A stretch of DNA of 64,000 nucleotides from Fibrella aestuarina BUZ 2 (lineage in GTDB: Bacteria > Bacteroidota > Bacteroidia > Cytophagales > Spirosomataceae), in assembly GCF_000331105.1 (NCBI RefSeq), contig NC_020054.1, forward strand, positions 2,574,813-2,638,812, read 5' to 3'. Made by a program: the position numbers and the translations under genes. The stretch's first letter is position 1. Every line of letters begins with the position of its first letter. Shown one piece after another: positions 1 to 64,000 of this stretch. The notes below the pieces were generated by a model that had not been told where the DNA came from, searched no databases, and was given only the letters and a program-made list of their open reading frames with translations.

Positions 1-2100
1 ATTGCCACAGAAGATGCCCGGTTTTATGATCATGGTGGCATTGATCCGCGCGCCATTGGCCGCGTGGTGTTCAGTTTTGGCCGGGAAGGTGGTGGCTCCA
101 CGATTACGCAGCAATTAGCCAAAAACCTGTTCAAGACTCGCCGCCGTGATACAGACGGGCTATTGAACCGCATTCCTGGCGTGCGCAAAGTGATTTATAA
201 ATCGAAGGAGTGGCTGATGGCGATCAAGCTGGAAAGCAACTTCTCGAAGGAAGAAATCCTGAAATACTATTTCAATACGGTTGATTTTGGGTCAAACTCG
301 TTTGGGCTAAAAACGGCCGCCAAAACATTCTTCAACAAGGCACCCGACAGCCTGAGTGTGCAGGAGGGGGCCGTGCTGGTGGGTTTGCAAAAGGCCACCA
401 CGTATTACAACCCGCTTAAGAATCCGAAAAACTCGCTGACGCGGCGCAACGTGGTGATCCGGCAGATGGCGAAGTATGGCTATCTCACCAAAGTGCAGGC
501 CGATTCGATCAGTGAACTGCCCCTGAAGACCGATTACACGCCCGAAAACCCCTATGCCGGGCCGGCCAGCTACCTGAAGAATGCCGTCGTGGAGTTTGTG
601 ACGGAATGGGGCAACCGCAACGGCTATAACCTCTACACCGACGGCCTGAAAATTCACACGACCATCGACTCCAAAATGCAGCAGTATGCCGAAGAGGCCG
701 TTAAGGAGAAGATGAAGAAGCTGCAAAAAACCTTTGATAACCACTGGCGGGGTCGCAGCCCCTGGACCGACGAAGATGGCAACGAACTGCCCGGCTTCAT
801 TGACTCCGTAGCCCGCCGTACGCCGCGTTACAAAGGGCTGGTGAAGCGGTTCCAGATCTACCCGGATTCGATCGACTATTATATGAAGGTCAAAAAGCAG
901 AAGATGCGGGTGTTCGACTGGAGTAATAAAGGGTCGCACGAGGCGGAAATGACGCCTTATGATTCGATTGCCTACTACAAGCACTTTTTACAGGCGGGCA
1001 TGGTCGCCATGGACCCTCACACGGGCCATATTCGGGCTTGGGTGGGCGGCCTGGATTACGACTATTTCAAATACGACCACGTGAAGCAGGGAAAACGGCA
1101 GCCGGGGTCCACGTTCAAGCCATTCGTGTATGCCACGGCCATCGACGATACGGCTTTCAACATGACGCCCTGCGACCGCATCCGCGATAAGCCGTTCCGC
1201 AAACCGTACCGCGAAAACGGTGAAGAGAAGGTGTGGGAGCCCAAAAACTCGACGGGTGGGTTCTCTTATTCGAACATGACGCTGCGCCGCGCCCTGGCCC
1301 GGTCGGTCAACTCCATTACGGCCCAGCTGACCGATATGGTTGGTCCGGAGCGCGTGGCCGAATATGCCCACAAGCTGGGTATCACCAGCAAACTCGCTGC
1401 TGTGCCCTCGATTGGATTGGGCTCAAACGATGTGTCGCTCTATGAGCTGGTGTCGGCCTATTGCTCATTTGTCAACGAAGGGCAGTACACCAAACCCATG
1501 CTGGTGCAGCGCATCGAAGATCGCAACGGCACCGAGATTGAGTCGTTTAAGGCCGAGCGTCGGCCCGCCATTTCGCCCGAGTCGGCCTACCTGATGCTCT
1601 ATATGTTGCAGGGTGGGTTGCAGGAGCCGGGTGGCACGTCGCAGAACCTGTGGTCATTCGATCTGTTCAAGCACAACCATCAGATGGGTGGCAAAACCGG
1701 TACCACCTCCAACAACTCGGATGGCTGGTTTGTCGGCGTGTCGGATAAGCTGGTAGTGGGCGCCTGGGTCGGTGGCGACGACCGGAGTATTCACTTCCGA
1801 TCGACCGATCTGGGCGAGGGCGCCAAAACCGCCCTGCCGCTGGTGGGTGGTTTCCTCGAAAAGGTGTATGCCGACCCCAAATTCCGGAACTTGCAGGGAC
1901 CTTTTCCGAAGGCTACGGTCGATATTTCGAAAGAATACGACAACTGCGTAAATGAGTATGATGAGTCGGAGGGTTTCAGTACCGACTCGACCGGAACCGA
2001 GGGCGTGGACGGCGCTGGTGCGGGTGATTCACTGTTTGTGCCGCCACCACCGGTAACGCTGCCAGATCCACCCGATAGCACCAAAAACAACGGTCGCTAG
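1..2100 (+). CDS. Class A penicillin-binding protein (PBP1A type), 5' end cut by window
   Basis: Bifunctional peptidoglycan synthase: a glycosyltransferase polymerises lipid II and a transpeptidase cross-links it in the periplasm. The frame is open from base 1, so the true start lies upstream and the N-terminal membrane anchor is missing. The first visible residues carry the GT51 signature with the catalytic Glu (ATEDARFYDHGG), followed by GGSTITQQLAKN. The transpeptidase motifs follow in order: STFK near base 1110, SVN near 1305 and KTGTT near 1692. The C-terminus is a proline/acid-rich tail ending PPPPVTLPDPPDSTKN, common in Bacteroidota PBP1A. The next genes are small and unrelated. Family assignment is secure from the motifs; which PBP1 paralogue it is cannot be told. 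Confidence 0.95.
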   Translation: MATEDARFYDHGGIDPRAIGRVVFSFGREGGGSTITQQLAKNLFKTRRRDTDGLLNRIPGVRKVIYKSKEWLMAIKLESNFSKEEILKYYFNTVDFGSNSFGLKTAAKTFFNKAPDSLSVQEGAVLVGLQKATTYYNPLKNPKNSLTRRNVVIRQMAKYGYLTKVQADSISELPLKTDYTPENPYAGPASYLKNAVVEFVTEWGNRNGYNLYTDGLKIHTTIDSKMQQYAEEAVKEKMKKLQKTFDNHWRGRSPWTDEDGNELPGFIDSVARRTPRYKGLVKRFQIYPDSIDYYMKVKKQKMRVFDWSNKGSHEAEMTPYDSIAYYKHFLQAGMVAMDPHTGHIRAWVGGLDYDYFKYDHVKQGKRQPGSTFKPFVYATAIDDTAFNMTPCDRIRDKPFRKPYRENGEEKVWEPKNSTGGFSYSNMTLRRALARSVNSITAQLTDMVGPERVAEYAHKLGITSKLAAVPSIGLGSNDVSLYELVSAYCSFVNEGQYTKPMLVQRIEDRNGTEIESFKAERRPAISPESAYLMLYMLQGGLQEPGGTSQNLWSFDLFKHNHQMGGKTGTTSNNSDGWFVGVSDKLVVGAWVGGDDRSIHFRSTDLGEGAKTALPLVGGFLEKVYADPKFRNLQGPFPKATVDISKEYDNCVNEYDESEGFSTDSTGTEGVDGAGAGDSLFVPPPPVTLPDPPDSTKNNGR

Positions 2101-2215
2101 GGCCGCGAGATAGCGTTTCAAAACGTACTTTGGCGTTTATGGTTTGTCGTCTAACGTTGGGTGGCTTCGTTGTCAGCCCACGTCAATCGACAAACAGTAA
2201 ACGCCAATCTTGTTT

Positions 2216-2569
2216 ATGGAACCCTACACCGACGATCCGAATAAGTTGAAGAACGTACCTACGGGTATGGAAACCGATCCTGAAGCCGATGAGCAGGTCA
2301 TTGACCAGACCGGCGATAACGATCAGACGGGGGCGGAAGCGAACCGCCCCGACGACATCAATCCATCGGGCATTGAGAAGCCCGAGGCCGGCAACGAAAC
2401 GCCGATGGACGATTTGGCCAATGCGCTGGCCTACGCCATCGACGGAAGCGGCACTGGCGTGGCCGGGGCGCCGCCCGTGGCACCGGTCGAAGGCGAAGAG
2501 CAAAAGGTCAAAACGGAGGGCATCACGGGCGCAGGCCACGATGACGAAGAAAGGAATCTGGCAGGCTAG
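2216..2569 (+). CDS. Small acidic hypothetical protein
   Basis: A 117-residue protein very rich in Asp, Glu, Pro and Gly, with no signal peptide, no membrane segment and no domain I recognise. The start is ATG 2216; a TTG two codons upstream is less likely. Composition (many D, E, N, T; few hydrophobics) suggests a disordered cytoplasmic protein, similar in style but not clearly homologous to the acidic protein at 5761-6075. It lies 115 bases after the PBP gene on the same strand. Function unknown. The open frame and third-position GC bias support it being real, but short acidic ORFs are easy to over-call. Confidence 0.6.
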   Translation: MEPYTDDPNKLKNVPTGMETDPEADEQVIDQTGDNDQTGAEANRPDDINPSGIEKPEAGNETPMDDLANALAYAIDGSGTGVAGAPPVAPVEGEEQKVKTEGITGAGHDDEERNLAG

Positions 2570-2653
2570 GCCGTTGACGGTGCGAAAAACCGGGTTTGTC
2601 GCGGGCGGCCGGGTGTTGGTCGGAAAATGGGAGCGGTGGCAAATGGGCGCCCC

Positions 2654-2661
2654 TACTTTTG
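2654..2661 (+). promoter_or_regulatory. Bacteroidota -7 promoter element for the 2TM gene
   Basis: TACTTTTG matches the TAnnTTTG -7 consensus of the Bacteroidota housekeeping sigma factor. It sits 32 bases before ATG 2694, which leaves a leader of about 25 bases. No convincing -33 TTG lies at the expected distance. Confidence 0.5.
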
Positions 2662-2693
2662 AGGCATCAACTCCACAATAAACGGCTACGACC

Positions 2694-2990
2694 ATGAGCA
2701 CTGTGACCCCCCTGCCTGCCAACCACGATCCCTACCTCTGGGAGATTGCCAACAAGCGCGTTGCGTTCAAACAGCACCTCTGGGGCTACCTACTGGTCAA
2801 CGGCCTGGCCTGGTTAACGTACCTGGTGCTGTTGGTGGCTTCATCACGCCCCGGTATGCGCTTTCCGTGGCCGCTCTTTATGAATCTGGGCTGGGGCTTC
2901 GGCTTACTGTCTCACTACCTGAGCGTTTACCGAATCAACACCGCCAACGACCCGGTCGAGCGGGAGTACCGGAAGTTAGTGCGGAAATAA
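2694..2990 (+). CDS. 2TM domain-containing small membrane protein
   Basis: A 98-residue inner-membrane protein with two hydrophobic segments (about residues 29-50 and 59-77) followed by a basic tail ending EREYRKLVRK. The layout and the N-terminal pattern YLWEIANKRVAFKQHLWGYL match the 2TM domain found alone, or fused to histidine kinases and LytTR regulators, in Bacteroidota. When stand-alone the function is unknown. Its own promoter-like element lies at 2654-2661. The following gene is convergent and separated by a long inverted repeat. Confidence 0.8.
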   Translation: MSTVTPLPANHDPYLWEIANKRVAFKQHLWGYLLVNGLAWLTYLVLLVASSRPGMRFPWPLFMNLGWGFGLLSHYLSVYRINTANDPVEREYRKLVRK

Positions 2991-3011
2991 TAGTCGCCTG
3001 CGCTGTGCATT

Positions 3012-3118
3012 GTTCACTGTCCTCAGCCTTCTGTTCGCTGTTGCGTTGTTCTCTATGGCGATTCACCCGGAATGCCTAGATCAGCCCAACAGCGAACGGA
3101 AGACTAAGGACAGTAAAC
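3012..3118. repeat. Long intergenic inverted repeat (32-bp arms)
   Basis: Arms 3012-3043 and 3087-3118 are reverse complements at 28 of 32 positions, around a 43-base spacer. It fills the space between the convergent 2TM and ABC genes, so it may act as a two-way terminator, but the stem is far longer than a normal terminator and has no U-tract. Confidence 0.85.
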
Positions 3119-3122
3119 TGGT

Positions 3123-4904
3123 TTACTCGCCGACGACTTCTTTGTATTGCATTCGGTAGAGGTTAGCGTAGAAGCCTTCGTGCTGAAGTAACTGCTCGTG
3201 GGTGCCCTGCTCCTTGATCTCGCCCTTGTCGACCACGATAATCTGGTTGGCTTTCTGGATGGTGCTGAGCCGGTGGGCAATCACGATGGCCGTGCGCCCC
3301 CGCATCAGTTTGCCGATCGCCTCCTGAATCAGTTCCTCCGTCTCGGTATCGACCGACGAGGTTGCTTCATCAAGCACGATGATACGCGGGTTCTGCACCA
3401 TCGCCCGCACAAACGAGATCAGTTGTCGCTGCCCGACTGAGAGTGTAGCGCCGCGCTCCTGCACGTTGTACTCGTAATTGCCGGGCAACTGCATGATAAA
3501 ATCGTGCACACCCACCAGTTTGGCCGCTTCAACGATCTGCTCCCGCGTGATGTTCGGATCACCCAGCGTGATGTTATTCTCGATCGAGTCGGAGAACAGG
3601 AACACATCCTGCAACACCACCCCAATCTGCCGCCGCAGGGTAGTCAGGTCGTAGTCGTGCACGTCGACGCCATCGATGGTGATGGTGCCCCGGTTGATGT
3701 CGTAAAAACGGCTCAGCAGGTTGATGATCGACGATTTGCCCGCGCCCGTAGCGCCCACAAACGCGATGGTCTCGCCCGCCTGCACGTCAAACGAAATGTC
3801 TTTCAGCACGTAGTTATCGTCATTATAGGCGAACCATACGTTTCGGAATGCCACGTCGCCCCGCAGTTTTTCGGGTGTATAGCTGCCGTTATTGACCGTG
3901 TAATCGTCGCTGTCGAGCAGGGTCAGCACCCGGTCGGCGCTGACGATCCCCATCTGTAGCGTGTTGAAGCGGTCGGCCAGCATCCGGATGGGCCGGAAAA
4001 ACAGGTTGATGAACATCACGAAGGCCGTCACCGTCCCAAACGACACCTGTTCGTTTAGAATCTCGCGGGCACCATACCAGACCACCAGGCCCGTCCCCGC
4101 CGCTGACAGGATATCAGCCACCGGGAAGTAAATCGAATAATACCAGATCGAGCGGATGTTGGCCTTGCGGTGCTCATCGTTGATCGACCGGAATTTGGCG
4201 GCTTCGATCTTTTCACTGCTGAAGATCTGGACGATGTTCATGCCCGTGATGTGTTCCTGCACGAAGGCATTGAGGTTAGCCACGGCGGTACGTACCTCAT
4301 TGAACGACGCCTTAATTTTCTCCTTGAAGACGTACGTGCTGAACAACATCAGCGGCACCATCGACAGGCTGATAGCCGCCAGCCGCCAGTCGGTGTAGAA
4401 CATGACGGCGATGATGAGCACCAGTTGAAGAATGTCGCCCGCAATGGCGGCCATGCCTTCGCTAAACACGTCGGCCAGTGTTTCGATGTCGGAAATGGTC
4501 CGCGTCACCAGCCGCCCGATGGGGGTGTTGTCGAAAAATTTGAGCCGCAGGCCGAGAATTTTCTCGTAGAGCTGCACCCGGATGTCGCGGATGACGTGCT
4601 GCCCCAGCCAGCCCGACAGGTAGGCGTTGGCAAACTGGATAAAGGCCTGCACCACCAATACGCCCACCATCGTCGCCAGCATGAGCGTCAGGCCCTGATA
4701 ATCGCCCCCGGCAATCTGGTTGTCGATGGTTTGTTTGATCAGCAGGGGCGTGATGGGGGCCAATACCGCTCCCAGCAGAATCACCCCAACCAATAAATAA
4801 AAGCGTCCCTGATAAGGACGTACAAACGCGTATAATCGGCTTAGAATCGTTACGTCAAATACCTGACCAGACGGGGATCCGCCGCTTTTCTGTTCGTCGC
4901 TCAC
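3123..4904 (-). CDS. ABC transporter, fused permease and ATPase (MsbA/MdlB-like exporter)
   Basis: Half-transporter of the type I exporter fold, expected to act as a dimer in the inner membrane; substrate (lipid, peptide or drug) not predictable. A six-helix ABC_membrane domain covers roughly residues 30-310, then the ATPase domain with Walker A GATGAGKSS, the signature as LSVGQRQL, Walker B IIVLDEATSSVD and the H-loop in IAHRLSTI. GTG 4904 is chosen as start because it gives about 593 residues, usual for the family; the frame stays open to a TTG at 4982 that would add an unusual N-terminus. It is divergent from the DUF4126 gene and convergent with the 2TM gene. Confidence 0.9.
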   Translation of the reverse strand: MSDEQKSGGSPSGQVFDVTILSRLYAFVRPYQGRFYLLVGVILLGAVLAPITPLLIKQTIDNQIAGGDYQGLTLMLATMVGVLVVQAFIQFANAYLSGWLGQHVIRDIRVQLYEKILGLRLKFFDNTPIGRLVTRTISDIETLADVFSEGMAAIAGDILQLVLIIAVMFYTDWRLAAISLSMVPLMLFSTYVFKEKIKASFNEVRTAVANLNAFVQEHITGMNIVQIFSSEKIEAAKFRSINDEHRKANIRSIWYYSIYFPVADILSAAGTGLVVWYGAREILNEQVSFGTVTAFVMFINLFFRPIRMLADRFNTLQMGIVSADRVLTLLDSDDYTVNNGSYTPEKLRGDVAFRNVWFAYNDDNYVLKDISFDVQAGETIAFVGATGAGKSSIINLLSRFYDINRGTITIDGVDVHDYDLTTLRRQIGVVLQDVFLFSDSIENNITLGDPNITREQIVEAAKLVGVHDFIMQLPGNYEYNVQERGATLSVGQRQLISFVRAMVQNPRIIVLDEATSSVDTETEELIQEAIGKLMRGRTAIVIAHRLSTIQKANQIIVVDKGEIKEQGTHEQLLQHEGFYANLYRMQYKEVVGE

Positions 4905-5071
4905 AAAAAAACTGTTTGCAGTCTGCGGGTTACAGAGCACCAATACGTTGCCAGCACGACCCATTTGCCGCGAGCAGGACAACCGAAAGTAGTAAACTGG
5001 AAACCGTAAACGTTCTTTCTCGTAACAGCGAAGCTTTCGGGAAAGTTACCACCATACAAAAACTCACTGCT

Positions 5072-5710
5072 ATGACCCTCGATTGGCTTTTTGCCGCCTG
5101 TATAGGCATTGGTTTGGCGGCCTGCTGCGGTTTTCGCGTGTTTGTGCCCATGCTGATCGCCGCCCTCGCTACCAAACTAGGTTACATTGATCCGCAACCC
5201 GGCTTCGAATTTCTGGGCAGCTGGAAAGCGATTATCGGTTTGTCGGTAGCAGCCGCCTTTGAACTGGGTGCTTACTACGTACCCTGGCTCGACAACGCCC
5301 TTGATACCATCGCTATGCCGGCCGCTGTTATTGCAGGTACGTTGCTATCGACCTCGTTTTTGCACATCAACGACGAAACCTACCGATGGGGCATGGGCCT
5401 GATGCTGGGGGGCGGCTCAGCGGGGCTGATTCAGGCCGGTACCAGCCTGTTGCGTCTCGGCTCGGCCATGACGACGGGCGGGGTAGCCAACCCGGTAGTG
5501 GCCACCGGCGAAAACGCGGCCTCGCTCGGGTTGTCGTTGCTAACGGTCTTTCTGCCCCTCTTTGCGTTCGTGTTGATTGTCTGTCTGCTGCTATACGTTG
5601 CCTTTCGGCTCTTGGCCCGGCGCCGGCTCCGCTTCACCAAATCTGACACGACCCAGCAGGCCGGAACACCCCTCAGCCCGTTCCCGCGTAGTAATAATGG
5701 AAAGCACTAA
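5072..5710 (+). CDS. DUF4126 family membrane protein
   Basis: A 212-residue protein with about five hydrophobic segments and the typical DUF4126 opening, in which a small-residue helix is followed by GFRVFVPMLIAALATKLG. Members are uncharacterised inner-membrane proteins. ATG 5072 is preferred over an in-frame start at 4916, because the upstream extension overlaps the divergent ABC gene and is not family-like. The C-terminus is a short basic and polar tail. The next gene is 50 bases downstream on the same strand. Confidence 0.85.
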   Translation: MTLDWLFAACIGIGLAACCGFRVFVPMLIAALATKLGYIDPQPGFEFLGSWKAIIGLSVAAAFELGAYYVPWLDNALDTIAMPAAVIAGTLLSTSFLHINDETYRWGMGLMLGGGSAGLIQAGTSLLRLGSAMTTGGVANPVVATGENAASLGLSLLTVFLPLFAFVLIVCLLLYVAFRLLARRRLRFTKSDTTQQAGTPLSPFPRSNNGKH

Positions 5711-5760
5711 GGGGGAATTTGGTGTTTAAGGGTTAATCAAAGGCTAAACGACAAACGCGC

Positions 5761-6075
5761 ATGGAAAACTACGAAGCAGGCATCGACCAGAACCAGGGTG
5801 TGGTCGGCACGATGGCCCGGAACCAACAGCATGAAGACACCGAACTCGTGGGGTCACGCGTGGGGCGGATGGATCCCAATAACGTAACCGACCAGAGCGG
5901 TGGCACGGTCAACGACGATGACGCCGTTGACGAAACCGACGAGATGGGCGAGCGCGAATACGTGAACGATGAGGATGAAGTAATCGACGATGAGGGTAGC
6001 CCGACCGGCGAGCACGATCACCATCAGGACGACAATTATTTACTCGGCGGCAGCACGGCACGCACCTCTGCGTAA
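5761..6075 (+). CDS. Small acidic hypothetical protein
   Basis: A 104-residue, strongly acidic, low-hydrophobicity protein (segments such as NDDDAVDETDEMGEREY) with a His-rich patch HDHHQDD near the C-terminus that might bind metal. No signal peptide or TM segment, and no domain recognised. It follows DUF4126 by 50 bases on the same strand and is followed by a clear terminator, so it ends a transcription unit. Likely disordered; function unknown. Confidence 0.6.
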   Translation: MENYEAGIDQNQGVVGTMARNQQHEDTELVGSRVGRMDPNNVTDQSGGTVNDDDAVDETDEMGEREYVNDEDEVIDDEGSPTGEHDHHQDDNYLLGGSTARTSA

Positions 6076-6126
6076 GCTGTTTTATAGTACGATTCCAAGA
6101 AAATCCCGCCCACGGATTGCTCCCCG

Positions 6127-6174
6127 GAAAGCGGCCAAATCACACGTAAGCGGTGGTCTGGCCGCTTTTCTTTA
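6127..6174 (+). terminator. Rho-independent terminator-like hairpin
   Basis: GAAAGCGGCCA pairs with TGGCCGCTTTTC across a 21-base loop and is followed by TTT. It ends the unit with the acidic protein at 5761-6075. The rest of the 270-base gap to the next gene is AT-rich and I see nothing else in it. Confidence 0.7.
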
Positions 6175-6345
6175 CTTCTGTATTTGTACTATTCTAATCC
6201 AAAATATCGGTACCGTAGGATAATTCTTAGGCGAAGCGCGTTCTACCCGTTGATTAATACCGTATTTTTACACAAATTCTAGTGAACCGGGCTATGGCCT
6301 CTTGTAGCCCGAGGGAGTTTTAATTAACCAACAAATACCCATACA

Positions 6346-7479
6346 TTGATTAGAACCGTAAGTGTATCCGCTCTGATAGCACTGGCCAAACCGACCATTG
6401 CTACATCGCTTGTTGAGCCGGGAAAACCGGCAGACACCACTCGGCAGGAAACTGGCCAACCGGCCGTTTCGCAGAAATTAAATACGCCATTACTGTTAAA
6501 CGCCGACTCCACCCGTCGGTTTGTGCCCATCTATTTTTGCGGCGAGGCGGTACCCATCGACCGCTCGTCGATTTCGCGCCAGTGGATGCGCACACTCATG
6601 CAGTGCCAGGCCCAACGCGAAGAACTGTATGTATTGCGGAAGCGGGCCGCCGTCTTCTTTCCGGTGATTGACCCCATTCTGCGGCGGTTTAGCATTCCCT
6701 ACGATTTCCGGTACATTCCGCTGGCCGAAAGTGCGCTCGTCAACGACTGCGTGTCGCCAAAAGGGGCATCGGGCTATTGGCAGCTCATGCCGCAAACCGC
6801 CCGTGAATTGGGCCTGATCGTAAACGATGAGATCGATGAGCGCTACGACATGGAAAAAGCGACCATCGCCGTTTGCCGGTACCTGCGGGATCTTTACCGC
6901 GAACTGGGCTCCTGGACACTCGTGGCGGCCGCCTACAACGGCGGGCTGAGCCGGATACAGGAGCGCATGATCCAGCAGCGGCAGAATAACTATTTCAGCC
7001 TGAAGCTATACCGCGAAACGAGCCAATACCTGTTCCGGGTGCTGGCCTACAAAGAGCTGCTGTCAAATCCGCACTCGTACCGGTTATTGCTGTCGTCGGA
7101 TGTGCTGGCGTATCTGACACGGCCGCTACCGGCGCACCTCACGCCCCTGCCCGGTCAGAAAACCAAAGGGGCTGCCGTAGCCGTTGGGGCCGATACCGAC
7201 CTGCCGGATGCCAACCGCGTCGACCCCGCTTGGGGACCGCGTCAGGGCGATTCGTTCCTGGATGCGCCCTCGCTGGCCGATATACTACTCGCCGGTGCCG
7301 CCTACGCCAGTCTCGATCCCTTTGCCAATACCACCAACCCCGACCTGACCCGCGAGCAAAAAGGCATTCCGGTGCCCAAATTGCTGGGCCTGATGGTGCT
7401 GCGATTCCGTCGGCCCCGTTTCCTGCGGCAGGTGCCAGGCACAGGTCGCCGCCCCCGCCATCGGTGGGAATGGGTGTAG
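6346..7479 (+). CDS. Lytic transglycosylase (SLT/MltD-like)
   Basis: Predicted murein lytic transglycosylase, cleaving the MurNAc-GlcNAc bond of peptidoglycan in the periplasm. The Slt domain lies at about residues 105-240. The catalytic Glu is in PLAESALV (residue about 128), followed by the family pattern SPKGASGYWQLMPQTARELG and later AAYNGG. An N-terminal hydrophobic stretch (about residues 4-21) could be a signal peptide. The start is TTG 6346: a stop (TAA 6325) lies seven codons upstream in frame, with no ATG between. No LysM domain is present. The C-terminal 120 residues are of unknown function and end in a basic RRPRHRW tail. Confidence 0.85.
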   Translation: MIRTVSVSALIALAKPTIATSLVEPGKPADTTRQETGQPAVSQKLNTPLLLNADSTRRFVPIYFCGEAVPIDRSSISRQWMRTLMQCQAQREELYVLRKRAAVFFPVIDPILRRFSIPYDFRYIPLAESALVNDCVSPKGASGYWQLMPQTARELGLIVNDEIDERYDMEKATIAVCRYLRDLYRELGSWTLVAAAYNGGLSRIQERMIQQRQNNYFSLKLYRETSQYLFRVLAYKELLSNPHSYRLLLSSDVLAYLTRPLPAHLTPLPGQKTKGAAVAVGADTDLPDANRVDPAWGPRQGDSFLDAPSLADILLAGAAYASLDPFANTTNPDLTREQKGIPVPKLLGLMVLRFRRPRFLRQVPGTGRRPRHRWEWV

Positions 7480-7640
7480 TTTTCAGGTCAACCTCCACGG
7501 TTTAAGGGTCAATGTTGTGCCGCCACGGCCTCGATGGGTGCGGGTAGCTCAATATTGACCTTTATATCGTAGACCTTGAACTAATTTTTTGCCCTATTTT
7601 TGGCCCCACGTTGTTGATAATTGACGCTTCCTGAATAGCT

Positions 7641-9407
7641 ATGGCTGAATTAATCCGAATGCCCAAGATGAGCGACACCATGACTGAGGGTGTCATTGCT
7701 GAGTGGCATAAAAAAGTAGGTGATACCGTAAAATCGGGCGATGTGCTGGCCGAAGTCGAAACCGACAAAGCCACCATGGACCTCGAAGCCTACGACGAAG
7801 GCACCCTGCTTTACATTGGTATCGAAAAAGGGCAGTCGGTGCCGGTTGATGGCATCATTGCCGTGATTGGTCAGCAGGGCGAAGATTTCCAGTCGCTGCT
7901 CAATGGCAGCAGTGGTGGCAGCGTGGAAGCGCCCGCCCCGAAAGCCGAAAGCACTGCCCCGGCCGATAAACCGGCCCCCACTGCCGCCGATACCACGCAG
8001 GTAAATACCAACATGGCTGATGAAAAGGCGGTGTCGGCTGCTCCGGCTGCCGATGCCAACGTGAACGCGTCGGTGATTCGGATGCCTAAGATGAGCGATA
8101 CCATGACGGAAGGTACCATCGTGGCCTGGCACAAAAAGGAAGGTGATACCGTAAAATCAGGCGATGTGCTGGCCGAAGTCGAAACCGACAAAGCCACCAT
8201 GGACCTCGAAGCTTATGAAGAAGGCACCCTGCTCTACGTAGGCGTGAAAGAAGGCGAATCGGTCGCGGTCGACGCGGTTATCGCCGTCGTCGGTGAGAAA
8301 GGGGCCAACTTCAAAGTACTCATAAGCGGTGCCGAAAGCAGCGGCGCAGCTCCGGCGGCCGAATCGGCTGGAAGCGGCAACGCCACCGCCGAACAAAACC
8401 CGCAAACCAACGTACCTGCCAACGCCGACACCGACCTGTCGTATGCCGGTGGTACCGAAAACGGGCACGACGCCAACGGTCGCGTGAAGGCGTCGCCATT
8501 GGCCAAAGCTATTGCCGAGCAGAAAGGCATCGACCTGAAACAGGTGCACGGCACTGGCCCCGAAGGGCGTATCGTGAAAGCCGACGTGGAAGCGTTCAAG
8601 CCAGGTACGTCGGCTCAACCGGCTGCGGCCTCAGCGGCCCAGCCCGCCGCTCCGCAGGCTCAGCCCGCTCAGGCCCCTGCTGCGGCTACACCGGCTCCGG
8701 CTCCTCAGCCTCAGGCAACGCCCCAGGGCGAGTACGAAGATGTGCCGGTGAGCCAGATGCGGAAAACCATTGCCCGCCGCCTGAGCGAGAGCCTCTTCAC
8801 GGCCCCGCACTTCTACCTGACCATGGAAATCAACATGGACAAGGCGATGGCGCTGCGCGGACAGGTAAACGCCGTGGCCCCGGCCAAAGTCTCGTTCAAC
8901 GATTTCGTGATCAAAGCCGCCGCGCTGGCGCTGAAGCAACACCCCAACGTCAACTCATCGTGGCTGGGGGATAAAATCCGCAAGTACAAGTATGTTAACA
9001 TCGGGGTGGCGGTTGCCGTCGACGAAGGGCTGCTCGTGCCGGTGGTGCGCAACGCCGACCAGAAAACGCTGTCGACCATTGCCGGTGAGGTGAAGGAGAT
9101 GGCGGGCAAAGCCAAAGACAAAAAGCTGCAACCCAAAGACTGGGAGGGCAGCACCTTCTCGATCTCGAACCTGGGCATGTTTGGTATCGACGAGTTTACG
9201 GCCATCATCAACCCGCCCGATTCGTGCATCCTCGCGGTTGGGGCCATCAAGCAGAGTGTCGTGTTCGAAGGCGAGACGCCGAAGCCGGTCAACATCATGA
9301 AAGTGACGCTGTCGTGCGATCACCGCGTTGTCGATGGGGCTACCGGCGCGGCCTTCCTGCAAACGCTGAAAGGTTTCCTGGAAGACCCGATGAAGATGCT
9401 GGTGTAG
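7641..9407 (+). CDS. pdhC: Pyruvate dehydrogenase E2, dihydrolipoyllysine acetyltransferase
   Basis: Core subunit of the pyruvate dehydrogenase complex: carries acetyl groups on lipoyl-lysine and transfers them to CoA. Two lipoyl domains (about residues 3-78 and 144-219) each contain the ETDKATMD lipoylation site. They are followed by Ala/Pro-rich linkers, a peripheral-subunit-binding domain (about 285-320, SPLAKAIAEQKGIDL) and the catalytic domain (about 365-588) with the active-site DHRVVDG. E1 and E3 genes are not adjacent, so the complex is encoded at several loci. The lipoyl domains are almost identical at DNA level (see repeat entry). TTG 7576 and TATTTTTG 7595-7602 could form a promoter, although the spacing of 16 is short. 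Confidence 0.95.
   Translation: MAELIRMPKMSDTMTEGVIAEWHKKVGDTVKSGDVLAEVETDKATMDLEAYDEGTLLYIGIEKGQSVPVDGIIAVIGQQGEDFQSLLNGSSGGSVEAPAPKAESTAPADKPAPTAADTTQVNTNMADEKAVSAAPAADANVNASVIRMPKMSDTMTEGTIVAWHKKEGDTVKSGDVLAEVETDKATMDLEAYEEGTLLYVGVKEGESVAVDAVIAVVGEKGANFKVLISGAESSGAAPAAESAGSGNATAEQNPQTNVPANADTDLSYAGGTENGHDANGRVKASPLAKAIAEQKGIDLKQVHGTGPEGRIVKADVEAFKPGTSAQPAAASAAQPAAPQAQPAQAPAAATPAPAPQPQATPQGEYEDVPVSQMRKTIARRLSESLFTAPHFYLTMEINMDKAMALRGQVNAVAPAKVSFNDFVIKAAALALKQHPNVNSSWLGDKIRKYKYVNIGVAVAVDEGLLVPVVRNADQKTLSTIAGEVKEMAGKAKDKKLQPKDWEGSTFSISNLGMFGIDEFTAIINPPDSCILAVGAIKQSVVFEGETPKPVNIMKVTLSCDHRVVDGATGAAFLQTLKGFLEDPMKMLV
7653..8235 (+). repeat. Duplicated lipoyl-domain DNA, copies 423 bp apart
   Basis: Copies at about 7653-7812 and 8076-8235 code for the two lipoyl domains of E2. 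A 52-base block (7738-7789 and 8161-8212) is identical, and most of the rest differs only at third positions. This points to a recent duplication or gene conversion within one gene. Confidence 0.85.
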
Positions 9408-9424
9408 ACCAGATTAAGGGTAGC

Positions 9425-9497
9425 GTTTAATGTCCAACGTCCAAAGTTGTTTCACAGAGAGAACCTGTGTCCCAGCTTTGGACGTTGGACATTAAAC
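9425..9497. repeat. Long intergenic inverted repeat (22-bp perfect stem)
   Basis: Arms 9425-9446 and 9476-9497 are perfect reverse complements around a 29-base loop that itself contains CACAG/CTGTG. It lies between the co-directional pdhC and hslV genes, so it is not simply a terminator at convergent ends. Confidence 0.9.
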
Positions 9498-9512
9498 TTT
9501 GAACACAAACGA

Positions 9513-10055
9513 ATGACACCCATTCACGCAACGACCGTTGTTGGTATCCGACACAACGGGCAAGTCGCCCTTGGCGCCGACGGACAGGCCACCATGGGCA
9601 ACACCGTGGCTAAAAGCAACGTTAAGAAAATACGCCGGTTGGCAGGCGGTAAGGTATTGGCCGGTTTTGCGGGATCGACCGCCGATGCCTTTACGCTCAT
9701 CGAGCGGTTCGAGGAAAAGCTGAGCAACTACAACAACAACCTGCGCCGGGCGGCTATCGAGCTGGCCAAGGACTGGCGGACTGACCGGTTTCTGCGAAAG
9801 CTGGAAGCCATGATGATTGTCGCTTCGGCCGATGACCTGCTCATTATTTCTGGTACGGGCGATGTGCTCGAACCGGATCACGACGTGGCCGCCATCGGGT
9901 CGGGTGGCGTATATGCACAGTCGGCAGCGCTGGCGCTCAAAAAACACGCTGCGCATCTAAATGCCGTCGATATGGTGAGTGAGAGTCTGCACATTGCTGC
10001 CGACATTTGCATTTATACAAATCATAATCTGATCGTTGAGCAACTAGGTAGTTAG
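9513..10055 (+). CDS. hslV: ATP-dependent protease proteolytic subunit HslV
   Basis: Threonine peptidase of the HslUV (ClpQY) proteasome-like protease, degrading unfolded proteins in the cytoplasm with the HslU ATPase. The 180-residue product closely follows the family: [10 protein letters not shown] at the mature N-terminus (catalytic Thr after a short propeptide), [48 protein letters not shown] and ICIYTNH. ATG 9513 is the start; a longer frame from 9447 would translate the inverted repeat and is rejected. HslU is not in this window next to it, which is unusual compared with the common hslVU pair. Confidence 0.95.
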
Positions 10056-10126
10056 TAACCGGCGGAAGTTGGTAACAGTACGCCTGCTCAACAATACTCA
10101 ACGCGTCTGATCATCAGCTCTCCTTA

Positions 10127-11599
10127 ATGCGTTTCATTTCCGCACTCAGCCAGCAGCTTAAAAACCGCCGGATTGCCGTAGGCTTTGTGGTGGCGGTGCT
10201 GTTGGTCGGGTTCGGATTTGCGATGTCGGTGCATAGTTACAACCGGTCGCAGCGGGATAACCAGAACATTACCCACTCGTTTCAGGTCCTGAATCGGCTG
10301 GAGGATATTCTGTCGCTGACCAAAGACGTGGAGACCGCCGTGCGGGGGTACCTGGGGTCCAACGACCGGGTCTTTCTGGCCCCCTATTACTCGGCCTACC
10401 CCCGAATACCCGGCCAACTGGATGCCCTGCGAAAGCTCTACGGCAGTGATTCGGCAAAACTCAAAAGCGTCGACACACTGGAATACCTCGTTGGGCGCAA
10501 ATTGGCCATCGCCCGGAAACAGATTTGGCTGACGGCCCAAAACGACATGACCGTCCGGCGTGAGCACCTGCTGATCGGGAAGCTGCGGATGGACAAGGTA
10601 CGGGCGCACGCGGGCAAGATGATTGCCTCGGAGCAGCGGCTGATGGAGCAGCGGAGTGTGCTGGCGCGGGCGTCGTTTGGCAACACGCTGGTTATCATTT
10701 TTGCGCTGTCGATGCTGACGTTCATCGCGTTGGTTACGCTGTATCGGCTGCTCGATAACGAACTGCGGCAGCGGGCCGAAAACGAGGCGCAACTGCGCGC
10801 TTATGAACAGCAATTGCAGGAGAAAATCCAGCAGCTGGAAACCTCGAATCAGGAATTGGAACGGATGGCCTTTGTGGCCAGTCACGACATGCAGGAGCCG
10901 CTCCGGAAGATTCGGGCGTTTGGCGACCTGCTCACCCAACGGTTTAGCCCATCGCTGGAAGACGACGGACGAATGTTTCTGAGCAAGATCATCACCTCTG
11001 CCGATCGGATGTCGATGCTGATTCGCGACCTGCTGAACTTCTCCCGCTTGACGAGCCGCCGTGATCTGTTTGTGCCCGTAACCCTCAATGAATTGGTCGA
11101 CAAGGTGATAGGCGACCTGGAACTACCCATCCAGGAAACAAACGCCACCGTTAGCCGGGGTGAGCTACCCATCATCGACGCGGCTACCCTGCAACTGGAA
11201 CAGCTGTTTCTCAACCTCATCACCAACGCGCTGAAATACGTGCAGCCCGGTGTGGCCCCCCAGGTACGTATCGAGGCTGAGGTTACCGACAGCGCGCTTC
11301 ATCCGGGCCTGGTGTTTGGCGAACGGTACGTTCGGCTCACGATTCGTGACAACGGCATCGGGTTCGACGAAAAATACCTCGACCGGATTTTCGACATCTT
11401 CCAGCGGCTGCACAACAAAACGAATTACGAAGGCACCGGCATCGGGCTGGCTATCTGCAAACGGGTCGTCACCTACCACAATGGCTACATCACGGCCCAA
11501 AGCCAGGAAGGTGTTGGTACGACGTTTATCGTCCTGCTGCCCGAAAAGCAGCCTAAAGCGGCTCCCGATCTGCCGCACGCCAAACTGCTGTTACACTAA
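10127..11599 (+). CDS. CHASE3-domain sensor histidine kinase
   Basis: Membrane-bound sensor kinase. TM1 at about residues 15-36, a CHASE3 extracytoplasmic sensor (about 40-175, including TKDVETAVRGYLGSNDRVFL) and TM2 at about 184-205. A coiled-coil linker follows, then HisKA with phospho-acceptor His in FVASHDMQEPLRKI, and HATPase with LFLNLITNALKY, DNGIGFDE and GTGIGLAICK. No PAS or receiver domain is present. The H-box resembles the phytochrome/bacteriophytochrome-like kinase group. No response regulator gene is adjacent, so the partner is unknown. It follows hslV by 71 bases on the same strand and ends three bases before the convergent PBP4 gene. Confidence 0.92.
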   Translation: MRFISALSQQLKNRRIAVGFVVAVLLVGFGFAMSVHSYNRSQRDNQNITHSFQVLNRLEDILSLTKDVETAVRGYLGSNDRVFLAPYYSAYPRIPGQLDALRKLYGSDSAKLKSVDTLEYLVGRKLAIARKQIWLTAQNDMTVRREHLLIGKLRMDKVRAHAGKMIASEQRLMEQRSVLARASFGNTLVIIFALSMLTFIALVTLYRLLDNELRQRAENEAQLRAYEQQLQEKIQQLETSNQELERMAFVASHDMQEPLRKIRAFGDLLTQRFSPSLEDDGRMFLSKIITSADRMSMLIRDLLNFSRLTSRRDLFVPVTLNELVDKVIGDLELPIQETNATVSRGELPIIDAATLQLEQLFLNLITNALKYVQPGVAPQVRIEAEVTDSALHPGLVFGERYVRLTIRDNGIGFDEKYLDRIFDIFQRLHNKTNYEGTGIGLAICKRVVTYHNGYITAQSQEGVGTTFIVLLPEKQPKAAPDLPHAKLLLH

Positions 11600-11601
11600 C
11601 G

Positions 11602-13272
11602 CTACAGCCCCGTCAGCAACACAAACAACCGCTCGATCTGGGGGGTGAGGGCGGCGTATTTGCCTTCCTGGTATTTGTTGATCATGAGCGAGAAGCTCAT
11701 CAGGCTCCCGTCTTTGGCCGTGAAATAGCCCGCGTAGGCCCGGACGCCCTCGATGGTGCCGCTTTTGGCCCGCACGTTGCCGGCCGCTTTGGTGCCTTTG
11801 GCCAGCCCACGTACCGTGCCGCTCTGCCCCACCACCGGAATGCTGGCATAGAAGGCTGGGTACGTTCCCTCGCGGGTCATGGCCATCAGAAAGCTCGTCA
11901 TGTTGTCGGCGGTCATCGCCCCCACCGTCGAGAGGCCGCTGCCGTCGCGCGGGCGGAAACCATCCAGATTGACACCCTTGGCCTGCCAGTAGCCCGTAAC
12001 GGCCGACACCGACTCGGGCCAGGTAGTAGGCCGCTGTTTGATCTGCCGCGCCGCCGACCGCAGCAGCGCTTCGGCGTAGAGGTTAATGCTCTGGAAATTA
12101 GTCTCGCGGACCAGATCGCTGAGCGGTGGCGACGTGTACCGATACACTTCCGTGCGGCTGGCAGTTGTTGCCGATGTGCTGCCCGTTGCCGACACAAACG
12201 GCCCCGGTGTATAGGCGACGGGCGTGGAGACGGGTTGGGCCGCCGTATTGGCCGCCAGTAGTTCCGCAGGCAACGTACCCAGGCGGTAGGAGGTAGGCGT
12301 ACCCGACACGCGGATGCTGTCGCGCCGGAGTTGCTCGGTCAGCGCATAAGCCACGAAGTAAGCGGGGTCGGGCATGGCGCCTTTCACGGCAAACTCAGGT
12401 ACTGCCCCGGATAGGTTGGGTGGCACCGTGCCTTCGAGCGTCGCCGTATTCTGGAACGGTACGCCGTAGATATCGACCTCGTCGCCAGAGCCAGCGGGGC
12501 CCGTGGATACGCGGTTGTTCAGGCTGAGGTAGGGGAGGGCGGGGTCGGTGCGCAGGACGGGGGCCGGTGCGTCGACCGTAGTCCCCGGCTTGAATACCAC
12601 CCGGTACAGGTTCTCGTTGAAGTTCAGCCCAAACAGGCCCGCTCCGTAATAATTGCCCAGATCGCCAAAGGGCCAGGTGTCGGGTATGGGCTGGCCGTCA
12701 AAAAAGCTGGCGTCGCCGATGATTGCGCCGTCGATGCGCCGGATCCCCGCCTGCCGCACCCGGTTCGACACGTCGCGCAGGAAGGCCACCCAGGCCGGGT
12801 AGCCCGTAAACCGACCGCTGGCCAGGGAGGGGTCACCGGTGCCGCGCAGGTACAGATTACCCGTCAGAACGCTGTCTTTGAGCGTGCCGTCGTATTCGAG
12901 AAAGGTGCTGTAGGTGAAGGTGCTGCCCAATGTAGCCAGGGCCGTACCCGTCGAAACGAGCTTCAGCGTGGAGGCGGTGGGGAGGCTACGGAACTCGTTT
13001 TGCCCAAAGACACACAACCCGTCGCTGATCCGCCGAACCGACAGGGCCACGGTCCCATTCTGCACCAGCGGCCCCCGTTGCAGGCTTTCGGCCCAGTCGC
13101 GCAGGCGTTGCAGCGCGGCGGAGTCGGGTGGGGGCAGGGTGTAGACCGCGCTGTTGGCCAGCTGGGGCGCCCGCCCCGCCAGCAGCGTAACGGCATCGGC
13201 GTGCAGGAAGTAACTGCTGAGCAGGCCCAGCAGCACGGGTAACAGACGGATCAGGGTAGACGAACGACGCAA
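11602..13272 (-). CDS. dacB: D-alanyl-D-alanine carboxypeptidase/endopeptidase, PBP4 (DacB) family
   Basis: Class C low-molecular-weight PBP (peptidase S13) that trims or cleaves peptide cross-links in the periplasm. It has a signal peptide (about residues 1-27, hydrophobic LLPVLLGLLSSYFL). The nucleophile motif is STLK (in PTASTLKLVSTG), the second motif lies in PRDGSGLS, and the third is KSG (RAKSGTIEG). The large insert between the first and second motifs, typical of the family, is present. The start is TTG 13272, forced by an in-frame TAA a few codons upstream. The 556-residue length is a little above the usual 470-500. Probably transcribed from the palindromic promoter at 13305-13320. 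Confidence 0.92.
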   Translation of the reverse strand: MRRSSTLIRLLPVLLGLLSSYFLHADAVTLLAGRAPQLANSAVYTLPPPDSAALQRLRDWAESLQRGPLVQNGTVALSVRRISDGLCVFGQNEFRSLPTASTLKLVSTGTALATLGSTFTYSTFLEYDGTLKDSVLTGNLYLRGTGDPSLASGRFTGYPAWVAFLRDVSNRVRQAGIRRIDGAIIGDASFFDGQPIPDTWPFGDLGNYYGAGLFGLNFNENLYRVVFKPGTTVDAPAPVLRTDPALPYLSLNNRVSTGPAGSGDEVDIYGVPFQNTATLEGTVPPNLSGAVPEFAVKGAMPDPAYFVAYALTEQLRRDSIRVSGTPTSYRLGTLPAELLAANTAAQPVSTPVAYTPGPFVSATGSTSATTASRTEVYRYTSPPLSDLVRETNFQSINLYAEALLRSAARQIKQRPTTWPESVSAVTGYWQAKGVNLDGFRPRDGSGLSTVGAMTADNMTSFLMAMTREGTYPAFYASIPVVGQSGTVRGLAKGTKAAGNVRAKSGTIEGVRAYAGYFTAKDGSLMSFSLMINKYQEGKYAALTPQIERLFVLLTGL

Positions 13273-13304
13273 AGTGAGGGGTTAGGCTGTATGGGCCTTT
13301 TTCG

Positions 13305-13320
13305 TAGCTTTGCAAAGCTA
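13305..13320. promoter_or_regulatory. Palindromic bidirectional -7 element
   Basis: TAGCTTTGCAAAGCTA is a perfect 16-base palindrome that contains the TAnnTTTG -7 consensus on both strands (13305-13312 forward; 13320-13313 reverse). It lies between the divergent PBP4 gene (leader about 35 bases) and the metallo-beta-lactamase gene (leader about 180 bases). No good -33 TTG is visible on either side. It could equally be a regulator-binding palindrome. Confidence 0.5.
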
Positions 13321-13497
13321 AGGGAATTTAGAATACCGTACCCGCGTTATCAAAAGGCCCTTTCCGGGCAAATAAGGCAAACCCGCCCCCTTATCCGACC
13401 CCATGAATAACTGCGCCGATCTGGCACATGGCAACCAATGGAACCATGCAATGCCTGAACGCGTCGGCCATGATCATATAGACGGTATAGACCACGC

Positions 13498-14928
13498 ATG
13501 AAATTAACATTTTGGGGAGCCGCCCAGCAGGTAACGGGTAGTATGTACCTACTGGAACTGGACGAGGATTACCGGATCCTGATCGACTGTGGGTCTGATC
13601 TGGAACGGTCTACTAACGGCCAAACTCCCCCCATTGACCAACCTACTACTGGCTTCTTCCCATTCGAAGCTTCCAGTATCAATGTGGTGCTGCTCACACA
13701 CGCACACATCGACCACTCTGGCAATCTGCCCAACCTCTATCGCGAGGGCTATGAAGGCCAGATTCTCTGCACCGAACCTACCTATGCGCTGACCAATATT
13801 CTGTTGCAGGATGCGGCCTCGCTCAACAGCAAACGCATCAACGAACTTAACGGTAGCAAGAAGAAGCGGGTACGCGACAAGCAATCGCAGATGCTGAAAG
13901 ACCTGTTTCTGGAAAAGCAGGTGCGCGAAAGCATGGAAAGCGTCGTGCCCATTCAGTTTGGCCGCAAATTCCGCCTCACCGATTCGTGCAGCGTCACCTT
14001 CATCCCGGCCGGGCACTTGCTTGGCGCGGCCCATATTGTGGTCGACGTTTTCGAGAACGGGCAGAAGAAAAGCATCTGCTTCTCGGGCGACATTGGCCGC
14101 AAGAACTACCCGCTCCTGGTCGATCCGGCTACGGTGCCTCCTGTCGACTACCTCGTCTGCGAATCGACCTACGGCAATCGCCTGCACGTCGATCAGATGA
14201 GCCCGGAAGATGCCCTCGCCGATGTGATCAAACGGACCTGCATCGACATCCCGGGGCGGCTTATCATCCCGTCGTTCTCGGTGGGACGTACCCAGTCGCT
14301 TCTGTACACGCTCAACCGGCTCTACACCGAGCGCGGCTTTCAGCCCATCAAGGTGTTTTCGGATAGCCCCATGGGCCTGGAAAGCACCAAGGTGTATCAG
14401 AAGAACATCCGGCAGTTGAGCAAGGAGGCGCGGGAGTTTTACGAAGAAAACGAGACAATCTTCGACTTCGACAACTTCGAATTCCTGGAGTCGACCAAAG
14501 CGAGTAAGGCCGTCAGCGATTACAACGAGCCGTGCATCATTATTTCGTCGTCGGGCATGGTGCAGGGCGGGCGCGTGGAATACCACGTAGCCGCCAACAT
14601 CGAAAACCCGTACTGCACAATCCTGATTATCGGATACTGCGCCGAAGGCACGCTCGGCTGGCGACTGCTCAATGGGCAGCCTACGCTGACGATCAAAGGC
14701 GAGGAGAAGCAGGTGATGGCCAACATCGAGCGCATCGACGTATTCAGTGGCCACGGCGACCGCGACGATCTGCTAAACTTCGTGCGGATGCAATCGCCCG
14801 AGCAGTTGAAGAATGTATTTTTGGTGCACGGAGAAACCAGCAGCATGGAGGCCTTCCGGGGCACGCTTGCCGAAGCTGGTTATACCCATGTTGAAATCCC
14901 CGCCAAGGGGCAGAGTTATGAACTTTAA
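13498..14928 (+). CDS. Beta-CASP metallo-beta-lactamase-fold RNA-processing hydrolase
   Basis: Probable RNase-type metallo-hydrolase related to eukaryotic CPSF73/Ysh1 and archaeal aCPSF. The zinc site motif HAHIDH (in [13 protein letters not shown]) is followed by [10 protein letters not shown], a conserved FSGDIGR and the beta-CASP segment ([38 protein letters not shown]). The C-terminal RMMBL part has [13 protein letters not shown] and VFLVHGE. The 476-residue length is typical. No KH domain, unlike archaeal forms. Acts in the cytoplasm; the RNA target is unknown. Stand-alone gene with a long leader, followed by an inverted repeat and accA. Confidence 0.92.
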
Positions 14929-14944
14929 TTAGCGAAGGCTTAGA

Positions 14945-15013
14945 GCGTAGGGCTTGGGGGGTATCGTCCGTGGTTTATTCGTACACCCAAGCCCTACACC
15001 CCAAGCCCTACGC
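14945..15013. repeat. Intergenic inverted repeat with duplicated right arm
   Basis: Arm 14945-14962 pairs with 14996-15013 at 17 of 18 positions. The right arm is preceded by a second copy of the same sequence (about 14982-14997), so the element is a degenerate tandem repeat folded on itself. It lies directly before the accA start codon, between co-directional genes. Confidence 0.8.
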
Positions 15014-15020
15014 GCACTCT

Positions 15021-15974
15021 ATGAGAACTTATCTCGACTTTGAGAAGCCGCTGGCTGATCTGGAAGGCCGGTTAGACGAACTGAAGCGGCTGGGTGAAAC
15101 CAGCAAAGTGGATGTGACGGAAGCCATTGCGTCGCTGGAAGAAAGCATCGCCAAGCTGCGGGCCGAACTGTTTAACAACCTCACCCGCTGGCAGCGGGTG
15201 CAACTCTCGCGCCATCCCGACCGCCCCTACACGCTCGATTATATTGAGCGCATGTGCGATCAGTTTATCGAATTGCACGGCGACCGCACCGTGCGCGACG
15301 ATCCGGCGATGGTGGGTGGTTTCGCCGAAATAGATGGCCAGACCATCATGATCATCGGGCAGCAGAAAGGGCGCAACACCAAGCAACGGCAGCAGCGGAA
15401 TTTCGGCATGCCCAACCCCGAGGGCTACCGCAAGGCCCTGCGACTGATGAAAATGGCCGAGAAGTTCAACAAGCCCATCGTTACGCTGATCGATACGCCG
15501 GGTGCGTTTCCGGGCCTCGAAGCTGAAGAACGGGGACAGGGCGAGGCCATCGCCCGCAACCTCAAGGAAATGTTTATGCTGAAGGTGCCGGTGATCTGCA
15601 TCGTCATCGGCGAAGGCGCTTCGGGCGGGGCGCTGGGCATTGCCATCGGCGACCGCGTGATGATGCTCGAAAACACCTGGTACTCGGTTATTTCCCCCGA
15701 AAACTGCTCGACGATCCTCTGGCGGAGCTGGAATTACAAAGAACAGGCGGCCGAAGCCATGAAGCTGACCGCTGCCGACATGCAATCGTTCCGCCTGGTC
15801 GACGGCATCATCGACGAACCTACGGGCGGCGCCCACGCCGACCACGCGGCGATGGCACAGATCCTTAAAGACACGATCCTCAACACCATCGCCGAACTCA
15901 ACACCCTGACCGCCGACGAGCGTATCGATCAGCGCATCGAGAAATTCTGCTCGATGGGGGTGGTGATTGAGTAA
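15021..15974 (+). CDS. accA: Acetyl-CoA carboxylase carboxyltransferase subunit alpha
   Basis: Alpha subunit of the carboxyltransferase that moves the carboxyl group from biotin to acetyl-CoA, the first step of fatty acid synthesis. The 317-residue protein shows the full family pattern: [17 protein letters not shown] at the N-terminus, [76 protein letters not shown] and SVISPE. ATG 15021 gives the standard N-terminus; the frame is open to 14970 but that part is repeat DNA. accD is not adjacent. Convergent with the carbonic anhydrase gene, with a long hairpin between. Confidence 0.97.
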
Positions 15975-15986
15975 ACGTAGGTTGTA

Positions 15987-16068
15987 GGGTTTGTATTTAC
16001 TGTAAACGGTTGGTTGACGCGCGATTTTGCTTCCGCGTCAGCCAACCGTTTACAGTAAATACAAACCC
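15987..16068. repeat. Long intergenic inverted repeat (35-bp arms, 12-base loop)
   Basis: Arms 15987-16021 and 16034-16068 pair at 34 of 35 positions. It fills the space between convergent accA and the carbonic anhydrase gene, and would form a very stable hairpin in transcripts from either side. Confidence 0.95.
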
Positions 16069-16078
16069 CCAAAACGAA

Positions 16079-16831
16079 TCAATTTTCCCGCACCTCGCGG
16101 TTGCCCAATGCTTGGATGGGCCGATTGTTCTTCGGGTATTTCTGGGCGAATGCACCCTCCTGTCCGGCAGAAATAGCGACCGGGTTCTTGAAAATAAACC
16201 AGTCCTGCTGCTGGGTACAGCTTGCCGACATGGGCGAGTCAGCATAGGTGTAATAAGCCTTATTCTGGGGTAATAAATCGGCAGGGTTGATGCTGACGCC
16301 CGCCACCACGTTGGGTTGATCCTGCGTCGTGGGCAGGTTGGCGAGCACTTGTTGCAGAACGGCATTTTGTGGGCCATTCGTCAGAAAAACGCCTAGCACG
16401 ATAATCGCGCCCGTTCGTTCATCCTGATTAACCAGATGCAACTCCATCGGAGCGGCCTTTCCGTTGAGGGTGTGCTCGCTGCCCCGGTGAACGTGAAACT
16501 GCTTCAGCAGGTACGTTACCCCATTATAGCTAATCGCGTTTTTGCCATCACCCAGCACCTCGATGGTGTGGCCGTCGTCGAGCACCTGCAAGGGCATCGA
16601 CTGGTAACTAAACGTCAGCGCAGGCAGGCTCCCCTTCCGGGTTTCGGTCGTGTCGATGTCGATGGGCGACATTGCCTGTCCGGCGCAGGCCGGAGCCCCT
16701 TCCGATCGCCAGTTGGTTTGTTCGTAATTCCAGTCGGTAGGGGCGGGTGTTGCGTCGTCGGGTGCCGTTTTAGAGCAGCCCATAGCCGCGAGCAAAAGCA
16801 GCCCGACGGTGGCGGGGAAAATCCGGTTCAT
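16079..16831 (-). CDS. Alpha-carbonic anhydrase-like lipoprotein, altered active-site loop
   Basis: Eukaryotic-type alpha carbonic anhydrase fold, exported as a lipoprotein (LLAAMGCSK, lipid Cys at about residue 19), so periplasmic. The SPIDI motif is present. The three zinc ligands look intact: His113 and His115 in QFHVH and His132 in MELHLV, with Glu119 in GSEH. The usual SLTTPPC loop, which carries the gatekeeper Thr199 (human CA II numbering) and substrate pocket, reads DSPMSASC, with Met at the Thr position. The N-terminal region between WNYE and SPIDI is also shorter than usual. Zinc binding is likely; normal CO2 hydration activity is doubtful. Stand-alone gene. Confidence 0.85.
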   Translation of the reverse strand: MNRIFPATVGLLLLAAMGCSKTAPDDATPAPTDWNYEQTNWRSEGAPACAGQAMSPIDIDTTETRKGSLPALTFSYQSMPLQVLDDGHTIEVLGDGKNAISYNGVTYLLKQFHVHRGSEHTLNGKAAPMELHLVNQDERTGAIIVLGVFLTNGPQNAVLQQVLANLPTTQDQPNVVAGVSINPADLLPQNKAYYTYADSPMSASCTQQQDWFIFKNPVAISAGQEGAFAQKYPKNNRPIQALGNREVREN

Positions 16832-16932
16832 AACAGTTGAGTTCGTTGATCGCTATACTAGCTACGTCGAAATCAACCCTATTATTTCAATGGATTTAGT
16901 AACCGTTCCGTAAACAGGCCAAACCCGCCAGC

Positions 16933-17457
16933 CTAGCTCGTTAGTGCCAGCTTGATATGGGCGAGGTGATGTTGACCGTGCCACGCAACCATATCCAGCG
17001 CTGAAGCGAGCGAGACATTGAGCTGACGGAACGGGTGATAATAAGCCCGTTGCCGCTCGGTTTCGGGCAGGCGTTCAAACAGGTAGGCCAGGCGCGCATG
17101 CAGGCCTTCCAGGAGCGCCAGTGAGTAAGCGACCGGCGCGTCGTGACCGTCGGGCTGTTGGGCCCAATCGCCGACCGAACTCAGTATGCCAGGCACTACC
17201 TCGGGTTGTGTTAGCGCGTGTTTGATGCGGAAATAATGCCACTGATGCGTATCAGCGACATGGTGCACCACCTGCCGGATGGTCCAGCTTCCCGGCCGGT
17301 AGGTACGTTGCAGCGCCTCATCGGTCAGGGTTTCGGTCAGTTGGCGATACTGCCGCGGTAACTCGCGTAGCAGGGCGATGCGCTCGGTGATTTCAGCCGC
17401 GGAAAAGTCGGTTTGCCCGCTCCAGGGGCCAATGGGAAATTGACGGGGATCTGTCAT
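16933..17457 (-). CDS. DinB/YfiT-family putative metal-dependent hydrolase or transferase
   Basis: A 174-residue cytoplasmic four-helix-bundle protein of the DinB superfamily, YfiT/BstA branch. The three predicted metal-binding His are in HHVADTHQWH and HGQHHLAH. Some relatives are bacillithiol or other thiol S-transferases; Bacteroidota members are mostly uncharacterised. ATG 17457 begins MTDPRQFPIGPW, the family N-terminus, so a longer frame to 17595 is rejected. It lies 53 bases downstream of the SMR gene on the same strand, so the two may form a small stress-related operon (inference). Confidence 0.85.
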   Translation of the reverse strand: MTDPRQFPIGPWSGQTDFSAAEITERIALLRELPRQYRQLTETLTDEALQRTYRPGSWTIRQVVHHVADTHQWHYFRIKHALTQPEVVPGILSSVGDWAQQPDGHDAPVAYSLALLEGLHARLAYLFERLPETERQRAYYHPFRQLNVSLASALDMVAWHGQHHLAHIKLALTS

Positions 17458-17510
17458 GGGGAATGCGTAGAGCGGCAAGAATGCGTCGCCAACGCGGCGG
17501 CAATATACGG

Positions 17511-17864
17511 TCAGGCGTTTCCGCTGCCTACCCATTTTAAGCCGACAATGGCAACGGCCAACAGCCCGATGAAAAATAACTCGCCCGCCGACCACGGCGC
17601 CTTGTAGACAACTACGTCGGCTAGTTTGATAAAGATCAGCGTCAGGGCCGTCCAGATGCCAAAGGCTGTGGTGATGGGTACGTACCGGAAGGCCTGATTC
17701 AGAAAAAAGACGTTGACCAGCCCCGACACCACGTTGAGCAGCACCGGACCGACCACGGGCAGCGAGAACTGAAACGACGCCAGCGCTTTGAAATCAGCGA
17801 ATTTGAGCGAAAATGTCCACACCGTCTGGCAGAGAGCCGCCAGCGCCAAAAACAACCAGGCCAT
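17511..17864 (-). CDS. Small membrane protein of the SMR/EamA (DMT) type
   Basis: A 117-residue inner-membrane protein with four hydrophobic helices, the size and layout of a small multidrug resistance transporter or a single EamA half (AWLFLALAALCQTVWTFSLK at the N-terminus; TTAFGIWTALTLIFIKLAD in the third helix). The usual SMR membrane Glu near position 14 is not seen (the region reads LCQTVWTF), so classical proton-coupled drug export is uncertain. Divergent from the GH13-like gene; probably co-transcribed with the DinB gene. Confidence 0.7.
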   Translation of the reverse strand: MAWLFLALAALCQTVWTFSLKFADFKALASFQFSLPVVGPVLLNVVSGLVNVFFLNQAFRYVPITTAFGIWTALTLIFIKLADVVVYKAPWSAGELFFIGLLAVAIVGLKWVGSGNA

Positions 17865-17924
17865 GCGGGCAAATTAAGGGTGTAAAGGCAAGCCGACGCG
17901 GGAAGTTGTATTATCAAATCGTTT

Positions 17925-17932
17925 TACTTTTG
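17925..17932 (+). promoter_or_regulatory. -7 promoter element almost at the start codon (possible leaderless mRNA)
   Basis: TACTTTTG fits TAnnTTTG, with TTG at 17906-17908 upstream (spacing 16). ATG 17937 begins only four bases after the element, so the transcript could start at or next to the start codon. Confidence 0.5.
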
Positions 17933-17936
17933 CTTC

Positions 17937-19904
17937 ATGTCGACCAATACCATCGCTACCCTGAACGCCGACTGGCAACAACAGTATCCAACGTACCTGA
18001 ACGCGTTCCAGACAGGGCAACTGTCGTACGTGCCCAATCTGTTGCCGCAGATCGCTGTGCAGTTTTCGGTGTATCAGACGCTCGACATCCTGCAAAAACG
18101 GCTGGGAACCGATCTGCTGCGTCGTGCCCTCGACCCGCAGCAAACCATCGCCTCGCCCCGGCTGGGGCAGCCCAGTGGGCGGTGGCTGCGGCAGAGCAAC
18201 ATGGTCGGTGTCAACGTCAGAACCATCGGCTCGTTCTGGAACGTGGTCAACTACACCCTGACGCTGCCCGCTTGCCACGACAGTATCCACCTGCTGCCCA
18301 TCTGGGAGCCCGGCGTGGTCGGTAGCCTCTACGGCATGGTGAGCTGGCAGATCAACCCGGAGTTTTACAGCGTCGACCTGGCCCGGTTTATCCCTACGCT
18401 CGACACCGTCGATAAGCAGCTCAAGGTGGTTACCAACCTGCTGCACGCGCTGGGCCGCACGGTGGGTATGGACGTGATTCCGCATACCGATCGGTTCTCC
18501 GAAATGGCCCTCATCCACCCCGCGCTGTTTGAGTGGGTCCACCGCGACGGGCACCGGCTCGTTGATCATAGCGAAAACGTATACCGCCACGTTGAAGAGG
18601 TGATCTGGCAGTTTTTACACCAGCACGGCACGGCCGATGGCAGCCCCATCACGTACTCGAAAAGCGTCTTTTTCTCCACGCAGATTCCGCTGTTGAGCGA
18701 CGAGCAACGACACCTGATTCTGTTTGGTAGGCCGGGCGATTACAGCGGGCGGCTTCAGCGACGGCTCGACCTGATCAAACACCTGACCAACCAGGGTTTC
18801 GAAACCCTGCCCATGACCATGGCCCCGCCCTACCGGGGGCTGCATATTGTACCCGATGATTTCATCACCGACGAGTTTGGGCAGGTGTGGTATCAATACA
18901 GTTTCGATCAGCCGCAGCCGTTTTCGCGGGTGTTTGGGCCATTGGCGCGCTACAAATTCTACCACAGCCTGAACGACAACCGCGACTGGCAGCTTGATTT
19001 TGGTCGCCCCAACCGCGCCGCCTGGGAGTACATTTGCCGGAAAGTGCACGCCTGCCAGCAGCAGTTCAATTTCGATTTCATGCGGGGCGATATGGCCCAC
19101 GTGCAGCTACGGCCCGATGGCGTGCCCCCCACACCCGACACCTTCTACGACCCGCTGCGGACGATCAAACACTACGTGCAGCAGCAGGGGACCCCGCACT
19201 TCGGCTTCTTTGCCGAGACCTTTCTGGCCCCGCCCGATACCATGGCCTATGGCGATGAAGTGGCGCACCTGGAAGCCATCGACGCCGACAGCACGCTGGG
19301 CGATCTACAATCGATGGTGGTGGGGTCGGCGGTGTTCAACGAGCAGTTGGCAACGTACCTGACCCTGGCCGAGACGAAGTCCTTTTCGCCCAACTTCACG
19401 GTCATGACCGCCGACAAGGACGACCCCCGTTTCGATGAATTTTACCGCACGGGCAACACCTTTCGGTACTTTGTGAGCCTGTTTCTACCTCAGTTACCCA
19501 GCTACGTTGGGCTGGGTTTTGAGGTACGAAACAGGCACCTCGAGCGCGGTGCCAACGAAGAATACACCAAGCTCTACGTGTTCCGTATCAGCGACGAAAG
19601 CCAGACCGACAAAGTCACGCATGGGCCGTTCATGTGGGGGCAGGATGCCGGGCAGTTCACGGCTGTTCAATTAATCCGCTCGTTTGCCGAGGCCCACTGG
19701 TCCGATTTCGCCAATCAGCCGGTTGTGTGGCGGCAAAAGCCGGCAATTCATGAGGGCGTGGGCCTATCGCTGGCCTGGCAACTGGGTACGTTCCTGTTCA
19801 CCGCAACCGTTGGCGACGTACCTGCGTACCTAGATGACGCCACAGCCACGGGTGAACTGCTGCTCGATGTGGATGAATGCCGGGTTTATCGGGTAAACGT
19901 ATAG
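17937..19904 (+). CDS. Divergent GH13-like alpha-amylase-family protein
   Basis: A 655-residue cytoplasmic protein (no signal peptide) with a recognisable but divergent GH13 barrel. Region I is GMDVIPHTDR (usual DxVxNH altered), region II FDFMRGDMAHV with the nucleophile Asp, region III FFAETFLA with the acid/base Glu, and region IV VMTADKDDPR, with Asp but not the usual HD pair. The catalytic triad Asp, Glu, Asp is therefore plausible. An ordered C-terminal beta domain follows (about 570-655). Substrate unknown; an intracellular alpha-glucan or trehalose-type role is only a guess. Stand-alone gene with the promoter element at 17925-17932. Confidence 0.75.
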   Translation: MSTNTIATLNADWQQQYPTYLNAFQTGQLSYVPNLLPQIAVQFSVYQTLDILQKRLGTDLLRRALDPQQTIASPRLGQPSGRWLRQSNMVGVNVRTIGSFWNVVNYTLTLPACHDSIHLLPIWEPGVVGSLYGMVSWQINPEFYSVDLARFIPTLDTVDKQLKVVTNLLHALGRTVGMDVIPHTDRFSEMALIHPALFEWVHRDGHRLVDHSENVYRHVEEVIWQFLHQHGTADGSPITYSKSVFFSTQIPLLSDEQRHLILFGRPGDYSGRLQRRLDLIKHLTNQGFETLPMTMAPPYRGLHIVPDDFITDEFGQVWYQYSFDQPQPFSRVFGPLARYKFYHSLNDNRDWQLDFGRPNRAAWEYICRKVHACQQQFNFDFMRGDMAHVQLRPDGVPPTPDTFYDPLRTIKHYVQQQGTPHFGFFAETFLAPPDTMAYGDEVAHLEAIDADSTLGDLQSMVVGSAVFNEQLATYLTLAETKSFSPNFTVMTADKDDPRFDEFYRTGNTFRYFVSLFLPQLPSYVGLGFEVRNRHLERGANEEYTKLYVFRISDESQTDKVTHGPFMWGQDAGQFTAVQLIRSFAEAHWSDFANQPVVWRQKPAIHEGVGLSLAWQLGTFLFTATVGDVPAYLDDATATGELLLDVDECRVYRVNV

Positions 19905-19986
19905 CTGTAAACATGGGTAGAGGCCGCAAATCGGCCACGTGTTAGCTTATTTCCAAAGCCCGGAACAGTGGCTGAAGCTTATTTGT

Positions 19987-19994
19987 TAATTTTG
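19987..19994 (+). promoter_or_regulatory. -7 promoter element for sufB
   Basis: TAATTTTG matches TAnnTTTG and gives a leader of about 65 bases before ATG 20068. No clear -33 element. Confidence 0.45.
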
Positions 19995-20067
19995 TAAGAT
20001 AAGTTCTTAAACAACGAGGAGGGCGTTTTGCGTTGCAGCCGCTCTCATTGGCAATCGCCGACTTAAC

Positions 20068-21561
20068 ATGAGCAAAGAAGTTGAACTCTTAGAGAGCATC
20101 ACCAACGCCGAGTACAAGTACGGGTTTGAGACCCTAATTGAAGCGGATGAAGCTCCCAAAGGGCTGAACGAAGATATTGTACGCTTCATCTCCGCGAAGA
20201 AAAACGAACCCGAATGGCTGCTCGAGTGGCGCCTGAACGCGTTTCGCTTGTGGCAGACGATGGAGGAACCGCATTGGCCGAACGTCAAATACCCGAGAAT
20301 CGATTACCAGGACATCAAGTACTACTCGGCACCGAAGCAGCAGAAGACGGTTGGTTCGCTCGACGAAATCGACCCCGAACTGCGCCGGACGTTTGAGCGG
20401 CTGGGTATTTCGCTGTCGGAACAGAAGCGCCTTTCCGGGGTGATCGACGAACCCGTCGATGCGAATGGTAACCCTATCGAGCGCCCGCAGGTGGCCGTCG
20501 ACGCCGTGATGGACTCGGTATCGGTCGCTACGACGTTCAAAAAGGAACTGGCCGCCAAAGGCATTATTTTCTCGTCGATTTCGGAAGCCGTTCACGAGCA
20601 TCCCGAACTGGTGAAGAAATACCTCGGCTCGGTGATTCCGGCGAAAGACAACTACTTCGCCGCGCTCAACGCCGCCGTTTTCTCGGATGGTTCGTTCTGC
20701 TACATCCCCAAAGGAGTACGTTGCCCGATGGAACTGTCGACCTACTTCCGCATCAACGCGGCGGGCACGGGGCAGTTTGAACGGACGCTGATCGTGGCCG
20801 ACGAAGGCAGCTACGTAAGTTACCTCGAAGGGTGTACGGCCCCCATGCGCGACGAAAATCAGCTTCACGCCGCCTGCGTTGAACTGATCGCGCAGGACAA
20901 TGCCGAAATCAAGTACTCGACGGTGCAGAACTGGTACCCCGGCGACAAAGAAGGCCGTGGCGGTATCTACAACTTCGTGACCAAGCGCGGTATTTGTGGC
21001 ACCAACGCCAAAATATCGTGGACGCAGGTTGAAACCGGCTCGTCGATCACCTGGAAGTACCCTTCGGTGATTCTAAAAGGCGACAATTCGATCGGTGAGT
21101 TCTATTCGGTGGCTGTTACCAACAACATGCAGCAGGCTGATACGGGTACCAAAATGATCCACATCGGCAAGAACACCAAGAGCCGGATCGTGTCGAAAGG
21201 GATTTCGGCGGGTAAAAGCCAAAACTCGTACCGGGGTTTGGTGGAAGTGATGAAACGCGCCGAAGGAGCCCGCAACTTCTCCCAGTGCGACTCGCTGTTG
21301 CTGGGCGATAAGTGCGGTGCGCATACGTTCCCGTACATCGAGGTGAAAAACCCCACCGCCACCGTCGAGCACGAAGCCACAACCTCGAAGATTGGTGAAG
21401 ATCAATTATTCTACTGCAATCAGCGTGGTATCCCCACTGAGCAGGCGGTTGCGTTGATCATCAACGGCTACGCTAAAGAAGTGCTCAACCAGCTCCCGAT
21501 GGAGTTTGCCGTTGAAGCCCAGAAGCTGCTCGAAATCAGCCTCGAAGGATCAGTTGGATAG
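20068..21561 (+). CDS. sufB: Fe-S cluster assembly scaffold protein SufB
   Basis: Component of the SufBCD scaffold complex that builds Fe-S clusters in the cytoplasm. The 497-residue protein has the family hallmarks: [27 protein letters not shown] at the N-terminus (given here as two adjacent pieces), the beta-helix core with [63 protein letters not shown] and [16 protein letters not shown] near the end. The gene is followed by a strong terminator, then an unrelated broken gene: sufC, sufD and sufS are not next to it, although in most Bacteroidota they follow sufB directly. Confidence 0.95.
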
Positions 21562-21587
21562 ATCGGGCATACATTTGGTTATATTGA

Positions 21588-21615
21588 AGCCCCTGCAAAT
21601 TTGCAGGGGCTTTTT
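21588..21615 (+). terminator. Rho-independent terminator after sufB
   Basis: AGCCCCTGCAAA pairs perfectly with TTTGCAGGGGCT and is followed directly by a T-run. Textbook form, so sufB is the last gene of its transcript. Confidence 0.95.
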
Positions 21616-21630
21616 ATTTAACACTTCTGC

Positions 21631-22301
21631 ATGCAGATGATACTAGGCCTTGACGATTGGGAAATTCCAGCTGATACGGAACCGGATCAAGTAGCGGTTG
21701 AAATCAGCGTTAGTATCGATAACGACACGGTTGCATTAAGGAAGATAAGGGATCCTGAACAGCGTAGAGAAGAGGCCGAATACCAGCGCAACCTTGTGGC
21801 CAGGCAATTAATTACTGACTGTCGAATTGAAGTGTACGTTATACAGCGTAAGGGATATCAGGTTGACATGACGACGACGCTAGCGCAACTCGATCGCATT
21901 GCTGCCTATCCCGGCGTGAACCATGTAATCGTACGTCGAACGTCTCCAGGGCGAAGGCGAAAAATTCGTAAGCCCGTGACTTATTGGTGCCTGAAACTAC
22001 AGTTCATCATCCAGATTGAAGGGCGGAAACAAGGCTTGACAAGCGTTGATGAGCAACTCGTACTGGTGAAAGCGAAGACTAGAGAAATTGCGGAGGAACG
22101 GTAAGAGCTTACGCAGCTGACTATGAAACACCTTACATGAACAGTGACGGTCATTGGGTACGTTGGAAGTTTCACGGTATTCAGGATGTTTACGAACCCA
22201 GCGTACAAAAACCGTTATTTGTCGATGGCCCCGTGGAGCTTTTTTCGTCATTTCAACGCCGTCGAATGAAGCCTAGTGATTACTGGGATGGACAGTGGTG
22301 A
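21631..22301 (+). pseudogene. Frameshifted DUF4288-like gene
   Basis: The first frame (ATG 21631 to TAA 22104) gives 157 residues, of which about 1-115 match nothing I know and about 116-157 (YWCLKLQFIIQIEG, DEQLVLVKAKTREIAEER) look like the first half of DUF4288. The second half is in another frame straight after the stop: from 22101 it reads VRAYAADYETPY, then from ATG 22137 MNSDGHWVRWKFHGIQDVYE through PVELFSSFQRRR to TGA 22301. Adding one G at the GG of 22100-22101 would join them into about 223 residues. Codon use is more AT-rich than that of its neighbours (AGA, AGG, ATA), suggesting transfer. A sequencing error is possible. DUF4288 function is unknown. Confidence 0.65.
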
Positions 22302-22558
22302 GCACTCAAAGTTGATGTGTTCCTTAAATTTGTTGTAGTTTCCAGTTGTACTGAATCTCGCGCGCTCACTTTCTTTTGCGGCTGATGTTGCCTTTAGTTA
22401 TCACGACGATAATGCTGGTGTACTCGATTCCGCATTTGCGAAAACAGGAGTACTATATCCGAATACCCACCGGCGACTACGGCATCTAGAAATTGGCACT
22501 GTACCAGTATTGATGAACCTAAAACCGTTCAGGCGCGCTAGATTAGTACCATCTCGTT

Positions 22559-23539
22559 ATGCTATTCAGCTTTACGGCAACACCCGACTTTGATTTCATG
22601 ACGTACTTTGCCCGGCACATCCAGGCAACGGTACAGCATGGGCTGCTCGTGATACCTGATTCGCTAGGGCAGGGATACATCCGTAAAGTAACCTTCGGGC
22701 AGGATTTCAAGATTACGATACACCGTTACGTGCTCAAGGAGGATTTCGTCCTCAAACGCACTGCCTCCGGGCAGGGAAACGACCTGATCACCCTCTTTTT
22801 TTACAGCAACGAGCAAGCCCTCGAGATCGCCTATAATGATGATCCGCAGGTGCTGTTCTCGCAGCGTGATGAGTCGGCCATTCAGGTGACGTCCAACGAC
22901 CTCAGCTCGACCATTCGTTTCCCCGCCCATCAACAGATTCACTATGTGGTGGTGGCCATAACGCCCGCCCGGTTAACCGAACTGCTGGCTGTCAGCGAGC
23001 CTAACTCGGTCCTGCAAACCATTACCGGTAGTGGCAATTCCTTTCTGTTCTTCGAGCGTATGGAAGCGCAGACCAAGTTACTGCTGAAGAACCTGGCCGC
23101 CGTCGACATGACGGATCGCCTGAGTCAGTTCTACATGCAGATCAAGGTACAGGAATTGCTCTACCTGGTTTTTCACAAATTGTCGTTGCGGGAAAACACG
23201 GCCCACCAAACCATCAACAGCGCCGATGTGGAGCGCCTTTTGCACATACGCAATGAGGTCATCCGCGACCTGAGCGTCCCGCCTGTCATCCGCGACCTGG
23301 CGCAGGTAGCTGCTATGAGTGAGACCAAGCTCAAGCAGCTTTTCAAGCAAACGTTTGGCGCCACGATCTACAATTATTACCAGCAGGCCCGGATGGAAGA
23401 AGCCGCCTTTCTGCTGAAACAAGGCAAACATGCTGTCGGTGAGGTAGGCTACGAGCTGGGCTTTTCCAACCTGAGCCATTTCAGCCGGGTGTTCGAGAAG
23501 CATTACGGGCTCAACCCCAAGCGGTACTCGTATTCGTAG
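22559..23539 (+). CDS. AraC-family transcriptional regulator
   Basis: A 326-residue regulator: an N-terminal cupin-like sensing region and a C-terminal double helix-turn-helix (about residues 235-325). The family pattern is clear in IRDLAQVAAMSETKLKQLFK (first HTH), then VGEVGYELGFSNLSHFSRVF and HYGLNPKRY (second HTH and tail). It resembles the AraC group with an N-terminal AraC_N-like domain (SSTIRFPAHQQIHYVVVAITP). The convergent cupin gene begins eight bases after its stop, and an oxidoreductase gene lies beyond, both plausible targets. The 257 bases upstream of its start contain no gene I can support. Confidence 0.92.
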   Translation: MLFSFTATPDFDFMTYFARHIQATVQHGLLVIPDSLGQGYIRKVTFGQDFKITIHRYVLKEDFVLKRTASGQGNDLITLFFYSNEQALEIAYNDDPQVLFSQRDESAIQVTSNDLSSTIRFPAHQQIHYVVVAITPARLTELLAVSEPNSVLQTITGSGNSFLFFERMEAQTKLLLKNLAAVDMTDRLSQFYMQIKVQELLYLVFHKLSLRENTAHQTINSADVERLLHIRNEVIRDLSVPPVIRDLAQVAAMSETKLKQLFKQTFGATIYNYYQQARMEEAAFLLKQGKHAVGEVGYELGFSNLSHFSRVFEKHYGLNPKRYSYS

Positions 23540-23547
23540 CGGGCTGC

Positions 23548-24048
23548 TTACCCCAGGTAGTCGGGCGGGAAGACCTGTTGCCCGTGTTTTTCGGCAATTC
23601 CCTGGAGTCGTTTTATGGTAGGCGCATCCAGCACGGGCGGGGGCAAAAACTGCCCGTGCGCAACGGGTTGGCCAATTTCCTCGAACAACATTTCCAGGCC
23701 GGCCGGTACCACCGTGCACAACAGATGCGCCGTTTGGTTGGTCTTGTTCTTGAAGCCGTGCACCACGCCCCCTTTGGGGATGGTGATAAATGACCCTTTG
23801 GTCGCTACGTAGTTGCCAAGCTCGGATTTGACGTCAATTTCGCCGTCGATCACGTAAAACGATTCGTCAAAATCCGCATGAGCATGTGGTCCGGGGCCGC
23901 CGCCGGGTGGAACGAGCATGTCAATGGTGGCGAACGCGCCCGCGGTATCGTTACCGCTAACCAGAATTCGGTACGTGCTACCGCCTACCGAAACACTCTC
24001 GCCTGCGCCGGGGCCTATCGTGATAGGCTGCTTTTTTTGAGTTTCCAT
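23548..24048 (-). CDS. Cupin domain-containing protein
   Basis: A 166-residue cytoplasmic protein with one cupin barrel. Motif 1 is GPGPHAHADFDESFYVIDGEI with the metal-binding His, His and Glu pattern, and motif 2 includes IPKGGVVHGFKN with the last His. This layout resembles quercetin dioxygenase-like or small-molecule isomerase cupins, but the substrate cannot be predicted. The gene is convergent with the AraC regulator and divergent from the oxidoreductase (250-base shared promoter region), so the three are probably a functional group. Confidence 0.88.
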   Translation of the reverse strand: METQKKQPITIGPGAGESVSVGGSTYRILVSGNDTAGAFATIDMLVPPGGGPGPHAHADFDESFYVIDGEIDVKSELGNYVATKGSFITIPKGGVVHGFKNKTNQTAHLLCTVVPAGLEMLFEEIGQPVAHGQFLPPPVLDAPTIKRLQGIAEKHGQQVFPPDYLG

Positions 24049-24297
24049 TGTGATTTGAGTTAATCAGGCCACAAAGTTCAGGCAGGCTTCTAGCGAAAAA
24101 TATTCCGATAAGACCGGAAATCAGTCGTATCGGACAAGCCGGTTCTGGTAGCTTATAAGGACTAACCGCGTTCATATATCCGGTGAGTATCTGGATTCGC
24201 CTGGCCAGTCGGATACGACTATTTTTCTGACTTTTTGCGCTATTTCTGCCTTACAAAAGCGTTCACCTTTGCTGCGTAATCAATAAAACACACGGCA

Positions 24298-25239
24298 ATG
24301 AGACAAGTAATGTATAGCCAATTTGGCGATGAAAGCGTGCTCCAACTGACCGAGCAGGCAGTACCCAGTATCGAGAAAGATCAACTGCTGATCCGGGTAA
24401 AAGCAGTTTCCATCAACCCACTGGATTGGAAAGTATATGGCGGCGAAATGACATTGATGTCGGGGTCCAAATTTCCGAAATCGGTAGGCATCGATTTCGC
24501 GGGTCTGGTCGAACAAACTGGCAGCGCGATCACGCAGTATACGGTTGGTGACCCGGTCATGGGCTTACTAGACGCCTTCAAAGGCGGGGCCCTGGCCGAT
24601 TATATTGTTGTAAAAGCGACCGATGTGGCACCGAAACCGGCAAATACCTCCTTTGAGCAGGCCGCCGCCCTGCCTGTAACCGGGCTATCGGCCATCCAGA
24701 TCATTGATCAACTGGCTGCCGTCAAGGCTAATCAGGAGGTGTTGATCAACGGCGCTACCGGCGGGGTTGGCGTATTTGCCGTGCAGATCGCCAAAAAACG
24801 CGGCGCCAGGGTCACGGCGGTTGTCAGCACGAAAGGCGTTGCGGCGGTAACGGCATGGGGGGCGGACACCGTAATCGACTATACGAAGCAGCGCCTCGAC
24901 CAGCTAAATCAGCGGTTCGACGTGGTTATCGACCTGTCTACGAAGCTTCCCTTCGCGGAGGCCAAGCGCCTGATGAAACCCCGGGCCGTTTTTGTCAGCA
25001 CGCTTCCTTCGCCAGTGTCGTTGCTGTCTTCGTTTGTCAACAACCTGTTTTCCGGGAAAAAACACAAGATTCTGATCTTGAAACCCACCGCTACCGGTTT
25101 TTCTACGCTCACGAAGCTGGCTGAAGACGGCCTACAGATTGTGCTGGACAAGACCTACGCACTCGCCAACGTTCAGGAAGCCTACAGGGAAGCTCGTCGG
25201 GGTAAAGGGATTGGGAAATCGGTGATTGTTATGGACTAA
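24298..25239 (+). CDS. NAD(P)-dependent quinone-oxidoreductase-like enzyme (zinc-free MDR)
   Basis: A 313-residue medium-chain dehydrogenase/reductase. The GroES-like N-domain shows the pattern VKAVSINPLDWKVYGG and VGIDFAGLVEQTG; the Rossmann domain has INGATGGVGVFAVQIAKKRGA for NADP(H) binding. The usual zinc-ligand Cys/His set is absent, so it belongs with quinone reductases such as QOR/YhdH types rather than alcohol dehydrogenases. The upstream sequence holds CACCTTTG near 24268, one base from a -7 consensus. Possibly controlled by the nearby AraC regulator. Confidence 0.88.
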   Translation: MRQVMYSQFGDESVLQLTEQAVPSIEKDQLLIRVKAVSINPLDWKVYGGEMTLMSGSKFPKSVGIDFAGLVEQTGSAITQYTVGDPVMGLLDAFKGGALADYIVVKATDVAPKPANTSFEQAAALPVTGLSAIQIIDQLAAVKANQEVLINGATGGVGVFAVQIAKKRGARVTAVVSTKGVAAVTAWGADTVIDYTKQRLDQLNQRFDVVIDLSTKLPFAEAKRLMKPRAVFVSTLPSPVSLLSSFVNNLFSGKKHKILILKPTATGFSTLTKLAEDGLQIVLDKTYALANVQEAYREARRGKGIGKSVIVMD

Positions 25240-25241
25240 AG

Positions 25242-25257
25242 CCAGCCTCGCGGCTGG
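25242..25257. terminator. Short hairpin between convergent genes
   Basis: CCAGCC TCGC GGCTGG hairpin in the 38-base gap between the oxidoreductase and the McrB-like gene. There is no T-run on the plus strand, so terminator function is only likely. Confidence 0.5.
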
Positions 25258-25277
25258 AAACCGCCTGTAATTTACCA

Positions 25278-26921
25278 TCAATTGACTGCGTCGCGCTTTG
25301 TGTAAATCCGCGTGAAGGCTTCGGTCGGGATTTTGTCGAACTCGCCGGCTACCAGGTGCGGGTTCAGTTCGTAGGTGACCACGTCGGGCCGGTCGTCAGG
25401 CGATTCGCCGAAGAGGTCGCGTTCCATCGGGGCCGAATACTGCTTTTTTACCCAGATAAGGCGTTGATCGGGCGTTTTGCCCCAGGCCCGGTTGTCGCCC
25501 AGTACCAGTTGAATACGCCGCCAGTCGTCGTAGAAGTATTCCTGCAACAGCGGAATCAGTTTGTCGCGGAACGTGAGGCAGAGGTCGTCGTGGGTCTGAA
25601 CGCCCAGCAGGTAAGCGTGGCCGATGAGGTGGTCGCGGTCAAAGAGGTATTCAATACGCTCGTTCATCGTGCGCAGCAACGTACCCAGCTCGACGCCTGC
25701 CTCCAACGTACCTGGATTTGCCGACGTACCGGGCTGCGTGCCGCCCAACCCGTCATACTGTGGCCCCATCTCCCGGAAATTGAACCGGCGGCGGAGGGCA
25801 ATATCGAGCAGGGCGATGCTGCGGTCGGCGGTGTTCATGGTGCCGATGATGTGCAGGTTGAGTGGAATACCAAAGCGTTCCTGCGAATAAGGGAGCGTCA
25901 GCCACAGCTCGTCGGGGGCGCCGAGGCGTTTGGCGTCTTCCAGCAGGGCAATCAGGTCGCCCAGCACCTTGGCGATATTGGCCCGGTTAATTTCGTCGAT
26001 CAGCAGCACCTGCGTAGGGGCGTTGGCCAGTCGGCGTTGCCGCTGTTCGGGCTGATCGTTGAGGCAATCGGCCAGCGTGGCATAGCCCGCCAGTTGGACG
26101 GCCGACACGCAGGCTTTGTAGAAAATGCCTTTTCTGACTTTGTACGTTACCTGGTTACCCACGGCTTCGGGCCGGATTCCCTCCACAAATTCTTCGTAGC
26201 CATACGACGGGTGAAACGTCACCACGTCGGTGGGGTAGGGCTGAGCCAGTTGCCGAGCCAGGTACGTCTTGCCCGTGCCCGGCGGGCCGTACAGAATGAG
26301 GTTTTTGGGAAACGTGGGCTTGTTGGCGACGTACCCGGCTTCGGCCTCGGCCACTTCGGCGGGCGCGGTAGCCGTGCGGATGGCGTCGTAGGAAAGGTCC
26401 GGATTGTCGGCCAGCCGCAGTAGATCGCTCAGGAAGCCTTCATTTTCGGCCGCCTCATAAATGTCGGTATTGTGCCGGGCGACGTGCGGGCCGCGTTTGG
26501 GGGTTTCGAGCAGTTCGAGCAGGCAGTCTTCCCAGCAGCGGCGCAGCGTCTGATGGTGGAGCAAATGCGCACTCGACTGCCCCACAATCACCGAGACATA
26601 ATCGGCTTTTTCGGTAATGGGCGCCACGTCGATCTCGGTCAGTTTTTTGAGCTTGTCCTGATCGGACCGTTTGATGGTGAGCCAGTATTCGGCCTCGCCG
26701 GTGCGGGGTTTGTGCAGCCGCAACGCCAGAAAGAAATTGACATCGGCCGAAATGGATTTCCGGTCTTTCCGCACCGAAAACGCCAGCCGGGGGTCGCCGT
26801 TGGGCAGGTTGACAATGTCGATGAGTTCTTTCAACAACGCGAAAAAACGCCGGACGGCCTCGGGTTGGCCAATGTCGCGGATGCGGTCGATCAGGGTTTG
26901 GGAAGGGCGTTCAGCAATCAT
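25278..26921 (-). CDS. McrB-like AAA+ ATPase (orphan)
   Basis: A 547-residue AAA+ protein of the McrB branch. Residues 1-200 form an N-terminal region with no domain I know. The ATPase follows at about 205-400: Walker A GPPGTGKTYL, Walker B VLLIDEINRANIAKVLGDL, the McrB-type GTMNTADRS and the arginine-rich IALRRRF. McrB normally hydrolyses GTP and drives the nuclease McrC to cut modified DNA, but no McrC (DUF2357) gene is next to it: the flanking genes are an oxidoreductase and an exported unknown. Relatives without McrC exist and are often annotated only as AAA family. Role in defence is possible but unproven. Confidence 0.85.
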   Translation of the reverse strand: MIAERPSQTLIDRIRDIGQPEAVRRFFALLKELIDIVNLPNGDPRLAFSVRKDRKSISADVNFFLALRLHKPRTGEAEYWLTIKRSDQDKLKKLTEIDVAPITEKADYVSVIVGQSSAHLLHHQTLRRCWEDCLLELLETPKRGPHVARHNTDIYEAAENEGFLSDLLRLADNPDLSYDAIRTATAPAEVAEAEAGYVANKPTFPKNLILYGPPGTGKTYLARQLAQPYPTDVVTFHPSYGYEEFVEGIRPEAVGNQVTYKVRKGIFYKACVSAVQLAGYATLADCLNDQPEQRQRRLANAPTQVLLIDEINRANIAKVLGDLIALLEDAKRLGAPDELWLTLPYSQERFGIPLNLHIIGTMNTADRSIALLDIALRRRFNFREMGPQYDGLGGTQPGTSANPGTLEAGVELGTLLRTMNERIEYLFDRDHLIGHAYLLGVQTHDDLCLTFRDKLIPLLQEYFYDDWRRIQLVLGDNRAWGKTPDQRLIWVKKQYSAPMERDLFGESPDDRPDVVTYELNPHLVAGEFDKIPTEAFTRIYTKRDAVN

Positions 26922-27025
26922 TGTAGTGACTTAAAGATACAAAATTTTGGCAAAGCCTGCCTGAAAACCCTACCTATGTCTAGCTAAGCCGATAAAGTGC
27001 AGAACTAAACTCATCAGCTTTTGCC

Positions 27026-28231
27026 ATGCGCAGCACGTCAGTGACAGGTACACTGCTCTTAATCGTCGGATTACTAGGTAGCCTCTTGCCGGGAGAGGTC
27101 CTGGCTCAAAAGGGAGTCAAAATTAGTCTACCCCCGGCGAAGGTCGCCGATAACGATCCCCAGCGGCTCTTTTATATCGATTCGGTTTACACTACGTTTC
27201 CGGATACGGCAGCTATCGGTACCGTATACCGGCCCATGCTCGGTGATATGCAGCCGGCCTACCTGAAAAATGGTGTGTCAAAAGGCATTGAGCAGTGGCT
27301 CTTCACCCACTTTCCCAGCTTCAGACCCACACAGCGGTCTGTTCACTTGCGGATTGATCAACTCACATACCTGGAAGACCCCACGCAGGGCTATGAACTG
27401 GAAGCCGAGCTGACGTTTTTCCAGCAGGATAGTGCCCGCCGGTACGTTCCGTTCTACAAAGCGACCATCGAAACCGCCACGGGCGGCTTTGGCCGGGGTG
27501 GCAACATTGCCGAGCAACTGCTACGAGCGATCGGGCAGATGAATGCGTACCTCAATGATCCGGCTAAACGGCCCAACTACCTGGATGATCACGAGGAGGC
27601 GATGCGCAAGGCCGCCGTCGACATGAAGCTGGATACTGCCCGCTATGCCGCCGAACTGACTCCGGAGGATAATTTACTCACGTGCAAACAGAAACGGGAA
27701 GGAATTTACCTGAACGAAGAGGACCTGATCCGGAACCGGCCCGCCCTGATCGGGGCGCTTGAAACCGTTTCCCGCAAAGAAACGACTAGCCTGATTCGAC
27801 CTGATAAACGACGCAGCCGGTATCGTTTTTTGGGTTTCTGTTCGGCGGGTGAGCTCTACATCAACACGAGCCAGTATGGTGGAAATCGGGCGGTATACAC
27901 CCGGGTGCTGGACGTTGGCCCCTACCTGCTGTGGCGGGGCAACTACGTGACTATGTCTGAGCGGTCTACCAACGCCGCTGCCGTTGGGGCGGCCGGACTC
28001 GTAGGTGGGCTGATTGCCGCTGCCGCCACCAATTACCGCGACTGCATCGCTATCGACACCCGAACGGGTAAACTAATGCAGGTTACGCCCGAGGTGCTCC
28101 GGGCAATTCTGGCGGATACGCCCGCACTACTTGCCGAGTACGAAACCGCCGAAAAAGCTAAGAAATCGGACACGATTTACGAGTTCATGGTTCGTCACAA
28201 TCAGGAGCTGAAGCTACAGGCGCAACGGTAA
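27026..28231 (+). CDS. Exported hypothetical protein
   Basis: A 401-residue protein with a clear signal peptide (about residues 1-27, ending VLAQ). The mature protein is mixed alpha/beta, with one glycine/alanine-rich hydrophobic stretch near residues 311-335 (AAAVGAAGLVGGLIAAAATN) that may be a membrane or glycine-zipper segment. I recognise no domain. It stands alone, divergent from the McrB-like gene and followed by a strong terminator. Periplasmic or outer-membrane-associated location is inferred from the signal peptide only. Confidence 0.8.
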   Translation: MRSTSVTGTLLLIVGLLGSLLPGEVLAQKGVKISLPPAKVADNDPQRLFYIDSVYTTFPDTAAIGTVYRPMLGDMQPAYLKNGVSKGIEQWLFTHFPSFRPTQRSVHLRIDQLTYLEDPTQGYELEAELTFFQQDSARRYVPFYKATIETATGGFGRGGNIAEQLLRAIGQMNAYLNDPAKRPNYLDDHEEAMRKAAVDMKLDTARYAAELTPEDNLLTCKQKREGIYLNEEDLIRNRPALIGALETVSRKETTSLIRPDKRRSRYRFLGFCSAGELYINTSQYGGNRAVYTRVLDVGPYLLWRGNYVTMSERSTNAAAVGAAGLVGGLIAAAATNYRDCIAIDTRTGKLMQVTPEVLRAILADTPALLAEYETAEKAKKSDTIYEFMVRHNQELKLQAQR

Positions 28232-28248
28232 CCGCCAGTAATTGGCTG

Positions 28249-28286
28249 AAACCCACCCCGGCATTGGGTAAAGCCGGGGTGGGTTT
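28249..28286 (+). terminator. Rho-independent terminator
   Basis: AAACCCACCCCGGC pairs with GCCGGGGTGGGTTT around a 10-base loop, followed by a T-rich stretch. Ends the exported hypothetical gene. Confidence 0.92.
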
Positions 28287-28328
28287 GTTATTTGTAGGTT
28301 AGTTACCCGCTTTTACTGGAACACCACT

Positions 28329-29945
28329 ATGAATCGACTGTTACTTGCCTTTTTACTAGTATCATCGCTAGGCGTTCATTGCCAGTCGTTTACGGCATCG
28401 AACCTGCCGATTGTGCTGATCGATACGAAAGGAGCCGTCATTGCCGATGACCCGAAGATTGCCGCCACGATGCAGATCATCGACAACGGCGTGGGCAAAA
28501 CCAATACCCTGACCGACAAGCCGACGTTCACCAGCAACATCGGCATCGAGCTCCGCGGGTCGTCGTCGCAACTGTTTCCCAAAAAAGCGTACGGGATCGA
28601 ACTGCGCGACGCGACGGGCGAGAACTCGCTGGCGCAATCGGTGTTGGGGATGCCGTCGGAAAGCGACTGGGTGCTCAACGCCGTTTACAACGACAAAACG
28701 TTGATCCGCGAAGCGCTCACCTACGACTTCTACCGCAAGATGAGCAAGTATTACGCCTCGCGGTTTCGGTATTGCGAAGTCACGCTCAACGGGCAATACA
28801 TGGGCATCTACCTGATGATGGAACGCCTCAAACGCGACAAAAACCGCGTCAATATCACCAGCATCAAGAAAACGGATATCTCGGGCGATGCCGTTACGGG
28901 CGGGTATATCCTGAAAATCGATAAGACCAGTGGTAGCTCGTCGCGGTCATGGCGGTCGCCGTATGGCGCGGGGCTGTTCAGGCGGGCGCTCGATATCCAG
29001 ATTGACCGGCCAAAGCCTGAAGATCTAGCCGACGAGCAGTTTCAGTACATCAAAAAATACGTTACCGATTTCGAGGATGCCCTAAGCGGCCTCAACTACA
29101 CCGATCCCACCAACGGCTGGCGGAAATTTGCCGACGAAGAGTCATTTATCGATTATTTGTTGTTGAGTGAAATTTGCAAGAACGTGGACGCCTACCGGCT
29201 AAGCGCGTATTTCTACAAAGACCGCGACAGCAAGAACCCCAAACTGGTGATGGGCCCCATCTGGGACTATAACCTTACTTACGGTAACGCCGAATACTGT
29301 GAAGGCAACAGTGTCAGGGGGTGGGCGTTCGATCATGACATTGTCTGCCCAGGCGACCAATTCCAACTTCCGTTCTGGTGGAAACGGATGCTCTCTGACC
29401 TGGCATTTGGCAAGAAAGTGAAAGAAAAGTACAAAGCGCTCCGGCAAACCGTGCTGACGCCGCAACGGCTGGGCGCGTTTGTCGATTCGACGGCCAACGT
29501 CCTCACCGACGCCCGCACCCGCAATTTCGTGAAGTGGCCGGTCATCGGTGTGTACGTCTGGCCAAACGCGTACGTTGGGCCGACGTACCAAAGTGAGGTC
29601 AACTTTCTGAAAGACTGGATCGGACAGCGGCTGGCCTGGATGGATGGCAACATCGAATCCTTCGGGCAATTGCCGCTGGCCACCGAACCCATAGCGGCAT
29701 CGGTGGGGCCAAATCCGTCGGTGGGTGACGTGCTGGTGAGCTTACCCATGCCGCAAGCAGGCGACGTAACCCTGACGCTGACGACCACCGAAGGCCGGTC
29801 GGCCGGTACGTTCGTGTTCCCCAACCAGCCGTCAGGTACGTTCACGCATAAACTCAGTGCAGGCGCCTTCGGCGGTGCAGGCCCCTACGTGCTGCGCATC
29901 AACACACCGACCGGCCCCGTATCGAAAGTGTTGGTGCGGGAGTAG
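28329..29945 (+). CDS. CotH-family protein with type IX secretion sorting domain
   Basis: A 538-residue secreted protein. Signal peptide about residues 1-18. The CotH kinase-like domain (about 45-400) has the family pattern GIELRGSSSQLFPKKAYGIEL, then WVLNAVYNDKTLIREALTYD, MERLKRDKNRV and the metal-site motif MGPIWDYNLTYGNA. The last 80 residues are a type IX C-terminal sorting domain with PNPS near its start and PYVLRINTPTGPVSKVLV at the end, so the protein should cross the outer membrane by T9SS and be cleaved or anchored at the surface. CotH domains are atypical protein kinases in Bacillus; substrate here unknown. Confidence 0.9.
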   Translation: MNRLLLAFLLVSSLGVHCQSFTASNLPIVLIDTKGAVIADDPKIAATMQIIDNGVGKTNTLTDKPTFTSNIGIELRGSSSQLFPKKAYGIELRDATGENSLAQSVLGMPSESDWVLNAVYNDKTLIREALTYDFYRKMSKYYASRFRYCEVTLNGQYMGIYLMMERLKRDKNRVNITSIKKTDISGDAVTGGYILKIDKTSGSSSRSWRSPYGAGLFRRALDIQIDRPKPEDLADEQFQYIKKYVTDFEDALSGLNYTDPTNGWRKFADEESFIDYLLLSEICKNVDAYRLSAYFYKDRDSKNPKLVMGPIWDYNLTYGNAEYCEGNSVRGWAFDHDIVCPGDQFQLPFWWKRMLSDLAFGKKVKEKYKALRQTVLTPQRLGAFVDSTANVLTDARTRNFVKWPVIGVYVWPNAYVGPTYQSEVNFLKDWIGQRLAWMDGNIESFGQLPLATEPIAASVGPNPSVGDVLVSLPMPQAGDVTLTLTTTEGRSAGTFVFPNQPSGTFTHKLSAGAFGGAGPYVLRINTPTGPVSKVLVRE

Positions 29946-30065
29946 GGGAGAGGGGTAATGGGCAAGGGGCAGGGATGGCAGGGAAGTAAGCGTTGGTGAC
30001 CTACTGTAAGCAACGTACCCAGCTACCCCTACTATCCCTGCCCTTCGCCCCCGCTCCCCGCCCTT
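29943..30065. repeat. Degenerate G-rich/C-rich inverted repeat
   Basis: A purine-rich arm (about 29943-29991) and a pyrimidine-rich arm (about 30022-30065), each built from degenerate repeats of GGGCAAGGGG type, are partly complementary; the best block is GGGCAGGGAT with ATCCCTGCCC. It lies between the co-directional cotH-like and miaB genes. Confidence 0.6.
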
Positions 30066-30123
30066 TAACCTTTTTTAGCACCGCTCCCCTGACATTCTGT
30101 CAGCCCGTTGCGTAGATTCTTCG

Positions 30124-30131
30124 TACCTTTG
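30124..30131 (+). promoter_or_regulatory. -7 promoter element for miaB
   Basis: TACCTTTG matches TAnnTTTG exactly, 17 bases before ATG 30149. TTG at 30108 is closer than the usual -33 spacing. Confidence 0.55.
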
Positions 30132-30148
30132 CGGCTAAGAAGTACGCT

Positions 30149-31567
30149 ATGGAACGCATTGCTGAATTGACCATCCTATCGGCCGACGACAAAGAAGCGG
30201 TCGATTTACCCCGCACCTCCGTTGATGAACTCGTCGACGGAAAGAAGCGGCTATACATTGAAAGTTACGGCTGTCAGATGAACTTCTCCGACTCGGAGAT
30301 TGTGGCCGCCGTGATGCGCAACGCCGGGTTTGCCACAACCTCGACCGCCGAAGACGCCGACCTGATTTTCCTGAATACCTGCGCCATCCGCGACAACGCC
30401 GAGCAGAAGGTACGCAACCGGCTGAAGCAGCTCAACACGCTCAAGAAAAAGAAACCCGAGCTGATGGTAGGTATGCTGGGCTGTATGGCTGAGCGACTGA
30501 AAACCAAGCTATTGGAGGAAGAGAAAATCGTTGATATCGTGGCGGGCCCCGATGCCTACCGCGATATTCCGAAGCTGGTGGAAGAGGCCGAAACGGGACA
30601 GAAAGCGGTCAACGTGTTTCTGTCGCGCGAAGAAACCTACGCCGACATTGCGCCGATCCGGCTCAACTCCAACGGGGTTACGGCCTTCATCTCGATCATG
30701 CGGGGCTGCGACAATATGTGCAGTTTCTGCGTGGTACCCTTCACACGTGGCCGCGAACGCAGCCGCGATCCGCACAGCATCGTCCGCGAAGCCGAACAGC
30801 TCTTTGCCGATGGCTACAAGGAGGTTACGCTGCTGGGGCAGAACGTGGATAGCTATAAGTGGACGAGCGAGCAGGGCGAGTTTGTCAACTTTGCCAATCT
30901 GCTGGAACGCGTCGCGCTGATCAATCCCGATCTGCGAGTACGTTTCTCGACCTCGCACCCCAAGGACATCACCGACGAGGTGCTGCATACGATGGCGCGG
31001 TTTGATAACATCTGCAACTACATACACCTGCCGGCTCAAAGCGGCAACACCCGGATCTTGGAACTGATGAACCGGACCTACACGCGCGAGTGGTACATCG
31101 AGAAAATCGACCGTATCCGGGCTATTCTGGGCGACGACTGCGGCATTTCGCACGATATGATTTCGGGCTTCTGCACCGAAACCGAAGACGAGCACCGCGA
31201 TACGCTGTCGCTGATGGAATATGCCCGCTACGACTACGGCTACATGTTTGCCTATTCGGAACGGCCCGGCACGATGGCAGCGAAAAAATACAAAGACGAC
31301 GTACCTGAGGACGTGAAAAAGCGCCGCCTGAACGAGATTATCGCCCTGCAACAGCGCCTCTCGCTTGAGCGCAATCAACGCCATATCGGGCAGGTGCAGC
31401 GCGTGCTGGTGGAAGGCACCAGCAAACGGTCAGACGACGATCTGTTTGGCCGCAACGACCAGAACAAAGTGGTTGTGTTCCCTCGTGGGCAGCACCAGAA
31501 AGGCGACTACGTAAACGTACTGGTCACCGACTGCACGGCGGCCACGCTGCTGGGACAGGTGGTTTAA
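30149..31567 (+). CDS. miaB: tRNA-2-methylthio-N6-dimethylallyladenosine synthase MiaB
   Basis: Radical SAM methylthiotransferase that adds the methylthio group to i6A37 of tRNAs reading UNN codons. Order of domains: UPF0004 (about residues 30-145, [15 protein letters not shown], with further cluster Cys in NTCAIRDNA and GCMAE), radical SAM (about 165-395) with the cluster motif CDNMCSFC, and a C-terminal TRAM domain (about 400-470). The 472-residue length fits. It heads a same-strand run with the sigma-54 activator, lptE, TPR and secG genes, a grouping common in Bacteroidota. Confidence 0.96.
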
Positions 31568-31587
31568 GTTTTTAGTTGGCTAGTTCT

Positions 31588-31674
31588 CCGTTTTCAGTTT
31601 CTGGTCGTTCTGCTGCGTACGGTTTTCTTGCCTGGCGGAGCCACTGAAAGCTGAAGACTGACGACTGAAAACGG
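31588..31674. repeat. Weak degenerate inverted repeat
   Basis: CCGTTTTCAGT (31588-31598) pairs with ACTGAAAACGG (31664-31674). The right side (CTGAAAGCTGAAGACTGACG) is a degenerate short tandem repeat. Same position type as the stronger elements: between co-directional genes. Confidence 0.55.
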
Positions 31675-31681
31675 TCATTGA

Positions 31682-33067
31682 ATGGATAATCGGGAAATAC
31701 AGTCTGTAAAGAATCGCTTCGGGATCATTGGCAATGCGCCCGCGCTGAACTACGCCATCAGCGTAGCCACGCAGGTCGCGTCGACGGACCTGACGGTGCT
31801 GATTACGGGCGAAAGCGGCAGCGGTAAAGAGTCGTTTTCAAAAATTATACATAGTCTGAGTGCCCGCAAACACGGTCAGTTCATTGCCATCAACTGCGGG
31901 GCGATCCCCGAAGGCACGATCGACTCGGAGCTGTTCGGGCACGAAAAAGGGTCGTTTACGGGGGCGGTTGATCAGCGCAAAGGCTATTTCGAGACCACCA
32001 ACGGCGGCACCATCTTTCTGGACGAAATCGGGGAGATGCCCATGGGCACGCAGGCTCGTCTGTTGCGCGTGCTGGAGAACGGCGAGTTTATCCGGGTGGG
32101 GTCGTCGAAGGTGCAGAAAACCGACGTGCGTGTGGTGGCCGCTACCAACGTAAACCTGCTGGCGGCGGTTGAGAAAGGGCGTTTCCGGGAGGATTTGTAC
32201 TACCGGCTCAACACCGTACCGATCTACGTACCACCCCTGCGCGAGCGCGGTACCGACATCGATCTGCTGTTTCGTAAGTTCACGACCGACTTTGCCGAGC
32301 GCTACCGCATTAACCCCGTGCAACTCACCGAGGATGCCAAACGCCGGTTGCTGACGTACCCGTTTCCGGGGAATATCCGTCAACTGAAAAATCTGGCCGA
32401 GCAGATTTCGATTCTCGAATCGGAGCAGAACCGGGCGATCGATGCCGAAACGCTGGCCAAATACCTGCCCCGGCCGCAAACCAACGTACCCACGATGGCC
32501 CTGACCGGCCCGGGCGCGGGTGGCCCCGAGACGTTCTCGGAGCGCGAACTACTCTACAAAGTGCTGTTCGACATGCGCCGCGACATGACGGAGCTGAAAA
32601 AACTGGTGCGCGACGTGCTCAGCAATGAAGCCTACGGGCCGCAGGTGCTGCACAAACACCGCGATCTGTTTGAGTCGGTCAGCCGAGAGGAGAGTGCTAA
32701 CTATGGTGACCCTCAGCGCGAGCCCAACTATGCCCGGTTGTTGCCCGATGGCACCCGTACCAACGGCAACGTACCTGGCCACACCGACGTAGCCGACCTG
32801 TCGGATGAGTATGAGACGGAGTACGGCCACCCAGCGGTGCAGGTGATCGACGATACCGACCGCGACATCAACGAGACCACAGTTGAGGACGTGTCGCACG
32901 AAACCGAAGAAGACGATTCGCTGTCGCTGGAGAAGAAGGAGAAAGAGATGATTGTGAAGGCCTTACGCCGCAATAACAACAAACGCAAGTACGCGGCCCA
33001 GGCGCTCGGTATTTCGGAACGGACGCTGTACCGCAAAATCAAGCAATATGAGATTGATGAAGAGTAA
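31682..33067 (+). CDS. Sigma-54-dependent transcriptional activator without receiver domain
   Basis: A 461-residue bacterial enhancer-binding protein. The AAA+ core begins almost at the N-terminus (about residues 12-245): Walker A TGESGSGKE, the sigma-54 contact loop GSFTGA, Walker B GGTIFLDEIGEMP and FREDLYYRLN. The C-terminus has a Fis-type HTH (about 415-458, RRNNNKRKYAAQALGISERTLYRKI). The linker is acidic and disordered. No response-regulator receiver or GAF domain is present, so activity is either constitutive or controlled by partner proteins. It is conserved beside lptE and secG in Bacteroidota, suggesting an envelope-related regulon (inference). Confidence 0.93.
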   Translation: MDNREIQSVKNRFGIIGNAPALNYAISVATQVASTDLTVLITGESGSGKESFSKIIHSLSARKHGQFIAINCGAIPEGTIDSELFGHEKGSFTGAVDQRKGYFETTNGGTIFLDEIGEMPMGTQARLLRVLENGEFIRVGSSKVQKTDVRVVAATNVNLLAAVEKGRFREDLYYRLNTVPIYVPPLRERGTDIDLLFRKFTTDFAERYRINPVQLTEDAKRRLLTYPFPGNIRQLKNLAEQISILESEQNRAIDAETLAKYLPRPQTNVPTMALTGPGAGGPETFSERELLYKVLFDMRRDMTELKKLVRDVLSNEAYGPQVLHKHRDLFESVSREESANYGDPQREPNYARLLPDGTRTNGNVPGHTDVADLSDEYETEYGHPAVQVIDDTDRDINETTVEDVSHETEEDDSLSLEKKEKEMIVKALRRNNNKRKYAAQALGISERTLYRKIKQYEIDEE

Positions 33068-33069
33068 GG

Positions 33070-33168
33070 GAATGAATGATGTAAAATGGATAATGTATAA
33101 TGGATGGATGCTGCAAATGCGTCGACTACTCGCTGCATTGTGCATTATACATTGTGCATTATTCATTC
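33070..33168. repeat. Inverted repeat overlapping the lptE signal peptide
   Basis: Left arm 33070-33114 and right arm 33132-33168 are imperfect reverse complements built from ATTGTGCATTATACATTGTG-type degenerate units. The right arm is inside the lptE reading frame and encodes its hydrophobic signal segment. Same family as the elements at 48722 and 49204. Confidence 0.8.
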
Positions 33169-33623
33169 AATCCTGCGGCGTGTATTCGTTTTCAGGAACG
33201 ACGCTGTCGCCCGATATCAAGTCGGTGACGGTCAATAACTTCACGCTGCAAACGGCGGGTGGTCCGGCCAACCTGCCGCTCACCTTGACCGAAAAACTGA
33301 AGGAATATTACCAGCGCTATACCAACCTGAAGGTGCTGCCAACGGGCGGCGATATGGCCCTGGAAGGCACCATCACCGGTTACGACCTGATCCCGGTGGC
33401 ACCCACTGCCAGCGATCAGGCTGGCCTCAACCGACTTCAGATCACGATTCAGGTACGTTTCACCAACACGAAAGACGACACCAAGAGCTTCGATCAGGCG
33501 TTTTCGTTTTACAAGGATTTTCCGCAGAACCAGACCCTAAGCCAAAACGAAGGCCGACTGGTGCCCGAAATTCTCGATCAGCTGGTACTCGACGTATTCA
33601 ACAAAACCGCCGCCGACTGGTAG
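33117..33623 (+). CDS. lptE: LPS-assembly lipoprotein LptE family
   Basis: Outer-membrane lipoprotein that plugs the LptD barrel and helps deliver LPS. The 168-residue product has a lipoprotein signal peptide (MRRLLAALCIIHCALFIQSC, lipid Cys at about residue 20), then GVYSFSGTTLSPDIKSVTV, typical of Bacteroidota LptE. ATG 33117 is chosen because it gives a normal signal peptide; earlier in-frame ATGs (33072) lie in the repeat arm. The hydrophobic part of the signal is encoded by an inverted-repeat arm. Neighbours (sigma-54 activator upstream, TPR and secG downstream) agree with the usual lptE locus. Confidence 0.9.
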   Translation: MRRLLAALCIIHCALFIQSCGVYSFSGTTLSPDIKSVTVNNFTLQTAGGPANLPLTLTEKLKEYYQRYTNLKVLPTGGDMALEGTITGYDLIPVAPTASDQAGLNRLQITIQVRFTNTKDDTKSFDQAFSFYKDFPQNQTLSQNEGRLVPEILDQLVLDVFNKTAADW

Positions 33624-33710
33624 CCGGTTACCTAAAATTAATCTGAACCTGTCTGTAGCTTTCGGCCTAGTTGGTCGTAGATTCGCTAAACTGCTGACAC
33701 CAATCCGTTC

Positions 33711-34583
33711 ATGATGCCCATTGACAAAGAAACGTTTTCCTATTGGGTCACGCATCCTGAAGACCTGACAACCGCTGATTTTCAGCAGCTGCAGGAGAAC
33801 CTCGACGCCTATCCCTATTGTCAGTCGCTGTATACCCTGGCGGCCAAAGCCGCCTCCATTCATCAAAAAGGGCAAACCGTACCATACGTGCGCCGGGCCG
33901 CGGCCTACGCGCTCAGCCGGAACGCCCTGCGTAAATTAATCGATAATGAATTTCAGTGGTCGACCAATCTGCTGCTGAAATTAAATGAATTAGCCTCGCG
34001 GCAGGTACCCATCCCCGACGACTACCAACACGAAAGCTACGCGCTGTTTCGCAACAAAGCGGTTGGTACCAACGGCTGGCAAATGCCGCTGATTCAAATG
34101 CCCCGCATTGCCTTTAACGAATCGGGTATGGTGGTCGATACGGCCTTCCGCCCACCCGTTGACGACCCTACGCTGGCCGAAGAAGCGATACAGGCCGATC
34201 TGGCCCTCGACGAACAACAGGCCCTGGAAGAAGACCAACAGCTGGCCCAACAGCGGCAGATCGACGAAGACCGCAAACGGCAGTTGGAGATTATCGAAAA
34301 CTTTATCCGGAACGAACCCCGCATTGCACCCGTTCGCGGCCGGCTCGGCGAGCCCGCCGAACAGGAAGACCTCAGTCAGCGCAGCCAGCCCACGGCACTG
34401 GGTGGCGGGCTGGTCACCGAGAGTTTCGCCAAAATCCTCTGTCGGCAGGGGAAATACGACAAGGCCATCGAGATATATGAGAAGCTGGCCTTGAAAAATC
34501 CAGAAAAATCTGCGTATTTTGCGGCCAAAATCAGCGAATTGACAACAAGTCGGAACGAGGAACAGCCTGTGGCGAAACGCTGA
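33711..34583 (+). CDS. TPR-like hypothetical protein of the lptE-secG cluster
   Basis: A 290-residue cytoplasmic protein, no signal peptide. The N-terminal part has a helical pattern (DFQQLQENLDAYPYCQSLYTLAAKA, here as two pieces) found in uncharacterised Bacteroidota proteins of this locus. The middle (about 155-215) is a Gln/Glu-rich coiled coil. One TPR-like unit near the C-terminus (FAKILCRQGKYDKAIEIYEK) is clear. Position between lptE and secG is conserved in the phylum. Function unknown; an envelope biogenesis or secretion accessory role is inferred from context only. Confidence 0.82.
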   Translation: MMPIDKETFSYWVTHPEDLTTADFQQLQENLDAYPYCQSLYTLAAKAASIHQKGQTVPYVRRAAAYALSRNALRKLIDNEFQWSTNLLLKLNELASRQVPIPDDYQHESYALFRNKAVGTNGWQMPLIQMPRIAFNESGMVVDTAFRPPVDDPTLAEEAIQADLALDEQQALEEDQQLAQQRQIDEDRKRQLEIIENFIRNEPRIAPVRGRLGEPAEQEDLSQRSQPTALGGGLVTESFAKILCRQGKYDKAIEIYEKLALKNPEKSAYFAAKISELTTSRNEEQPVAKR

Positions 34584-34686
34584 CTAAACACGAGTTTTCG
34601 GTCAATTTGTCTATAGGTTCAATCGGCACACGATTTGCAGGCTATCGACCAACAGCTGGAAACAGACGACTTTTTTAACTGTATTC

Positions 34687-35067
34687 ATGGTAACGACAAT
34701 TATTGTTTTAGTGTGCATTCTGACTGTCCTGCTGGTGCTGGTAGTCCTGATTCAAAATTCGAAAGGCGGTGGGTTGTCTGGTGAACTGGGCGGGCTTGGC
34801 TCAAACCAGTTGATGGGCGTAAAGAAAACCACCGACGTCGTGGAGCAGATTACGTGGGGCCTGGGTGCTGCCGTGATGGTGCTCGCGCTGGCGTCGTATG
34901 CTCTGGTTGACAAAACCGGCACGGCCAATTTCAACAGTGTTAACGCCGAGCGCGCCGCTACCCGCACGCTACCGAGCGCAGCACCGGCTCCGTCGCAACA
35001 ACGCCCCGCCCCGGCTCAGGCACCGGCGGCCGCTCCGGGCAATTCGCAGTCGGCACTCCGTCCGTAG
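34687..35067 (+). CDS. secG: Preprotein translocase subunit SecG
   Basis: Small subunit of the SecYEG channel. The 126-residue protein has TM1 at about residues 2-22 and TM2 at about 55-76, joined by the cytoplasmic loop with the family motif NSKGGGLSGELGGLGSNQLM. The C-terminal 45 residues are an Ala/Pro/Gln-rich tail, common in Bacteroidota SecG. Start ATG 34687. Last gene of the miaB-lptE run; a 41-bp-stem hairpin follows. Confidence 0.93.
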   Translation: MVTTIIVLVCILTVLLVLVVLIQNSKGGGLSGELGGLGSNQLMGVKKTTDVVEQITWGLGAAVMVLALASYALVDKTGTANFNSVNAERAATRTLPSAAPAPSQQRPAPAQAPAAAPGNSQSALRP

Positions 35068-35075
35068 ACCTTCCA

Positions 35076-35167
35076 AAAGAGCGAAAGAGATAAACAGCGA
35101 AAGAGTGGCTTACGCACGATTACACCTGCGTAAGCCACTCTTTCGCTGTTTATCTCTTTCGCTCTTT
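35076..35167. repeat. Long intergenic inverted repeat (41-bp perfect stem)
   Basis: Arms 35076-35116 and 35127-35167 are perfect reverse complements with a 10-base loop. The arm is made of degenerate GCGAAAGAG-type units. It lies between convergent secG and the ABC ATPase gene. It is the longest perfect stem in the window. Confidence 0.97.
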
Positions 35168-35171
35168 CAGA

Positions 35172-35888
35172 TTAGGCCTGCATAAAGGCCCGGGCTTTCC
35201 GGATGTGCTCGTTGGCCCGGTCGGTTTCAACCAGTCCGTCGCGAAGCCTGACAATGCGGTGGGCGTATTCGGCGATGTCTTCTTCGTGCGTCACCATGAT
35301 GACCGTGTTGCCTTTCGAGTGGATTTGGTCGAACAGGTCCATGATCTCATACGACGTTTTGGTGTCGAGGTTACCCGTCGGTTCATCGGCGAGCAGGATG
35401 CTTGGGTCGTTGACGAGCGCGCGGGCCACCGCCACCCGTTGCCGCTGCCCACCACTCAACTCGTTGGGCCGGTGGCCGGCGCGGTTTTCCAGTCCCACGT
35501 TTTTCAGCGCGATCATCGCTTTTTCCGTTCGGTCGGCTTTGCTCAGGCCCGCGTAGATAAGTGGCAACGCCACGTTTTCGAGCGAGGTCTGGCGGGGGAG
35601 CAGGTTGAACGTCTGAAACACGAACCCAATCTCCTTGTTGCGCACTTCAGCCAGTTCGTTCTCCGTCATATTGCTCACATCCTGGCTGTTGAGGATGTAC
35701 TGCCCCGACGTGGGCGAATCGAGGCAACCCACAATGTTCATCAGTGTCGATTTGCCCGAACCTGAAGGGCCCATGAACGCGACATACTCGCCTTTCTGGA
35801 CAGCAATGGTGATGGACTTGAGGGCTTCAACCACTTCGCTACCCATTACGTAACGTTTGGCAATGGCGCGGGTTTCAATGATGTTCAT
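35172..35888 (-). CDS. ABC transporter ATP-binding protein (LolD/MacB type)
   Basis: A 238-residue stand-alone ATPase: Walker [11 protein letters not shown]-loop [14 protein letters not shown], signature LSGGQRQR, Walker [14 protein letters not shown]-loop [11 protein letters not shown]. The [12 protein letters not shown] sequence and size put it in the LolD/MacB/FtsE group, which works with FtsX-type permeases to extract lipoproteins or power tripartite efflux. No permease gene is adjacent; the next gene on the same strand is a membrane-TPR protein. ATG 35888 is chosen over TTG 35894. Confidence 0.9.
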
Positions 35889-35910
35889 AGACAAACCAGT
35901 TCGCAGGTTT

Positions 35911-35983
35911 CAGGTTGGGCGTTTTCAGTGGCAGGGTTTCTGGGCGATTAGGTAGTCAGTTACCACCGAAAACGCCCAACTTG
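35911..35983. repeat. Intergenic inverted repeat (21-bp arms)
   Basis: Arms 35911-35931 and 35963-35983 pair at 19 of 21 positions. It lies between two co-directional minus-strand genes, directly upstream of the ABC ATPase start. Confidence 0.85.
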
Positions 35984-36001
35984 AAAACTGTTAAAACTAC
36001 C

Positions 36002-39000
36002 TCAGTTTGTAAACCGTTGACGCTGGTTTTCGACCGCCGTAATTTTTTGCTGATAAGCCGCCTCGAATGCCTGATAGTCGGCGGGCGTAGTGGCAAAGTT
36101 GAGCTTGACCAAGCCTTGCTCCGCGTAGTCGAACAGGCTTTGGTCGGCGCAGAGCAGCACGTAGCTTTTCAGCAGGGCGGGGTCGTTTTCGCTGACCGCC
36201 AACGCCCGTAGAACGGCATTATAGGCCGGTTTCACCTGCTTGTTGGTCCGTAGGAAATTAGCTGCTTCGGCAACAACGGCCGCGTTGGCGGGGGCCAACT
36301 GAAGCGCAGTCGTATAGGCTTGCTGAGCGTCGGGCAGGCGTTTGGCTTTGGCAAAGACCTGACCGCGTAGTGCGGCGATCAGGCCCTGATGCGCCGGAAC
36401 AAAAAACGTTTTTGCCAGCGAATCGGTCGCGGTTACTTTCTGCCGGAACGCCGCAATCTTCACCGCCGACAGGTTTTCCGTCGACCGGGCAAACGCCGAG
36501 AGCCCTTTGGGTTCCCCCATTTGGCTCAGGATCATCTGGGCGTAGAAATACTGCCGCGTCGCCAGGTACGTGTCGATCAGAAAGGCGCCGGCTACCGTTT
36601 TCAGATTGGTATCGCGGATGGTTTCCCAAACCCGGCCTCGGTTGGCGTCGTCGGGTCGGAACGATACGTAGAACGCTTTTTCCAGATCGGTTACCGGTTG
36701 TTTCTGGCCATACAGCGTTTCGGCGACGCCGCGCATCGTGGCATCCTGCCGGGTGGCCGTTTGCCAAAGGGGTTGAGCCGCCACCAGATTACCGGTTTTG
36801 GTCAGCGCCACCGCCCGATACAGCATCGACAGCGTGTCGAGCGAGTTGAGGGCAAATGTTTCGGCCGCCTGCCGGTTCAGGCCCTGTTCCAGTTCCAGCA
36901 GACCGAGTGTCGTGCGGTAAGCAGTGCGTTTGCGGGCGTCGTTTTCAGCCAGTTGGGTCAACAGGTCGAACGCTTCGGGGTGCTGATTCGCCTTATACCG
37001 CGCCAGCGCCGTGGCCAGCAGCAATTCGTCGGTGACCTCCTGATTGGCCGGGTTCAGCGCTGCCTGCTGAAGCTGGTTGACGAGGAGCGTATCGGGCCGG
37101 GGTGTGGCCAGCGCGTAATTATACAGGCTGGCAAATTGCCCGGCATCCAGCGCCTGCCCGGCTTTCAGGTTGGTGAGCCAACTGGGTACGTTGGGTACGT
37201 CCGACGAATCGCCAGCAGGGGTACGTTTCATGACCAGCCGGAGCGCCAGTGCGTTGGCCGTAAAAGCCGGGTCGGTGCGGGGTTCGATTTGTTGGGCCAG
37301 CGTGGAGTCGGCTGCCAGAATCTGCGGATTTTTGGCATAAACACCCATCAGATTGGCCAACGGCACGGCATCCTGGTTGGTCAGATCAACGGCCGATTGC
37401 AGGTAATAATAGGCCGAGTCGGCGATGGCCGTTTTGCCATACAGATAGCCCAGATTGGTCCGTAGCTCGCCACTGTTCGGAAACGCCCGAATGCCCCGTT
37501 GCAGGGTTTTGATGGCCTCGAAAAACAGGTTGGTTTGCCGATACGTATCGCTGAGGGCGGCGTAGGCCTGGGGTGAAGGCTGTTTTTGCAGCGACTGCGT
37601 CAGAAACTGGGCCGCCGTGGTCTGATCGTTTCGGAGGAGCGCCATCGACGCCAGGGCGTAGTTGGCCTTATGTTGCAGAAACTCATGCCCCAGCGATTGT
37701 TGGTAGAAGGTCTGGGCCAAGTCGGGCTGCTGTTCGGCCATATAGGCGTCGGCGATGGCCGACTCCAGTGCGGCCTGTCCCTGCCGGAACACAAAATAAT
37801 TGCCACCCGCCACCATGCCGACGATACCCACGATGCCCGCCAGTCGGAAAAGGGGCAGATCGGCCAGTCTGGCTTTGTATAACACCCGGTGAACGGGTAG
37901 CTGCTGCTGGTAGATGGGCCAGAAGTTCAGCGCCACGTAGAGCGTCATGCCGATGCCCATGGCAAAGTGGCTATACACGATGGCATCTTCGAAAACCTCG
38001 ATGAGTGGGTCGTTGGCTGTTGCGAAGGCATAGGCTATCGTGAGCAGCGTCAGTGTGGCCCCGCCGAGGTAGATACCCGCGCCCGCGTTAGCAAACGATA
38101 CGCGCTCCTGTTGATCGAGCAACCGACGAAACCCCCAGACGCCCAGCCCAATCGACACGATGATGATAAGGAACGGGCTGATCGTCAGGATATCCCAGTC
38201 GATGGTGCGCGTATTTTTAAGCCAGATCAGGAGGAGGTTGACCAGATACAGGACGCTGATCAACAGGAAATTGTACAAGCCCAACGGTTTGTCGGACCCA
38301 ACGGAGGCGTCGGAGCGGCGTACGCTCGTTAGCCAGACCATCGCGGCGATCGGCTCGATCGCGATCAGGACGATAAACGAAATGCTCAGGACGAGCAGGC
38401 CCGGTAATGCGTAGCTGACCAGCAGTTGCGCTGGGTACGTTGCTCCGGCCACGCTACCGATGCCGAGGGCCGTTAGGCCGATCAGGCCCAGAAATACGCC
38501 TGTGCGAATGGCGAAGGAAGTACCAGTCCGGAAGGCGTGAAAATAATAGCTGGTTCCCCCGAAGGTGATTGTCAGGATGAGGAACAGCCACTTGCCCAGG
38601 AAACCCGGCAGCGTCAGAATGTCGAAGCGGCAAACGGCAAGAAACAGGATAAACAGACCCATGCTGATCCGGTACAGGAGCGTGGGGAGCCGACAGACGC
38701 CCGCCAATAACAACGCCATGGCCCCGCACAACCCAACGAGGGTGCCGGTAGCTACGAGCGGGTACACCTGCATGGGCGAGGCCATAAACTGCCCCATGAC
38801 GGCCTGCACCTGCCCCGGTATGGGGTATGTGAGCAGGCCATCCGTTACGGTGTAGAGCGAGGTGGGCAGGCCAACGAGTTCACTCAGTACCTGCCATCGG
38901 ACCACGTTAGTCAAGCCCCGATACCAGGTGAACCCAAACCAGCCAAGAGACAAGAGTAATACCCCCAACCCGGTCAGGTACGTTAGCCGGTTGGGTAAAG

Positions 39001-39028
39001 TCCAGTTCTTCCAGAAAATCAATGACAT
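36002..39028 (-). CDS. Large membrane protein with C-terminal TPR region
   Basis: A 1008-residue protein. Residues 1-430 hold about eleven hydrophobic helices (for instance LTYLTGLGVLLLSLGWFGF and LLISVLYLVNLLLIWL). Residues 430-1008 are helical repeats of TPR type (AQTFYQQSLGHEFLQHKANYA; SGELRTNLGYLYGKTAIADSAYYY, here abbreviated by position near 535; PDAQQAYTTALQLAPANAAVV). No catalytic motif is visible. The layout suggests an inner-membrane platform with a soluble protein-binding scaffold, as in some glycan or gliding/secretion systems of Bacteroidota, but no specific family is recognised. Followed by the ABC ATPase on the same strand. Confidence 0.8.
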   Translation of the reverse strand: MSLIFWKNWTLPNRLTYLTGLGVLLLSLGWFGFTWYRGLTNVVRWQVLSELVGLPTSLYTVTDGLLTYPIPGQVQAVMGQFMASPMQVYPLVATGTLVGLCGAMALLLAGVCRLPTLLYRISMGLFILFLAVCRFDILTLPGFLGKWLFLILTITFGGTSYYFHAFRTGTSFAIRTGVFLGLIGLTALGIGSVAGATYPAQLLVSYALPGLLVLSISFIVLIAIEPIAAMVWLTSVRRSDASVGSDKPLGLYNFLLISVLYLVNLLLIWLKNTRTIDWDILTISPFLIIIVSIGLGVWGFRRLLDQQERVSFANAGAGIYLGGATLTLLTIAYAFATANDPLIEVFEDAIVYSHFAMGIGMTLYVALNFWPIYQQQLPVHRVLYKARLADLPLFRLAGIVGIVGMVAGGNYFVFRQGQAALESAIADAYMAEQQPDLAQTFYQQSLGHEFLQHKANYALASMALLRNDQTTAAQFLTQSLQKQPSPQAYAALSDTYRQTNLFFEAIKTLQRGIRAFPNSGELRTNLGYLYGKTAIADSAYYYLQSAVDLTNQDAVPLANLMGVYAKNPQILAADSTLAQQIEPRTDPAFTANALALRLVMKRTPAGDSSDVPNVPSWLTNLKAGQALDAGQFASLYNYALATPRPDTLLVNQLQQAALNPANQEVTDELLLATALARYKANQHPEAFDLLTQLAENDARKRTAYRTTLGLLELEQGLNRQAAETFALNSLDTLSMLYRAVALTKTGNLVAAQPLWQTATRQDATMRGVAETLYGQKQPVTDLEKAFYVSFRPDDANRGRVWETIRDTNLKTVAGAFLIDTYLATRQYFYAQMILSQMGEPKGLSAFARSTENLSAVKIAAFRQKVTATDSLAKTFFVPAHQGLIAALRGQVFAKAKRLPDAQQAYTTALQLAPANAAVVAEAANFLRTNKQVKPAYNAVLRALAVSENDPALLKSYVLLCADQSLFDYAEQGLVKLNFATTPADYQAFEAAYQQKITAVENQRQRFTN

Positions 39029-39080
39029 ACACTATGAACGAAACTGACAATAAAAATCGTAAACGTCGTTTGGGTTATAA

Positions 39081-39115
39081 ACACAAAAAGCACTGACCAG
39101 CAGTGCTTTTTGTGT
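39081..39115 (-). terminator. Terminator after tRNA-Leu (works both ways)
   Basis: ACACAAAAAGCACTG and CAGTGCTTTTTGTGT pair around a 5-base loop. A on one side and T on the other allow termination in both directions; on the minus strand it ends the tRNA-Gly/tRNA-Leu transcript. Confidence 0.85.
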
Positions 39116-39124
39116 ATTGAAATG

Positions 39125-39211
39125 TACCGGGAGCGGGGATCGAACCCGCACGAGCTTTTACGGCTCACAGGATTTTAAGTCCTGCGCGTCTACCTATTCC
39201 GCCATCCCGGC
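39125..39211 (-). tRNA. tRNA-Leu (anticodon TAA)
   Basis: 87-base minus-strand tRNA with a full cloverleaf: acceptor GCCGGGA with TCCCGGT, D-arm GGCGGAATAGGTAGAC, anticodon loop ACTTAAAAT reading TAA, a long class II variable arm (GAGCCGTAAAAGCTC) and T-loop GGTTCGATCCC. The long variable arm confirms Leu. CCA is not encoded. Confidence 0.95.
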
Positions 39212-39250
39212 AAGTCAACGAATAGGGGTTCAGTCTGAACCACCTGATAC

Positions 39251-39275
39251 AAAAAAAGCACCGGGGTTCGGTGCC
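39251..39275 (-). terminator. Hairpin with U-run between the tRNA genes
   Basis: On the minus strand GCACCG AACCC CGGTGC followed by seven T. It lies just after tRNA-Gly and before tRNA-Leu, so part of the transcripts may stop here, or it marks a processing site. Confidence 0.7.
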
Positions 39276-39285
39276 ATTTCTGTGG

Positions 39286-39358
39286 AGCGAAAGACGGGGT
39301 TCGAACCCGCGACCTCGACCTTGGCAAGGTCGCGCTCTACCAGCTGAGCTACTTTCGC
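39286..39358 (-). tRNA. tRNA-Gly (anticodon GCC)
   Basis: 73-base minus-strand tRNA: acceptor GCGAAAG with CTTTCGC, D-arm GCTCAGCTGGTAGAGC, anticodon loop CTTGCCAAG reading GCC, T-arm GCGGGTTCGAACCCCGT. CCA not encoded. It is the first gene after a consensus promoter on the minus strand. Confidence 0.96.
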
Positions 39359-39401
39359 GTTTTTCGTTGTTGGCTTGTGGCCGTCAGCGATTTTGATGAT
39401 G

Positions 39402-39432
39402 CAAAAGTAGGGGGTTTCGCAGCGTTTGTCAA
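39402..39432 (-). promoter_or_regulatory. Consensus Bacteroidota promoter of the tRNA unit
   Basis: On the minus strand TTG (39432-39430), a 20-base spacer and TACTTTTG (39409-39402), 44 bases upstream of tRNA-Gly. Both elements and the spacing fit the TTG-N19-21-TAnnTTTG consensus. It is the best promoter match in the window. Confidence 0.75.
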
Positions 39433-39549
39433 GAGGCTGGGCGAAAAAAGCGGCTAAAAAAAGTAGACCGTGTTGGTAAGTGGCTCATTCCGAAAGCACT
39501 ATTTTAGAAAAAAAACGAGGGCAGCCGTCCCGAAAAAGGTTAAACCACC

Positions 39550-40395
39550 TCATTTTTGAAGGCGATACGCAAGGCCTACCGACAAGGCTCCCCATGCATC
39601 GAGACTATTACCACTCGGGATGGGCCCGAAGATATCACCACCGTTGAGGGTCTTGATCGTACTGTTGTCATGGTCGAAAGTAGCGTCGAGTTTGTCGGTA
39701 TGAACGACGTTGTAGCGTAGGTCGACTGTCAGGCTCAGGCTGCGGGAAAGAGGCGCACAGTATCGCAGCCCAAGCGGAACCACAACTTCGTGCGTTTGGG
39801 TTACGCCCGCTACGCCTTTGGCCGTATAATTATCACTAGCCGTGCGGTGGCTGCCGGGGCCATTGGTCAGCCGTTGAACGGAGCCGTCACTGAGCGAATA
39901 GGCGGTGGCATTGAAGAAAATCAGGCCGTAGGTGAGGTAAACCGACAAATGGTTGCGCGCCTGCTCAGGCCGTTGTTGCCGGGTTTTGCGGTTGATCAGT
40001 TCCGACAAATTCACCGAAGCCCCAATGCTAGCCTGGGTAAAGCGGGTTTGCGCCTGGGTGTTGTAAAAAGCCTGCTGTTGCGCGCCCAGTGTTCCCAGAT
40101 CGCCCAGCAGTTGAAAACCAAAGGTGCGACTGATGGGGTAGGTCAGCGTGACACCGACGGCGGGCTTGAGATCAGGTGATGACAAATCGCCAAAAAGTTG
40201 GGTGACACCCACTGCCACGCCAACCTGTAGGGTATGAGTCTCCATCGGCCTTGGGTGAGCCAGTGTGTCGGTTGGATGGTCAGGTGAAGCTAACGGCGGA
40301 ACGGACGTGGCCAAACTTGCTGTACAGGTCGTCAGGCAGACGGCAAGTAGCGATAGGGAGGTAGCGTTTCGAACGGAAGGTAGGGATATAGTCAT
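39550..40395 (-). CDS. Outer-membrane beta-barrel-like hypothetical protein
   Basis: A 281-residue exported protein: hydrophobic signal segment (about residues 12-28, TSLSLLAVCLTTCTASLA), then alternating hydrophobic/polar strands typical of small porin-like barrels (THTLQVGVAVGVTQLFG, FGFQLLGDLGTLGAQ, LSLTVDLRYNVVHTDKLDA, ALSVGLAYRLQK). No catalytic or peptidoglycan-binding motif. ATG 40395 is chosen over GTG 40407. It is divergent from the DUF4097 gene, sharing an upstream region with a TGTCCG palindrome, so the two may be co-regulated. Confidence 0.75.
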   Translation of the reverse strand: MTISLPSVRNATSLSLLAVCLTTCTASLATSVPPLASPDHPTDTLAHPRPMETHTLQVGVAVGVTQLFGDLSSPDLKPAVGVTLTYPISRTFGFQLLGDLGTLGAQQQAFYNTQAQTRFTQASIGASVNLSELINRKTRQQRPEQARNHLSVYLTYGLIFFNATAYSLSDGSVQRLTNGPGSHRTASDNYTAKGVAGVTQTHEVVVPLGLRYCAPLSRSLSLTVDLRYNVVHTDKLDATFDHDNSTIKTLNGGDIFGPIPSGNSLDAWGALSVGLAYRLQK

Positions 40396-40440
40396 ACAAA
40401 TTATCACTGGTTGATCTGTTGTATAGTGCAGGTAAGACGA

Positions 40441-40476
40441 TGTCCGTATATGAAAGTAACTGTCCGTATGCGGACA
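40441..40476. promoter_or_regulatory. Candidate operator, TGTCCG-N4-CGGACA with an upstream half-site
   Basis: TGTCCGTATGCGGACA (40461-40476) is a 6+4+6 palindrome. TGTCCGTAT recurs exactly 20 bases upstream (40441), on the same face of the helix, with a decayed second half. It lies between the divergent beta-barrel and DUF4097 genes. A related palindrome lies at 41752-41767. Confidence 0.55.
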
Positions 40477-40627
40477 TGTAAGTGATTTTAGCTTGTTGAT
40501 AATCAGTAGTTTATTGGTTTGGCGTGCCTGTTGTTCTGTGCTTGGTACAGCATTTTATGGTAGATGACGCAACGGTTGTTGTCGACGCTGCATCTTTTCA
40601 ATGAACGCATCCCAAACGCATAGTCCC

Positions 40628-41707
40628 ATGAGCCTTTTACGCACATTCCTATTGTTGACGACGACGCTAACAGCAGCGATCCTGCTCTCAGTAGCCTGTT
40701 CACCAGCGATCTCGGGCATATTGACCGACGACCGCGACTCGAAACCCTACAAAACACAGACATTCACGGGCATCAATGCCGTTCGTGCCCAAACATCGGG
40801 TGGCAGCCTGACCGTCGAAGGCGGTAATGGGGCTGAAGCACGCCTGGAAATGTACGTACGCAGCAGCAACTGGAATGGCCGCGACGAACTGAGCCGCGAG
40901 GAGATTGAAGACCGGCTGAGGGATTACGAAATCAACATCCGGCAGGATGGGGGCACACTGGTGGCCACCGCCAAATCGAAACGAGACGGCAGCTGGTGGA
41001 ATAACCGGAATGCCCTGAGCATCAGCTTTAAGTTTTTTACCCCGCGCCGCGTCAATACCGACCTTAACACCTCAGGTGGTAGTATCCAGATCAGCCACCT
41101 CGATGGGAAACAGCGCTTCGAGACGTCGGGCGGGAGCCTGCGGCTGGTTGATCTGAAGGGCGACATTGCCGGGCGGACGTCGGGCGGCAGCATTAAACTG
41201 GATGGCTGCCGGGAGCGGGTCGACGTCGAAACGTCGGGCGGGAGCATCGAAGCGAGCAACTCAAATGGCAACCTGACGCTTGAAACGTCGGGTGGGAGCC
41301 TGCGGCTGATGGGCCTGAACGGGATGATCAAGGCGCGGACCTCGGGCGGTAGCATCAACGGCGATCAGATCGATGGTGAACTGCAAACGAGCACCTCGGG
41401 CGGCAGCATCCGGATCCGGAATATGGCCGGCAGCATCGACGCCAACACGTCGGGTGGTAGCGTTGAGGTGAACCTCACCCGCGTCGATAAATTCGTGACG
41501 CTGGGTACGTCGGCCGGGAGCGTGCGTGTGCAGATGCCGATGAACAAAGGCATGGACCTTGAGCTCGACGGCAACCGGGTGAGCGCCCCATTGAGCAATT
41601 TCAGCGGTACGGCCGACAAAGACCGGATCGTGGGCAAGATCAACGGTGGTGGTATTCCCGTTAAGCTGACTGCCTCGGCCGGCAACGTGTATCTGAATCA
41701 GAATTAA
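40628..41707 (+). CDS. DUF4097-family beta-helix lipoprotein
   Basis: A 359-residue lipoprotein: signal peptide with lipobox LLSVACS, then a DUF4097-type right-handed beta-structure. From about residue 155 the segment TSGGS recurs nine times at intervals near 19 residues (TSGGSIQ, TSGGSLR, TSGGSIK and so on), ending with TSAGSV; each is one coil of the predicted helix. Members are widespread in Bacteroidota, often near membrane-stress operons, and of unknown function. ATG 40628 gives the lipoprotein signal; an ATG at 40601 would add nine residues. Flanked on both sides by TGTCCG palindromes and ended by a terminator. Confidence 0.88.
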   Translation: MSLLRTFLLLTTTLTAAILLSVACSPAISGILTDDRDSKPYKTQTFTGINAVRAQTSGGSLTVEGGNGAEARLEMYVRSSNWNGRDELSREEIEDRLRDYEINIRQDGGTLVATAKSKRDGSWWNNRNALSISFKFFTPRRVNTDLNTSGGSIQISHLDGKQRFETSGGSLRLVDLKGDIAGRTSGGSIKLDGCRERVDVETSGGSIEASNSNGNLTLETSGGSLRLMGLNGMIKARTSGGSINGDQIDGELQTSTSGGSIRIRNMAGSIDANTSGGSVEVNLTRVDKFVTLGTSAGSVRVQMPMNKGMDLELDGNRVSAPLSNFSGTADKDRIVGKINGGGIPVKLTASAGNVYLNQN

Positions 41708-41740
41708 GCGGGAAATGAGTCGGTGCCACAAACGCCGATT

Positions 41741-41767
41741 TGTCCGCCCGCTGTCCGAATGCGGACG
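41741..41767. promoter_or_regulatory. Second TGTCCG palindrome
   Basis: TGTCCGAATGCGGACG (41752-41767) matches the 40461 palindrome at 13 of 16 positions with both half-sites kept, and is preceded by a half-site TGTCCG at 41741. It lies after the DUF4097 stop and before its terminator, an odd place for an operator. Confidence 0.45.
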
Positions 41768-41778
41768 AGTAGCTAGCC

Positions 41779-41814
41779 AAAAAAGCCCTGAATCGCTTGA
41801 TTTAGGGCTTTTTT
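41779..41814 (+). terminator. Rho-independent terminator after the DUF4097 gene
   Basis: AAAAAAGCCCT pairs with AGGGCTTTTTT across a 14-base loop; A-run before and T-run after allow both directions. Confidence 0.92.
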
Positions 41815-41888
41815 GTGTTGTGGCACACCGATTGAACCTAGCTTTATGGCGTCAAACTTGTAACAGGACATTAAGGTCGAGTTGCAGA

Positions 41889-42026
41889 ATGATGAAAAAC
41901 GATGATCTGGATGAATTCAGTTATTGGATCAACCAAAACCAGATCGGGAGTGGGGCTGGCTTCGGTTTCGTTTACCATCGTTTCTGGGAGTGGTTCCAGC
42001 TTGATTTTTTTCCGCTGGTACTATAA
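41889..42026 (+). CDS. Possible small protein in the gap before the ABC ATPase gene
   Basis: The 357-base gap 41815-42171 holds one open frame of 45 residues from ATG 41889 (MMKNDDLDEFSYWINQNQ and an aromatic-rich tail WEWFQLDFFPLVL). No domain recognised, no promoter seen, and it could be a chance frame. Nothing else is supported in this gap. Confidence 0.25.
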   Translation: MMKNDDLDEFSYWINQNQIGSGAGFGFVYHRFWEWFQLDFFPLVL

Positions 42027-42171
42027 CGTTCCCAAACCGGTGGTGAGCCTGGCAATAATACGCTGATGATCCCGGGGTGCATACGTACCCTATCTTCATG
42101 GAGAAGCAACGGGCCGTCAACCTTCGGATGATACATTCTTTTGCAGTTAACCTTATTAAAGATAACCGATT

Positions 42172-42855
42172 ATGATTCAACTCTCGAACGTCGCCAAGTA
42201 CTACCCCGCCGGGTTTGGCCGGACGTATGTGCTACGGAATATCAACCTGACCATCAACGAAGGGGAGTTTGTGAGCATTATGGGGCCGAGCGGATCGGGC
42301 AAGAGTACGTTGTTGCACATTTTGGGTTTGCTAGAAGAGCCTTCCGAGGGCGAATACCGATTCCTGGATCAGCCCGTGCAGAAACTGTCGGAGAAGCGCC
42401 GCACCGAATTGCACCGCAGCCACATCGGCTTTGTCTTTCAGGCCTACCACCTTATCGATGAACTGACCGTCTACGAAAACATCGAAACGCCGCTTCTGTA
42501 CAAAGGCATGTCGGGCAACGAGCGCAAGAGCCGCGTGGCCGATGTGCTGGACCGGTTCAACATCGTGGCCAAGAAAGACCTGTTCCCTAGCCAGCTATCG
42601 GGCGGGCAGCAGCAACTAGTGGGCGTGGCGCGGGCCATTGTCGCGCAGCCGAAGGTCATCTTTGCCGACGAACCCACCGGCAACCTGCACTCGGCGCAGG
42701 CCATCGAGATCATGGAGTTGTTTCGCGAACTGAACCAGAAAGACGGCGTCACGATCGTGCAGGTGACCCACTCCGAAGCCAACGCCGAGTACGGGAGCCG
42801 CATTGTACGGCTGAAAGACGGCTGGCTCGAACCGGAAGCGGCCCCAGCGGTGTAA
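42172..42855 (+). CDS. ABC transporter ATP-binding protein (MacB/LolD type)
   Basis: A 227-residue ATPase: Walker [11 protein letters not shown]-loop GFVFQAYHLIDELT, signature LSGGQQQLVG, Walker [13 protein letters not shown]-loop QVTHSEANAEYG. It belongs to the same group as the gene at 35172-35888; the usual GNLDS reads GNLHS here. TolC and MacA-like genes lie just downstream beyond an opposing aminotransferase gene, which suggests a MacAB-TolC-type efflux system, but no FtsX/MacB permease gene is present nearby. Confidence 0.9.
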   Translation: MIQLSNVAKYYPAGFGRTYVLRNINLTINEGEFVSIMGPSGSGKSTLLHILGLLEEPSEGEYRFLDQPVQKLSEKRRTELHRSHIGFVFQAYHLIDELTVYENIETPLLYKGMSGNERKSRVADVLDRFNIVAKKDLFPSQLSGGQQQLVGVARAIVAQPKVIFADEPTGNLHSAQAIEIMELFRELNQKDGVTIVQVTHSEANAEYGSRIVRLKDGWLEPEAAPAV

Positions 42856-42872
42856 ATCAAACCTTACCGGTT

Positions 42873-43673
42873 TTAAACGGGGGCGCCCAGCCCTATAAGG
42901 TGTAAGAGCGGCGTAATCGCATCGGCCGACGTACCCCCGAACGTCTGGATGCCGTTGACGTTGGCACAAAAAACCGCGTCGGCTGTAGCCAGGGTTTCGG
43001 GGGCGTACAACCCTTCTTCCACGACCTGGGTACGTAGCAACTGCCGACGCAGGATACCGTCGATGCAGCCGGTGTCGAGGCTGGGCGTAAACCACTGGCC
43101 GTTGTGCCGCCAGAACACCGACGAGGCCATGCACTCGGCCACGTGGCCGGCTGTGTCGAGTAGGATAACGTCGTCATAGCCGTGTTGCTGCCTGTGCAGG
43201 CCCGCCAGCACGTAGGGCAACGCGTTGAGGGTTTTGAACCGGGATACCGGTGACGAGACCAGCCGAACAGCGGTGAAGAAACCGAGATGGGCTTTCGCCG
43301 TGACGGTAAATGGGGAGGTGGGTTGCGCCGTCAGCAGCCAGTTGGCCGCTCGGGTCGTAGGCGTATACAGGCCGCCGGTTTGCCGCCACACCTGCAACTT
43401 GATACGGGCCGACCCATCGGCCAATTCGTTCTGATGGATCAGAGCCATCACCTGCTCATGCAGGGTGTCGCTGTCGAACTGGGTGGGTACGTTGAGTTGA
43501 AGTGCGGCCATGCCCTGCCGGAGGCGATCGTAGTGGTCGGGCCAGAACCAAACGCGATTTTTTTCGTAGCGAATGGTTTCAAACAGCCCGTCGCCATACT
43601 GGAAAGCCCGGTCGGTTGGCGGGGTCATCCAGTGGCTTGCCGGAAGTACATCCGAGTTATAAACCAGATTCAT
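42873..43673 (-). CDS. Class IV aminotransferase (PabC / branched-chain type)
   Basis: A 266-residue PLP enzyme, fold type IV. The PLP Lys is in SRFKTLNALPYV, the Glu in VAECMASSVFW, and YGDGLFETIRY near the N-terminus is the family opening. It is either a 4-amino-4-deoxychorismate lyase (folate synthesis) or a branched-chain/D-amino acid transaminase; sequence alone does not decide, although length and GLFETIR favour the PabC side. ATG 43673 begins MNLVYNSDVLP; a longer frame exists to 43757 but overlaps the divergent tolC gene. Inserted on the opposite strand between the ABC ATPase and tolC. Confidence 0.85.
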   Translation of the reverse strand: MNLVYNSDVLPASHWMTPPTDRAFQYGDGLFETIRYEKNRVWFWPDHYDRLRQGMAALQLNVPTQFDSDTLHEQVMALIHQNELADGSARIKLQVWRQTGGLYTPTTRAANWLLTAQPTSPFTVTAKAHLGFFTAVRLVSSPVSRFKTLNALPYVLAGLHRQQHGYDDVILLDTAGHVAECMASSVFWRHNGQWFTPSLDTGCIDGILRRQLLRTQVVEEGLYAPETLATADAVFCANVNGIQTFGGTSADAITPLLHLIGLGAPV

Positions 43674-43743
43674 GGCGGAAATTAGCCGTTTATCCCAAAA
43701 CGGTGGTTGCCGCTTCAAGTACCTTTTAACATTGACCTTAGAA

Positions 43744-45270
43744 ATGCACATGAACATGCGCCTACTGCCCTATTTGCGACTCTCTGCCGCCGGACTGGCA
43801 CTCGCCGCTCTGCTGGGCCACCCATCGGTTTTTGCCCAGACGGCGGGCACGCCTCCGGCTGCGTCGGCCACACCTGGCGAGGGGCAACGCGTTCCGCAGC
43901 GCCTCGGCCTGCAAACGTGCATCGACATTGCGCTGCAAAACAACCTGACCCTGCGGCAGAGCCAGATTCAGTTGCGTAACAGCGAACTGCAACTCCGGCA
44001 GGCTCGCCTCAACCGGCTGCCCAACGTCGGTGCGTTCCTGACCCAGGGGTATAACTCGGGCCGGAACATCAACCCCGTAACCAACGCCTTCGTTGATCAG
44101 GGCGTATTGTCCAACAACTTCCAGGCATCCGTGCAGGCGACTGTCTACAACGGGGGGCTGTTGCAGAACACGATCAAGCAAAACGATCTGCTCCGCCAAT
44201 CGAACGAGGCTACGGTAAAAGCGACCGAAAACAACGTGATCCTGACCGTCATTCAGCAATACCTGAACGTACTGACGGGGCAGGAGCAACTGGTGGTGGC
44301 ACAGCGGCAGCGCGACGTGTCGGTAGCACAACTTGACCGTACTCAGAAGCTTGTTAATGCCGGTTCGCTGGCCGAAGCCGAACTGTTTGTGATCCGGGCG
44401 ACGATTGCCAATGATGAACTGGCCATCGTGAATGCTCAGAATACGATCGAACTGGCGAAACTGGCCCTTCTTCAGGCCATGAACGTACCCGCCGGTGGCC
44501 CAACCACCAGCAGCTTCGAGGTCGAAACCGTGAACGTACCTGATCCAACGGTAACGCCCTATGGCACGACATCGGACGATGTGTTTGGCGTGGCTCAGCA
44601 GTACATGCCCGATGTGAGAGCCGCCGATCTCCGCGTGAAAAGCGATGCGTTTGGCGTGCAGGTAGCGCGGGCGAGTCTGTTTCCGGTCGTGACGCTGAAC
44701 GGGAACCTCAGCACCCTTTATTCAAACGTAGGGCTGCAGCGGCGGTTCGATCTGGGAACGGTTACCAACATTGATCAGACGATTCTGGTCAACGGCATTC
44801 CTACGACAATCACGACCCAGCAGCCCAATTATCGCTTCGAGAACTACACCTTCTTCGATCAGCTGGGTAACAACCTGAACCGCAGTGTGTCATTGCAGGT
44901 GCAGGTGCCAATCTATAACCGATCGCTGGCCCGGACGCGCATTCTGTCGGCCCAACTACAGCAACAGAACTCGGAGATTGCCGCGGCCAATACCCGCCTG
45001 CAATTGCGCCAGAACATCGAAACGGCCTATACCAACCTGCGGGCGGCGGGCAACCGTTACCAGGCGACTCTGGCGCAGGTAACGCAACTGGAGCGGGCCT
45101 TCAAAGTATCGGAAAGCCGCCTGAACGCGGGCGCGCTCAACTCAACAGACTACAACGTGGCGAAGGGTAACCTCGACCGGGCCCGCGCTGGCCTGGTTCA
45201 GGCCAAATACGACTACGTGTTCCGCATTAAGATTTTAGATTTTTACCAGAATAAGCCACTCAATTTTTAG
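43744..45270 (+). CDS. TolC-family outer-membrane efflux protein
   Basis: A 508-residue outer-membrane channel protein. Signal peptide about residues 1-36 (ending SVFAQ), then two repeated OEP domains of long helices and strands (LQTCIDIALQNNLTLRQSQIQLRNSELQLRQARLNRLPNV in family order; QVQVPIYNRSLARTRI). Trimeric channel for tripartite efflux or type I secretion. ATG 43744, 43750 or 43756 are all possible starts; an upstream frame to 43672 is rejected because it overlaps the divergent aminotransferase start. Operon with the adaptor gene downstream. Confidence 0.93.
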   Translation: MHMNMRLLPYLRLSAAGLALAALLGHPSVFAQTAGTPPAASATPGEGQRVPQRLGLQTCIDIALQNNLTLRQSQIQLRNSELQLRQARLNRLPNVGAFLTQGYNSGRNINPVTNAFVDQGVLSNNFQASVQATVYNGGLLQNTIKQNDLLRQSNEATVKATENNVILTVIQQYLNVLTGQEQLVVAQRQRDVSVAQLDRTQKLVNAGSLAEAELFVIRATIANDELAIVNAQNTIELAKLALLQAMNVPAGGPTTSSFEVETVNVPDPTVTPYGTTSDDVFGVAQQYMPDVRAADLRVKSDAFGVQVARASLFPVVTLNGNLSTLYSNVGLQRRFDLGTVTNIDQTILVNGIPTTITTQQPNYRFENYTFFDQLGNNLNRSVSLQVQVPIYNRSLARTRILSAQLQQQNSEIAAANTRLQLRQNIETAYTNLRAAGNRYQATLAQVTQLERAFKVSESRLNAGALNSTDYNVAKGNLDRARAGLVQAKYDYVFRIKILDFYQNKPLNF

Positions 45271-45369
45271 TGAGAGCGTGAAGGAATGAAAGAGTGGGTC
45301 TGCGTTTCTGCGACGTACCCACGAAGCCAATCACTCTTTCGCTCTCTCATTCTTTCACTCCTTCACTCT
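45269..45369. repeat. Degenerate inverted repeat between tolC and the adaptor gene
   Basis: A purine-rich arm (45269-45299, GTGAAGGAATGAAAGAGTGG type) and a pyrimidine-rich arm (45328-45369, CACTCTTTCGCTCTCTCATT type) are partly complementary. Same GAAAGAGTG-type family as the element at 35076-35167. Located between two genes of one operon, ending directly before the start codon. Confidence 0.75.
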
Positions 45370-45371
45370 TT

Positions 45372-46751
45372 ATGAAAAAGAAATCAAACCGTATTTGGTG
45401 GGTATTGGGTATCGCTGCCGTGTTGTTGATTGGGGGGCTTGTGGCCGCCAAACAAGCCGGCATTATTGGTAAACCACCAACCACGGAAGTCGATTTTGCC
45501 GTAGCGCGAACCACCGATATTGTTGAGCGAGTGAGCGCCTCGGGGCGTGTGCAGCCCGAAGTCGAAGTGAAAATCAGCCCCGACGTATCAGGCGAGATCA
45601 TCGCCATGTACGTAAAAGAGGGCGATCCCGTCAAGGCGGGGCAGATTCTCTGCCGGATCCGCCCCGACAACTACGAATCCTTTTCGGCGCGGGCCGAAGC
45701 CACGGTCAACCAGAGCAAAGCCCAACTGGAGCAATCGAAAGCGGGTGTTTTGCAGGCCGAAGCTCGCCTGATCCGCACCAGGGCCGATTACGAACGGAGC
45801 CGTAAACTGCTGGCCGACAAAGTCATTTCGCAGGCCGACTTCGAAACCGTCGAGGCCAACTACAATGTAGCCAAACAGGATATCGAAGCCCAGCGGGCCA
45901 ACGTTCGGGCGGCGCAGTTCAGTATTCAGAGCGCCCAGGCCAGTCTGCGCGACGCGAAAGAAAACCTGCGCAAAACGACGATCTATTCGCCCGTCAATGG
46001 TACGGTGTCGAAGCTGAACGTCGAACAGGGCGAACGCGTCGTGGGTACGTCGCAGATGGCCGGTACCGAGATCATGCGACTCGCCAACCTCAACAACATG
46101 GAGGTGCGCGTGAATGTCAACGAGAACGACATCGTGCGGGTGACACTGGGCGACACGGCCGACATTGAGGTGGATTCCTATACCACGGCCGGGCGCAAGT
46201 TTAAAGGCATTGTGACCGAAGTGGCCAACACGGCCAATGGCCTGGCAGGCAGCACCAACTCAGCCGCGTCGTCGAGCCTGTCGACCGACGCTGTGACGGA
46301 GTTTGAAGTCAAAATCAAGATTCTGAACAGTTCATACACCGATCTGTCGGCCAAGCTGGGTGGGCGAGGCTTCCCGTTCAAGCCGGGTATGACGGCTTCC
46401 GTCGAGATCATCACCGACCGCCGTTCGGGCGTCTTGTCGGTACCCATCGCGGCTGTAACCACCCGCGCCGACAGCACGAAGATGGCCGCCAAACCCGCTA
46501 ACGACGATAACGAGGAGCAGCCGACCGCCGCACCGAAAAACGTGAAGGAAATCGTGTTTGTGGCCGAAAATGGCAAAGCCGCCCAGCGCGAGGTGAAAAC
46601 CGGTATCAGTGACTTCGAAAACATTCAGATTCTATCGGGCCTGAAAAAAGGCGATCAGGTGATTGCCGGACCTTTTCTGGCGGTTTCTAAAAAACTCAAA
46701 GCCGGCGATCTGGTTGTGAAAAGAGACCCGAATAAGGTCAAGAAGGAATGA
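45372..46751 (+). CDS. Efflux periplasmic adaptor (HlyD/MacA family)
   Basis: A 459-residue membrane-fusion protein with one N-terminal TM helix (about residues 7-28). A biotinyl-lipoyl-like domain (VEVKISPDVSGEIIAMYVKEGDPVKAGQ, in two halves) is split by a long coiled-coil hairpin (about 105-215), then beta-barrel and membrane-proximal domains with PFKPGMTASVEI. It links an inner-membrane transporter to TolC. The size and domain order match MacA-type adaptors of ABC (MacB) systems. The cognate permease is not in the window next to it. An insert rich in Asp/Asn/Pro near residues 375-395 is unusual. Confidence 0.93.
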   Translation: MKKKSNRIWWVLGIAAVLLIGGLVAAKQAGIIGKPPTTEVDFAVARTTDIVERVSASGRVQPEVEVKISPDVSGEIIAMYVKEGDPVKAGQILCRIRPDNYESFSARAEATVNQSKAQLEQSKAGVLQAEARLIRTRADYERSRKLLADKVISQADFETVEANYNVAKQDIEAQRANVRAAQFSIQSAQASLRDAKENLRKTTIYSPVNGTVSKLNVEQGERVVGTSQMAGTEIMRLANLNNMEVRVNVNENDIVRVTLGDTADIEVDSYTTAGRKFKGIVTEVANTANGLAGSTNSAASSSLSTDAVTEFEVKIKILNSSYTDLSAKLGGRGFPFKPGMTASVEIITDRRSGVLSVPIAAVTTRADSTKMAAKPANDDNEEQPTAAPKNVKEIVFVAENGKAAQREVKTGISDFENIQILSGLKKGDQVIAGPFLAVSKKLKAGDLVVKRDPNKVKKE

Positions 46752-46755
46752 TGAT

Positions 46756-46782
46756 TCAACGGTTACGGTTTAACCGTTGAAC
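46756..46782 (+). repeat. Short perfect hairpin
   Basis: TTCAACGGTTA pairs with TAACCGTTGAA around a 5-base loop in the 47-base gap between the adaptor gene and the start of the tubulin/actin cluster. It may be a terminator without U-run or a processing site. Confidence 0.7.
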
Positions 46783-46798
46783 AGTAAACGCTGGCTCG

Positions 46799-47428
46799 AT
46801 GCACGGTACCATTATTCACTATGATACGCTGACCCAATGTGGCCTGCTTCGGACAGAGGCAGGTCAATTGCATTATTTCCGGCGCGACGACGTGGCCGAG
46901 GCGACGGGTTTTGCCGCTGGTCGGCAGGTGTCGCTTCGCGCGGGTACGCTCGCCGACACGGGCGGTAGTCAGATGGACATCGTGGAAGGGCTGGCGGCCA
47001 TACGGCACGTCGAGCAGGCCCGCCGCGTGGGTACGTTGCCTGCTCAGCCCGCACCACCACCGCCCAAACGCGCTACCCAGTCGATCAGTTGGGTCGGTGG
47101 CTGGCTCTCGCTTGCGGCGCTGCTTTGCCTGCTGCTGGCGGGGGGGAATCAGTTTAGCGAGCCATCGGTGTATGCCGCTGCCGCTCCCAAACTCATCGGG
47201 TCGGTGTTCGGCGTGGCGGCGGCTGTGTTGCTGGTTATCCTCGCAATTTTGTTCTTTACACACAAAACGCGCCGCCTCGTACGTTGGACATACTGGCTGA
47301 CGGTCTGGAGTTCGCTCTTCGCCTACATTGCCCAAACAATCGACGGGTTCGAGATCGATGCCGCCGCTACCTGCTACGGCTACTCGCTCATCGCCCTGTT
47401 GGTTGCGGTGTTTTTTGTCCGAAAATGA
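46799..47428 (+). CDS. Four-TM protein with cold-shock-like N-terminal domain
   Basis: A 209-residue protein. Residues 1-70 (MHGTIIHYDTLTQCGLLRTE, then LHYFRRDDVAEATGFAAG and VSLRAG) follow the spacing of a cold-shock/OB fold: G-x-I-x-x-[FY]-D, G-x-I/L near residue 15, and YF-x-x-x-D. After a proline-rich linker (about 80-92) come four TM helices (about 97-115, 132-153, 164-182, 191-207). A nucleic-acid-binding or OB-like head on a membrane anchor is unusual. Real function unknown. First gene of the likely operon 46799-56774; the next gene starts 32 bases later. Confidence 0.7.
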   Translation: MHGTIIHYDTLTQCGLLRTEAGQLHYFRRDDVAEATGFAAGRQVSLRAGTLADTGGSQMDIVEGLAAIRHVEQARRVGTLPAQPAPPPPKRATQSISWVGGWLSLAALLCLLLAGGNQFSEPSVYAAAAPKLIGSVFGVAAAVLLVILAILFFTHKTRRLVRWTYWLTVWSSLFAYIAQTIDGFEIDAAATCYGYSLIALLVAVFFVRK

Positions 47429-47460
47429 TCCATTATCCTCGTCACCACACGACCCGTTAC

Positions 47461-48723
47461 ATGAAGTTTACCGCCCTTACGCTCGCCATTGCCTTATTGA
47501 TGACCGCCTGTGGTGGCGGAAAGAAACGCGATAAACAGGAAGCGAGTACGCCCACAAAAACCGAGCAGGTCGGCAAGGTTCATTTCTTTCTGGAAACATC
47601 GGCCAGCATGGGGGGCTACCTCAACGGTGGCACTACGTTCAAAGACGTCGTTTCGGACGTAGTGACGAAAGCCAACCAACTACGACCCGTATCGCTCAAC
47701 ACCATTTCGGGAAAGACGCAGCCGGTATCGGGCGACGTCAATACGTTTGTGGCGCAGATGGCGACAACGCCGCTGGCAACGGGCAAAAGCTCGGAGCTCC
47801 ACAAGATTTTCCGGGAAGTGGGGGAGCGCGCCAAAGGCAACGACGTGGCCATTTTCGTGTCGGACTGCATTCTGTCCTTTCCCGACGCCGACATCAAGCG
47901 TGACCCCGAAGTGAACCGAAACAACGCGTCGAGCACGCTGAAAAACAGCATTTACGATCAGTTTGCCACCTTCAGCAAGCAGGGAATTGGCGCCACGGTG
48001 CTGGCCTACACCTCGCCGTTCAACGGCACGTATTACACCTACCAGAATCAGAAACAAAAACTGGCAGGCGAGCAGCGGCCCTTCTACATCTGGATTATTG
48101 GCAAGCAAAGCCTCGTGGGTACGTTCGCCGGCCAATTGCTCGAAAGCCTGTCGACAACCCCGGCCAAACGACTCGATTTCGGCGCGGCGGGTGCCCTGAA
48201 AGCCTACGACCTGTTGTTCAGCGCCAACAAAAGCGGCGACTGGCGGGCCGAACGCAACAACGTGACGGAGATCGAAATGGGCCGCAAAGCCAAGCCCGTC
48301 GAGTTTGCCATCGCCGTGAATCTGAACGCGCTGCCCGGCTACGCGCAGGAAGAGACGTACCTGCAAAAGAACCTGAATGTGGCGGTCGACAATGGGGCCG
48401 TGAAACTGGTGAAAGTGCAGCGCAAAGCGGCCCTCAACACCGACCGTATGAGCGATCGGGAGCAAAAACTCCTCAGCCAGAATACGCACGTGCTGACCTT
48501 CCACGTTGATAATCTATTCGACGAAACCGCCACGGTGACGCTGAAACTGCCCGTGCGGTTCGATTCGTGGTACACCAACTGGTCGACAATGGACGACCGG
48601 ACGGCGACCGGGCGGCAGGGCAAAACCTTCGCCCTCGAACACCTGATGACCGGCGTGCGCGAAGCCTACCAAACCAGTGGCAATGAGTTTGCCGCTATGA
48701 GCATTAAACTGAGCAAAAACTAA
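47461..48723 (+). CDS. vWA-like lipoprotein
   Basis: A 420-residue lipoprotein: signal peptide with lipobox LLMTACG (Cys at about 19). Residues about 40-250 look like a von Willebrand A-type Rossmann fold: a first strand VHFFLETSASMGGYL, where the usual DxSxS metal site reads ETSAS, and a later strand DVAIFVSDCILSF with an Asp where the vWA fold has its conserved one. The C-terminal half (about 280-420) contains beta-rich segments (HVLTFHVDNLFDETATVTLKL, in parts). Metal binding is uncertain because of the altered site. In the operon it precedes a three-TM protein and the tubulin-like gene; vWA proteins accompany other tubulin-superfamily systems. Confidence 0.7.
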   Translation: MKFTALTLAIALLMTACGGGKKRDKQEASTPTKTEQVGKVHFFLETSASMGGYLNGGTTFKDVVSDVVTKANQLRPVSLNTISGKTQPVSGDVNTFVAQMATTPLATGKSSELHKIFREVGERAKGNDVAIFVSDCILSFPDADIKRDPEVNRNNASSTLKNSIYDQFATFSKQGIGATVLAYTSPFNGTYYTYQNQKQKLAGEQRPFYIWIIGKQSLVGTFAGQLLESLSTTPAKRLDFGAAGALKAYDLLFSANKSGDWRAERNNVTEIEMGRKAKPVEFAIAVNLNALPGYAQEETYLQKNLNVAVDNGAVKLVKVQRKAALNTDRMSDREQKLLSQNTHVLTFHVDNLFDETATVTLKLPVRFDSWYTNWSTMDDRTATGRQGKTFALEHLMTGVREAYQTSGNEFAAMSIKLSKN

Positions 48724-48816
48724 ATGCACAATGTAGAATTGACAATGCACAATGATTGGCTGAACCGTGTTGACCACAACAGGCATTGTGCATTGTCAAT
48801 TCTACATTGTGCATTT
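48722..48816. repeat. Long intergenic inverted repeat (33-bp perfect stem)
   Basis: Arms 48722-48754 and 48784-48816 are perfect reverse complements with a 29-base loop, made of AATGCACAATG-type units. Between co-directional operon genes; the arm overlaps the last base of the upstream stop codon. Confidence 0.97.
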
Positions 48817-48826
48817 CTCATCCCCC

Positions 48827-49201
48827 ATGTTCCAATCGATCTACGAACTCTTCCTGGGTCAGAATAACGACCCAATTTATGCCGACGAAATTTTCACGCC
48901 CGTGGGCACCATGACCGTGCTGGTGGCGTTGGTCGTGGCGGCGGTGTTTTACGTGGCACTAGGCCGCTGGAAACCCGTTTTTCACCGCACGCTGCACTGG
49001 GCGCTCACGCTCGTAGGGGTGCTGATCTTCGGGTATGCCTACGCCGTCTGGTACGCCAAAGACCGCACCGGTGCCGACGATGCCGACTCCTACATGACGA
49101 GCTTCGGCGGGGTCAACGTGTTGCTGGCGGCTATTCTGTTCTTTTTGTTCTCGCTGGGCCTTCGCTACGCCTCGATTTTCGCCCGCAGAACGCCATTTTA
49201 A
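48827..49201 (+). CDS. Small three-TM protein
   Basis: A 124-residue inner-membrane protein with helices at about residues 26-45, 59-77 and 94-114. The loop between the second and third is charged (KDRTGADDADSYM). No family recognised. It lies between the vWA-like lipoprotein and tubulin-like genes on the same strand, so it is probably the membrane partner of that system. The start is ATG 48827; the frame is open upstream only through the inverted repeat. Confidence 0.75.
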   Translation: MFQSIYELFLGQNNDPIYADEIFTPVGTMTVLVALVVAAVFYVALGRWKPVFHRTLHWALTLVGVLIFGYAYAVWYAKDRTGADDADSYMTSFGGVNVLLAAILFFLFSLGLRYASIFARRTPF

Positions 49202-49203
49202 TT

Positions 49204-49345
49204 AATGGACAATGCACGATGGATCATGTACGATGAATAGTGTACAATGTACAATGGCTTGCGAATGAGCAACTTTTGCCTAAGCGGAGATTCATTGTAC
49301 ATTATCCATTGTGCATCGTACATTATCCATCGTGCATTGTCCATT
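49204..49345. repeat. Long degenerate inverted repeat (about 53-bp arms)
   Basis: Arms 49204-49257 and 49293-49345 are reverse complements at roughly 85 percent, built from about 10-base units of the CATTGTGCATTATC type. Same family as 48722-48816 and 33070-33168. It lies directly before the tubulin-like gene. Confidence 0.9.
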
Positions 49346-49353
49346 CCCTTCTT

Positions 49354-50832
49354 ATGAAACTCTTCCTTTTCGGCATTGGGGGCACTGGAGCCCGTGTGTT
49401 ACGCTCGCTGACGATGTTGCTGGCGGCGGGGGCCAACGTACCTGCCGACCTGACGATCATCCCGATTCTGCTGGACATGGACATGCAGAATGGCGACACC
49501 GAGCGGGCCCTTCGGCTGGTTGAATTATACCGGAGCCTGCGGGCGGGCGGCTACCCCAACGGCCCGCAGGACCACAACGGTCGTCGCCCATTTTTTGGCA
49601 CGAACCTGCAACCGCTGGGTACGTTGCAGGCCGACAACGCGCAGCAGCAGATCGGCGATTCGGTGCTGCCCAAACTCACCGACCATCAGGGGACGTTCGA
49701 AGAGTTTCTGAACGTGAGCAGCATGGACGAAATCGACCGCGAATTTCTGAAGCTGCTCTACGACAACTCGGCCAAGCCGACCAACGCCGAACTGAAGCTG
49801 AACCTCTCGGTGGGCTTCAAGGGCAATCCGAACATCGGCAGCGTGGTGTTCAACGCGCTTGAAGATTCGCCCGTCTACAAGTACTTCACGGGTGCCTTCA
49901 ACGATCAGACCGACCGGATTTTTGTTATCAGCTCGATCTTCGGTGGAACGGGCTCGGCGGGGTTTCCGCAACTAGTGAAGCTGTTGCAGCACCCCAGCCA
50001 GAAAATGCCCATCCGCAACGCCAAAAAGGGGGCGGTGACGGTGATGCCCTATTTTGCGCTGGAAGAAAACAGCCAAAGTGCCATCGACCAGAACCGGTTT
50101 CTGTCGAAGACCAAGGCGGCGCTCTCGTACTACCAGAGCCAGATCGACCTCGACGCGCTTTATTACATCGGCGACCGGCCCGGTGCCAAGCTGTACCCCA
50201 ATGTGGAGGGTGGGGCCAAACAGGCTAACAATGCGCACGTGGTGGAAATGCTCGCCGCCGAGGCCGTCCTCGACTTCGCCCGGCGTGGCCCCGGCGAGTT
50301 CAGCACCGACAAGCGGTACCTGGAATATGGCCTGCGCCGCAACGACCGCAGCCTCGATTTGCCTCACTTCGCCGATGGTACGTACCAGAATCTGCTGGAG
50401 CCTATGGTTCGGTTCACCTACGCCGCCAAGTTCTACACCGACTTTCTGCCGAATAACTTGGGCGAGGCGTTTGCCAAAAACCTGAACCTGCCCCAGACCC
50501 TGCGCTCAGGTACGTTCTACACCTCGCTGGATAACTTCATCAACGCCTACAAAGCGTGGTTGCGTGAGCTGTCGGCCAACGATCGCAGCTTTGCCCCGTT
50601 TGACCTCGACACCGATTTCAACGGCTTGGTCCGGTCGAAGCGGATCGAGACCGGCTTTTTCAACAAAGGCATCAGCGAGGGCTTTTTGCAGGATGCCGCT
50701 GGCAAGGGCGAGAATAGCCTGAAGGCCGCTTTCCCAACCAATGAGGCCCGTTTTATGCAATTGTTGATGGAAGTGGCCGATAAATGCGTTGAGAAATTAG
50801 GACCGCTCAACCGGCAACTGGCCGACGTATGA
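49354..50832 (+). CDS. Tubulin/FtsZ-superfamily protein (Tubulin_2-like)
   Basis: A 492-residue cytoplasmic protein. The N-terminus MKLFLFGIGGTGARVLRSLT fits the first nucleotide-binding loop of tubulins (GxGGxG), and FGGTGSAG at about residue 197 corresponds to the tubulin signature loop GGGTGSG. The spacing between them (about 185 residues, longer than the roughly 85-100 of FtsZ) agrees with the divergent Tubulin_2 group rather than FtsZ. The C-terminal half is helical and not recognisable. Predicted GTPase, possibly polymer-forming. Start ATG 49354; an earlier frame would translate the repeat. It is separated from its actin-like partner only by the DUF559 insertion. Confidence 0.8.
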   Translation: MKLFLFGIGGTGARVLRSLTMLLAAGANVPADLTIIPILLDMDMQNGDTERALRLVELYRSLRAGGYPNGPQDHNGRRPFFGTNLQPLGTLQADNAQQQIGDSVLPKLTDHQGTFEEFLNVSSMDEIDREFLKLLYDNSAKPTNAELKLNLSVGFKGNPNIGSVVFNALEDSPVYKYFTGAFNDQTDRIFVISSIFGGTGSAGFPQLVKLLQHPSQKMPIRNAKKGAVTVMPYFALEENSQSAIDQNRFLSKTKAALSYYQSQIDLDALYYIGDRPGAKLYPNVEGGAKQANNAHVVEMLAAEAVLDFARRGPGEFSTDKRYLEYGLRRNDRSLDLPHFADGTYQNLLEPMVRFTYAAKFYTDFLPNNLGEAFAKNLNLPQTLRSGTFYTSLDNFINAYKAWLRELSANDRSFAPFDLDTDFNGLVRSKRIETGFFNKGISEGFLQDAAGKGENSLKAAFPTNEARFMQLLMEVADKCVEKLGPLNRQLADV

Positions 50833-50914
50833 TTTACCCCCCGCCCTGAAGGGAGCCCGCTGGCTGCCGTACCGAGCATACGCCAGCGGGCTCCTTTCAG
50901 GGCGGGGGGTAAAT
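50832..50914. repeat. Palindromic repeat, copy A (33-bp arms)
   Basis: Arms 50832-50864 and 50882-50914 pair at 32 of 33 positions, with a 17-base loop. The arm begins at the last base of the tubulin-like stop codon. The arm sequence (TTTACCCCCCGCCCTGAAGG and on) is shared with copy B at 51331-51455; together they bracket the DUF559 gene. Confidence 0.95.
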
Positions 50915-50957
50915 AACTGAGCGGAGGAGATTAGATGTAAACAACGATCCCACCAGT

Positions 50958-51323
50958 ATGGCTACAGACATGTTTTTCGGCGCGCAACCTGTTTTATTTG
51001 AACAGGCTAAACAGTTAAGGGAAGCCATGACGCCTGCCGAGTTGCTACTCTGGGAGCAGTTGAGACAGAACAAGCTCGACGGGTTTCGGTTTAAAGCGCA
51101 GCATCCGATTGCTTATTTTATCGCTGACTTTTATTGCCATAAAGCCCGATTGATAATTGAAGTCGACGGAGGGGTGCACGACGTACCTGAACAGATTGAG
51201 TATGACAAAAATCGCACCTACCTGCTCAACGAACTGGGATTAACGGTCATTCGCTTTCGCAACGCATCCATTTTAACAGACATCAATCAAGTACTGACAA
51301 CGATCCGAAGCTATCTTTCATAA
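50958..51323 (+). CDS. DUF559 (Vsr-like) endonuclease-domain protein
   Basis: A 121-residue protein of the DUF559 family, distantly related to very-short-patch-repair and PD-(D/E)xK nucleases. The core shows LREAMTPAELLLWEQLR, FRFKAQHPIAYFIADFYC, IIEVDGGVHD (Glu and Asp of the predicted metal site), YDKNRTYLLNELGLTVIRF and a final helix. It stands between two copies of the same palindrome inside an operon of unrelated genes, which looks like an insertion of a small element. Nuclease activity is expected but unproven. Codon use is slightly more AT-rich than that of its neighbours. Confidence 0.88.
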   Translation: MATDMFFGAQPVLFEQAKQLREAMTPAELLLWEQLRQNKLDGFRFKAQHPIAYFIADFYCHKARLIIEVDGGVHDVPEQIEYDKNRTYLLNELGLTVIRFRNASILTDINQVLTTIRSYLS

Positions 51324-51330
51324 TGTATAG

Positions 51331-51455
51331 CTGCTGTTTACCCCCCCGCCCTGAAGGGAGCCTGCTGGCGCAAGCACATTGCTTACGCCGGTCTGCCAGT
51401 TCGGAAGCTACTGGCGCGCCAGCAGGCTCCCTTCAGGGCGGGGGGTAAACAGCAG
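51331..51455. repeat. Palindromic repeat, copy B (39-bp arms)
   Basis: Arms 51331-51370 and 51417-51455 are reverse complements except for one extra C in a C-run; the 46-base loop contains a smaller hairpin (GCCAGT/ACTGGC). Its outer arm matches copy A at 31 of 32 bases. It lies between the DUF559 stop and the actin-like gene. Confidence 0.95.
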
Positions 51456-51476
51456 GGAACCATGAACTTCCAGTAA

Positions 51477-54400
51477 ATGCCTCATATCCTTCGCATTGAT
51501 ACCGACCCGAATGTTAGTCAGCAGAACCATAACGGCTGGACAGGGTCCCCGGCGGGCCTGACGGGCAACCGCATCGAACATATTCCTGATACGCTTTCTG
51601 GCGCGGGTGGCGGAGCGGCGGGTGCCGCTGCCAAAGCCGGTACGTCGATTCCGTCGCCGTTCGCGCGGCTGTATCTGTTCGATACGGCGTTCCGGATGGT
51701 GAAAAACAACTTGCAACCGGCCGAACTGAGCATGTACCACGTGCTGGTGTCGCACACGCTCGACCTGCTCGAACTGCTGTTTCAGGCGGGCAACTCCGAC
51801 GACCTGACCTACCGCCTCTGGAACCGGGGCGAACGGCTGGGCAAACTGGGTTCGGCGACAGGCGGGTCAATCTCGGGTGGTCGGCACCCACATCAGGTGC
51901 TGGCTAAAGCGCTGGAACTCGATTTCCGCAACGAATTGGCGGCGGTGCAGACTACCACGCTCATTTATTACAAAAATGCGCTGCTGGGCGGTACGTCGCC
52001 GCTCACGTTGGTGTTTACCTCGCCCAACTGGGAGCAGGAGCGGCAGAACAAGTTTATCGATCCGCCGAAGAGCAGCACGGGCCGCGTACTTTTCCAGAAC
52101 GAATACGTCCCCCTGCACCTGCGCGACGAAGGCTTTACGACGTACCTGCGCCGGTGGTATGAGCAGTACAACAACCAGATGCCGCAAGGTGGCTTCAAGG
52201 AATACCTCTACCGGGTCTTCTTCGACAGCGCCGTGTTGCCACCCGTAGCGGCGGGGCTGACGCTGGCCAACTTCGAACCCATTCAGGTACGTGGCGAGAG
52301 CACCAGCACGTTGCAGGTGCTGCCCGGCATGCCGCTCTACCGCGTGCGGGAAGACGACGTGCTGAACGACATCGAAGAAGGCTCCGACTTCGTGATGGTG
52401 CCGACGGTCGATTATTACACCCGCGAAACGATCAACGGGGCGGCAACGGACGTGCGCAAACCCCTCGCGCTGGCGTCGCGCATGGACGTGGCGGGGCGCT
52501 ACGTGAAAAACACGAACTGGAACAGCAACACCGTGATCATGCGGCAGCGCGATCTGGGGAGTGGTTTCCTGCTGTCGGAGCGGTTTCTGCCCGGCGTCGA
52601 CAATGTCAAATACCCGTTTGTCACGACCGACGATTTCCTGGAGGATTTTCTGGTTCGGATGCCCTACAAGCTCAACAGTGGCCGTTTCTTCACCGGTACG
52701 CCGGGCGACATGGAGTTTCTGCTGCCGGTGCGGAAAGAGTATTTCAACTTCTTCCGCATGGAAGATCTGGCCCGGCAACTGACGTTACGCACCGAAGACC
52801 GGGGCCTCGACCGCATCATCATTGCGTCGCTGGCGATCCCGATTCGGAACAACCGGACCGTCACGTTCCGCAAAGAATACAATCTCGGCAATCCCGATAC
52901 CATGCTCGAATTCCGGGCGGGTATTGCCTGTTTTCCGTTCTACCGCATCACGGTGCCCGACCCGGCCCTACAGGCGCTGAACGAGTACACCGTGATGCTG
53001 CTCGACGGCAGTAAAGACGAAGCCAATTTCCACGCAGCGCGGTCGGTGCGGTTCTTCCAGTTCGAGCAGGTGGTCAACAACCAGCCGCTCGTGGTAGCGG
53101 CGCCCGAACACCGCACGCCCAAGTCGGGGCCCACGCAGGCGGCCTCGTATTACTACAAAGTGCCGCAGGCGTTTGATCTGCTGGAGGTGCAGCTACAGCG
53201 CAACGGCATGCCCTACCGGGGCCTGCTGCTACCCAAATTCACGATCATCAGCGAGCGCGGCTACAAGCCGTTTACGTTTGCCATCGACTTCGGAACGTCG
53301 AACACCCACGTTGCCTACACGGACACCAATATGGGCAATAGCGACCCGAAAACACTGGCGATCAGTGATGACAAGGTGAACCTGGACGCCGACGAGTTGC
53401 AGATGGTGACGCTCAACAAGCCCTACGATGGCTACGAGGCGCAGACGCCCTACGCCCGGTACCGGCTCGGGGCGGGTTACGGGCAACTGGTTGAATTTGA
53501 GACGTTTATTCGGCGTGAATTTGTGCCCGCCATCATTGGTAGCCAATACGGTTCGCCGTTTACGTTCCCGCTGCGCACGACGGTGTATGAAAAAACGGGC
53601 TCGGCCGATGCGGGCGATAACCTGTTCAACAAGATCAACCTTGGCTTCAACATCGACCTCGAAACGGGTAGCACGGGCGTCAACCGCTACGTGACGAACC
53701 TGAAGTGGCTGTTCGAGAATCAGCCGGGCGATCCTATGAACCGGCCGCGGGTGCGGGCGTTTTTCGAAACGCTGCTGCTGCTGATGCGCAACAAGGTGCT
53801 GCTGAATCAGGGTAACCTCAACGACACCAAGATCACGTGGCTGGCCCCAACGAGTATGCAGGCCGACACGGAGGACAAGCTCGTGGAGGAATGGGAGAAG
53901 GCCTTTCGGCGGGTGTTTAAAACCACGCAGTATTTCCGCCCTAACCCGGTTCCAGAATCGCTCGCGCCGCATTTCTACCTCGTCACAAAGGGCGTCAAAT
54001 CCTTTGCCGATGCGGTAAACGTCGATATCGGGGGCGGCACGGCCGATATTATGCTGTTCATGAAGCAGCAGAACCGTTACCTGAATACCTCATTCCGCTT
54101 TGCCGGTTACGACATTTGGGGTGGTGGGCTTAATCAGCAGGGGCACCCGTCGCATCAGAAAGACAATGGCTTCATCCTCAACTACCTGCAATACCGCCGC
54201 ACGCTCAGTCAGGCCCCGGCCCCGGAAGATCAGATTCTCGACACCTTTCTGGCCAACAACGACCTGAGCGCCGAGGATATCGTGAGCCTGCTGTTCCGCA
54301 ACAACGATCACTACAAGTTCACGCAGTCGATCATCGACGGTCGCCCCGCGCTTCGGATCGTGCTGTTCCTGCACTACTCGGCCATTGTGTACCACCTCGT

Positions 54401-55169
54401 GCAACTGATCGAGGCCAACCAGATGAGCCTGCCGCGTTACCTGACCTTCACGGGCCGGGGCAGTCAGTACCTGAAAATGCTGGGCTCGTCGCGGCGATTG
54501 ATCGAGTTCACGAAGATGCTCTTCCGGGCGTATACGAACCTGCCCGTCCCGCCTGATTTTGAGGTGGTGATGAGCGAAAACCCGAAGGAAACGACCGCCA
54601 ACGGGGCGGTGCTGTTCGAAAACGCTAGCCCGCTGGAGAAGGACAAGTATAGCAGTCGCCAGACGGTCTGCTATTGGGGCAACGCGCCGCTTGAACAGAA
54701 AGCGCTGCCCCAACCGACAGATGCACCACCCACCCAACCGGGTTTCGGAGCCAATATCAATACGTGGGGTAATCCGGCAACGTACCCGGCCGGGGAACTG
54801 CAACCGACCACCCCGCCCGTGCAGGTAGTGAACGCGCCGTTCGAGTATCGCCGAACGAAGATTGGCGAGGTGAGCGGCAACCGCACCTTCCACGACTCGG
54901 TATTGCTCAACGTGAAGCGGTTCCTGGAACTGACCCTCACCGACCGCGACATCGCTTATTACCTGAGCGAGCATAAGATTCAGACGCCCGAGCAGTACCT
55001 GTCGTTCCTGATTGGGCCCGACGTAACCCGCAGCGGTGCCGTCTACGACAGCTACATGCTGGCCCGGCAAGGCATGGAGCAGGAGCCCAACCAGGCCGTT
55101 TCGGAGACGTATTTCTTCCTCCCGCTGAAACACGCGCTCTACGAATTATCAAAACACATCGCAAGCTGA
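51477..55169 (+). CDS. Large actin/Hsp70-fold ATPase (SrfB-like?)
   Basis: A 1230-residue cytoplasmic protein. Residues 1-590 are of unknown fold, with a conserved-looking IPSPFARLYLFDTAF near 58. The ATPase follows: phosphate-1 motif FAIDFGTSNTHVAY at about 600, phosphate-2 motif VDIGGGTADIMLF at about 850, and an adenosine-type motif LTFTGRGSQYL at about 985. The order and spacing fit the Hsp70/actin/MreB superfamily with long inserts. Very large proteins of this fold include virulence factor SrfB; a relationship is possible but not shown. C-terminal about 200 residues (Pro-rich part then helical) unknown. Likely works with the tubulin-like protein upstream. Confidence 0.85.
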   Translation: MPHILRIDTDPNVSQQNHNGWTGSPAGLTGNRIEHIPDTLSGAGGGAAGAAAKAGTSIPSPFARLYLFDTAFRMVKNNLQPAELSMYHVLVSHTLDLLELLFQAGNSDDLTYRLWNRGERLGKLGSATGGSISGGRHPHQVLAKALELDFRNELAAVQTTTLIYYKNALLGGTSPLTLVFTSPNWEQERQNKFIDPPKSSTGRVLFQNEYVPLHLRDEGFTTYLRRWYEQYNNQMPQGGFKEYLYRVFFDSAVLPPVAAGLTLANFEPIQVRGESTSTLQVLPGMPLYRVREDDVLNDIEEGSDFVMVPTVDYYTRETINGAATDVRKPLALASRMDVAGRYVKNTNWNSNTVIMRQRDLGSGFLLSERFLPGVDNVKYPFVTTDDFLEDFLVRMPYKLNSGRFFTGTPGDMEFLLPVRKEYFNFFRMEDLARQLTLRTEDRGLDRIIIASLAIPIRNNRTVTFRKEYNLGNPDTMLEFRAGIACFPFYRITVPDPALQALNEYTVMLLDGSKDEANFHAARSVRFFQFEQVVNNQPLVVAAPEHRTPKSGPTQAASYYYKVPQAFDLLEVQLQRNGMPYRGLLLPKFTIISERGYKPFTFAIDFGTSNTHVAYTDTNMGNSDPKTLAISDDKVNLDADELQMVTLNKPYDGYEAQTPYARYRLGAGYGQLVEFETFIRREFVPAIIGSQYGSPFTFPLRTTVYEKTGSADAGDNLFNKINLGFNIDLETGSTGVNRYVTNLKWLFENQPGDPMNRPRVRAFFETLLLLMRNKVLLNQGNLNDTKITWLAPTSMQADTEDKLVEEWEKAFRRVFKTTQYFRPNPVPESLAPHFYLVTKGVKSFADAVNVDIGGGTADIMLFMKQQNRYLNTSFRFAGYDIWGGGLNQQGHPSHQKDNGFILNYLQYRRTLSQAPAPEDQILDTFLANNDLSAEDIVSLLFRNNDHYKFTQSIIDGRPALRIVLFLHYSAIVYHLVQLIEANQMSLPRYLTFTGRGSQYLKMLGSSRRLIEFTKMLFRAYTNLPVPPDFEVVMSENPKETTANGAVLFENASPLEKDKYSSRQTVCYWGNAPLEQKALPQPTDAPPTQPGFGANINTWGNPATYPAGELQPTTPPVQVVNAPFEYRRTKIGEVSGNRTFHDSVLLNVKRFLELTLTDRDIAYYLSEHKIQTPEQYLSFLIGPDVTRSGAVYDSYMLARQGMEQEPNQAVSETYFFLPLKHALYELSKHIAS

Positions 55170-55176
55170 ACGGAGT

Positions 55177-55272
55177 AACGCAAAGAGCGCGAAGGTTGAC
55201 GCGAAGAACGCTAAGTTCATAGCAAATAATAACCTTTGCGTTCTTCGCGTCAACCTTTGCGCTCTTTGCGTT
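55177..55272. repeat. Long intergenic inverted repeat (about 41-bp arms)
   Basis: Arms 55177-55217 and 55231-55272 pair at about 38 of 41 positions, with a 13-base loop, built from GCAAAGAGCGC-type units. Between co-directional genes of the cluster. Confidence 0.92.
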
Positions 55273-55289
55273 TAAATCCTCCCTCAACC

Positions 55290-56774
55290 ATGAAGACACT
55301 CCAGACATTTATCTTGCTGACCCTGGCGACGACCGCGCTGGCGCAGGAACCACAGACGGGCATCGAAAAAGGCACGTTTGGTATGGCGAAAGCCACGCTG
55401 GAATTTCTGGCGACTGATACGAAAACCTTCCCGAAAGCGCAGGAAACAACCTGCAAAGACTGCGTCGAGTACGGTGACTTGTCGGCGTTTATTCAGAAGA
55501 ACAGCCTCAAAAAAGCGGATGGCCTGCTCAACGATATTCAGAAGCACAGCCTCAAACTGAACGACGGCTTTGCGGCTGATGAGTTCAGCAGCGAAGGGGC
55601 CGTGCTGGATAGCCTACGGCAGTACATTCTTAATCGCGTAACCAGCGGCGCCGAACGCGCGCATCGCAAGCAACTGGCGTCATACGCGGCTTACCAGACC
55701 AAAATGACGGCGCTAGCTGGTGGAACCAATCCCGAAACTGCGCTGGATGAGCAAACAGCTGCTCTGCAGGAAGGCTCTGCCCCGGCCGACGACACGGATG
55801 CCGCCTCGGCAGGTACGGGCAGCTTTAGCTGGGGTACCTGGGCGTTCTGGCTATCGGTGCTAAACCTGCTTGGTCTGGGTTATCTGTTGGTTACCCGTCA
55901 GCAAGGCGGTGGCGGCAAAGTGGCAATGCAAAGCGACCGGGACGATGCCCGTATCGCTGGCTTGCAGGATGAAAACAACCGGCTGAGCAGCACCGTGGCC
56001 GAACTGGCCAACCGGCTCACGATGGCCGAAAAGAAACTGATGGCTATGCAGGGAGCGCAGGCACCGCCGAACCGCCCTCCCGCCGACCGGCCCAACGTAC
56101 CGCAGGGCAACCCCACGCAGGCAGCCCCCAACCCCATGCCTGCCAACCAGCCACGGCCCGCGCAGGGGCAAGGCTACGGTAACCAGCCCAATCCGTCGGC
56201 CATGCCCATGTCGGGCAGTAGCCAGATGAGTGCCCCCAACCAGCCAGCCACCCCCACACCGCCCCCCTCCAACGTGCGGCCTACGCCAACCATCCCGCCG
56301 CTGCCCGGGAACGTAGCGGGTGACCGCCCAGCCAGCGAGCGTCCAGCCGTAGAACGACCTGTTTCGTCGGGCATGCCAGCGCCCGAAATGCCCAGTTCGC
56401 AACCGGCTCCGCAGCCCGTGCCCGCGCCGCCAGCCATGCCTGCCGCACCGCCCGCGCCCAAGCGTCTGTACGCCCGCACGGCCGACCTCGGCAACGGTTT
56501 CAGCCTGGCGGGGCTCCTCGACCAACCCGAACGTGGCATCGTCTACGAAATCGAACTGACGAGCCCGTCGACGGCCTTATTCCGCGTGAGTCAGTCGCCC
56601 GAAGCCCAACAACTGGCCATGAGCGACCCGTATTCGTACCTAAGTGACGCCTGCCTGTATGAGAATCAGCCCGGTGGCCCCAACAGCCGCATCCAGACCG
56701 TAGCACCCGGCCAACTGGTGTTACAGGCCGACAAGTGGCAGATTACCGACAAAGCCCGGATCGGTTTTGTATAA
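55290..56774 (+). CDS. Exported TM, coiled-coil, proline-rich protein
   Basis: A 494-residue protein. Signal peptide about residues 1-18 (ending ALAQ). Periplasmic helical part to about 175 with a Cys pair TTCKDC. TM helix about 178-200 (WGTWAFWLSVLNLLGLGYLL). Cytoplasmic coiled coil about 220-255 (LQDENNRLSSTVAELANRL). Pro/Ala/Gln-rich linker about 258-390. C-terminal globular domain about 393-494 (KRLYARTADLGNGFSLAGLL, later PYSYLSDACLYEN and LQADKWQITDKARIGF). I have seen similar C-terminal domains in uncharacterised Bacteroidota proteins (memory only). Last gene of the cluster; a likely membrane anchor or linker for the cytoplasmic NTPases. Confidence 0.8.
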   Translation: MKTLQTFILLTLATTALAQEPQTGIEKGTFGMAKATLEFLATDTKTFPKAQETTCKDCVEYGDLSAFIQKNSLKKADGLLNDIQKHSLKLNDGFAADEFSSEGAVLDSLRQYILNRVTSGAERAHRKQLASYAAYQTKMTALAGGTNPETALDEQTAALQEGSAPADDTDAASAGTGSFSWGTWAFWLSVLNLLGLGYLLVTRQQGGGGKVAMQSDRDDARIAGLQDENNRLSSTVAELANRLTMAEKKLMAMQGAQAPPNRPPADRPNVPQGNPTQAAPNPMPANQPRPAQGQGYGNQPNPSAMPMSGSSQMSAPNQPATPTPPPSNVRPTPTIPPLPGNVAGDRPASERPAVERPVSSGMPAPEMPSSQPAPQPVPAPPAMPAAPPAPKRLYARTADLGNGFSLAGLLDQPERGIVYEIELTSPSTALFRVSQSPEAQQLAMSDPYSYLSDACLYENQPGGPNSRIQTVAPGQLVLQADKWQITDKARIGFV

Positions 56775-56875
56775 TCAGTAGGCGGTCAAAACCCACCGCG
56801 CTGTCAGTTTAACATTGGCGTAACAGCCGTTTGGGGGAAGCGTGCCAACTTGCAGGCCAATCCAATCGCCTTACC

Positions 56876-58225
56876 TTGTCTGCTCCGTTTACCCGCGCCG
56901 ATTTCGGACCCGATTTTGCCTGGGGAACTGCCTCCGCCGCGTTCCAGATCGAAGGCGCTGTTGCTGCCGATGGTCGTGGTCCGTCGGTTTGGGACGTGTT
57001 TCAGCAGAAAAAAGGGGCCATCAAAACGGGTGAAACTGCCGAAACAGCCTGCGATTTCTACAGCCGCTACACCGACGATATTGGCCTGCACACGAGCATG
57101 GGGTTCAACGCCTTTCGCTTCTCCATTGCCTGGTCGCGGGTGTTGCCCGACGGTACGGGGCGGGTGAACGAGGCAGGGCTGGCCTTTTACGACCGGGTGA
57201 TCGACGAATGCCTGCGTCAGGGACAAACGCCGTGGATTTGCCTCTACCACTGGGATTTACCGCAGGCACTCGAAGACCGGGGCGGCTGGGCCAATCGGCA
57301 GGTGCTCGACTGGTTTACCGAATACGTCACGCTGATTGTCAAAGCGTTTGGGCATAAAGTAAAACACTGGCTGGTGCTCAACGAACCCTCGGCGTTTACG
57401 CTGCTGGGTTATCTGGTGGGGATGCATGCACCCGGTCGGCGCAGTATCGGCAGCGTTACGGCGGTTATTCACCACGCCACGCTGGCGCAGGCCGAAGGGG
57501 GCCGACTCATCCGTGACAACGTACCTGGCGCCGTGGTGGGTACCACGTTTTCCTGTTCACCCGTCGAGCCGTTTTCTGCGGGCAAACGCGATCAGCAGGC
57601 GGCGCAACGGGCCGATGCCCTGCTCAACCGGCTGTTTATCGAGCCATCGCTGGGGATGGGGTATCCGACCCGCGAACTGTCGTTTCTGAGCGCCATCCAG
57701 AAGCGCATCGCCCAACCTGGCGACTGGGAAAGGCTCGCCTTCGACTTCGACCTGATTGGCCTGCAACATTACTTCCGCGTGGTAGTCGAGCATTCGCTGC
57801 TGGTGCCCTACCTGTGGGGGCGCGAGGTGTCACCTAATCGGCGCGGCGTGGAGCACATCACCGAGATGGGCTGGGAAGTGCACCCTCAGAGTATGCTGAC
57901 GATTCTGCGGCAGTTCAATCAGTACGACGGCATCCGGCAGGTTATGGTGGCTGAGAGCGGAGCCGCGTTTTTCGATCAGGTCGAGTTTGGGCGGGTGGTC
58001 GATATCCAGCGCGTCGGTTACCATCAGCAGTGCCTGAAACAGGTCTTGCAGGCCAAAACCGAAGGCATCAACGTCACGGGCTACTTCGTCTGGACACTGC
58101 TCGACAATTTTGAATGGGCCGAAGGTTACCGCCCCCGTTTCGGCCTCGTGCACGTCGACCACCGTACGCAACAGCGCATCATCAAGCAATCGGGTCTGTG
58201 GTTCCGGGCGTTGCTGGCGGAGTAA
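56876..58225 (+). CDS. GH1 beta-glucosidase
   Basis: A 449-residue cytoplasmic glycoside hydrolase family 1 enzyme, retaining beta-glucosidase or related activity. Opening FGPDFAWGTASAAFQIEGA, then FRFSIAWSRVLPDGTGRVN, YHWDLPQALEDRGGW, acid/base Glu in LVLNEPS, nucleophile Glu in VMVAESGAAF and WTLLDNFEWAEGY. In the nucleophile motif the usual ENG reads ESG, and the usual NEPW reads NEPS. No ATG is available near the N-terminus; TTG 56876 gives a normal length, TTG 56831 is an alternative. It faces the GH13 gene, suggesting shared glucan metabolism. Confidence 0.9.
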   Translation: MSAPFTRADFGPDFAWGTASAAFQIEGAVAADGRGPSVWDVFQQKKGAIKTGETAETACDFYSRYTDDIGLHTSMGFNAFRFSIAWSRVLPDGTGRVNEAGLAFYDRVIDECLRQGQTPWICLYHWDLPQALEDRGGWANRQVLDWFTEYVTLIVKAFGHKVKHWLVLNEPSAFTLLGYLVGMHAPGRRSIGSVTAVIHHATLAQAEGGRLIRDNVPGAVVGTTFSCSPVEPFSAGKRDQQAAQRADALLNRLFIEPSLGMGYPTRELSFLSAIQKRIAQPGDWERLAFDFDLIGLQHYFRVVVEHSLLVPYLWGREVSPNRRGVEHITEMGWEVHPQSMLTILRQFNQYDGIRQVMVAESGAAFFDQVEFGRVVDIQRVGYHQQCLKQVLQAKTEGINVTGYFVWTLLDNFEWAEGYRPRFGLVHVDHRTQQRIIKQSGLWFRALLAE

Positions 58226-58255
58226 GGTGAGACGCTTGTATGAGTCTGCTCGGCA

Positions 58256-58273
58256 GCCGGGCTGGAGCCCGGC
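58256..58273. terminator. Short hairpin between convergent GH1 and GH13 genes
   Basis: GCCGGGC TGGA GCCCGGC, 7-bp GC-only stem, in the 53-base gap. No U-run, so terminator function is only likely. Confidence 0.5.
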
Positions 58274-58278
58274 ATCAC

Positions 58279-60111
58279 TTAGCCTATTGTTAGAACCAGT
58301 GCACCCAGCGCCGGGACGGTTACCGTTACGCTGTCGGTCCCTTTGACCTGGCTTTTTGCCCGAAAAATGTCCCGGTAAATGCGCGGTTTGTTGCCTATCT
58401 GCTTCATCGCCTGCCAGGCTTCGGCTGGAATCGTAATCGTGGTTTTGACAGCCTGTTTTCGGTCGAAATTACAGACGATCAGCAGGCGTTGCTTGGCCGT
58501 GTAGCGCAGGTAGCTGAACAGCGTATTCGTAGGGCCATACTGCCGTAGGTCGAGGAACGTACCCAGCCGGATGGCTTCGCTGCCGTTGACGAGCTGATTC
58601 AGTTGCTGGTAGAACTGCCGCAGGCTGCGCTGGCTCGCCGTTAGCTTACCGCCGTCGAAGGTGCCACCGTTGGCCCAGGCCTGGTATTCGGGAATGCCCC
58701 AATAGTCGAAAATCGTCGTGCGGCCATCGTCGCCCTGGAAGCCCTCGGCCTGCGTCGGGTTCACGCCCACTTCCTGCCCAAAATAGAGCATGGCCGGGCC
58801 GGTCTGGGCCGTAGCGGAAAGCGTCATGGCAGGCACCGCCGCCCACGGGTCACCCGCAAAAAAACGCGAGGCGATGCGCTGCTCGTCGTGGTTTTCCAGG
58901 AAGCGCAGCATGTGCCGCCCCAGTTGGCCCGACTCCCCGTCGAGGCATTGGCTGATTTCGGTGGTGCTGCCCTTGCCCTCCATCAGCTTGCGCACGGTAT
59001 CATACAACCCTACCTTGTCGTAGAGGTAATCGAAATGACCCGTCTCAATGTAATTGCGGTACTGAGCCGGGTTGTAGATCTCCGCAATAAAGACAATCGG
59101 CGGGGTGCCGGGTGGCGTTGGCCGCGCCGCTTTCACCTGCGGAATCACCCAGCCCCAAAACTCGACCGGCACCATCTCGGCCATGTCGCAGCGGAACCCG
59201 TCGACGCCCTTACCCGCCCAGAACAACAGGATGTCGCGCATTTTGGTCCAGGTATCGGGCCGGTCGGCATCAGTCGAGCCGAAGTAGGTTTTGCGCTCCT
59301 GCTGGATATCGACGCCGTAGTTGAGTTTGATCGTCTCGTACCAGTCGCCCACGTCAGGCTGCGCCTTGAACACGTCGTTACCCGTGGCTTTGGCGGGGTC
59401 TTCTTCGTAAGGTGTGGTCAGCAGATTGGGCGGCAGCGGCCCACCCGACGGCACCACAAAGGGCTGGTCGGGTAGGTAGTAGAAGTTGTTGTTCCGGTCG
59501 AACGCCTTCGTCGGGTCATCGGTTTCGCCGAGGTCACGTACCCCCTCGGGCCGGGCGTCCGATGCATATTGCCGGGCTACGTGATTGGGTACGAAGTCGA
59601 TGATCACCTTCAGCCCGTTGGCGTGCGATCGCTTGACGAGCGCCTCAAACTCGGCCATCCGGTTGCGCACATCGACGGCCAGATCAGGGTCGACGTCGTA
59701 GTAATCCTTGATCGCGTAGGGCGACCCGGCCCGGCCTTTCACCACCAGCGGATTATCGGTCGGGATGCCCAGCGACGAGTAGCCCGTCATGGTCGCGTGT
59801 TCGATCACGCCTGTGTACCAGACGTGCGAGATGCCCAGCTTGTTGATTTCCTGAAGCGCCTTGTCAGTAATGTCGTTGAATTTCCCGACGCCATTCTCCG
59901 CCAGGTTACCCCACGGCTGATTGGTCGTTTTCTTGTTGCCAAAGAGGCGCGTAAAAATCTGATAAACAAGTAGTTTGTCGCCAGGTACGTTGGGGGCAGT
60001 CCACTCGCTCAGGCGCTGAGCGGCGGTGGCGAGCGGGTTGGCCAGCAGGCTGGTCGCCGCCATACCGGCCGTAAAAGCACGGCGTGATAAGGTGGGGGTG
60101 GTAGTGGGCAC
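58279..60111 (-). CDS. Tat-exported GH13 alpha-amylase-family enzyme
   Basis: A 610-residue periplasmic or secreted alpha-amylase-family hydrolase. The N-terminus carries a twin-arginine signal (LSRRAFTAGMAATSLL). The four GH13 regions are intact: I DFVPNHVA, II GFRCDMAEM with the nucleophile Asp, III FIAEIYNP with the acid/base Glu, IV LENHDEQR with the third Asp. The C-terminal about 100 residues form the usual beta-sandwich. The start is GTG 60111, giving the signal peptide. ridA-like gene ends 12 bases upstream of it on the same strand, so the two are probably co-transcribed. Substrate likely alpha-1,4-glucan. Confidence 0.93.
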   Translation of the reverse strand: MPTTTPTLSRRAFTAGMAATSLLANPLATAAQRLSEWTAPNVPGDKLLVYQIFTRLFGNKKTTNQPWGNLAENGVGKFNDITDKALQEINKLGISHVWYTGVIEHATMTGYSSLGIPTDNPLVVKGRAGSPYAIKDYYDVDPDLAVDVRNRMAEFEALVKRSHANGLKVIIDFVPNHVARQYASDARPEGVRDLGETDDPTKAFDRNNNFYYLPDQPFVVPSGGPLPPNLLTTPYEEDPAKATGNDVFKAQPDVGDWYETIKLNYGVDIQQERKTYFGSTDADRPDTWTKMRDILLFWAGKGVDGFRCDMAEMVPVEFWGWVIPQVKAARPTPPGTPPIVFIAEIYNPAQYRNYIETGHFDYLYDKVGLYDTVRKLMEGKGSTTEISQCLDGESGQLGRHMLRFLENHDEQRIASRFFAGDPWAAVPAMTLSATAQTGPAMLYFGQEVGVNPTQAEGFQGDDGRTTIFDYWGIPEYQAWANGGTFDGGKLTASQRSLRQFYQQLNQLVNGSEAIRLGTFLDLRQYGPTNTLFSYLRYTAKQRLLIVCNFDRKQAVKTTITIPAEAWQAMKQIGNKPRIYRDIFRAKSQVKGTDSVTVTVPALGALVLTIG

Positions 60112-60123
60112 GGGGTGAATGGT

Positions 60124-60579
60124 TTACTGGACAACAGCAATCGCGTCAACCTCCAGCAGGTAATCGTCCTGAACCAGTCGAGTGACCTGCACGGTCGTGC
60201 TGGCGGGTTTGTTGGGAAGGTCTTTCAGGAAATCGAGGCGGATCGCCCGGTACGTGGTCAGGTCGTTCATGTTGACCATGTACGTGTCGATCTTCACGAT
60301 GTTGGCAATGGTGCCTCCCGCCGCTTCGACCGCCAGTTTGATGTTGTTGAGCACCTGCCTAGCCTGCGCGGCAAAATCGCCTTTGCCAACCAGCTTACCG
60401 TCCTTGTCAACCGCGATCATGCCTGATACGTAGATAGTGCGCCCGCCCGTCGTTACGACCGCCTGCGAATAATTGGGGCTTTTCGACAGCGTAGCCGGGT
60501 TGATGTGCTCAATCGTTTGCGCCAGACTCGGCAAGCTAAACAGACAGGCAATCAGGACGCAGAAAAATCCTTTTTTCAT
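60124..60579 (-). CDS. Exported RidA/YjgF-family protein lacking the catalytic Arg
   Basis: A 151-residue Rid-family protein with a signal peptide (KKGFFCVLIACLFSLPSLAQ, about residues 2-21), so periplasmic, unlike cytosolic RidA. The family core is clear: SPNYSQAVVTTGGRTIYVSG, GDFAAQARQVLNNIKLAVEAAG (in two pieces), VKIDTYMVNMNDLTTYRAIR and LLEVDAIAVV with the conserved Glu. RidA enamine/imine deaminases need the Arg of PAR[ST]; here it reads PAST, so the Arg is Ser. Imine deamination is therefore unlikely and the ligand is unknown. ATG 60579 start. Between dnaB and the GH13 gene. Confidence 0.85.
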   Translation of the reverse strand: MKKGFFCVLIACLFSLPSLAQTIEHINPATLSKSPNYSQAVVTTGGRTIYVSGMIAVDKDGKLVGKGDFAAQARQVLNNIKLAVEAAGGTIANIVKIDTYMVNMNDLTTYRAIRLDFLKDLPNKPASTTVQVTRLVQDDYLLEVDAIAVVQ

Positions 60580-60589
60580 AAAGAAGTGG

Positions 60590-60689
60590 TTGACCGCTAA
60601 GGGCGCGAAGAGAAGCACAAAGTACGCGAAGCAACGATAGTTTGCAACGTAGCGTACTTTGTGCTTCTCTTCGCGCCCTTAGCGGTCAA
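60590..60689. repeat. Long intergenic inverted repeat (38-bp perfect stem)
   Basis: Arms 60590-60627 and 60652-60689 are perfect reverse complements with a 24-base loop, in the gap between the dnaB stop (60694) and the ridA-like start (60579), both on the minus strand. Confidence 0.97.
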
Positions 60690-60693
60690 TGCA

Positions 60694-63372
60694 TTAAAAC
60701 GGCGTAGCCTGATTCGGATCGGCGTTACCGAAGTTCGACAGGTCATTGGCCCGGCTGCGCAACGTACCTGAACCCGGCATGGGCGGTAGGGGCGGCATGG
60801 TGCCCGGCGGCGGTAGTGTGGGCGCCTCAAAACTGCTCATGCCCGAAACTCCGTCGGGGAAACCCCCGCCACCCGGCAGCGGCGTGAAGTAGCTGTCGAG
60901 GTCGCAGAATTTGGTGAATCGGTTCACGAAACGCAACTGAATGGTATCGAGCGAACCCGAACGGTTTTTCGCTACGATTACTTCGCCGATACCGGCAGTC
61001 GAATTGCCCGCTTCGTCCTGCGTAATATTGTAGTATTCAGGGCGATACAGGAACATAACCATGTCGGCATCCTGCTCGATTGACCCCGATTCCCGCAGAT
61101 CGGAGAGTTGCGGTTTTTTGTCGCCACCCCGCGTTTCCACGGCCCGGCTCAACTGCGACAGCGCAATTACAGGTACGTTCAACTCTTTGGCCAGGTTTTT
61201 CAATGCCCGCGAAATCGAGGCAATTTCCTGTTCACGGTTGCTGCCCTTGCTGTTGTCGCCCGTCATTAGCTGAAGGTAGTCGATCACCACCATCTGAATG
61301 TCGTGCTGCGCTTTCAGACGGCGGCATTTGGCCCGCAGTTCCAGAATCGACAGGGCGGGCGTATCATCGATGTAAATGGGGGCTTCGGTCAGGCGCTGAA
61401 TCTTGTGGTGCAACTGCTGCCACTCGTGCGGCGCGAGGTTCCCTTTCCGAATTTTCTCCGAATCGATCTCGGCTTCTGCCGAAATCAGACGATTCACCAA
61501 CTGCACCGACGACATCTCCAGGGAGAAAATCGCCACCGGTTTGCCATGATCCACCGCCGCGTTTCGAAGTGCCGACACCACAAAAGCGGTGTTGTGCGTG
61601 ACGGTCATGTCTTCGAGCAGAAACAGGTGGTTGCCGTCGATGGTGAAGCCGTAGTAATCGTCTTCTTTGTCGTACTCAACCGTAATACCCGTCACGCGCC
61701 AATCGGCTCGTGCTTGCAGAGGGCGGGCTTTTTTGCGCTCAATCCGAACGGGTATCGAATCCAGATTGCCGAAAAGGCGCAGGCGATATACCGTTGACGA
61801 ATAACCCCGTGATGCGATGGTGGCCTGTTTCTCGATCAACGAGCAACGGAATCCCAGCGTATCGCAGAGGTATTTGATCTGCTCAGCCAGCGCCTTGTTC
61901 TTTTGCGTGATTTCGTAGCAGTTGAACTCGCGCTGATAATGACCGTCGCTGTCGATCAAACCAGCCAGTAGCCGGAGTCGATTAGCCGTTGAGTTGATCA
62001 GGTATGTTCGTGGGATGTGCTTGTTTTCGAGCATAGTCAGGCCACGCAGCTCATCCTGCAAGCTAAATACCGTCCGCGAGCCGCCCCGCTGCCCCGTGGT
62101 AATCGCATGGTTGGGCGTTTTACCCGCTTGCTGATAGGTCATCAGTTGCAGACCGAGCGTATCAGCATACTCCTGCATAAACGATACGACTTCGGTGTCG
62201 ACGTTCGTAATACGCGAACTGTAGCTATGGCCGTCGCCCAGCCAAAGGCCTACGAAATAGGGGTCCAGGCTAAGGGCTTGTTCGGGAAATTCAACGGCTA
62301 CTTTATACCCTTTGTAATTGCTTTTGAATTTGTCGGACCTGGTCAGGTAATCACGAACCGAGATATTGAGCACCTCGCCTTTGGTGTGGCCGCCTTCGTT
62401 GCGCGAGCGCTTCAGCGACAGAATGTGGCTCTCGTTGACCCGGTAATCAATTCCCTTGTTTTGCCGAATCCAGTACATGCGTTCGCGGCCCCGCGCAATT
62501 GATAGCACCGTTCGGGGCGTCGAATCGTCACCCATCAGCAAGTCGCCCTCCCGAACGTCTTCGACTTTGCGCAACGAACCGTCGAACATGACAACTTTGG
62601 TGCCTTTACCCAAGCACTTGCCCATTGCCGGACGTGCCGCCAGGATAACGAGTTCAGTGGGTTGCCAACCCGACGTGAGTCGGTCGAGCGCCGTGAAGCC
62701 CGAGGGGACGCCGGTGAGCCCTTCCTGGTTCTTCTTGGTTTCCATCTCCTTCAGAGCTTCGCTCACGATCGAGCGCATGTCGGAGACGGTCTTGCGGATG
62801 TTGGATTCGGTGAGCTGAAACAGATCGCGCTCGGTGCGGTCGAGGAGTGTGAAGACGTCGGTCGTGTCTTCGAAGGCGTCTTTCTGAATCTCGGAAGCCA
62901 TCGAAATCAGGCCGCGTTTCAGGGCCTGCTCGGTGATGATCCGGGCGTGGTATTCGATGTTGGCGGCCGAGTTGACCCGCAGTGTCAGTTGCGAGATATA
63001 GCCACCGCCGCCAACGAGTTCGATTTCGCCGGTCTTACGCAGTTGCTGCGTAACGGTCAGCAAGTCGATCGGCTCCGAGTTGGAAAAGAGCGTCAGAATC
63101 GCCTTATAGATCGTCTGGTGGGCGGGTGTGTAGAAGGTTTCGGGCTTCAACAGATCGACGACCGCCGAAAGCGCGTCTTTTTCGATCATCAGCGCACCCA
63201 GCACCGCCTCTTCCAGATCCACCGCCTGCGGTGGCAGTTTCCCCAATCCACTGTCGAGAAACCGATTGCCGCCACCCGACTGCCGACCGCTGACGAAGGC
63301 GTTCGGACCGCTTTGTGCCGGATTTTTTCTGAAATTATTATTCGGGCGGGGTGCTCCGCTGTTGGTGTCCAT
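60694..63372 (-). CDS. dnaB: Replicative DNA helicase DnaB, interrupted by an intein
   Basis: Hexameric 5'-3' helicase of the replication fork. ATG 63372 gives 892 residues, of which 342 are an intein, leaving a 550-residue helicase. N-terminal DnaB_N domain (about residues 40-145, LPPQAVDLEEAVLGALMIEKD, here as two pieces) and linker helix, then the RecA-like ATPase. Walker A is split by the intein: ARPAMGK before it and TAFVVSAL after it. Other motifs: VAIFSLEMSS, MVVIDYLQLM (Walker B), PVIALSQLSR, LSDLRESGSIEQDAD and VIVAKNRSG. The C-terminal 60 residues are Pro/Gly-rich. Without protein splicing the ATPase would be destroyed, so splicing should be essential. Confidence 0.96.
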   Translation of the reverse strand: MDTNSGAPRPNNNFRKNPAQSGPNAFVSGRQSGGGNRFLDSGLGKLPPQAVDLEEAVLGALMIEKDALSAVVDLLKPETFYTPAHQTIYKAILTLFSNSEPIDLLTVTQQLRKTGEIELVGGGGYISQLTLRVNSAANIEYHARIITEQALKRGLISMASEIQKDAFEDTTDVFTLLDRTERDLFQLTESNIRKTVSDMRSIVSEALKEMETKKNQEGLTGVPSGFTALDRLTSGWQPTELVILAARPAMGKCLGKGTKVVMFDGSLRKVEDVREGDLLMGDDSTPRTVLSIARGRERMYWIRQNKGIDYRVNESHILSLKRSRNEGGHTKGEVLNISVRDYLTRSDKFKSNYKGYKVAVEFPEQALSLDPYFVGLWLGDGHSYSSRITNVDTEVVSFMQEYADTLGLQLMTYQQAGKTPNHAITTGQRGGSRTVFSLQDELRGLTMLENKHIPRTYLINSTANRLRLLAGLIDSDGHYQREFNCYEITQKNKALAEQIKYLCDTLGFRCSLIEKQATIASRGYSSTVYRLRLFGNLDSIPVRIERKKARPLQARADWRVTGITVEYDKEDDYYGFTIDGNHLFLLEDMTVTHNTAFVVSALRNAAVDHGKPVAIFSLEMSSVQLVNRLISAEAEIDSEKIRKGNLAPHEWQQLHHKIQRLTEAPIYIDDTPALSILELRAKCRRLKAQHDIQMVVIDYLQLMTGDNSKGSNREQEIASISRALKNLAKELNVPVIALSQLSRAVETRGGDKKPQLSDLRESGSIEQDADMVMFLYRPEYYNITQDEAGNSTAGIGEVIVAKNRSGSLDTIQLRFVNRFTKFCDLDSYFTPLPGGGGFPDGVSGMSSFEAPTLPPPGTMPPLPPMPGSGTLRSRANDLSNFGNADPNQATPF
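61591..62616 (-). mobile_element. Intein with LAGLIDADG homing endonuclease in DnaB
   Basis: 342-residue in-frame insertion at the GK|T point of the DnaB Walker A. It starts with Cys (CLGKGTKVVMFDG) and ends VTHN, followed by Thr as first C-extein residue: the chemistry of a class 1 intein. Hint block B is VNESHILSL with its His at about intein residue 64. Between the splicing blocks lies a homing endonuclease with two DOD motifs, FVGLWLGDGH (about 121-130) and LLAGLIDSDG (about 216-225), both with the acidic Asp. All residues needed for splicing and cutting seem present. Confidence 0.95.
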
Positions 63373-63819
63373 AGTAATGCAAGTATACGCAGAAGTAGGG
63401 CCTCGAGGCAAGCTGCAAAACGGCCTAAAGGGTCGCGACTGGTAACATAGGGCGGGTAATCAACTGATGCTAAAAGACTTCAACGAGATTAAAAAAATGA
63501 CCTTTATTTTACATGAAAAAGGATAGATAGGTAATTAAGTAATTCCCGGGTAGCCAGGCCGGTGGGTGGTTTGACAGCCAGAAAGATAAGTCACAGGATA
63601 GGATTATTTCCGCTTTTTTCGGTACGCTTATTATACGGCTTGGTAGGCTGTTGATTGACCCATTTTTTCGTAGAAAATGTTGTCTGGGTACGTTGATTCA
63701 GTATATTCAACCAGTCAACATGCAACCTGGACATTAGCTGTTGGAAACTGGAAACCGGCCCCCCCGTGGCGCGGTGCCCAGCGCCTGCCGGTCAGCGTCC
63801 TTAATCCATCCGAATCAGT
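63373..63819. other. Intergenic region between dnaB and phoH
   Basis: A 447-base divergent promoter region. An AT-rich stretch (about 63480-63540) and further AT-rich sequence to 63700 hold no gene I can support; open frames are short and lack family features. No exact TAnnTTTG element was found next to either gene. No long inverted repeat is present here, unlike most other gaps. Confidence 0.6.
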
Positions 63820-64000
63820 TTGGTCGAAAAAATCATCACACTCGACAACGACGTCTCCCTTATCGATTTCCTGGGCGTCGAGAATAACAACATCAAGGAA
63901 GTGGCCGCCGCCTTCCCGATGAGCAAGATCATTTCGCGCGGAAACGAAATACGCATCAAGGGGACTACGCCCGAAATCTCCCGCATTACCGACATTCTGG
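63820..64000 (+). CDS. PhoH-family protein, N-terminal part, cut by window
   Basis: The first 60 residues only. The sequence VEKIITLDNDVSLIDFLGVE, then NNNIKEVAAAFPMSKIISRG and NEIRIKGTTPEISRITDIL, is the usual N-terminus of Bacteroidota PhoH-like proteins (predicted RNA-binding ATPases of the PhoH/RNase-helicase group); the ATPase itself lies beyond the window. TTG 63820 is the only good start: an in-frame TAA at 63802 closes the frame upstream and no ATG lies between. Confidence 0.85.
   Translation, partial: MVEKIITLDNDVSLIDFLGVENNNIKEVAAAFPMSKIISRGNEIRIKGTTPEISRITDIL

Follow-up and report, generated by a model that had tools for sequence, protein, structure and literature searches.

The question raised by this locus of Fibrella aestuarina BUZ 2 is whether a tubulin-like and an actin-like NTPase, encoded next to a vWA-like lipoprotein and several membrane proteins, act as one machine at the cell envelope, and what such a machine would do. 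Such a partnership at the membrane is most familiar from cell division, where tubulin-fold FtsZ works with actin-fold FtsA. The locus lies within the window, the 64,000-nucleotide stretch that was analysed, and all of its genes are on the plus strand. The gene set that had been described from the letters was confirmed as real. First comes gene A (46799..47428, 209 aa by ORF call), which the TM scan divided into a soluble, weakly cold-shock-like N-terminus and about three TM segments. Its family contained 21 ORFs, found only within the fetched loci, and on this sequence evidence A is a lineage-specific first gene. Genes B, C, D, E and F follow. A DUF559 gene (50958..51323; Pfam 6.9e-34) separates D from E in the F. 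aestuarina locus alone (0/60 other loci) and was taken as an insert outside the system.

The sequence-only reading had claimed a tubulin fold for D and an actin/Hsp70 fold for E, and both were predicted. Gene D (49354..50832) encodes 492 aa with the predicted fold of a tubulin/FtsZ GTPase domain and a GGTGSG-type loop. The alignment placed the tubulin signature loop FGGTGSAG at residues 196-203 (49939..49962); the glycines of this loop were invariant across the 63-row D alignment, and the loop pattern was present in 57/61 D ORFs. A T7-like catalytic acid was not placed in D by eye. Compared with Pfam Tubulin_2, D reached 26.3 bits with a cut-off of 27, and its close homologues carry PF13809. 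The modelled C-terminus appeared compact and helical, with no long central coiled coil. Judged by its modelled fold and its close homologues, D is a divergent tubulin-superfamily protein of the FtsZl1/Tubulin_2-like type.

Gene E (51477..55169) encodes 1230 aa, and its C-terminal half has an ASKHA (actin/Hsp70) fold with the phosphate-binding loops, in a predicted structure close to DnaK. The ASKHA domain covers approximately residues 596-1060 (53262..54656, from VIA-align ranges shifted by 30 residues), and each ASKHA loop pattern was present in 55/59 long E ORFs. The N-terminal half was unmatched; the fold comparison returned nothing for model residues 1-565, which is not proof of a new fold. 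E was rejected as HSP70 proper, with no Pfam HSP70 match in the window E or 8 relatives. As to FtsA proper, 4/8 relatives gave matches below the Pfam cut-off and the window E gave none. Unlike FtsA, E carries an extra N-terminal half, and unlike FtsZ-FtsA the D-E system is absent from most sampled genomes of the phylum (D in 4/148).

The remaining genes encode the putative envelope partners. Gene B (47461..48723, 420 aa) had no Pfam match and no PDB sequence match. A profile-profile comparison, which drew on 6/8 vWA regions from the same genome after two had failed the motif filter, assigned B to vWA (91%), with the MIDAS-like motif ETSASM (residues 45-50, 47593..47610) aligned in register with the vWA MIDAS. 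In the alignment the first MIDAS Asp is replaced by Glu in most relatives; the MIDAS regular expression matched 46/56 B proteins. The lipobox expression matched 34/57, and the Cys was present in 25/25 alignment rows. At the level of sequence comparison, B is a lipoprotein with a putative vWA-like domain. Gene C (48827..49201) encodes a small protein with three TM segments in the TM scan, ending in -PF in F. aestuarina and 34/53 relatives. Gene F (55290..56774, 494 aa, ORF call and TM scan) combines a signal-like N-terminus, one TM segment at approximately residues 183-201, a coiled-coil, a Pro-rich stretch and a conserved C-terminal domain (56487..56771). In 9/46 F-cluster proteins, the TM scan showed no peak beyond residue 60. 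The C-terminal domain recurs at the end of a ZorA-like protein in locus L032 (E 2.2e-6, after one iteration). The link to the envelope through the lipoprotein and TM proteins that had been proposed earlier is plausible, and the finding of this domain on one ZorA-like subunit strengthens it.

The proposal had been staked in advance on finding the tubulin-like and actin-like genes side by side in other genomes, and this is how they were found. D was followed by E, in the same orientation, in 43/44 D copies of the family sample, with a gap of 21-751 bp (an additional D fragment from G238 and an additional E fragment from G180 were dropped before counting), and in 60/61 fetched loci (two same-genome pairs, L009/L062 and L022/L059, are both counted). 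An exception was G343, in which D and E-F are on separate contigs. The order B-C-D-E-F was seen in 51/61 loci and B-C-D-E in 2/61; the F part of the former count is soft, since the F profile also captures another family, F2, which BLAST tells apart. By a stricter count, a protein with the F C-terminal domain follows E within 600 bp in 50/60 loci, and the ten loci without one are L003, L004, L019, L030, L033, L036-L039 and L041. Co-divergence of D and E was the highest among the pairs computed (0.92) and exceeded their correlation with the flanks; for E and ZorA it was 0.88. The pairing was found in Bacteroidota and Cyanobacteria. Flanks were stable in many relatives; two of the flanking families we take to be KsgA and MgtE. 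The cassette was replaced as a block while its flanking neighbours stayed. These sequence and genome comparisons support B, C, D, E and F being passed on, diverging and being exchanged as a unit.

Further genes adjoin the system in some relatives. After F, a ZorA-like gene was found in 15/61 loci and a ZorB-like gene in 13/61, and the ZorB-like motif was present in 13/13 ZorB-like proteins. The motor pair occurred in 13/43 genomes with D vs clearly 0/58 others (Fisher p 4.5e-6, with a weak match in G172 left out). PADLOC matched the ZorB-like protein in 2/2 relatives tested and the ZorA-like protein in 1/2. To this extent the loci of some relatives resemble Zorya antiphage systems (PMC11890865). 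Unlike Zorya, the F. aestuarina locus lacks ZorAB, and PADLOC matched no ZorC, ZorD or ZorE in the seven proteins of the window or in the 8 relatives' proteins that were scanned. Zorya membership was rejected for the F. aestuarina locus, as no ZorA or ZorB match was found in its genome. PADLOC also gave no match worth the name for B-F, and no defence island was seen, with no PADLOC family matching more than two of 94 flanking proteins (of 127 eligible genes, scanned without a control set). Kinase genes adjoin the system in some relatives. The variants with a ZorAB-like motor, TerD, kinase, HSP70 or PspA, like the cassette swap, go beyond the earlier reading.

We consider it probable that B-C-D-E-F form one joint envelope-anchored NTPase machine. 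In the mechanism that we favour, B would face the periplasm, where it would sense a change or bind a partner outside. F would span the inner membrane, and its C-terminal domain would dock E and/or D in the cytosol. An ion-driven ZorAB-like motor would have been added in one group of lineages. The signal from B, or the motion of the motor where present, would then control D and E beneath the membrane, both in their nucleotide state and in their assembly. As to its role, the patchy occurrence, the exchange of the genes as a cassette and the ZorAB-like, TerD, kinase, HSP70 or PspA genes adjoining them in relatives point away from division and suggest that the machine watches over the envelope, or reacts there to the entry of a phage or to another breach; we hold this role with slightly more doubt than confidence. 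For the whole statement, machine, mechanism and role together, the case is evenly balanced, and the earlier interpretation as a whole is partly supported. Against it stand the absence of the motor pair from the F. aestuarina genome, the many stable flanks, the PADLOC results for B-F and for the flanking proteins, the split in G343 and the F proteins without a later TM peak. A bolder version is speculative and rather unlikely: a vWA sensor in the periplasm and a motor of the ZorAB type could be coupled via F to an obligate pair of tubulin-fold GTPase and actin-fold ATPase, as a new class of envelope machine. This would be a Zorya-like surveillance motor in which a two-component cytoskeleton output replaces the nuclease, and the F. 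aestuarina lineage would have lost the motor or not yet acquired it.

The best-surviving alternative starts from the FtsZl1 systems. Makarova and Koonin (2010; PMC2875224) described FtsZl1 (Tubulin_2) in operons with vWA and membrane proteins, with Bacteroidetes and cyanobacteria among the hosts. This precedent, cited in the sequence-only reading, is real but covers the vWA and FtsZl1 part of the gene set. The present operon likewise joins a divergent tubulin-superfamily protein, a vWA protein and membrane proteins, and some relatives have OmpA-like and kinase partners like those described in that paper. Unlike the majority of FtsZl1 proteins described there, D, at 492 aa, has no long coiled coil. 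No P-loop GTPase, an optional partner in FtsZl1 loci, was matched by Pfam among the seven window proteins. In the text consulted, neither an ASKHA ATPase nor a motor of the MotAB/ZorAB type is named, and the unnamed families of that paper (among B1-B9) may include E. By analogy, D could polymerise on the membrane in constitutive remodelling or vesicle formation, with an FtsA-like E tethering or driving it. The FtsZl1-like D with its vWA partner, the sub-threshold FtsA matches in E relatives and the PspA/IM30 gene adjoining D in G343 agree with this, whereas E is far larger than FtsA, the distribution is patchy (16/296 genomes of the class) and cassette swapping suits a housekeeping role less. 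Such remodelling is possible but on the whole unlikely.

A chaperone-type conflict system akin to those of Kaur et al. (2020; PMC7159879), in which an HSP70-like E would remodel D or effectors and the vWA protein would bind peptide, appears improbable. The GTPase-centric GAP1-N2 systems described there share tubulin, vWA, HSP70/ASKHA and membrane parts with ours, E has its DnaK-like fold, a canonical HSP70 follows E in L041, and one cyanobacterial E is fused to a kinase. However, E lacks an HSP70 match, and Kaur et al. place tubulin and HSP70 in separate themes without overlap, in Firmicutes/Actinobacteria. In our system the tubulin-like and ASKHA proteins instead form a fixed pair, and B-F gave no GTPase match; a GAP1/TRAFAC GTPase core had no match among the window proteins (for the relatives' flanks, 25 of 105 families were listed). 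Ter (TerD) stress systems (PMC7824862) are resembled in two relatives, with two TerD-family ORFs after E in L037 (one scanned by Pfam) and a PRTase near D in L038, whereas the operon proteins of the window include no matched TerD-type gene.

That D and E are co-transcribed neighbours without a joint machine is very improbable: the split in G343 and the flanking genes conserved among close relatives would fit, but D and E are still linked where D identity has fallen to 34% (Prevotella) or 25-29% (plasmids of cyanobacteria), block replacement of the cassette leaves its neighbours in place, and D and E correlate better with each other than with the flanks.

If the joint envelope-anchored machine is correct, it would represent a new cytoskeletal system, in which tubulin-fold and actin-fold proteins pair up outside division, nearly always linked and partly with an ion-driven motor. 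For FtsZl1, known as a family since 2010, this would provide testable partners, and the range of possible ZorAB partners would be widened. A reviewer, in an objection printed in PMC2875224, asked how an FtsZ-like protein in the cytosol could come into contact with a vWA protein in the periplasm; F together with ZorAB is a candidate bridge. Plasmid partition of the TubZ/ParM type was set aside, as most fetched loci are on large contigs with shared flanks; tblastn against plasmids returned 6 records, one of them a 1.77-Mb replicon.

The six same-strand genes proposed by the sequence-only reading were all recovered as ORF calls on the plus strand of the window, which spans contig positions 2574813-2638812. 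They encode a membrane protein (A, 46799-47428), a vWA-like lipoprotein (B, 47461-48723), a three-transmembrane (three-TM) protein (C, 48827-49201), a protein whose tubulin/FtsZ fold was established by computation (D, 49354-50832), a protein with an ASKHA (actin/Hsp70) fold in its C-terminal half (E, 51477-55169), and a TM protein with a conserved C-terminal domain (F, 55290-56774). Profile searches of a family sample of 101 genomes found D in 43 and E in 42. Adjacency of D and E in other genomes, chosen beforehand as the point on which the idea of a single machine hung, was borne out: E was the downstream same-strand neighbour for 43 of the 44 D copies, with a median gap of 131 bp (range 21-751), and 60 of the 61 fetched loci with D had E in that position. 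E of the 44th copy (genome G242, locus L041) was missed by profiles A4 and A2 and was found by an iterated profile. D was scarcer beyond the family: it occurred in 16 of 296 genomes sampled from the class and in 4 of 148 from the phylum. E was matched in 15 of 15 D genomes outside the family; four of these matches were weak (E-values 2e-8 to 2e-5), and one was truncated at a contig edge. The gene order was B-C-D-E-F in 51 of the 61 loci and B-C-D-E in 2, and a strict F-domain protein lay no more than 600 bp after E in 50 of 60. The analysis also established co-divergence of D and E, whose distance correlation of 0.92 was the highest among 25 pairings computed. The clear exception to linkage was genome G343, with D and E on separate contigs; there, D was beside a PspA/IM30 gene (PF04012, 4.5e-20; L027 1076-3466), and E was found with an F-domain protein (L071 9210-13856). 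In two loci from cyanobacterial plasmids (L003 and L004), D was accompanied by a small TM ORF and by an E that has the two ASKHA loops. A relative of B with a strict DxSxS motif was also present, and in L003 this B was on the opposite strand. Prevotella sp. oral taxon 299 carried B-C-D-E-F in order (L002 9999-17627) on a 1.77-Mb replicon that its record calls a plasmid.

A DUF559 gene (50958-51323) was placed between D and E in the window. Because this slot held no DUF559 gene in any of the 60 fetched loci with both D and E, and relatives in 3 of the 61 loci were elsewhere (the C-D gap in L016, upstream in L043 and L052), the gene was taken as an insert, as if it wanders into the operon. Other small ORFs occupied the D-E gap in L009 and L062 (one and the same genome), and the gap thus accepts other small inserts too; the two in L009 overlap (11523-12150), and the second looked PIN-like by eye. 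Among 53 relatives, 34 had a C protein ending in -PF, frequently as [RK]xTPF, and this tail is a possible candidate for cytosolic docking.

One upstream flank was common to fifteen loci and another to sixteen, and two downstream genes were common to 27 and 23 loci; the upstream families we take to be KsgA and MgtE, respectively. Two loci at this site, L021 (Spirosoma terrae) and L058, were compared with L043, L049, L051 and L052, which by their genome labels belong to one genus with L058. Between the two groups the first flank protein was 81-86% and the second 88-90% identical, while the identity was 34-35% for D, 29-30% for E and 24-26% for B. Inside each group, D and E were 90-95% identical among the pairs listed. 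The cassette is exchanged as one block.

Clustering of neighbours gave two families after F, of 449-700 aa (15 loci) and 202-234 aa (13 loci), resembling the ZorA and ZorB ion-driven motor pair of antiphage Zorya. All 13 copies of the shorter family had an Asp motif in a TM segment, and both copies tested matched PADLOC ZorB (best 7.7e-11). A hydropathy scan showed three TM peaks in the six listed copies of the longer family; one of two copies tested matched PADLOC ZorA (9.6e-8) and MotA_ExbB (0.0015), and the other gave no match at all. PDB sequence searches with one query of each kind returned nothing relevant. Searched against the family sample of 101 genomes, the ZorA-like profile matched 13 clearly and one weakly (6e-4, in G172, which is without D), the ZorB-like profile matched 13, and D and E were present in all 13 motor-pair genomes. 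The ZorA-like gene lay 647-3742 bp downstream of thirteen E copies on the same strand; the copy in G180 was on a different contig of a fragmented genome. There was one domain fusion: the F C-terminal domain also ends the ZorA-like protein of L032 (E-value 2.2e-6 after one iteration, 0.006 before). Profile searches of the window's own genome did not find the pair, and two MotA_ExbB matches lay elsewhere in it. In L034, a 931-aa TM and coiled-coil protein (1415-4210) between F and the ZorA-like gene weakly matched PADLOC LmuB (2.8e-5), perhaps through coiled-coil similarity alone.

We infer that the operon proteins form a complex. By the hydropathy scan, E lacks a TM peak and D has a single one, located inside the tubulin core; both proteins are probably cytosolic, as the F C-terminus would be. 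In such a complex B would act as a sensor, and D and E would assemble. We tentatively favour an envelope-surveillance or defence-like role over constitutive remodelling, which we consider somewhat less likely, and over a chaperone-type conflict system, which seems improbable. Against a defence role, the flanks were stable among many relatives and lacked recurrent PADLOC families, none matching more than 2 of the 94 flanking proteins scanned (127 eligible, without a control set). The main text of Makarova and Koonin 2010 (PMC2875224), on FtsZl1 and vWA proteins, mentions Hsp70, DnaK and FtsA zero times each and actin six times, with no partner named in the passages displayed. In text searches limited to open-licence papers, we recognised no published description of this gene set; extracts of PMC7159879, PMC9871819, PMC7824862, PMC12904381, PMC11890865 and PMC12505986 served for comparison.

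Other partner genes accompanied the cassette in relatives. Downstream of E in L037 were genes for a TerD-family protein (1.3e-43) and for an OmpA protein (1917-5166), and L038 had a PRTase gene upstream of D (12127-12960), which suggest a Ter-linked variant; L036 had a protein kinase after E. For the proteins after E at L037 3886-5166, L038 2222-3907 and L036 2384-3826, those scanned had no confident Pfam match, and by eye they could be degenerate ASKHA proteins. The cyanobacterial E protein P0274 carried a fused kinase domain. In L041, the gene directly after E encodes a canonical HSP70 (PF00012, 3.4e-76; 14937-16481), and next came a 689-aa protein without family assignment. In many close relatives of the window, which itself lacks it, F was followed by a separate family, F2 (cluster c5; L008 17034-18374), with a helical N-terminal region, a TM segment and, in the copy scanned, a WG repeat. 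L044 had the motor pair and F2 together.
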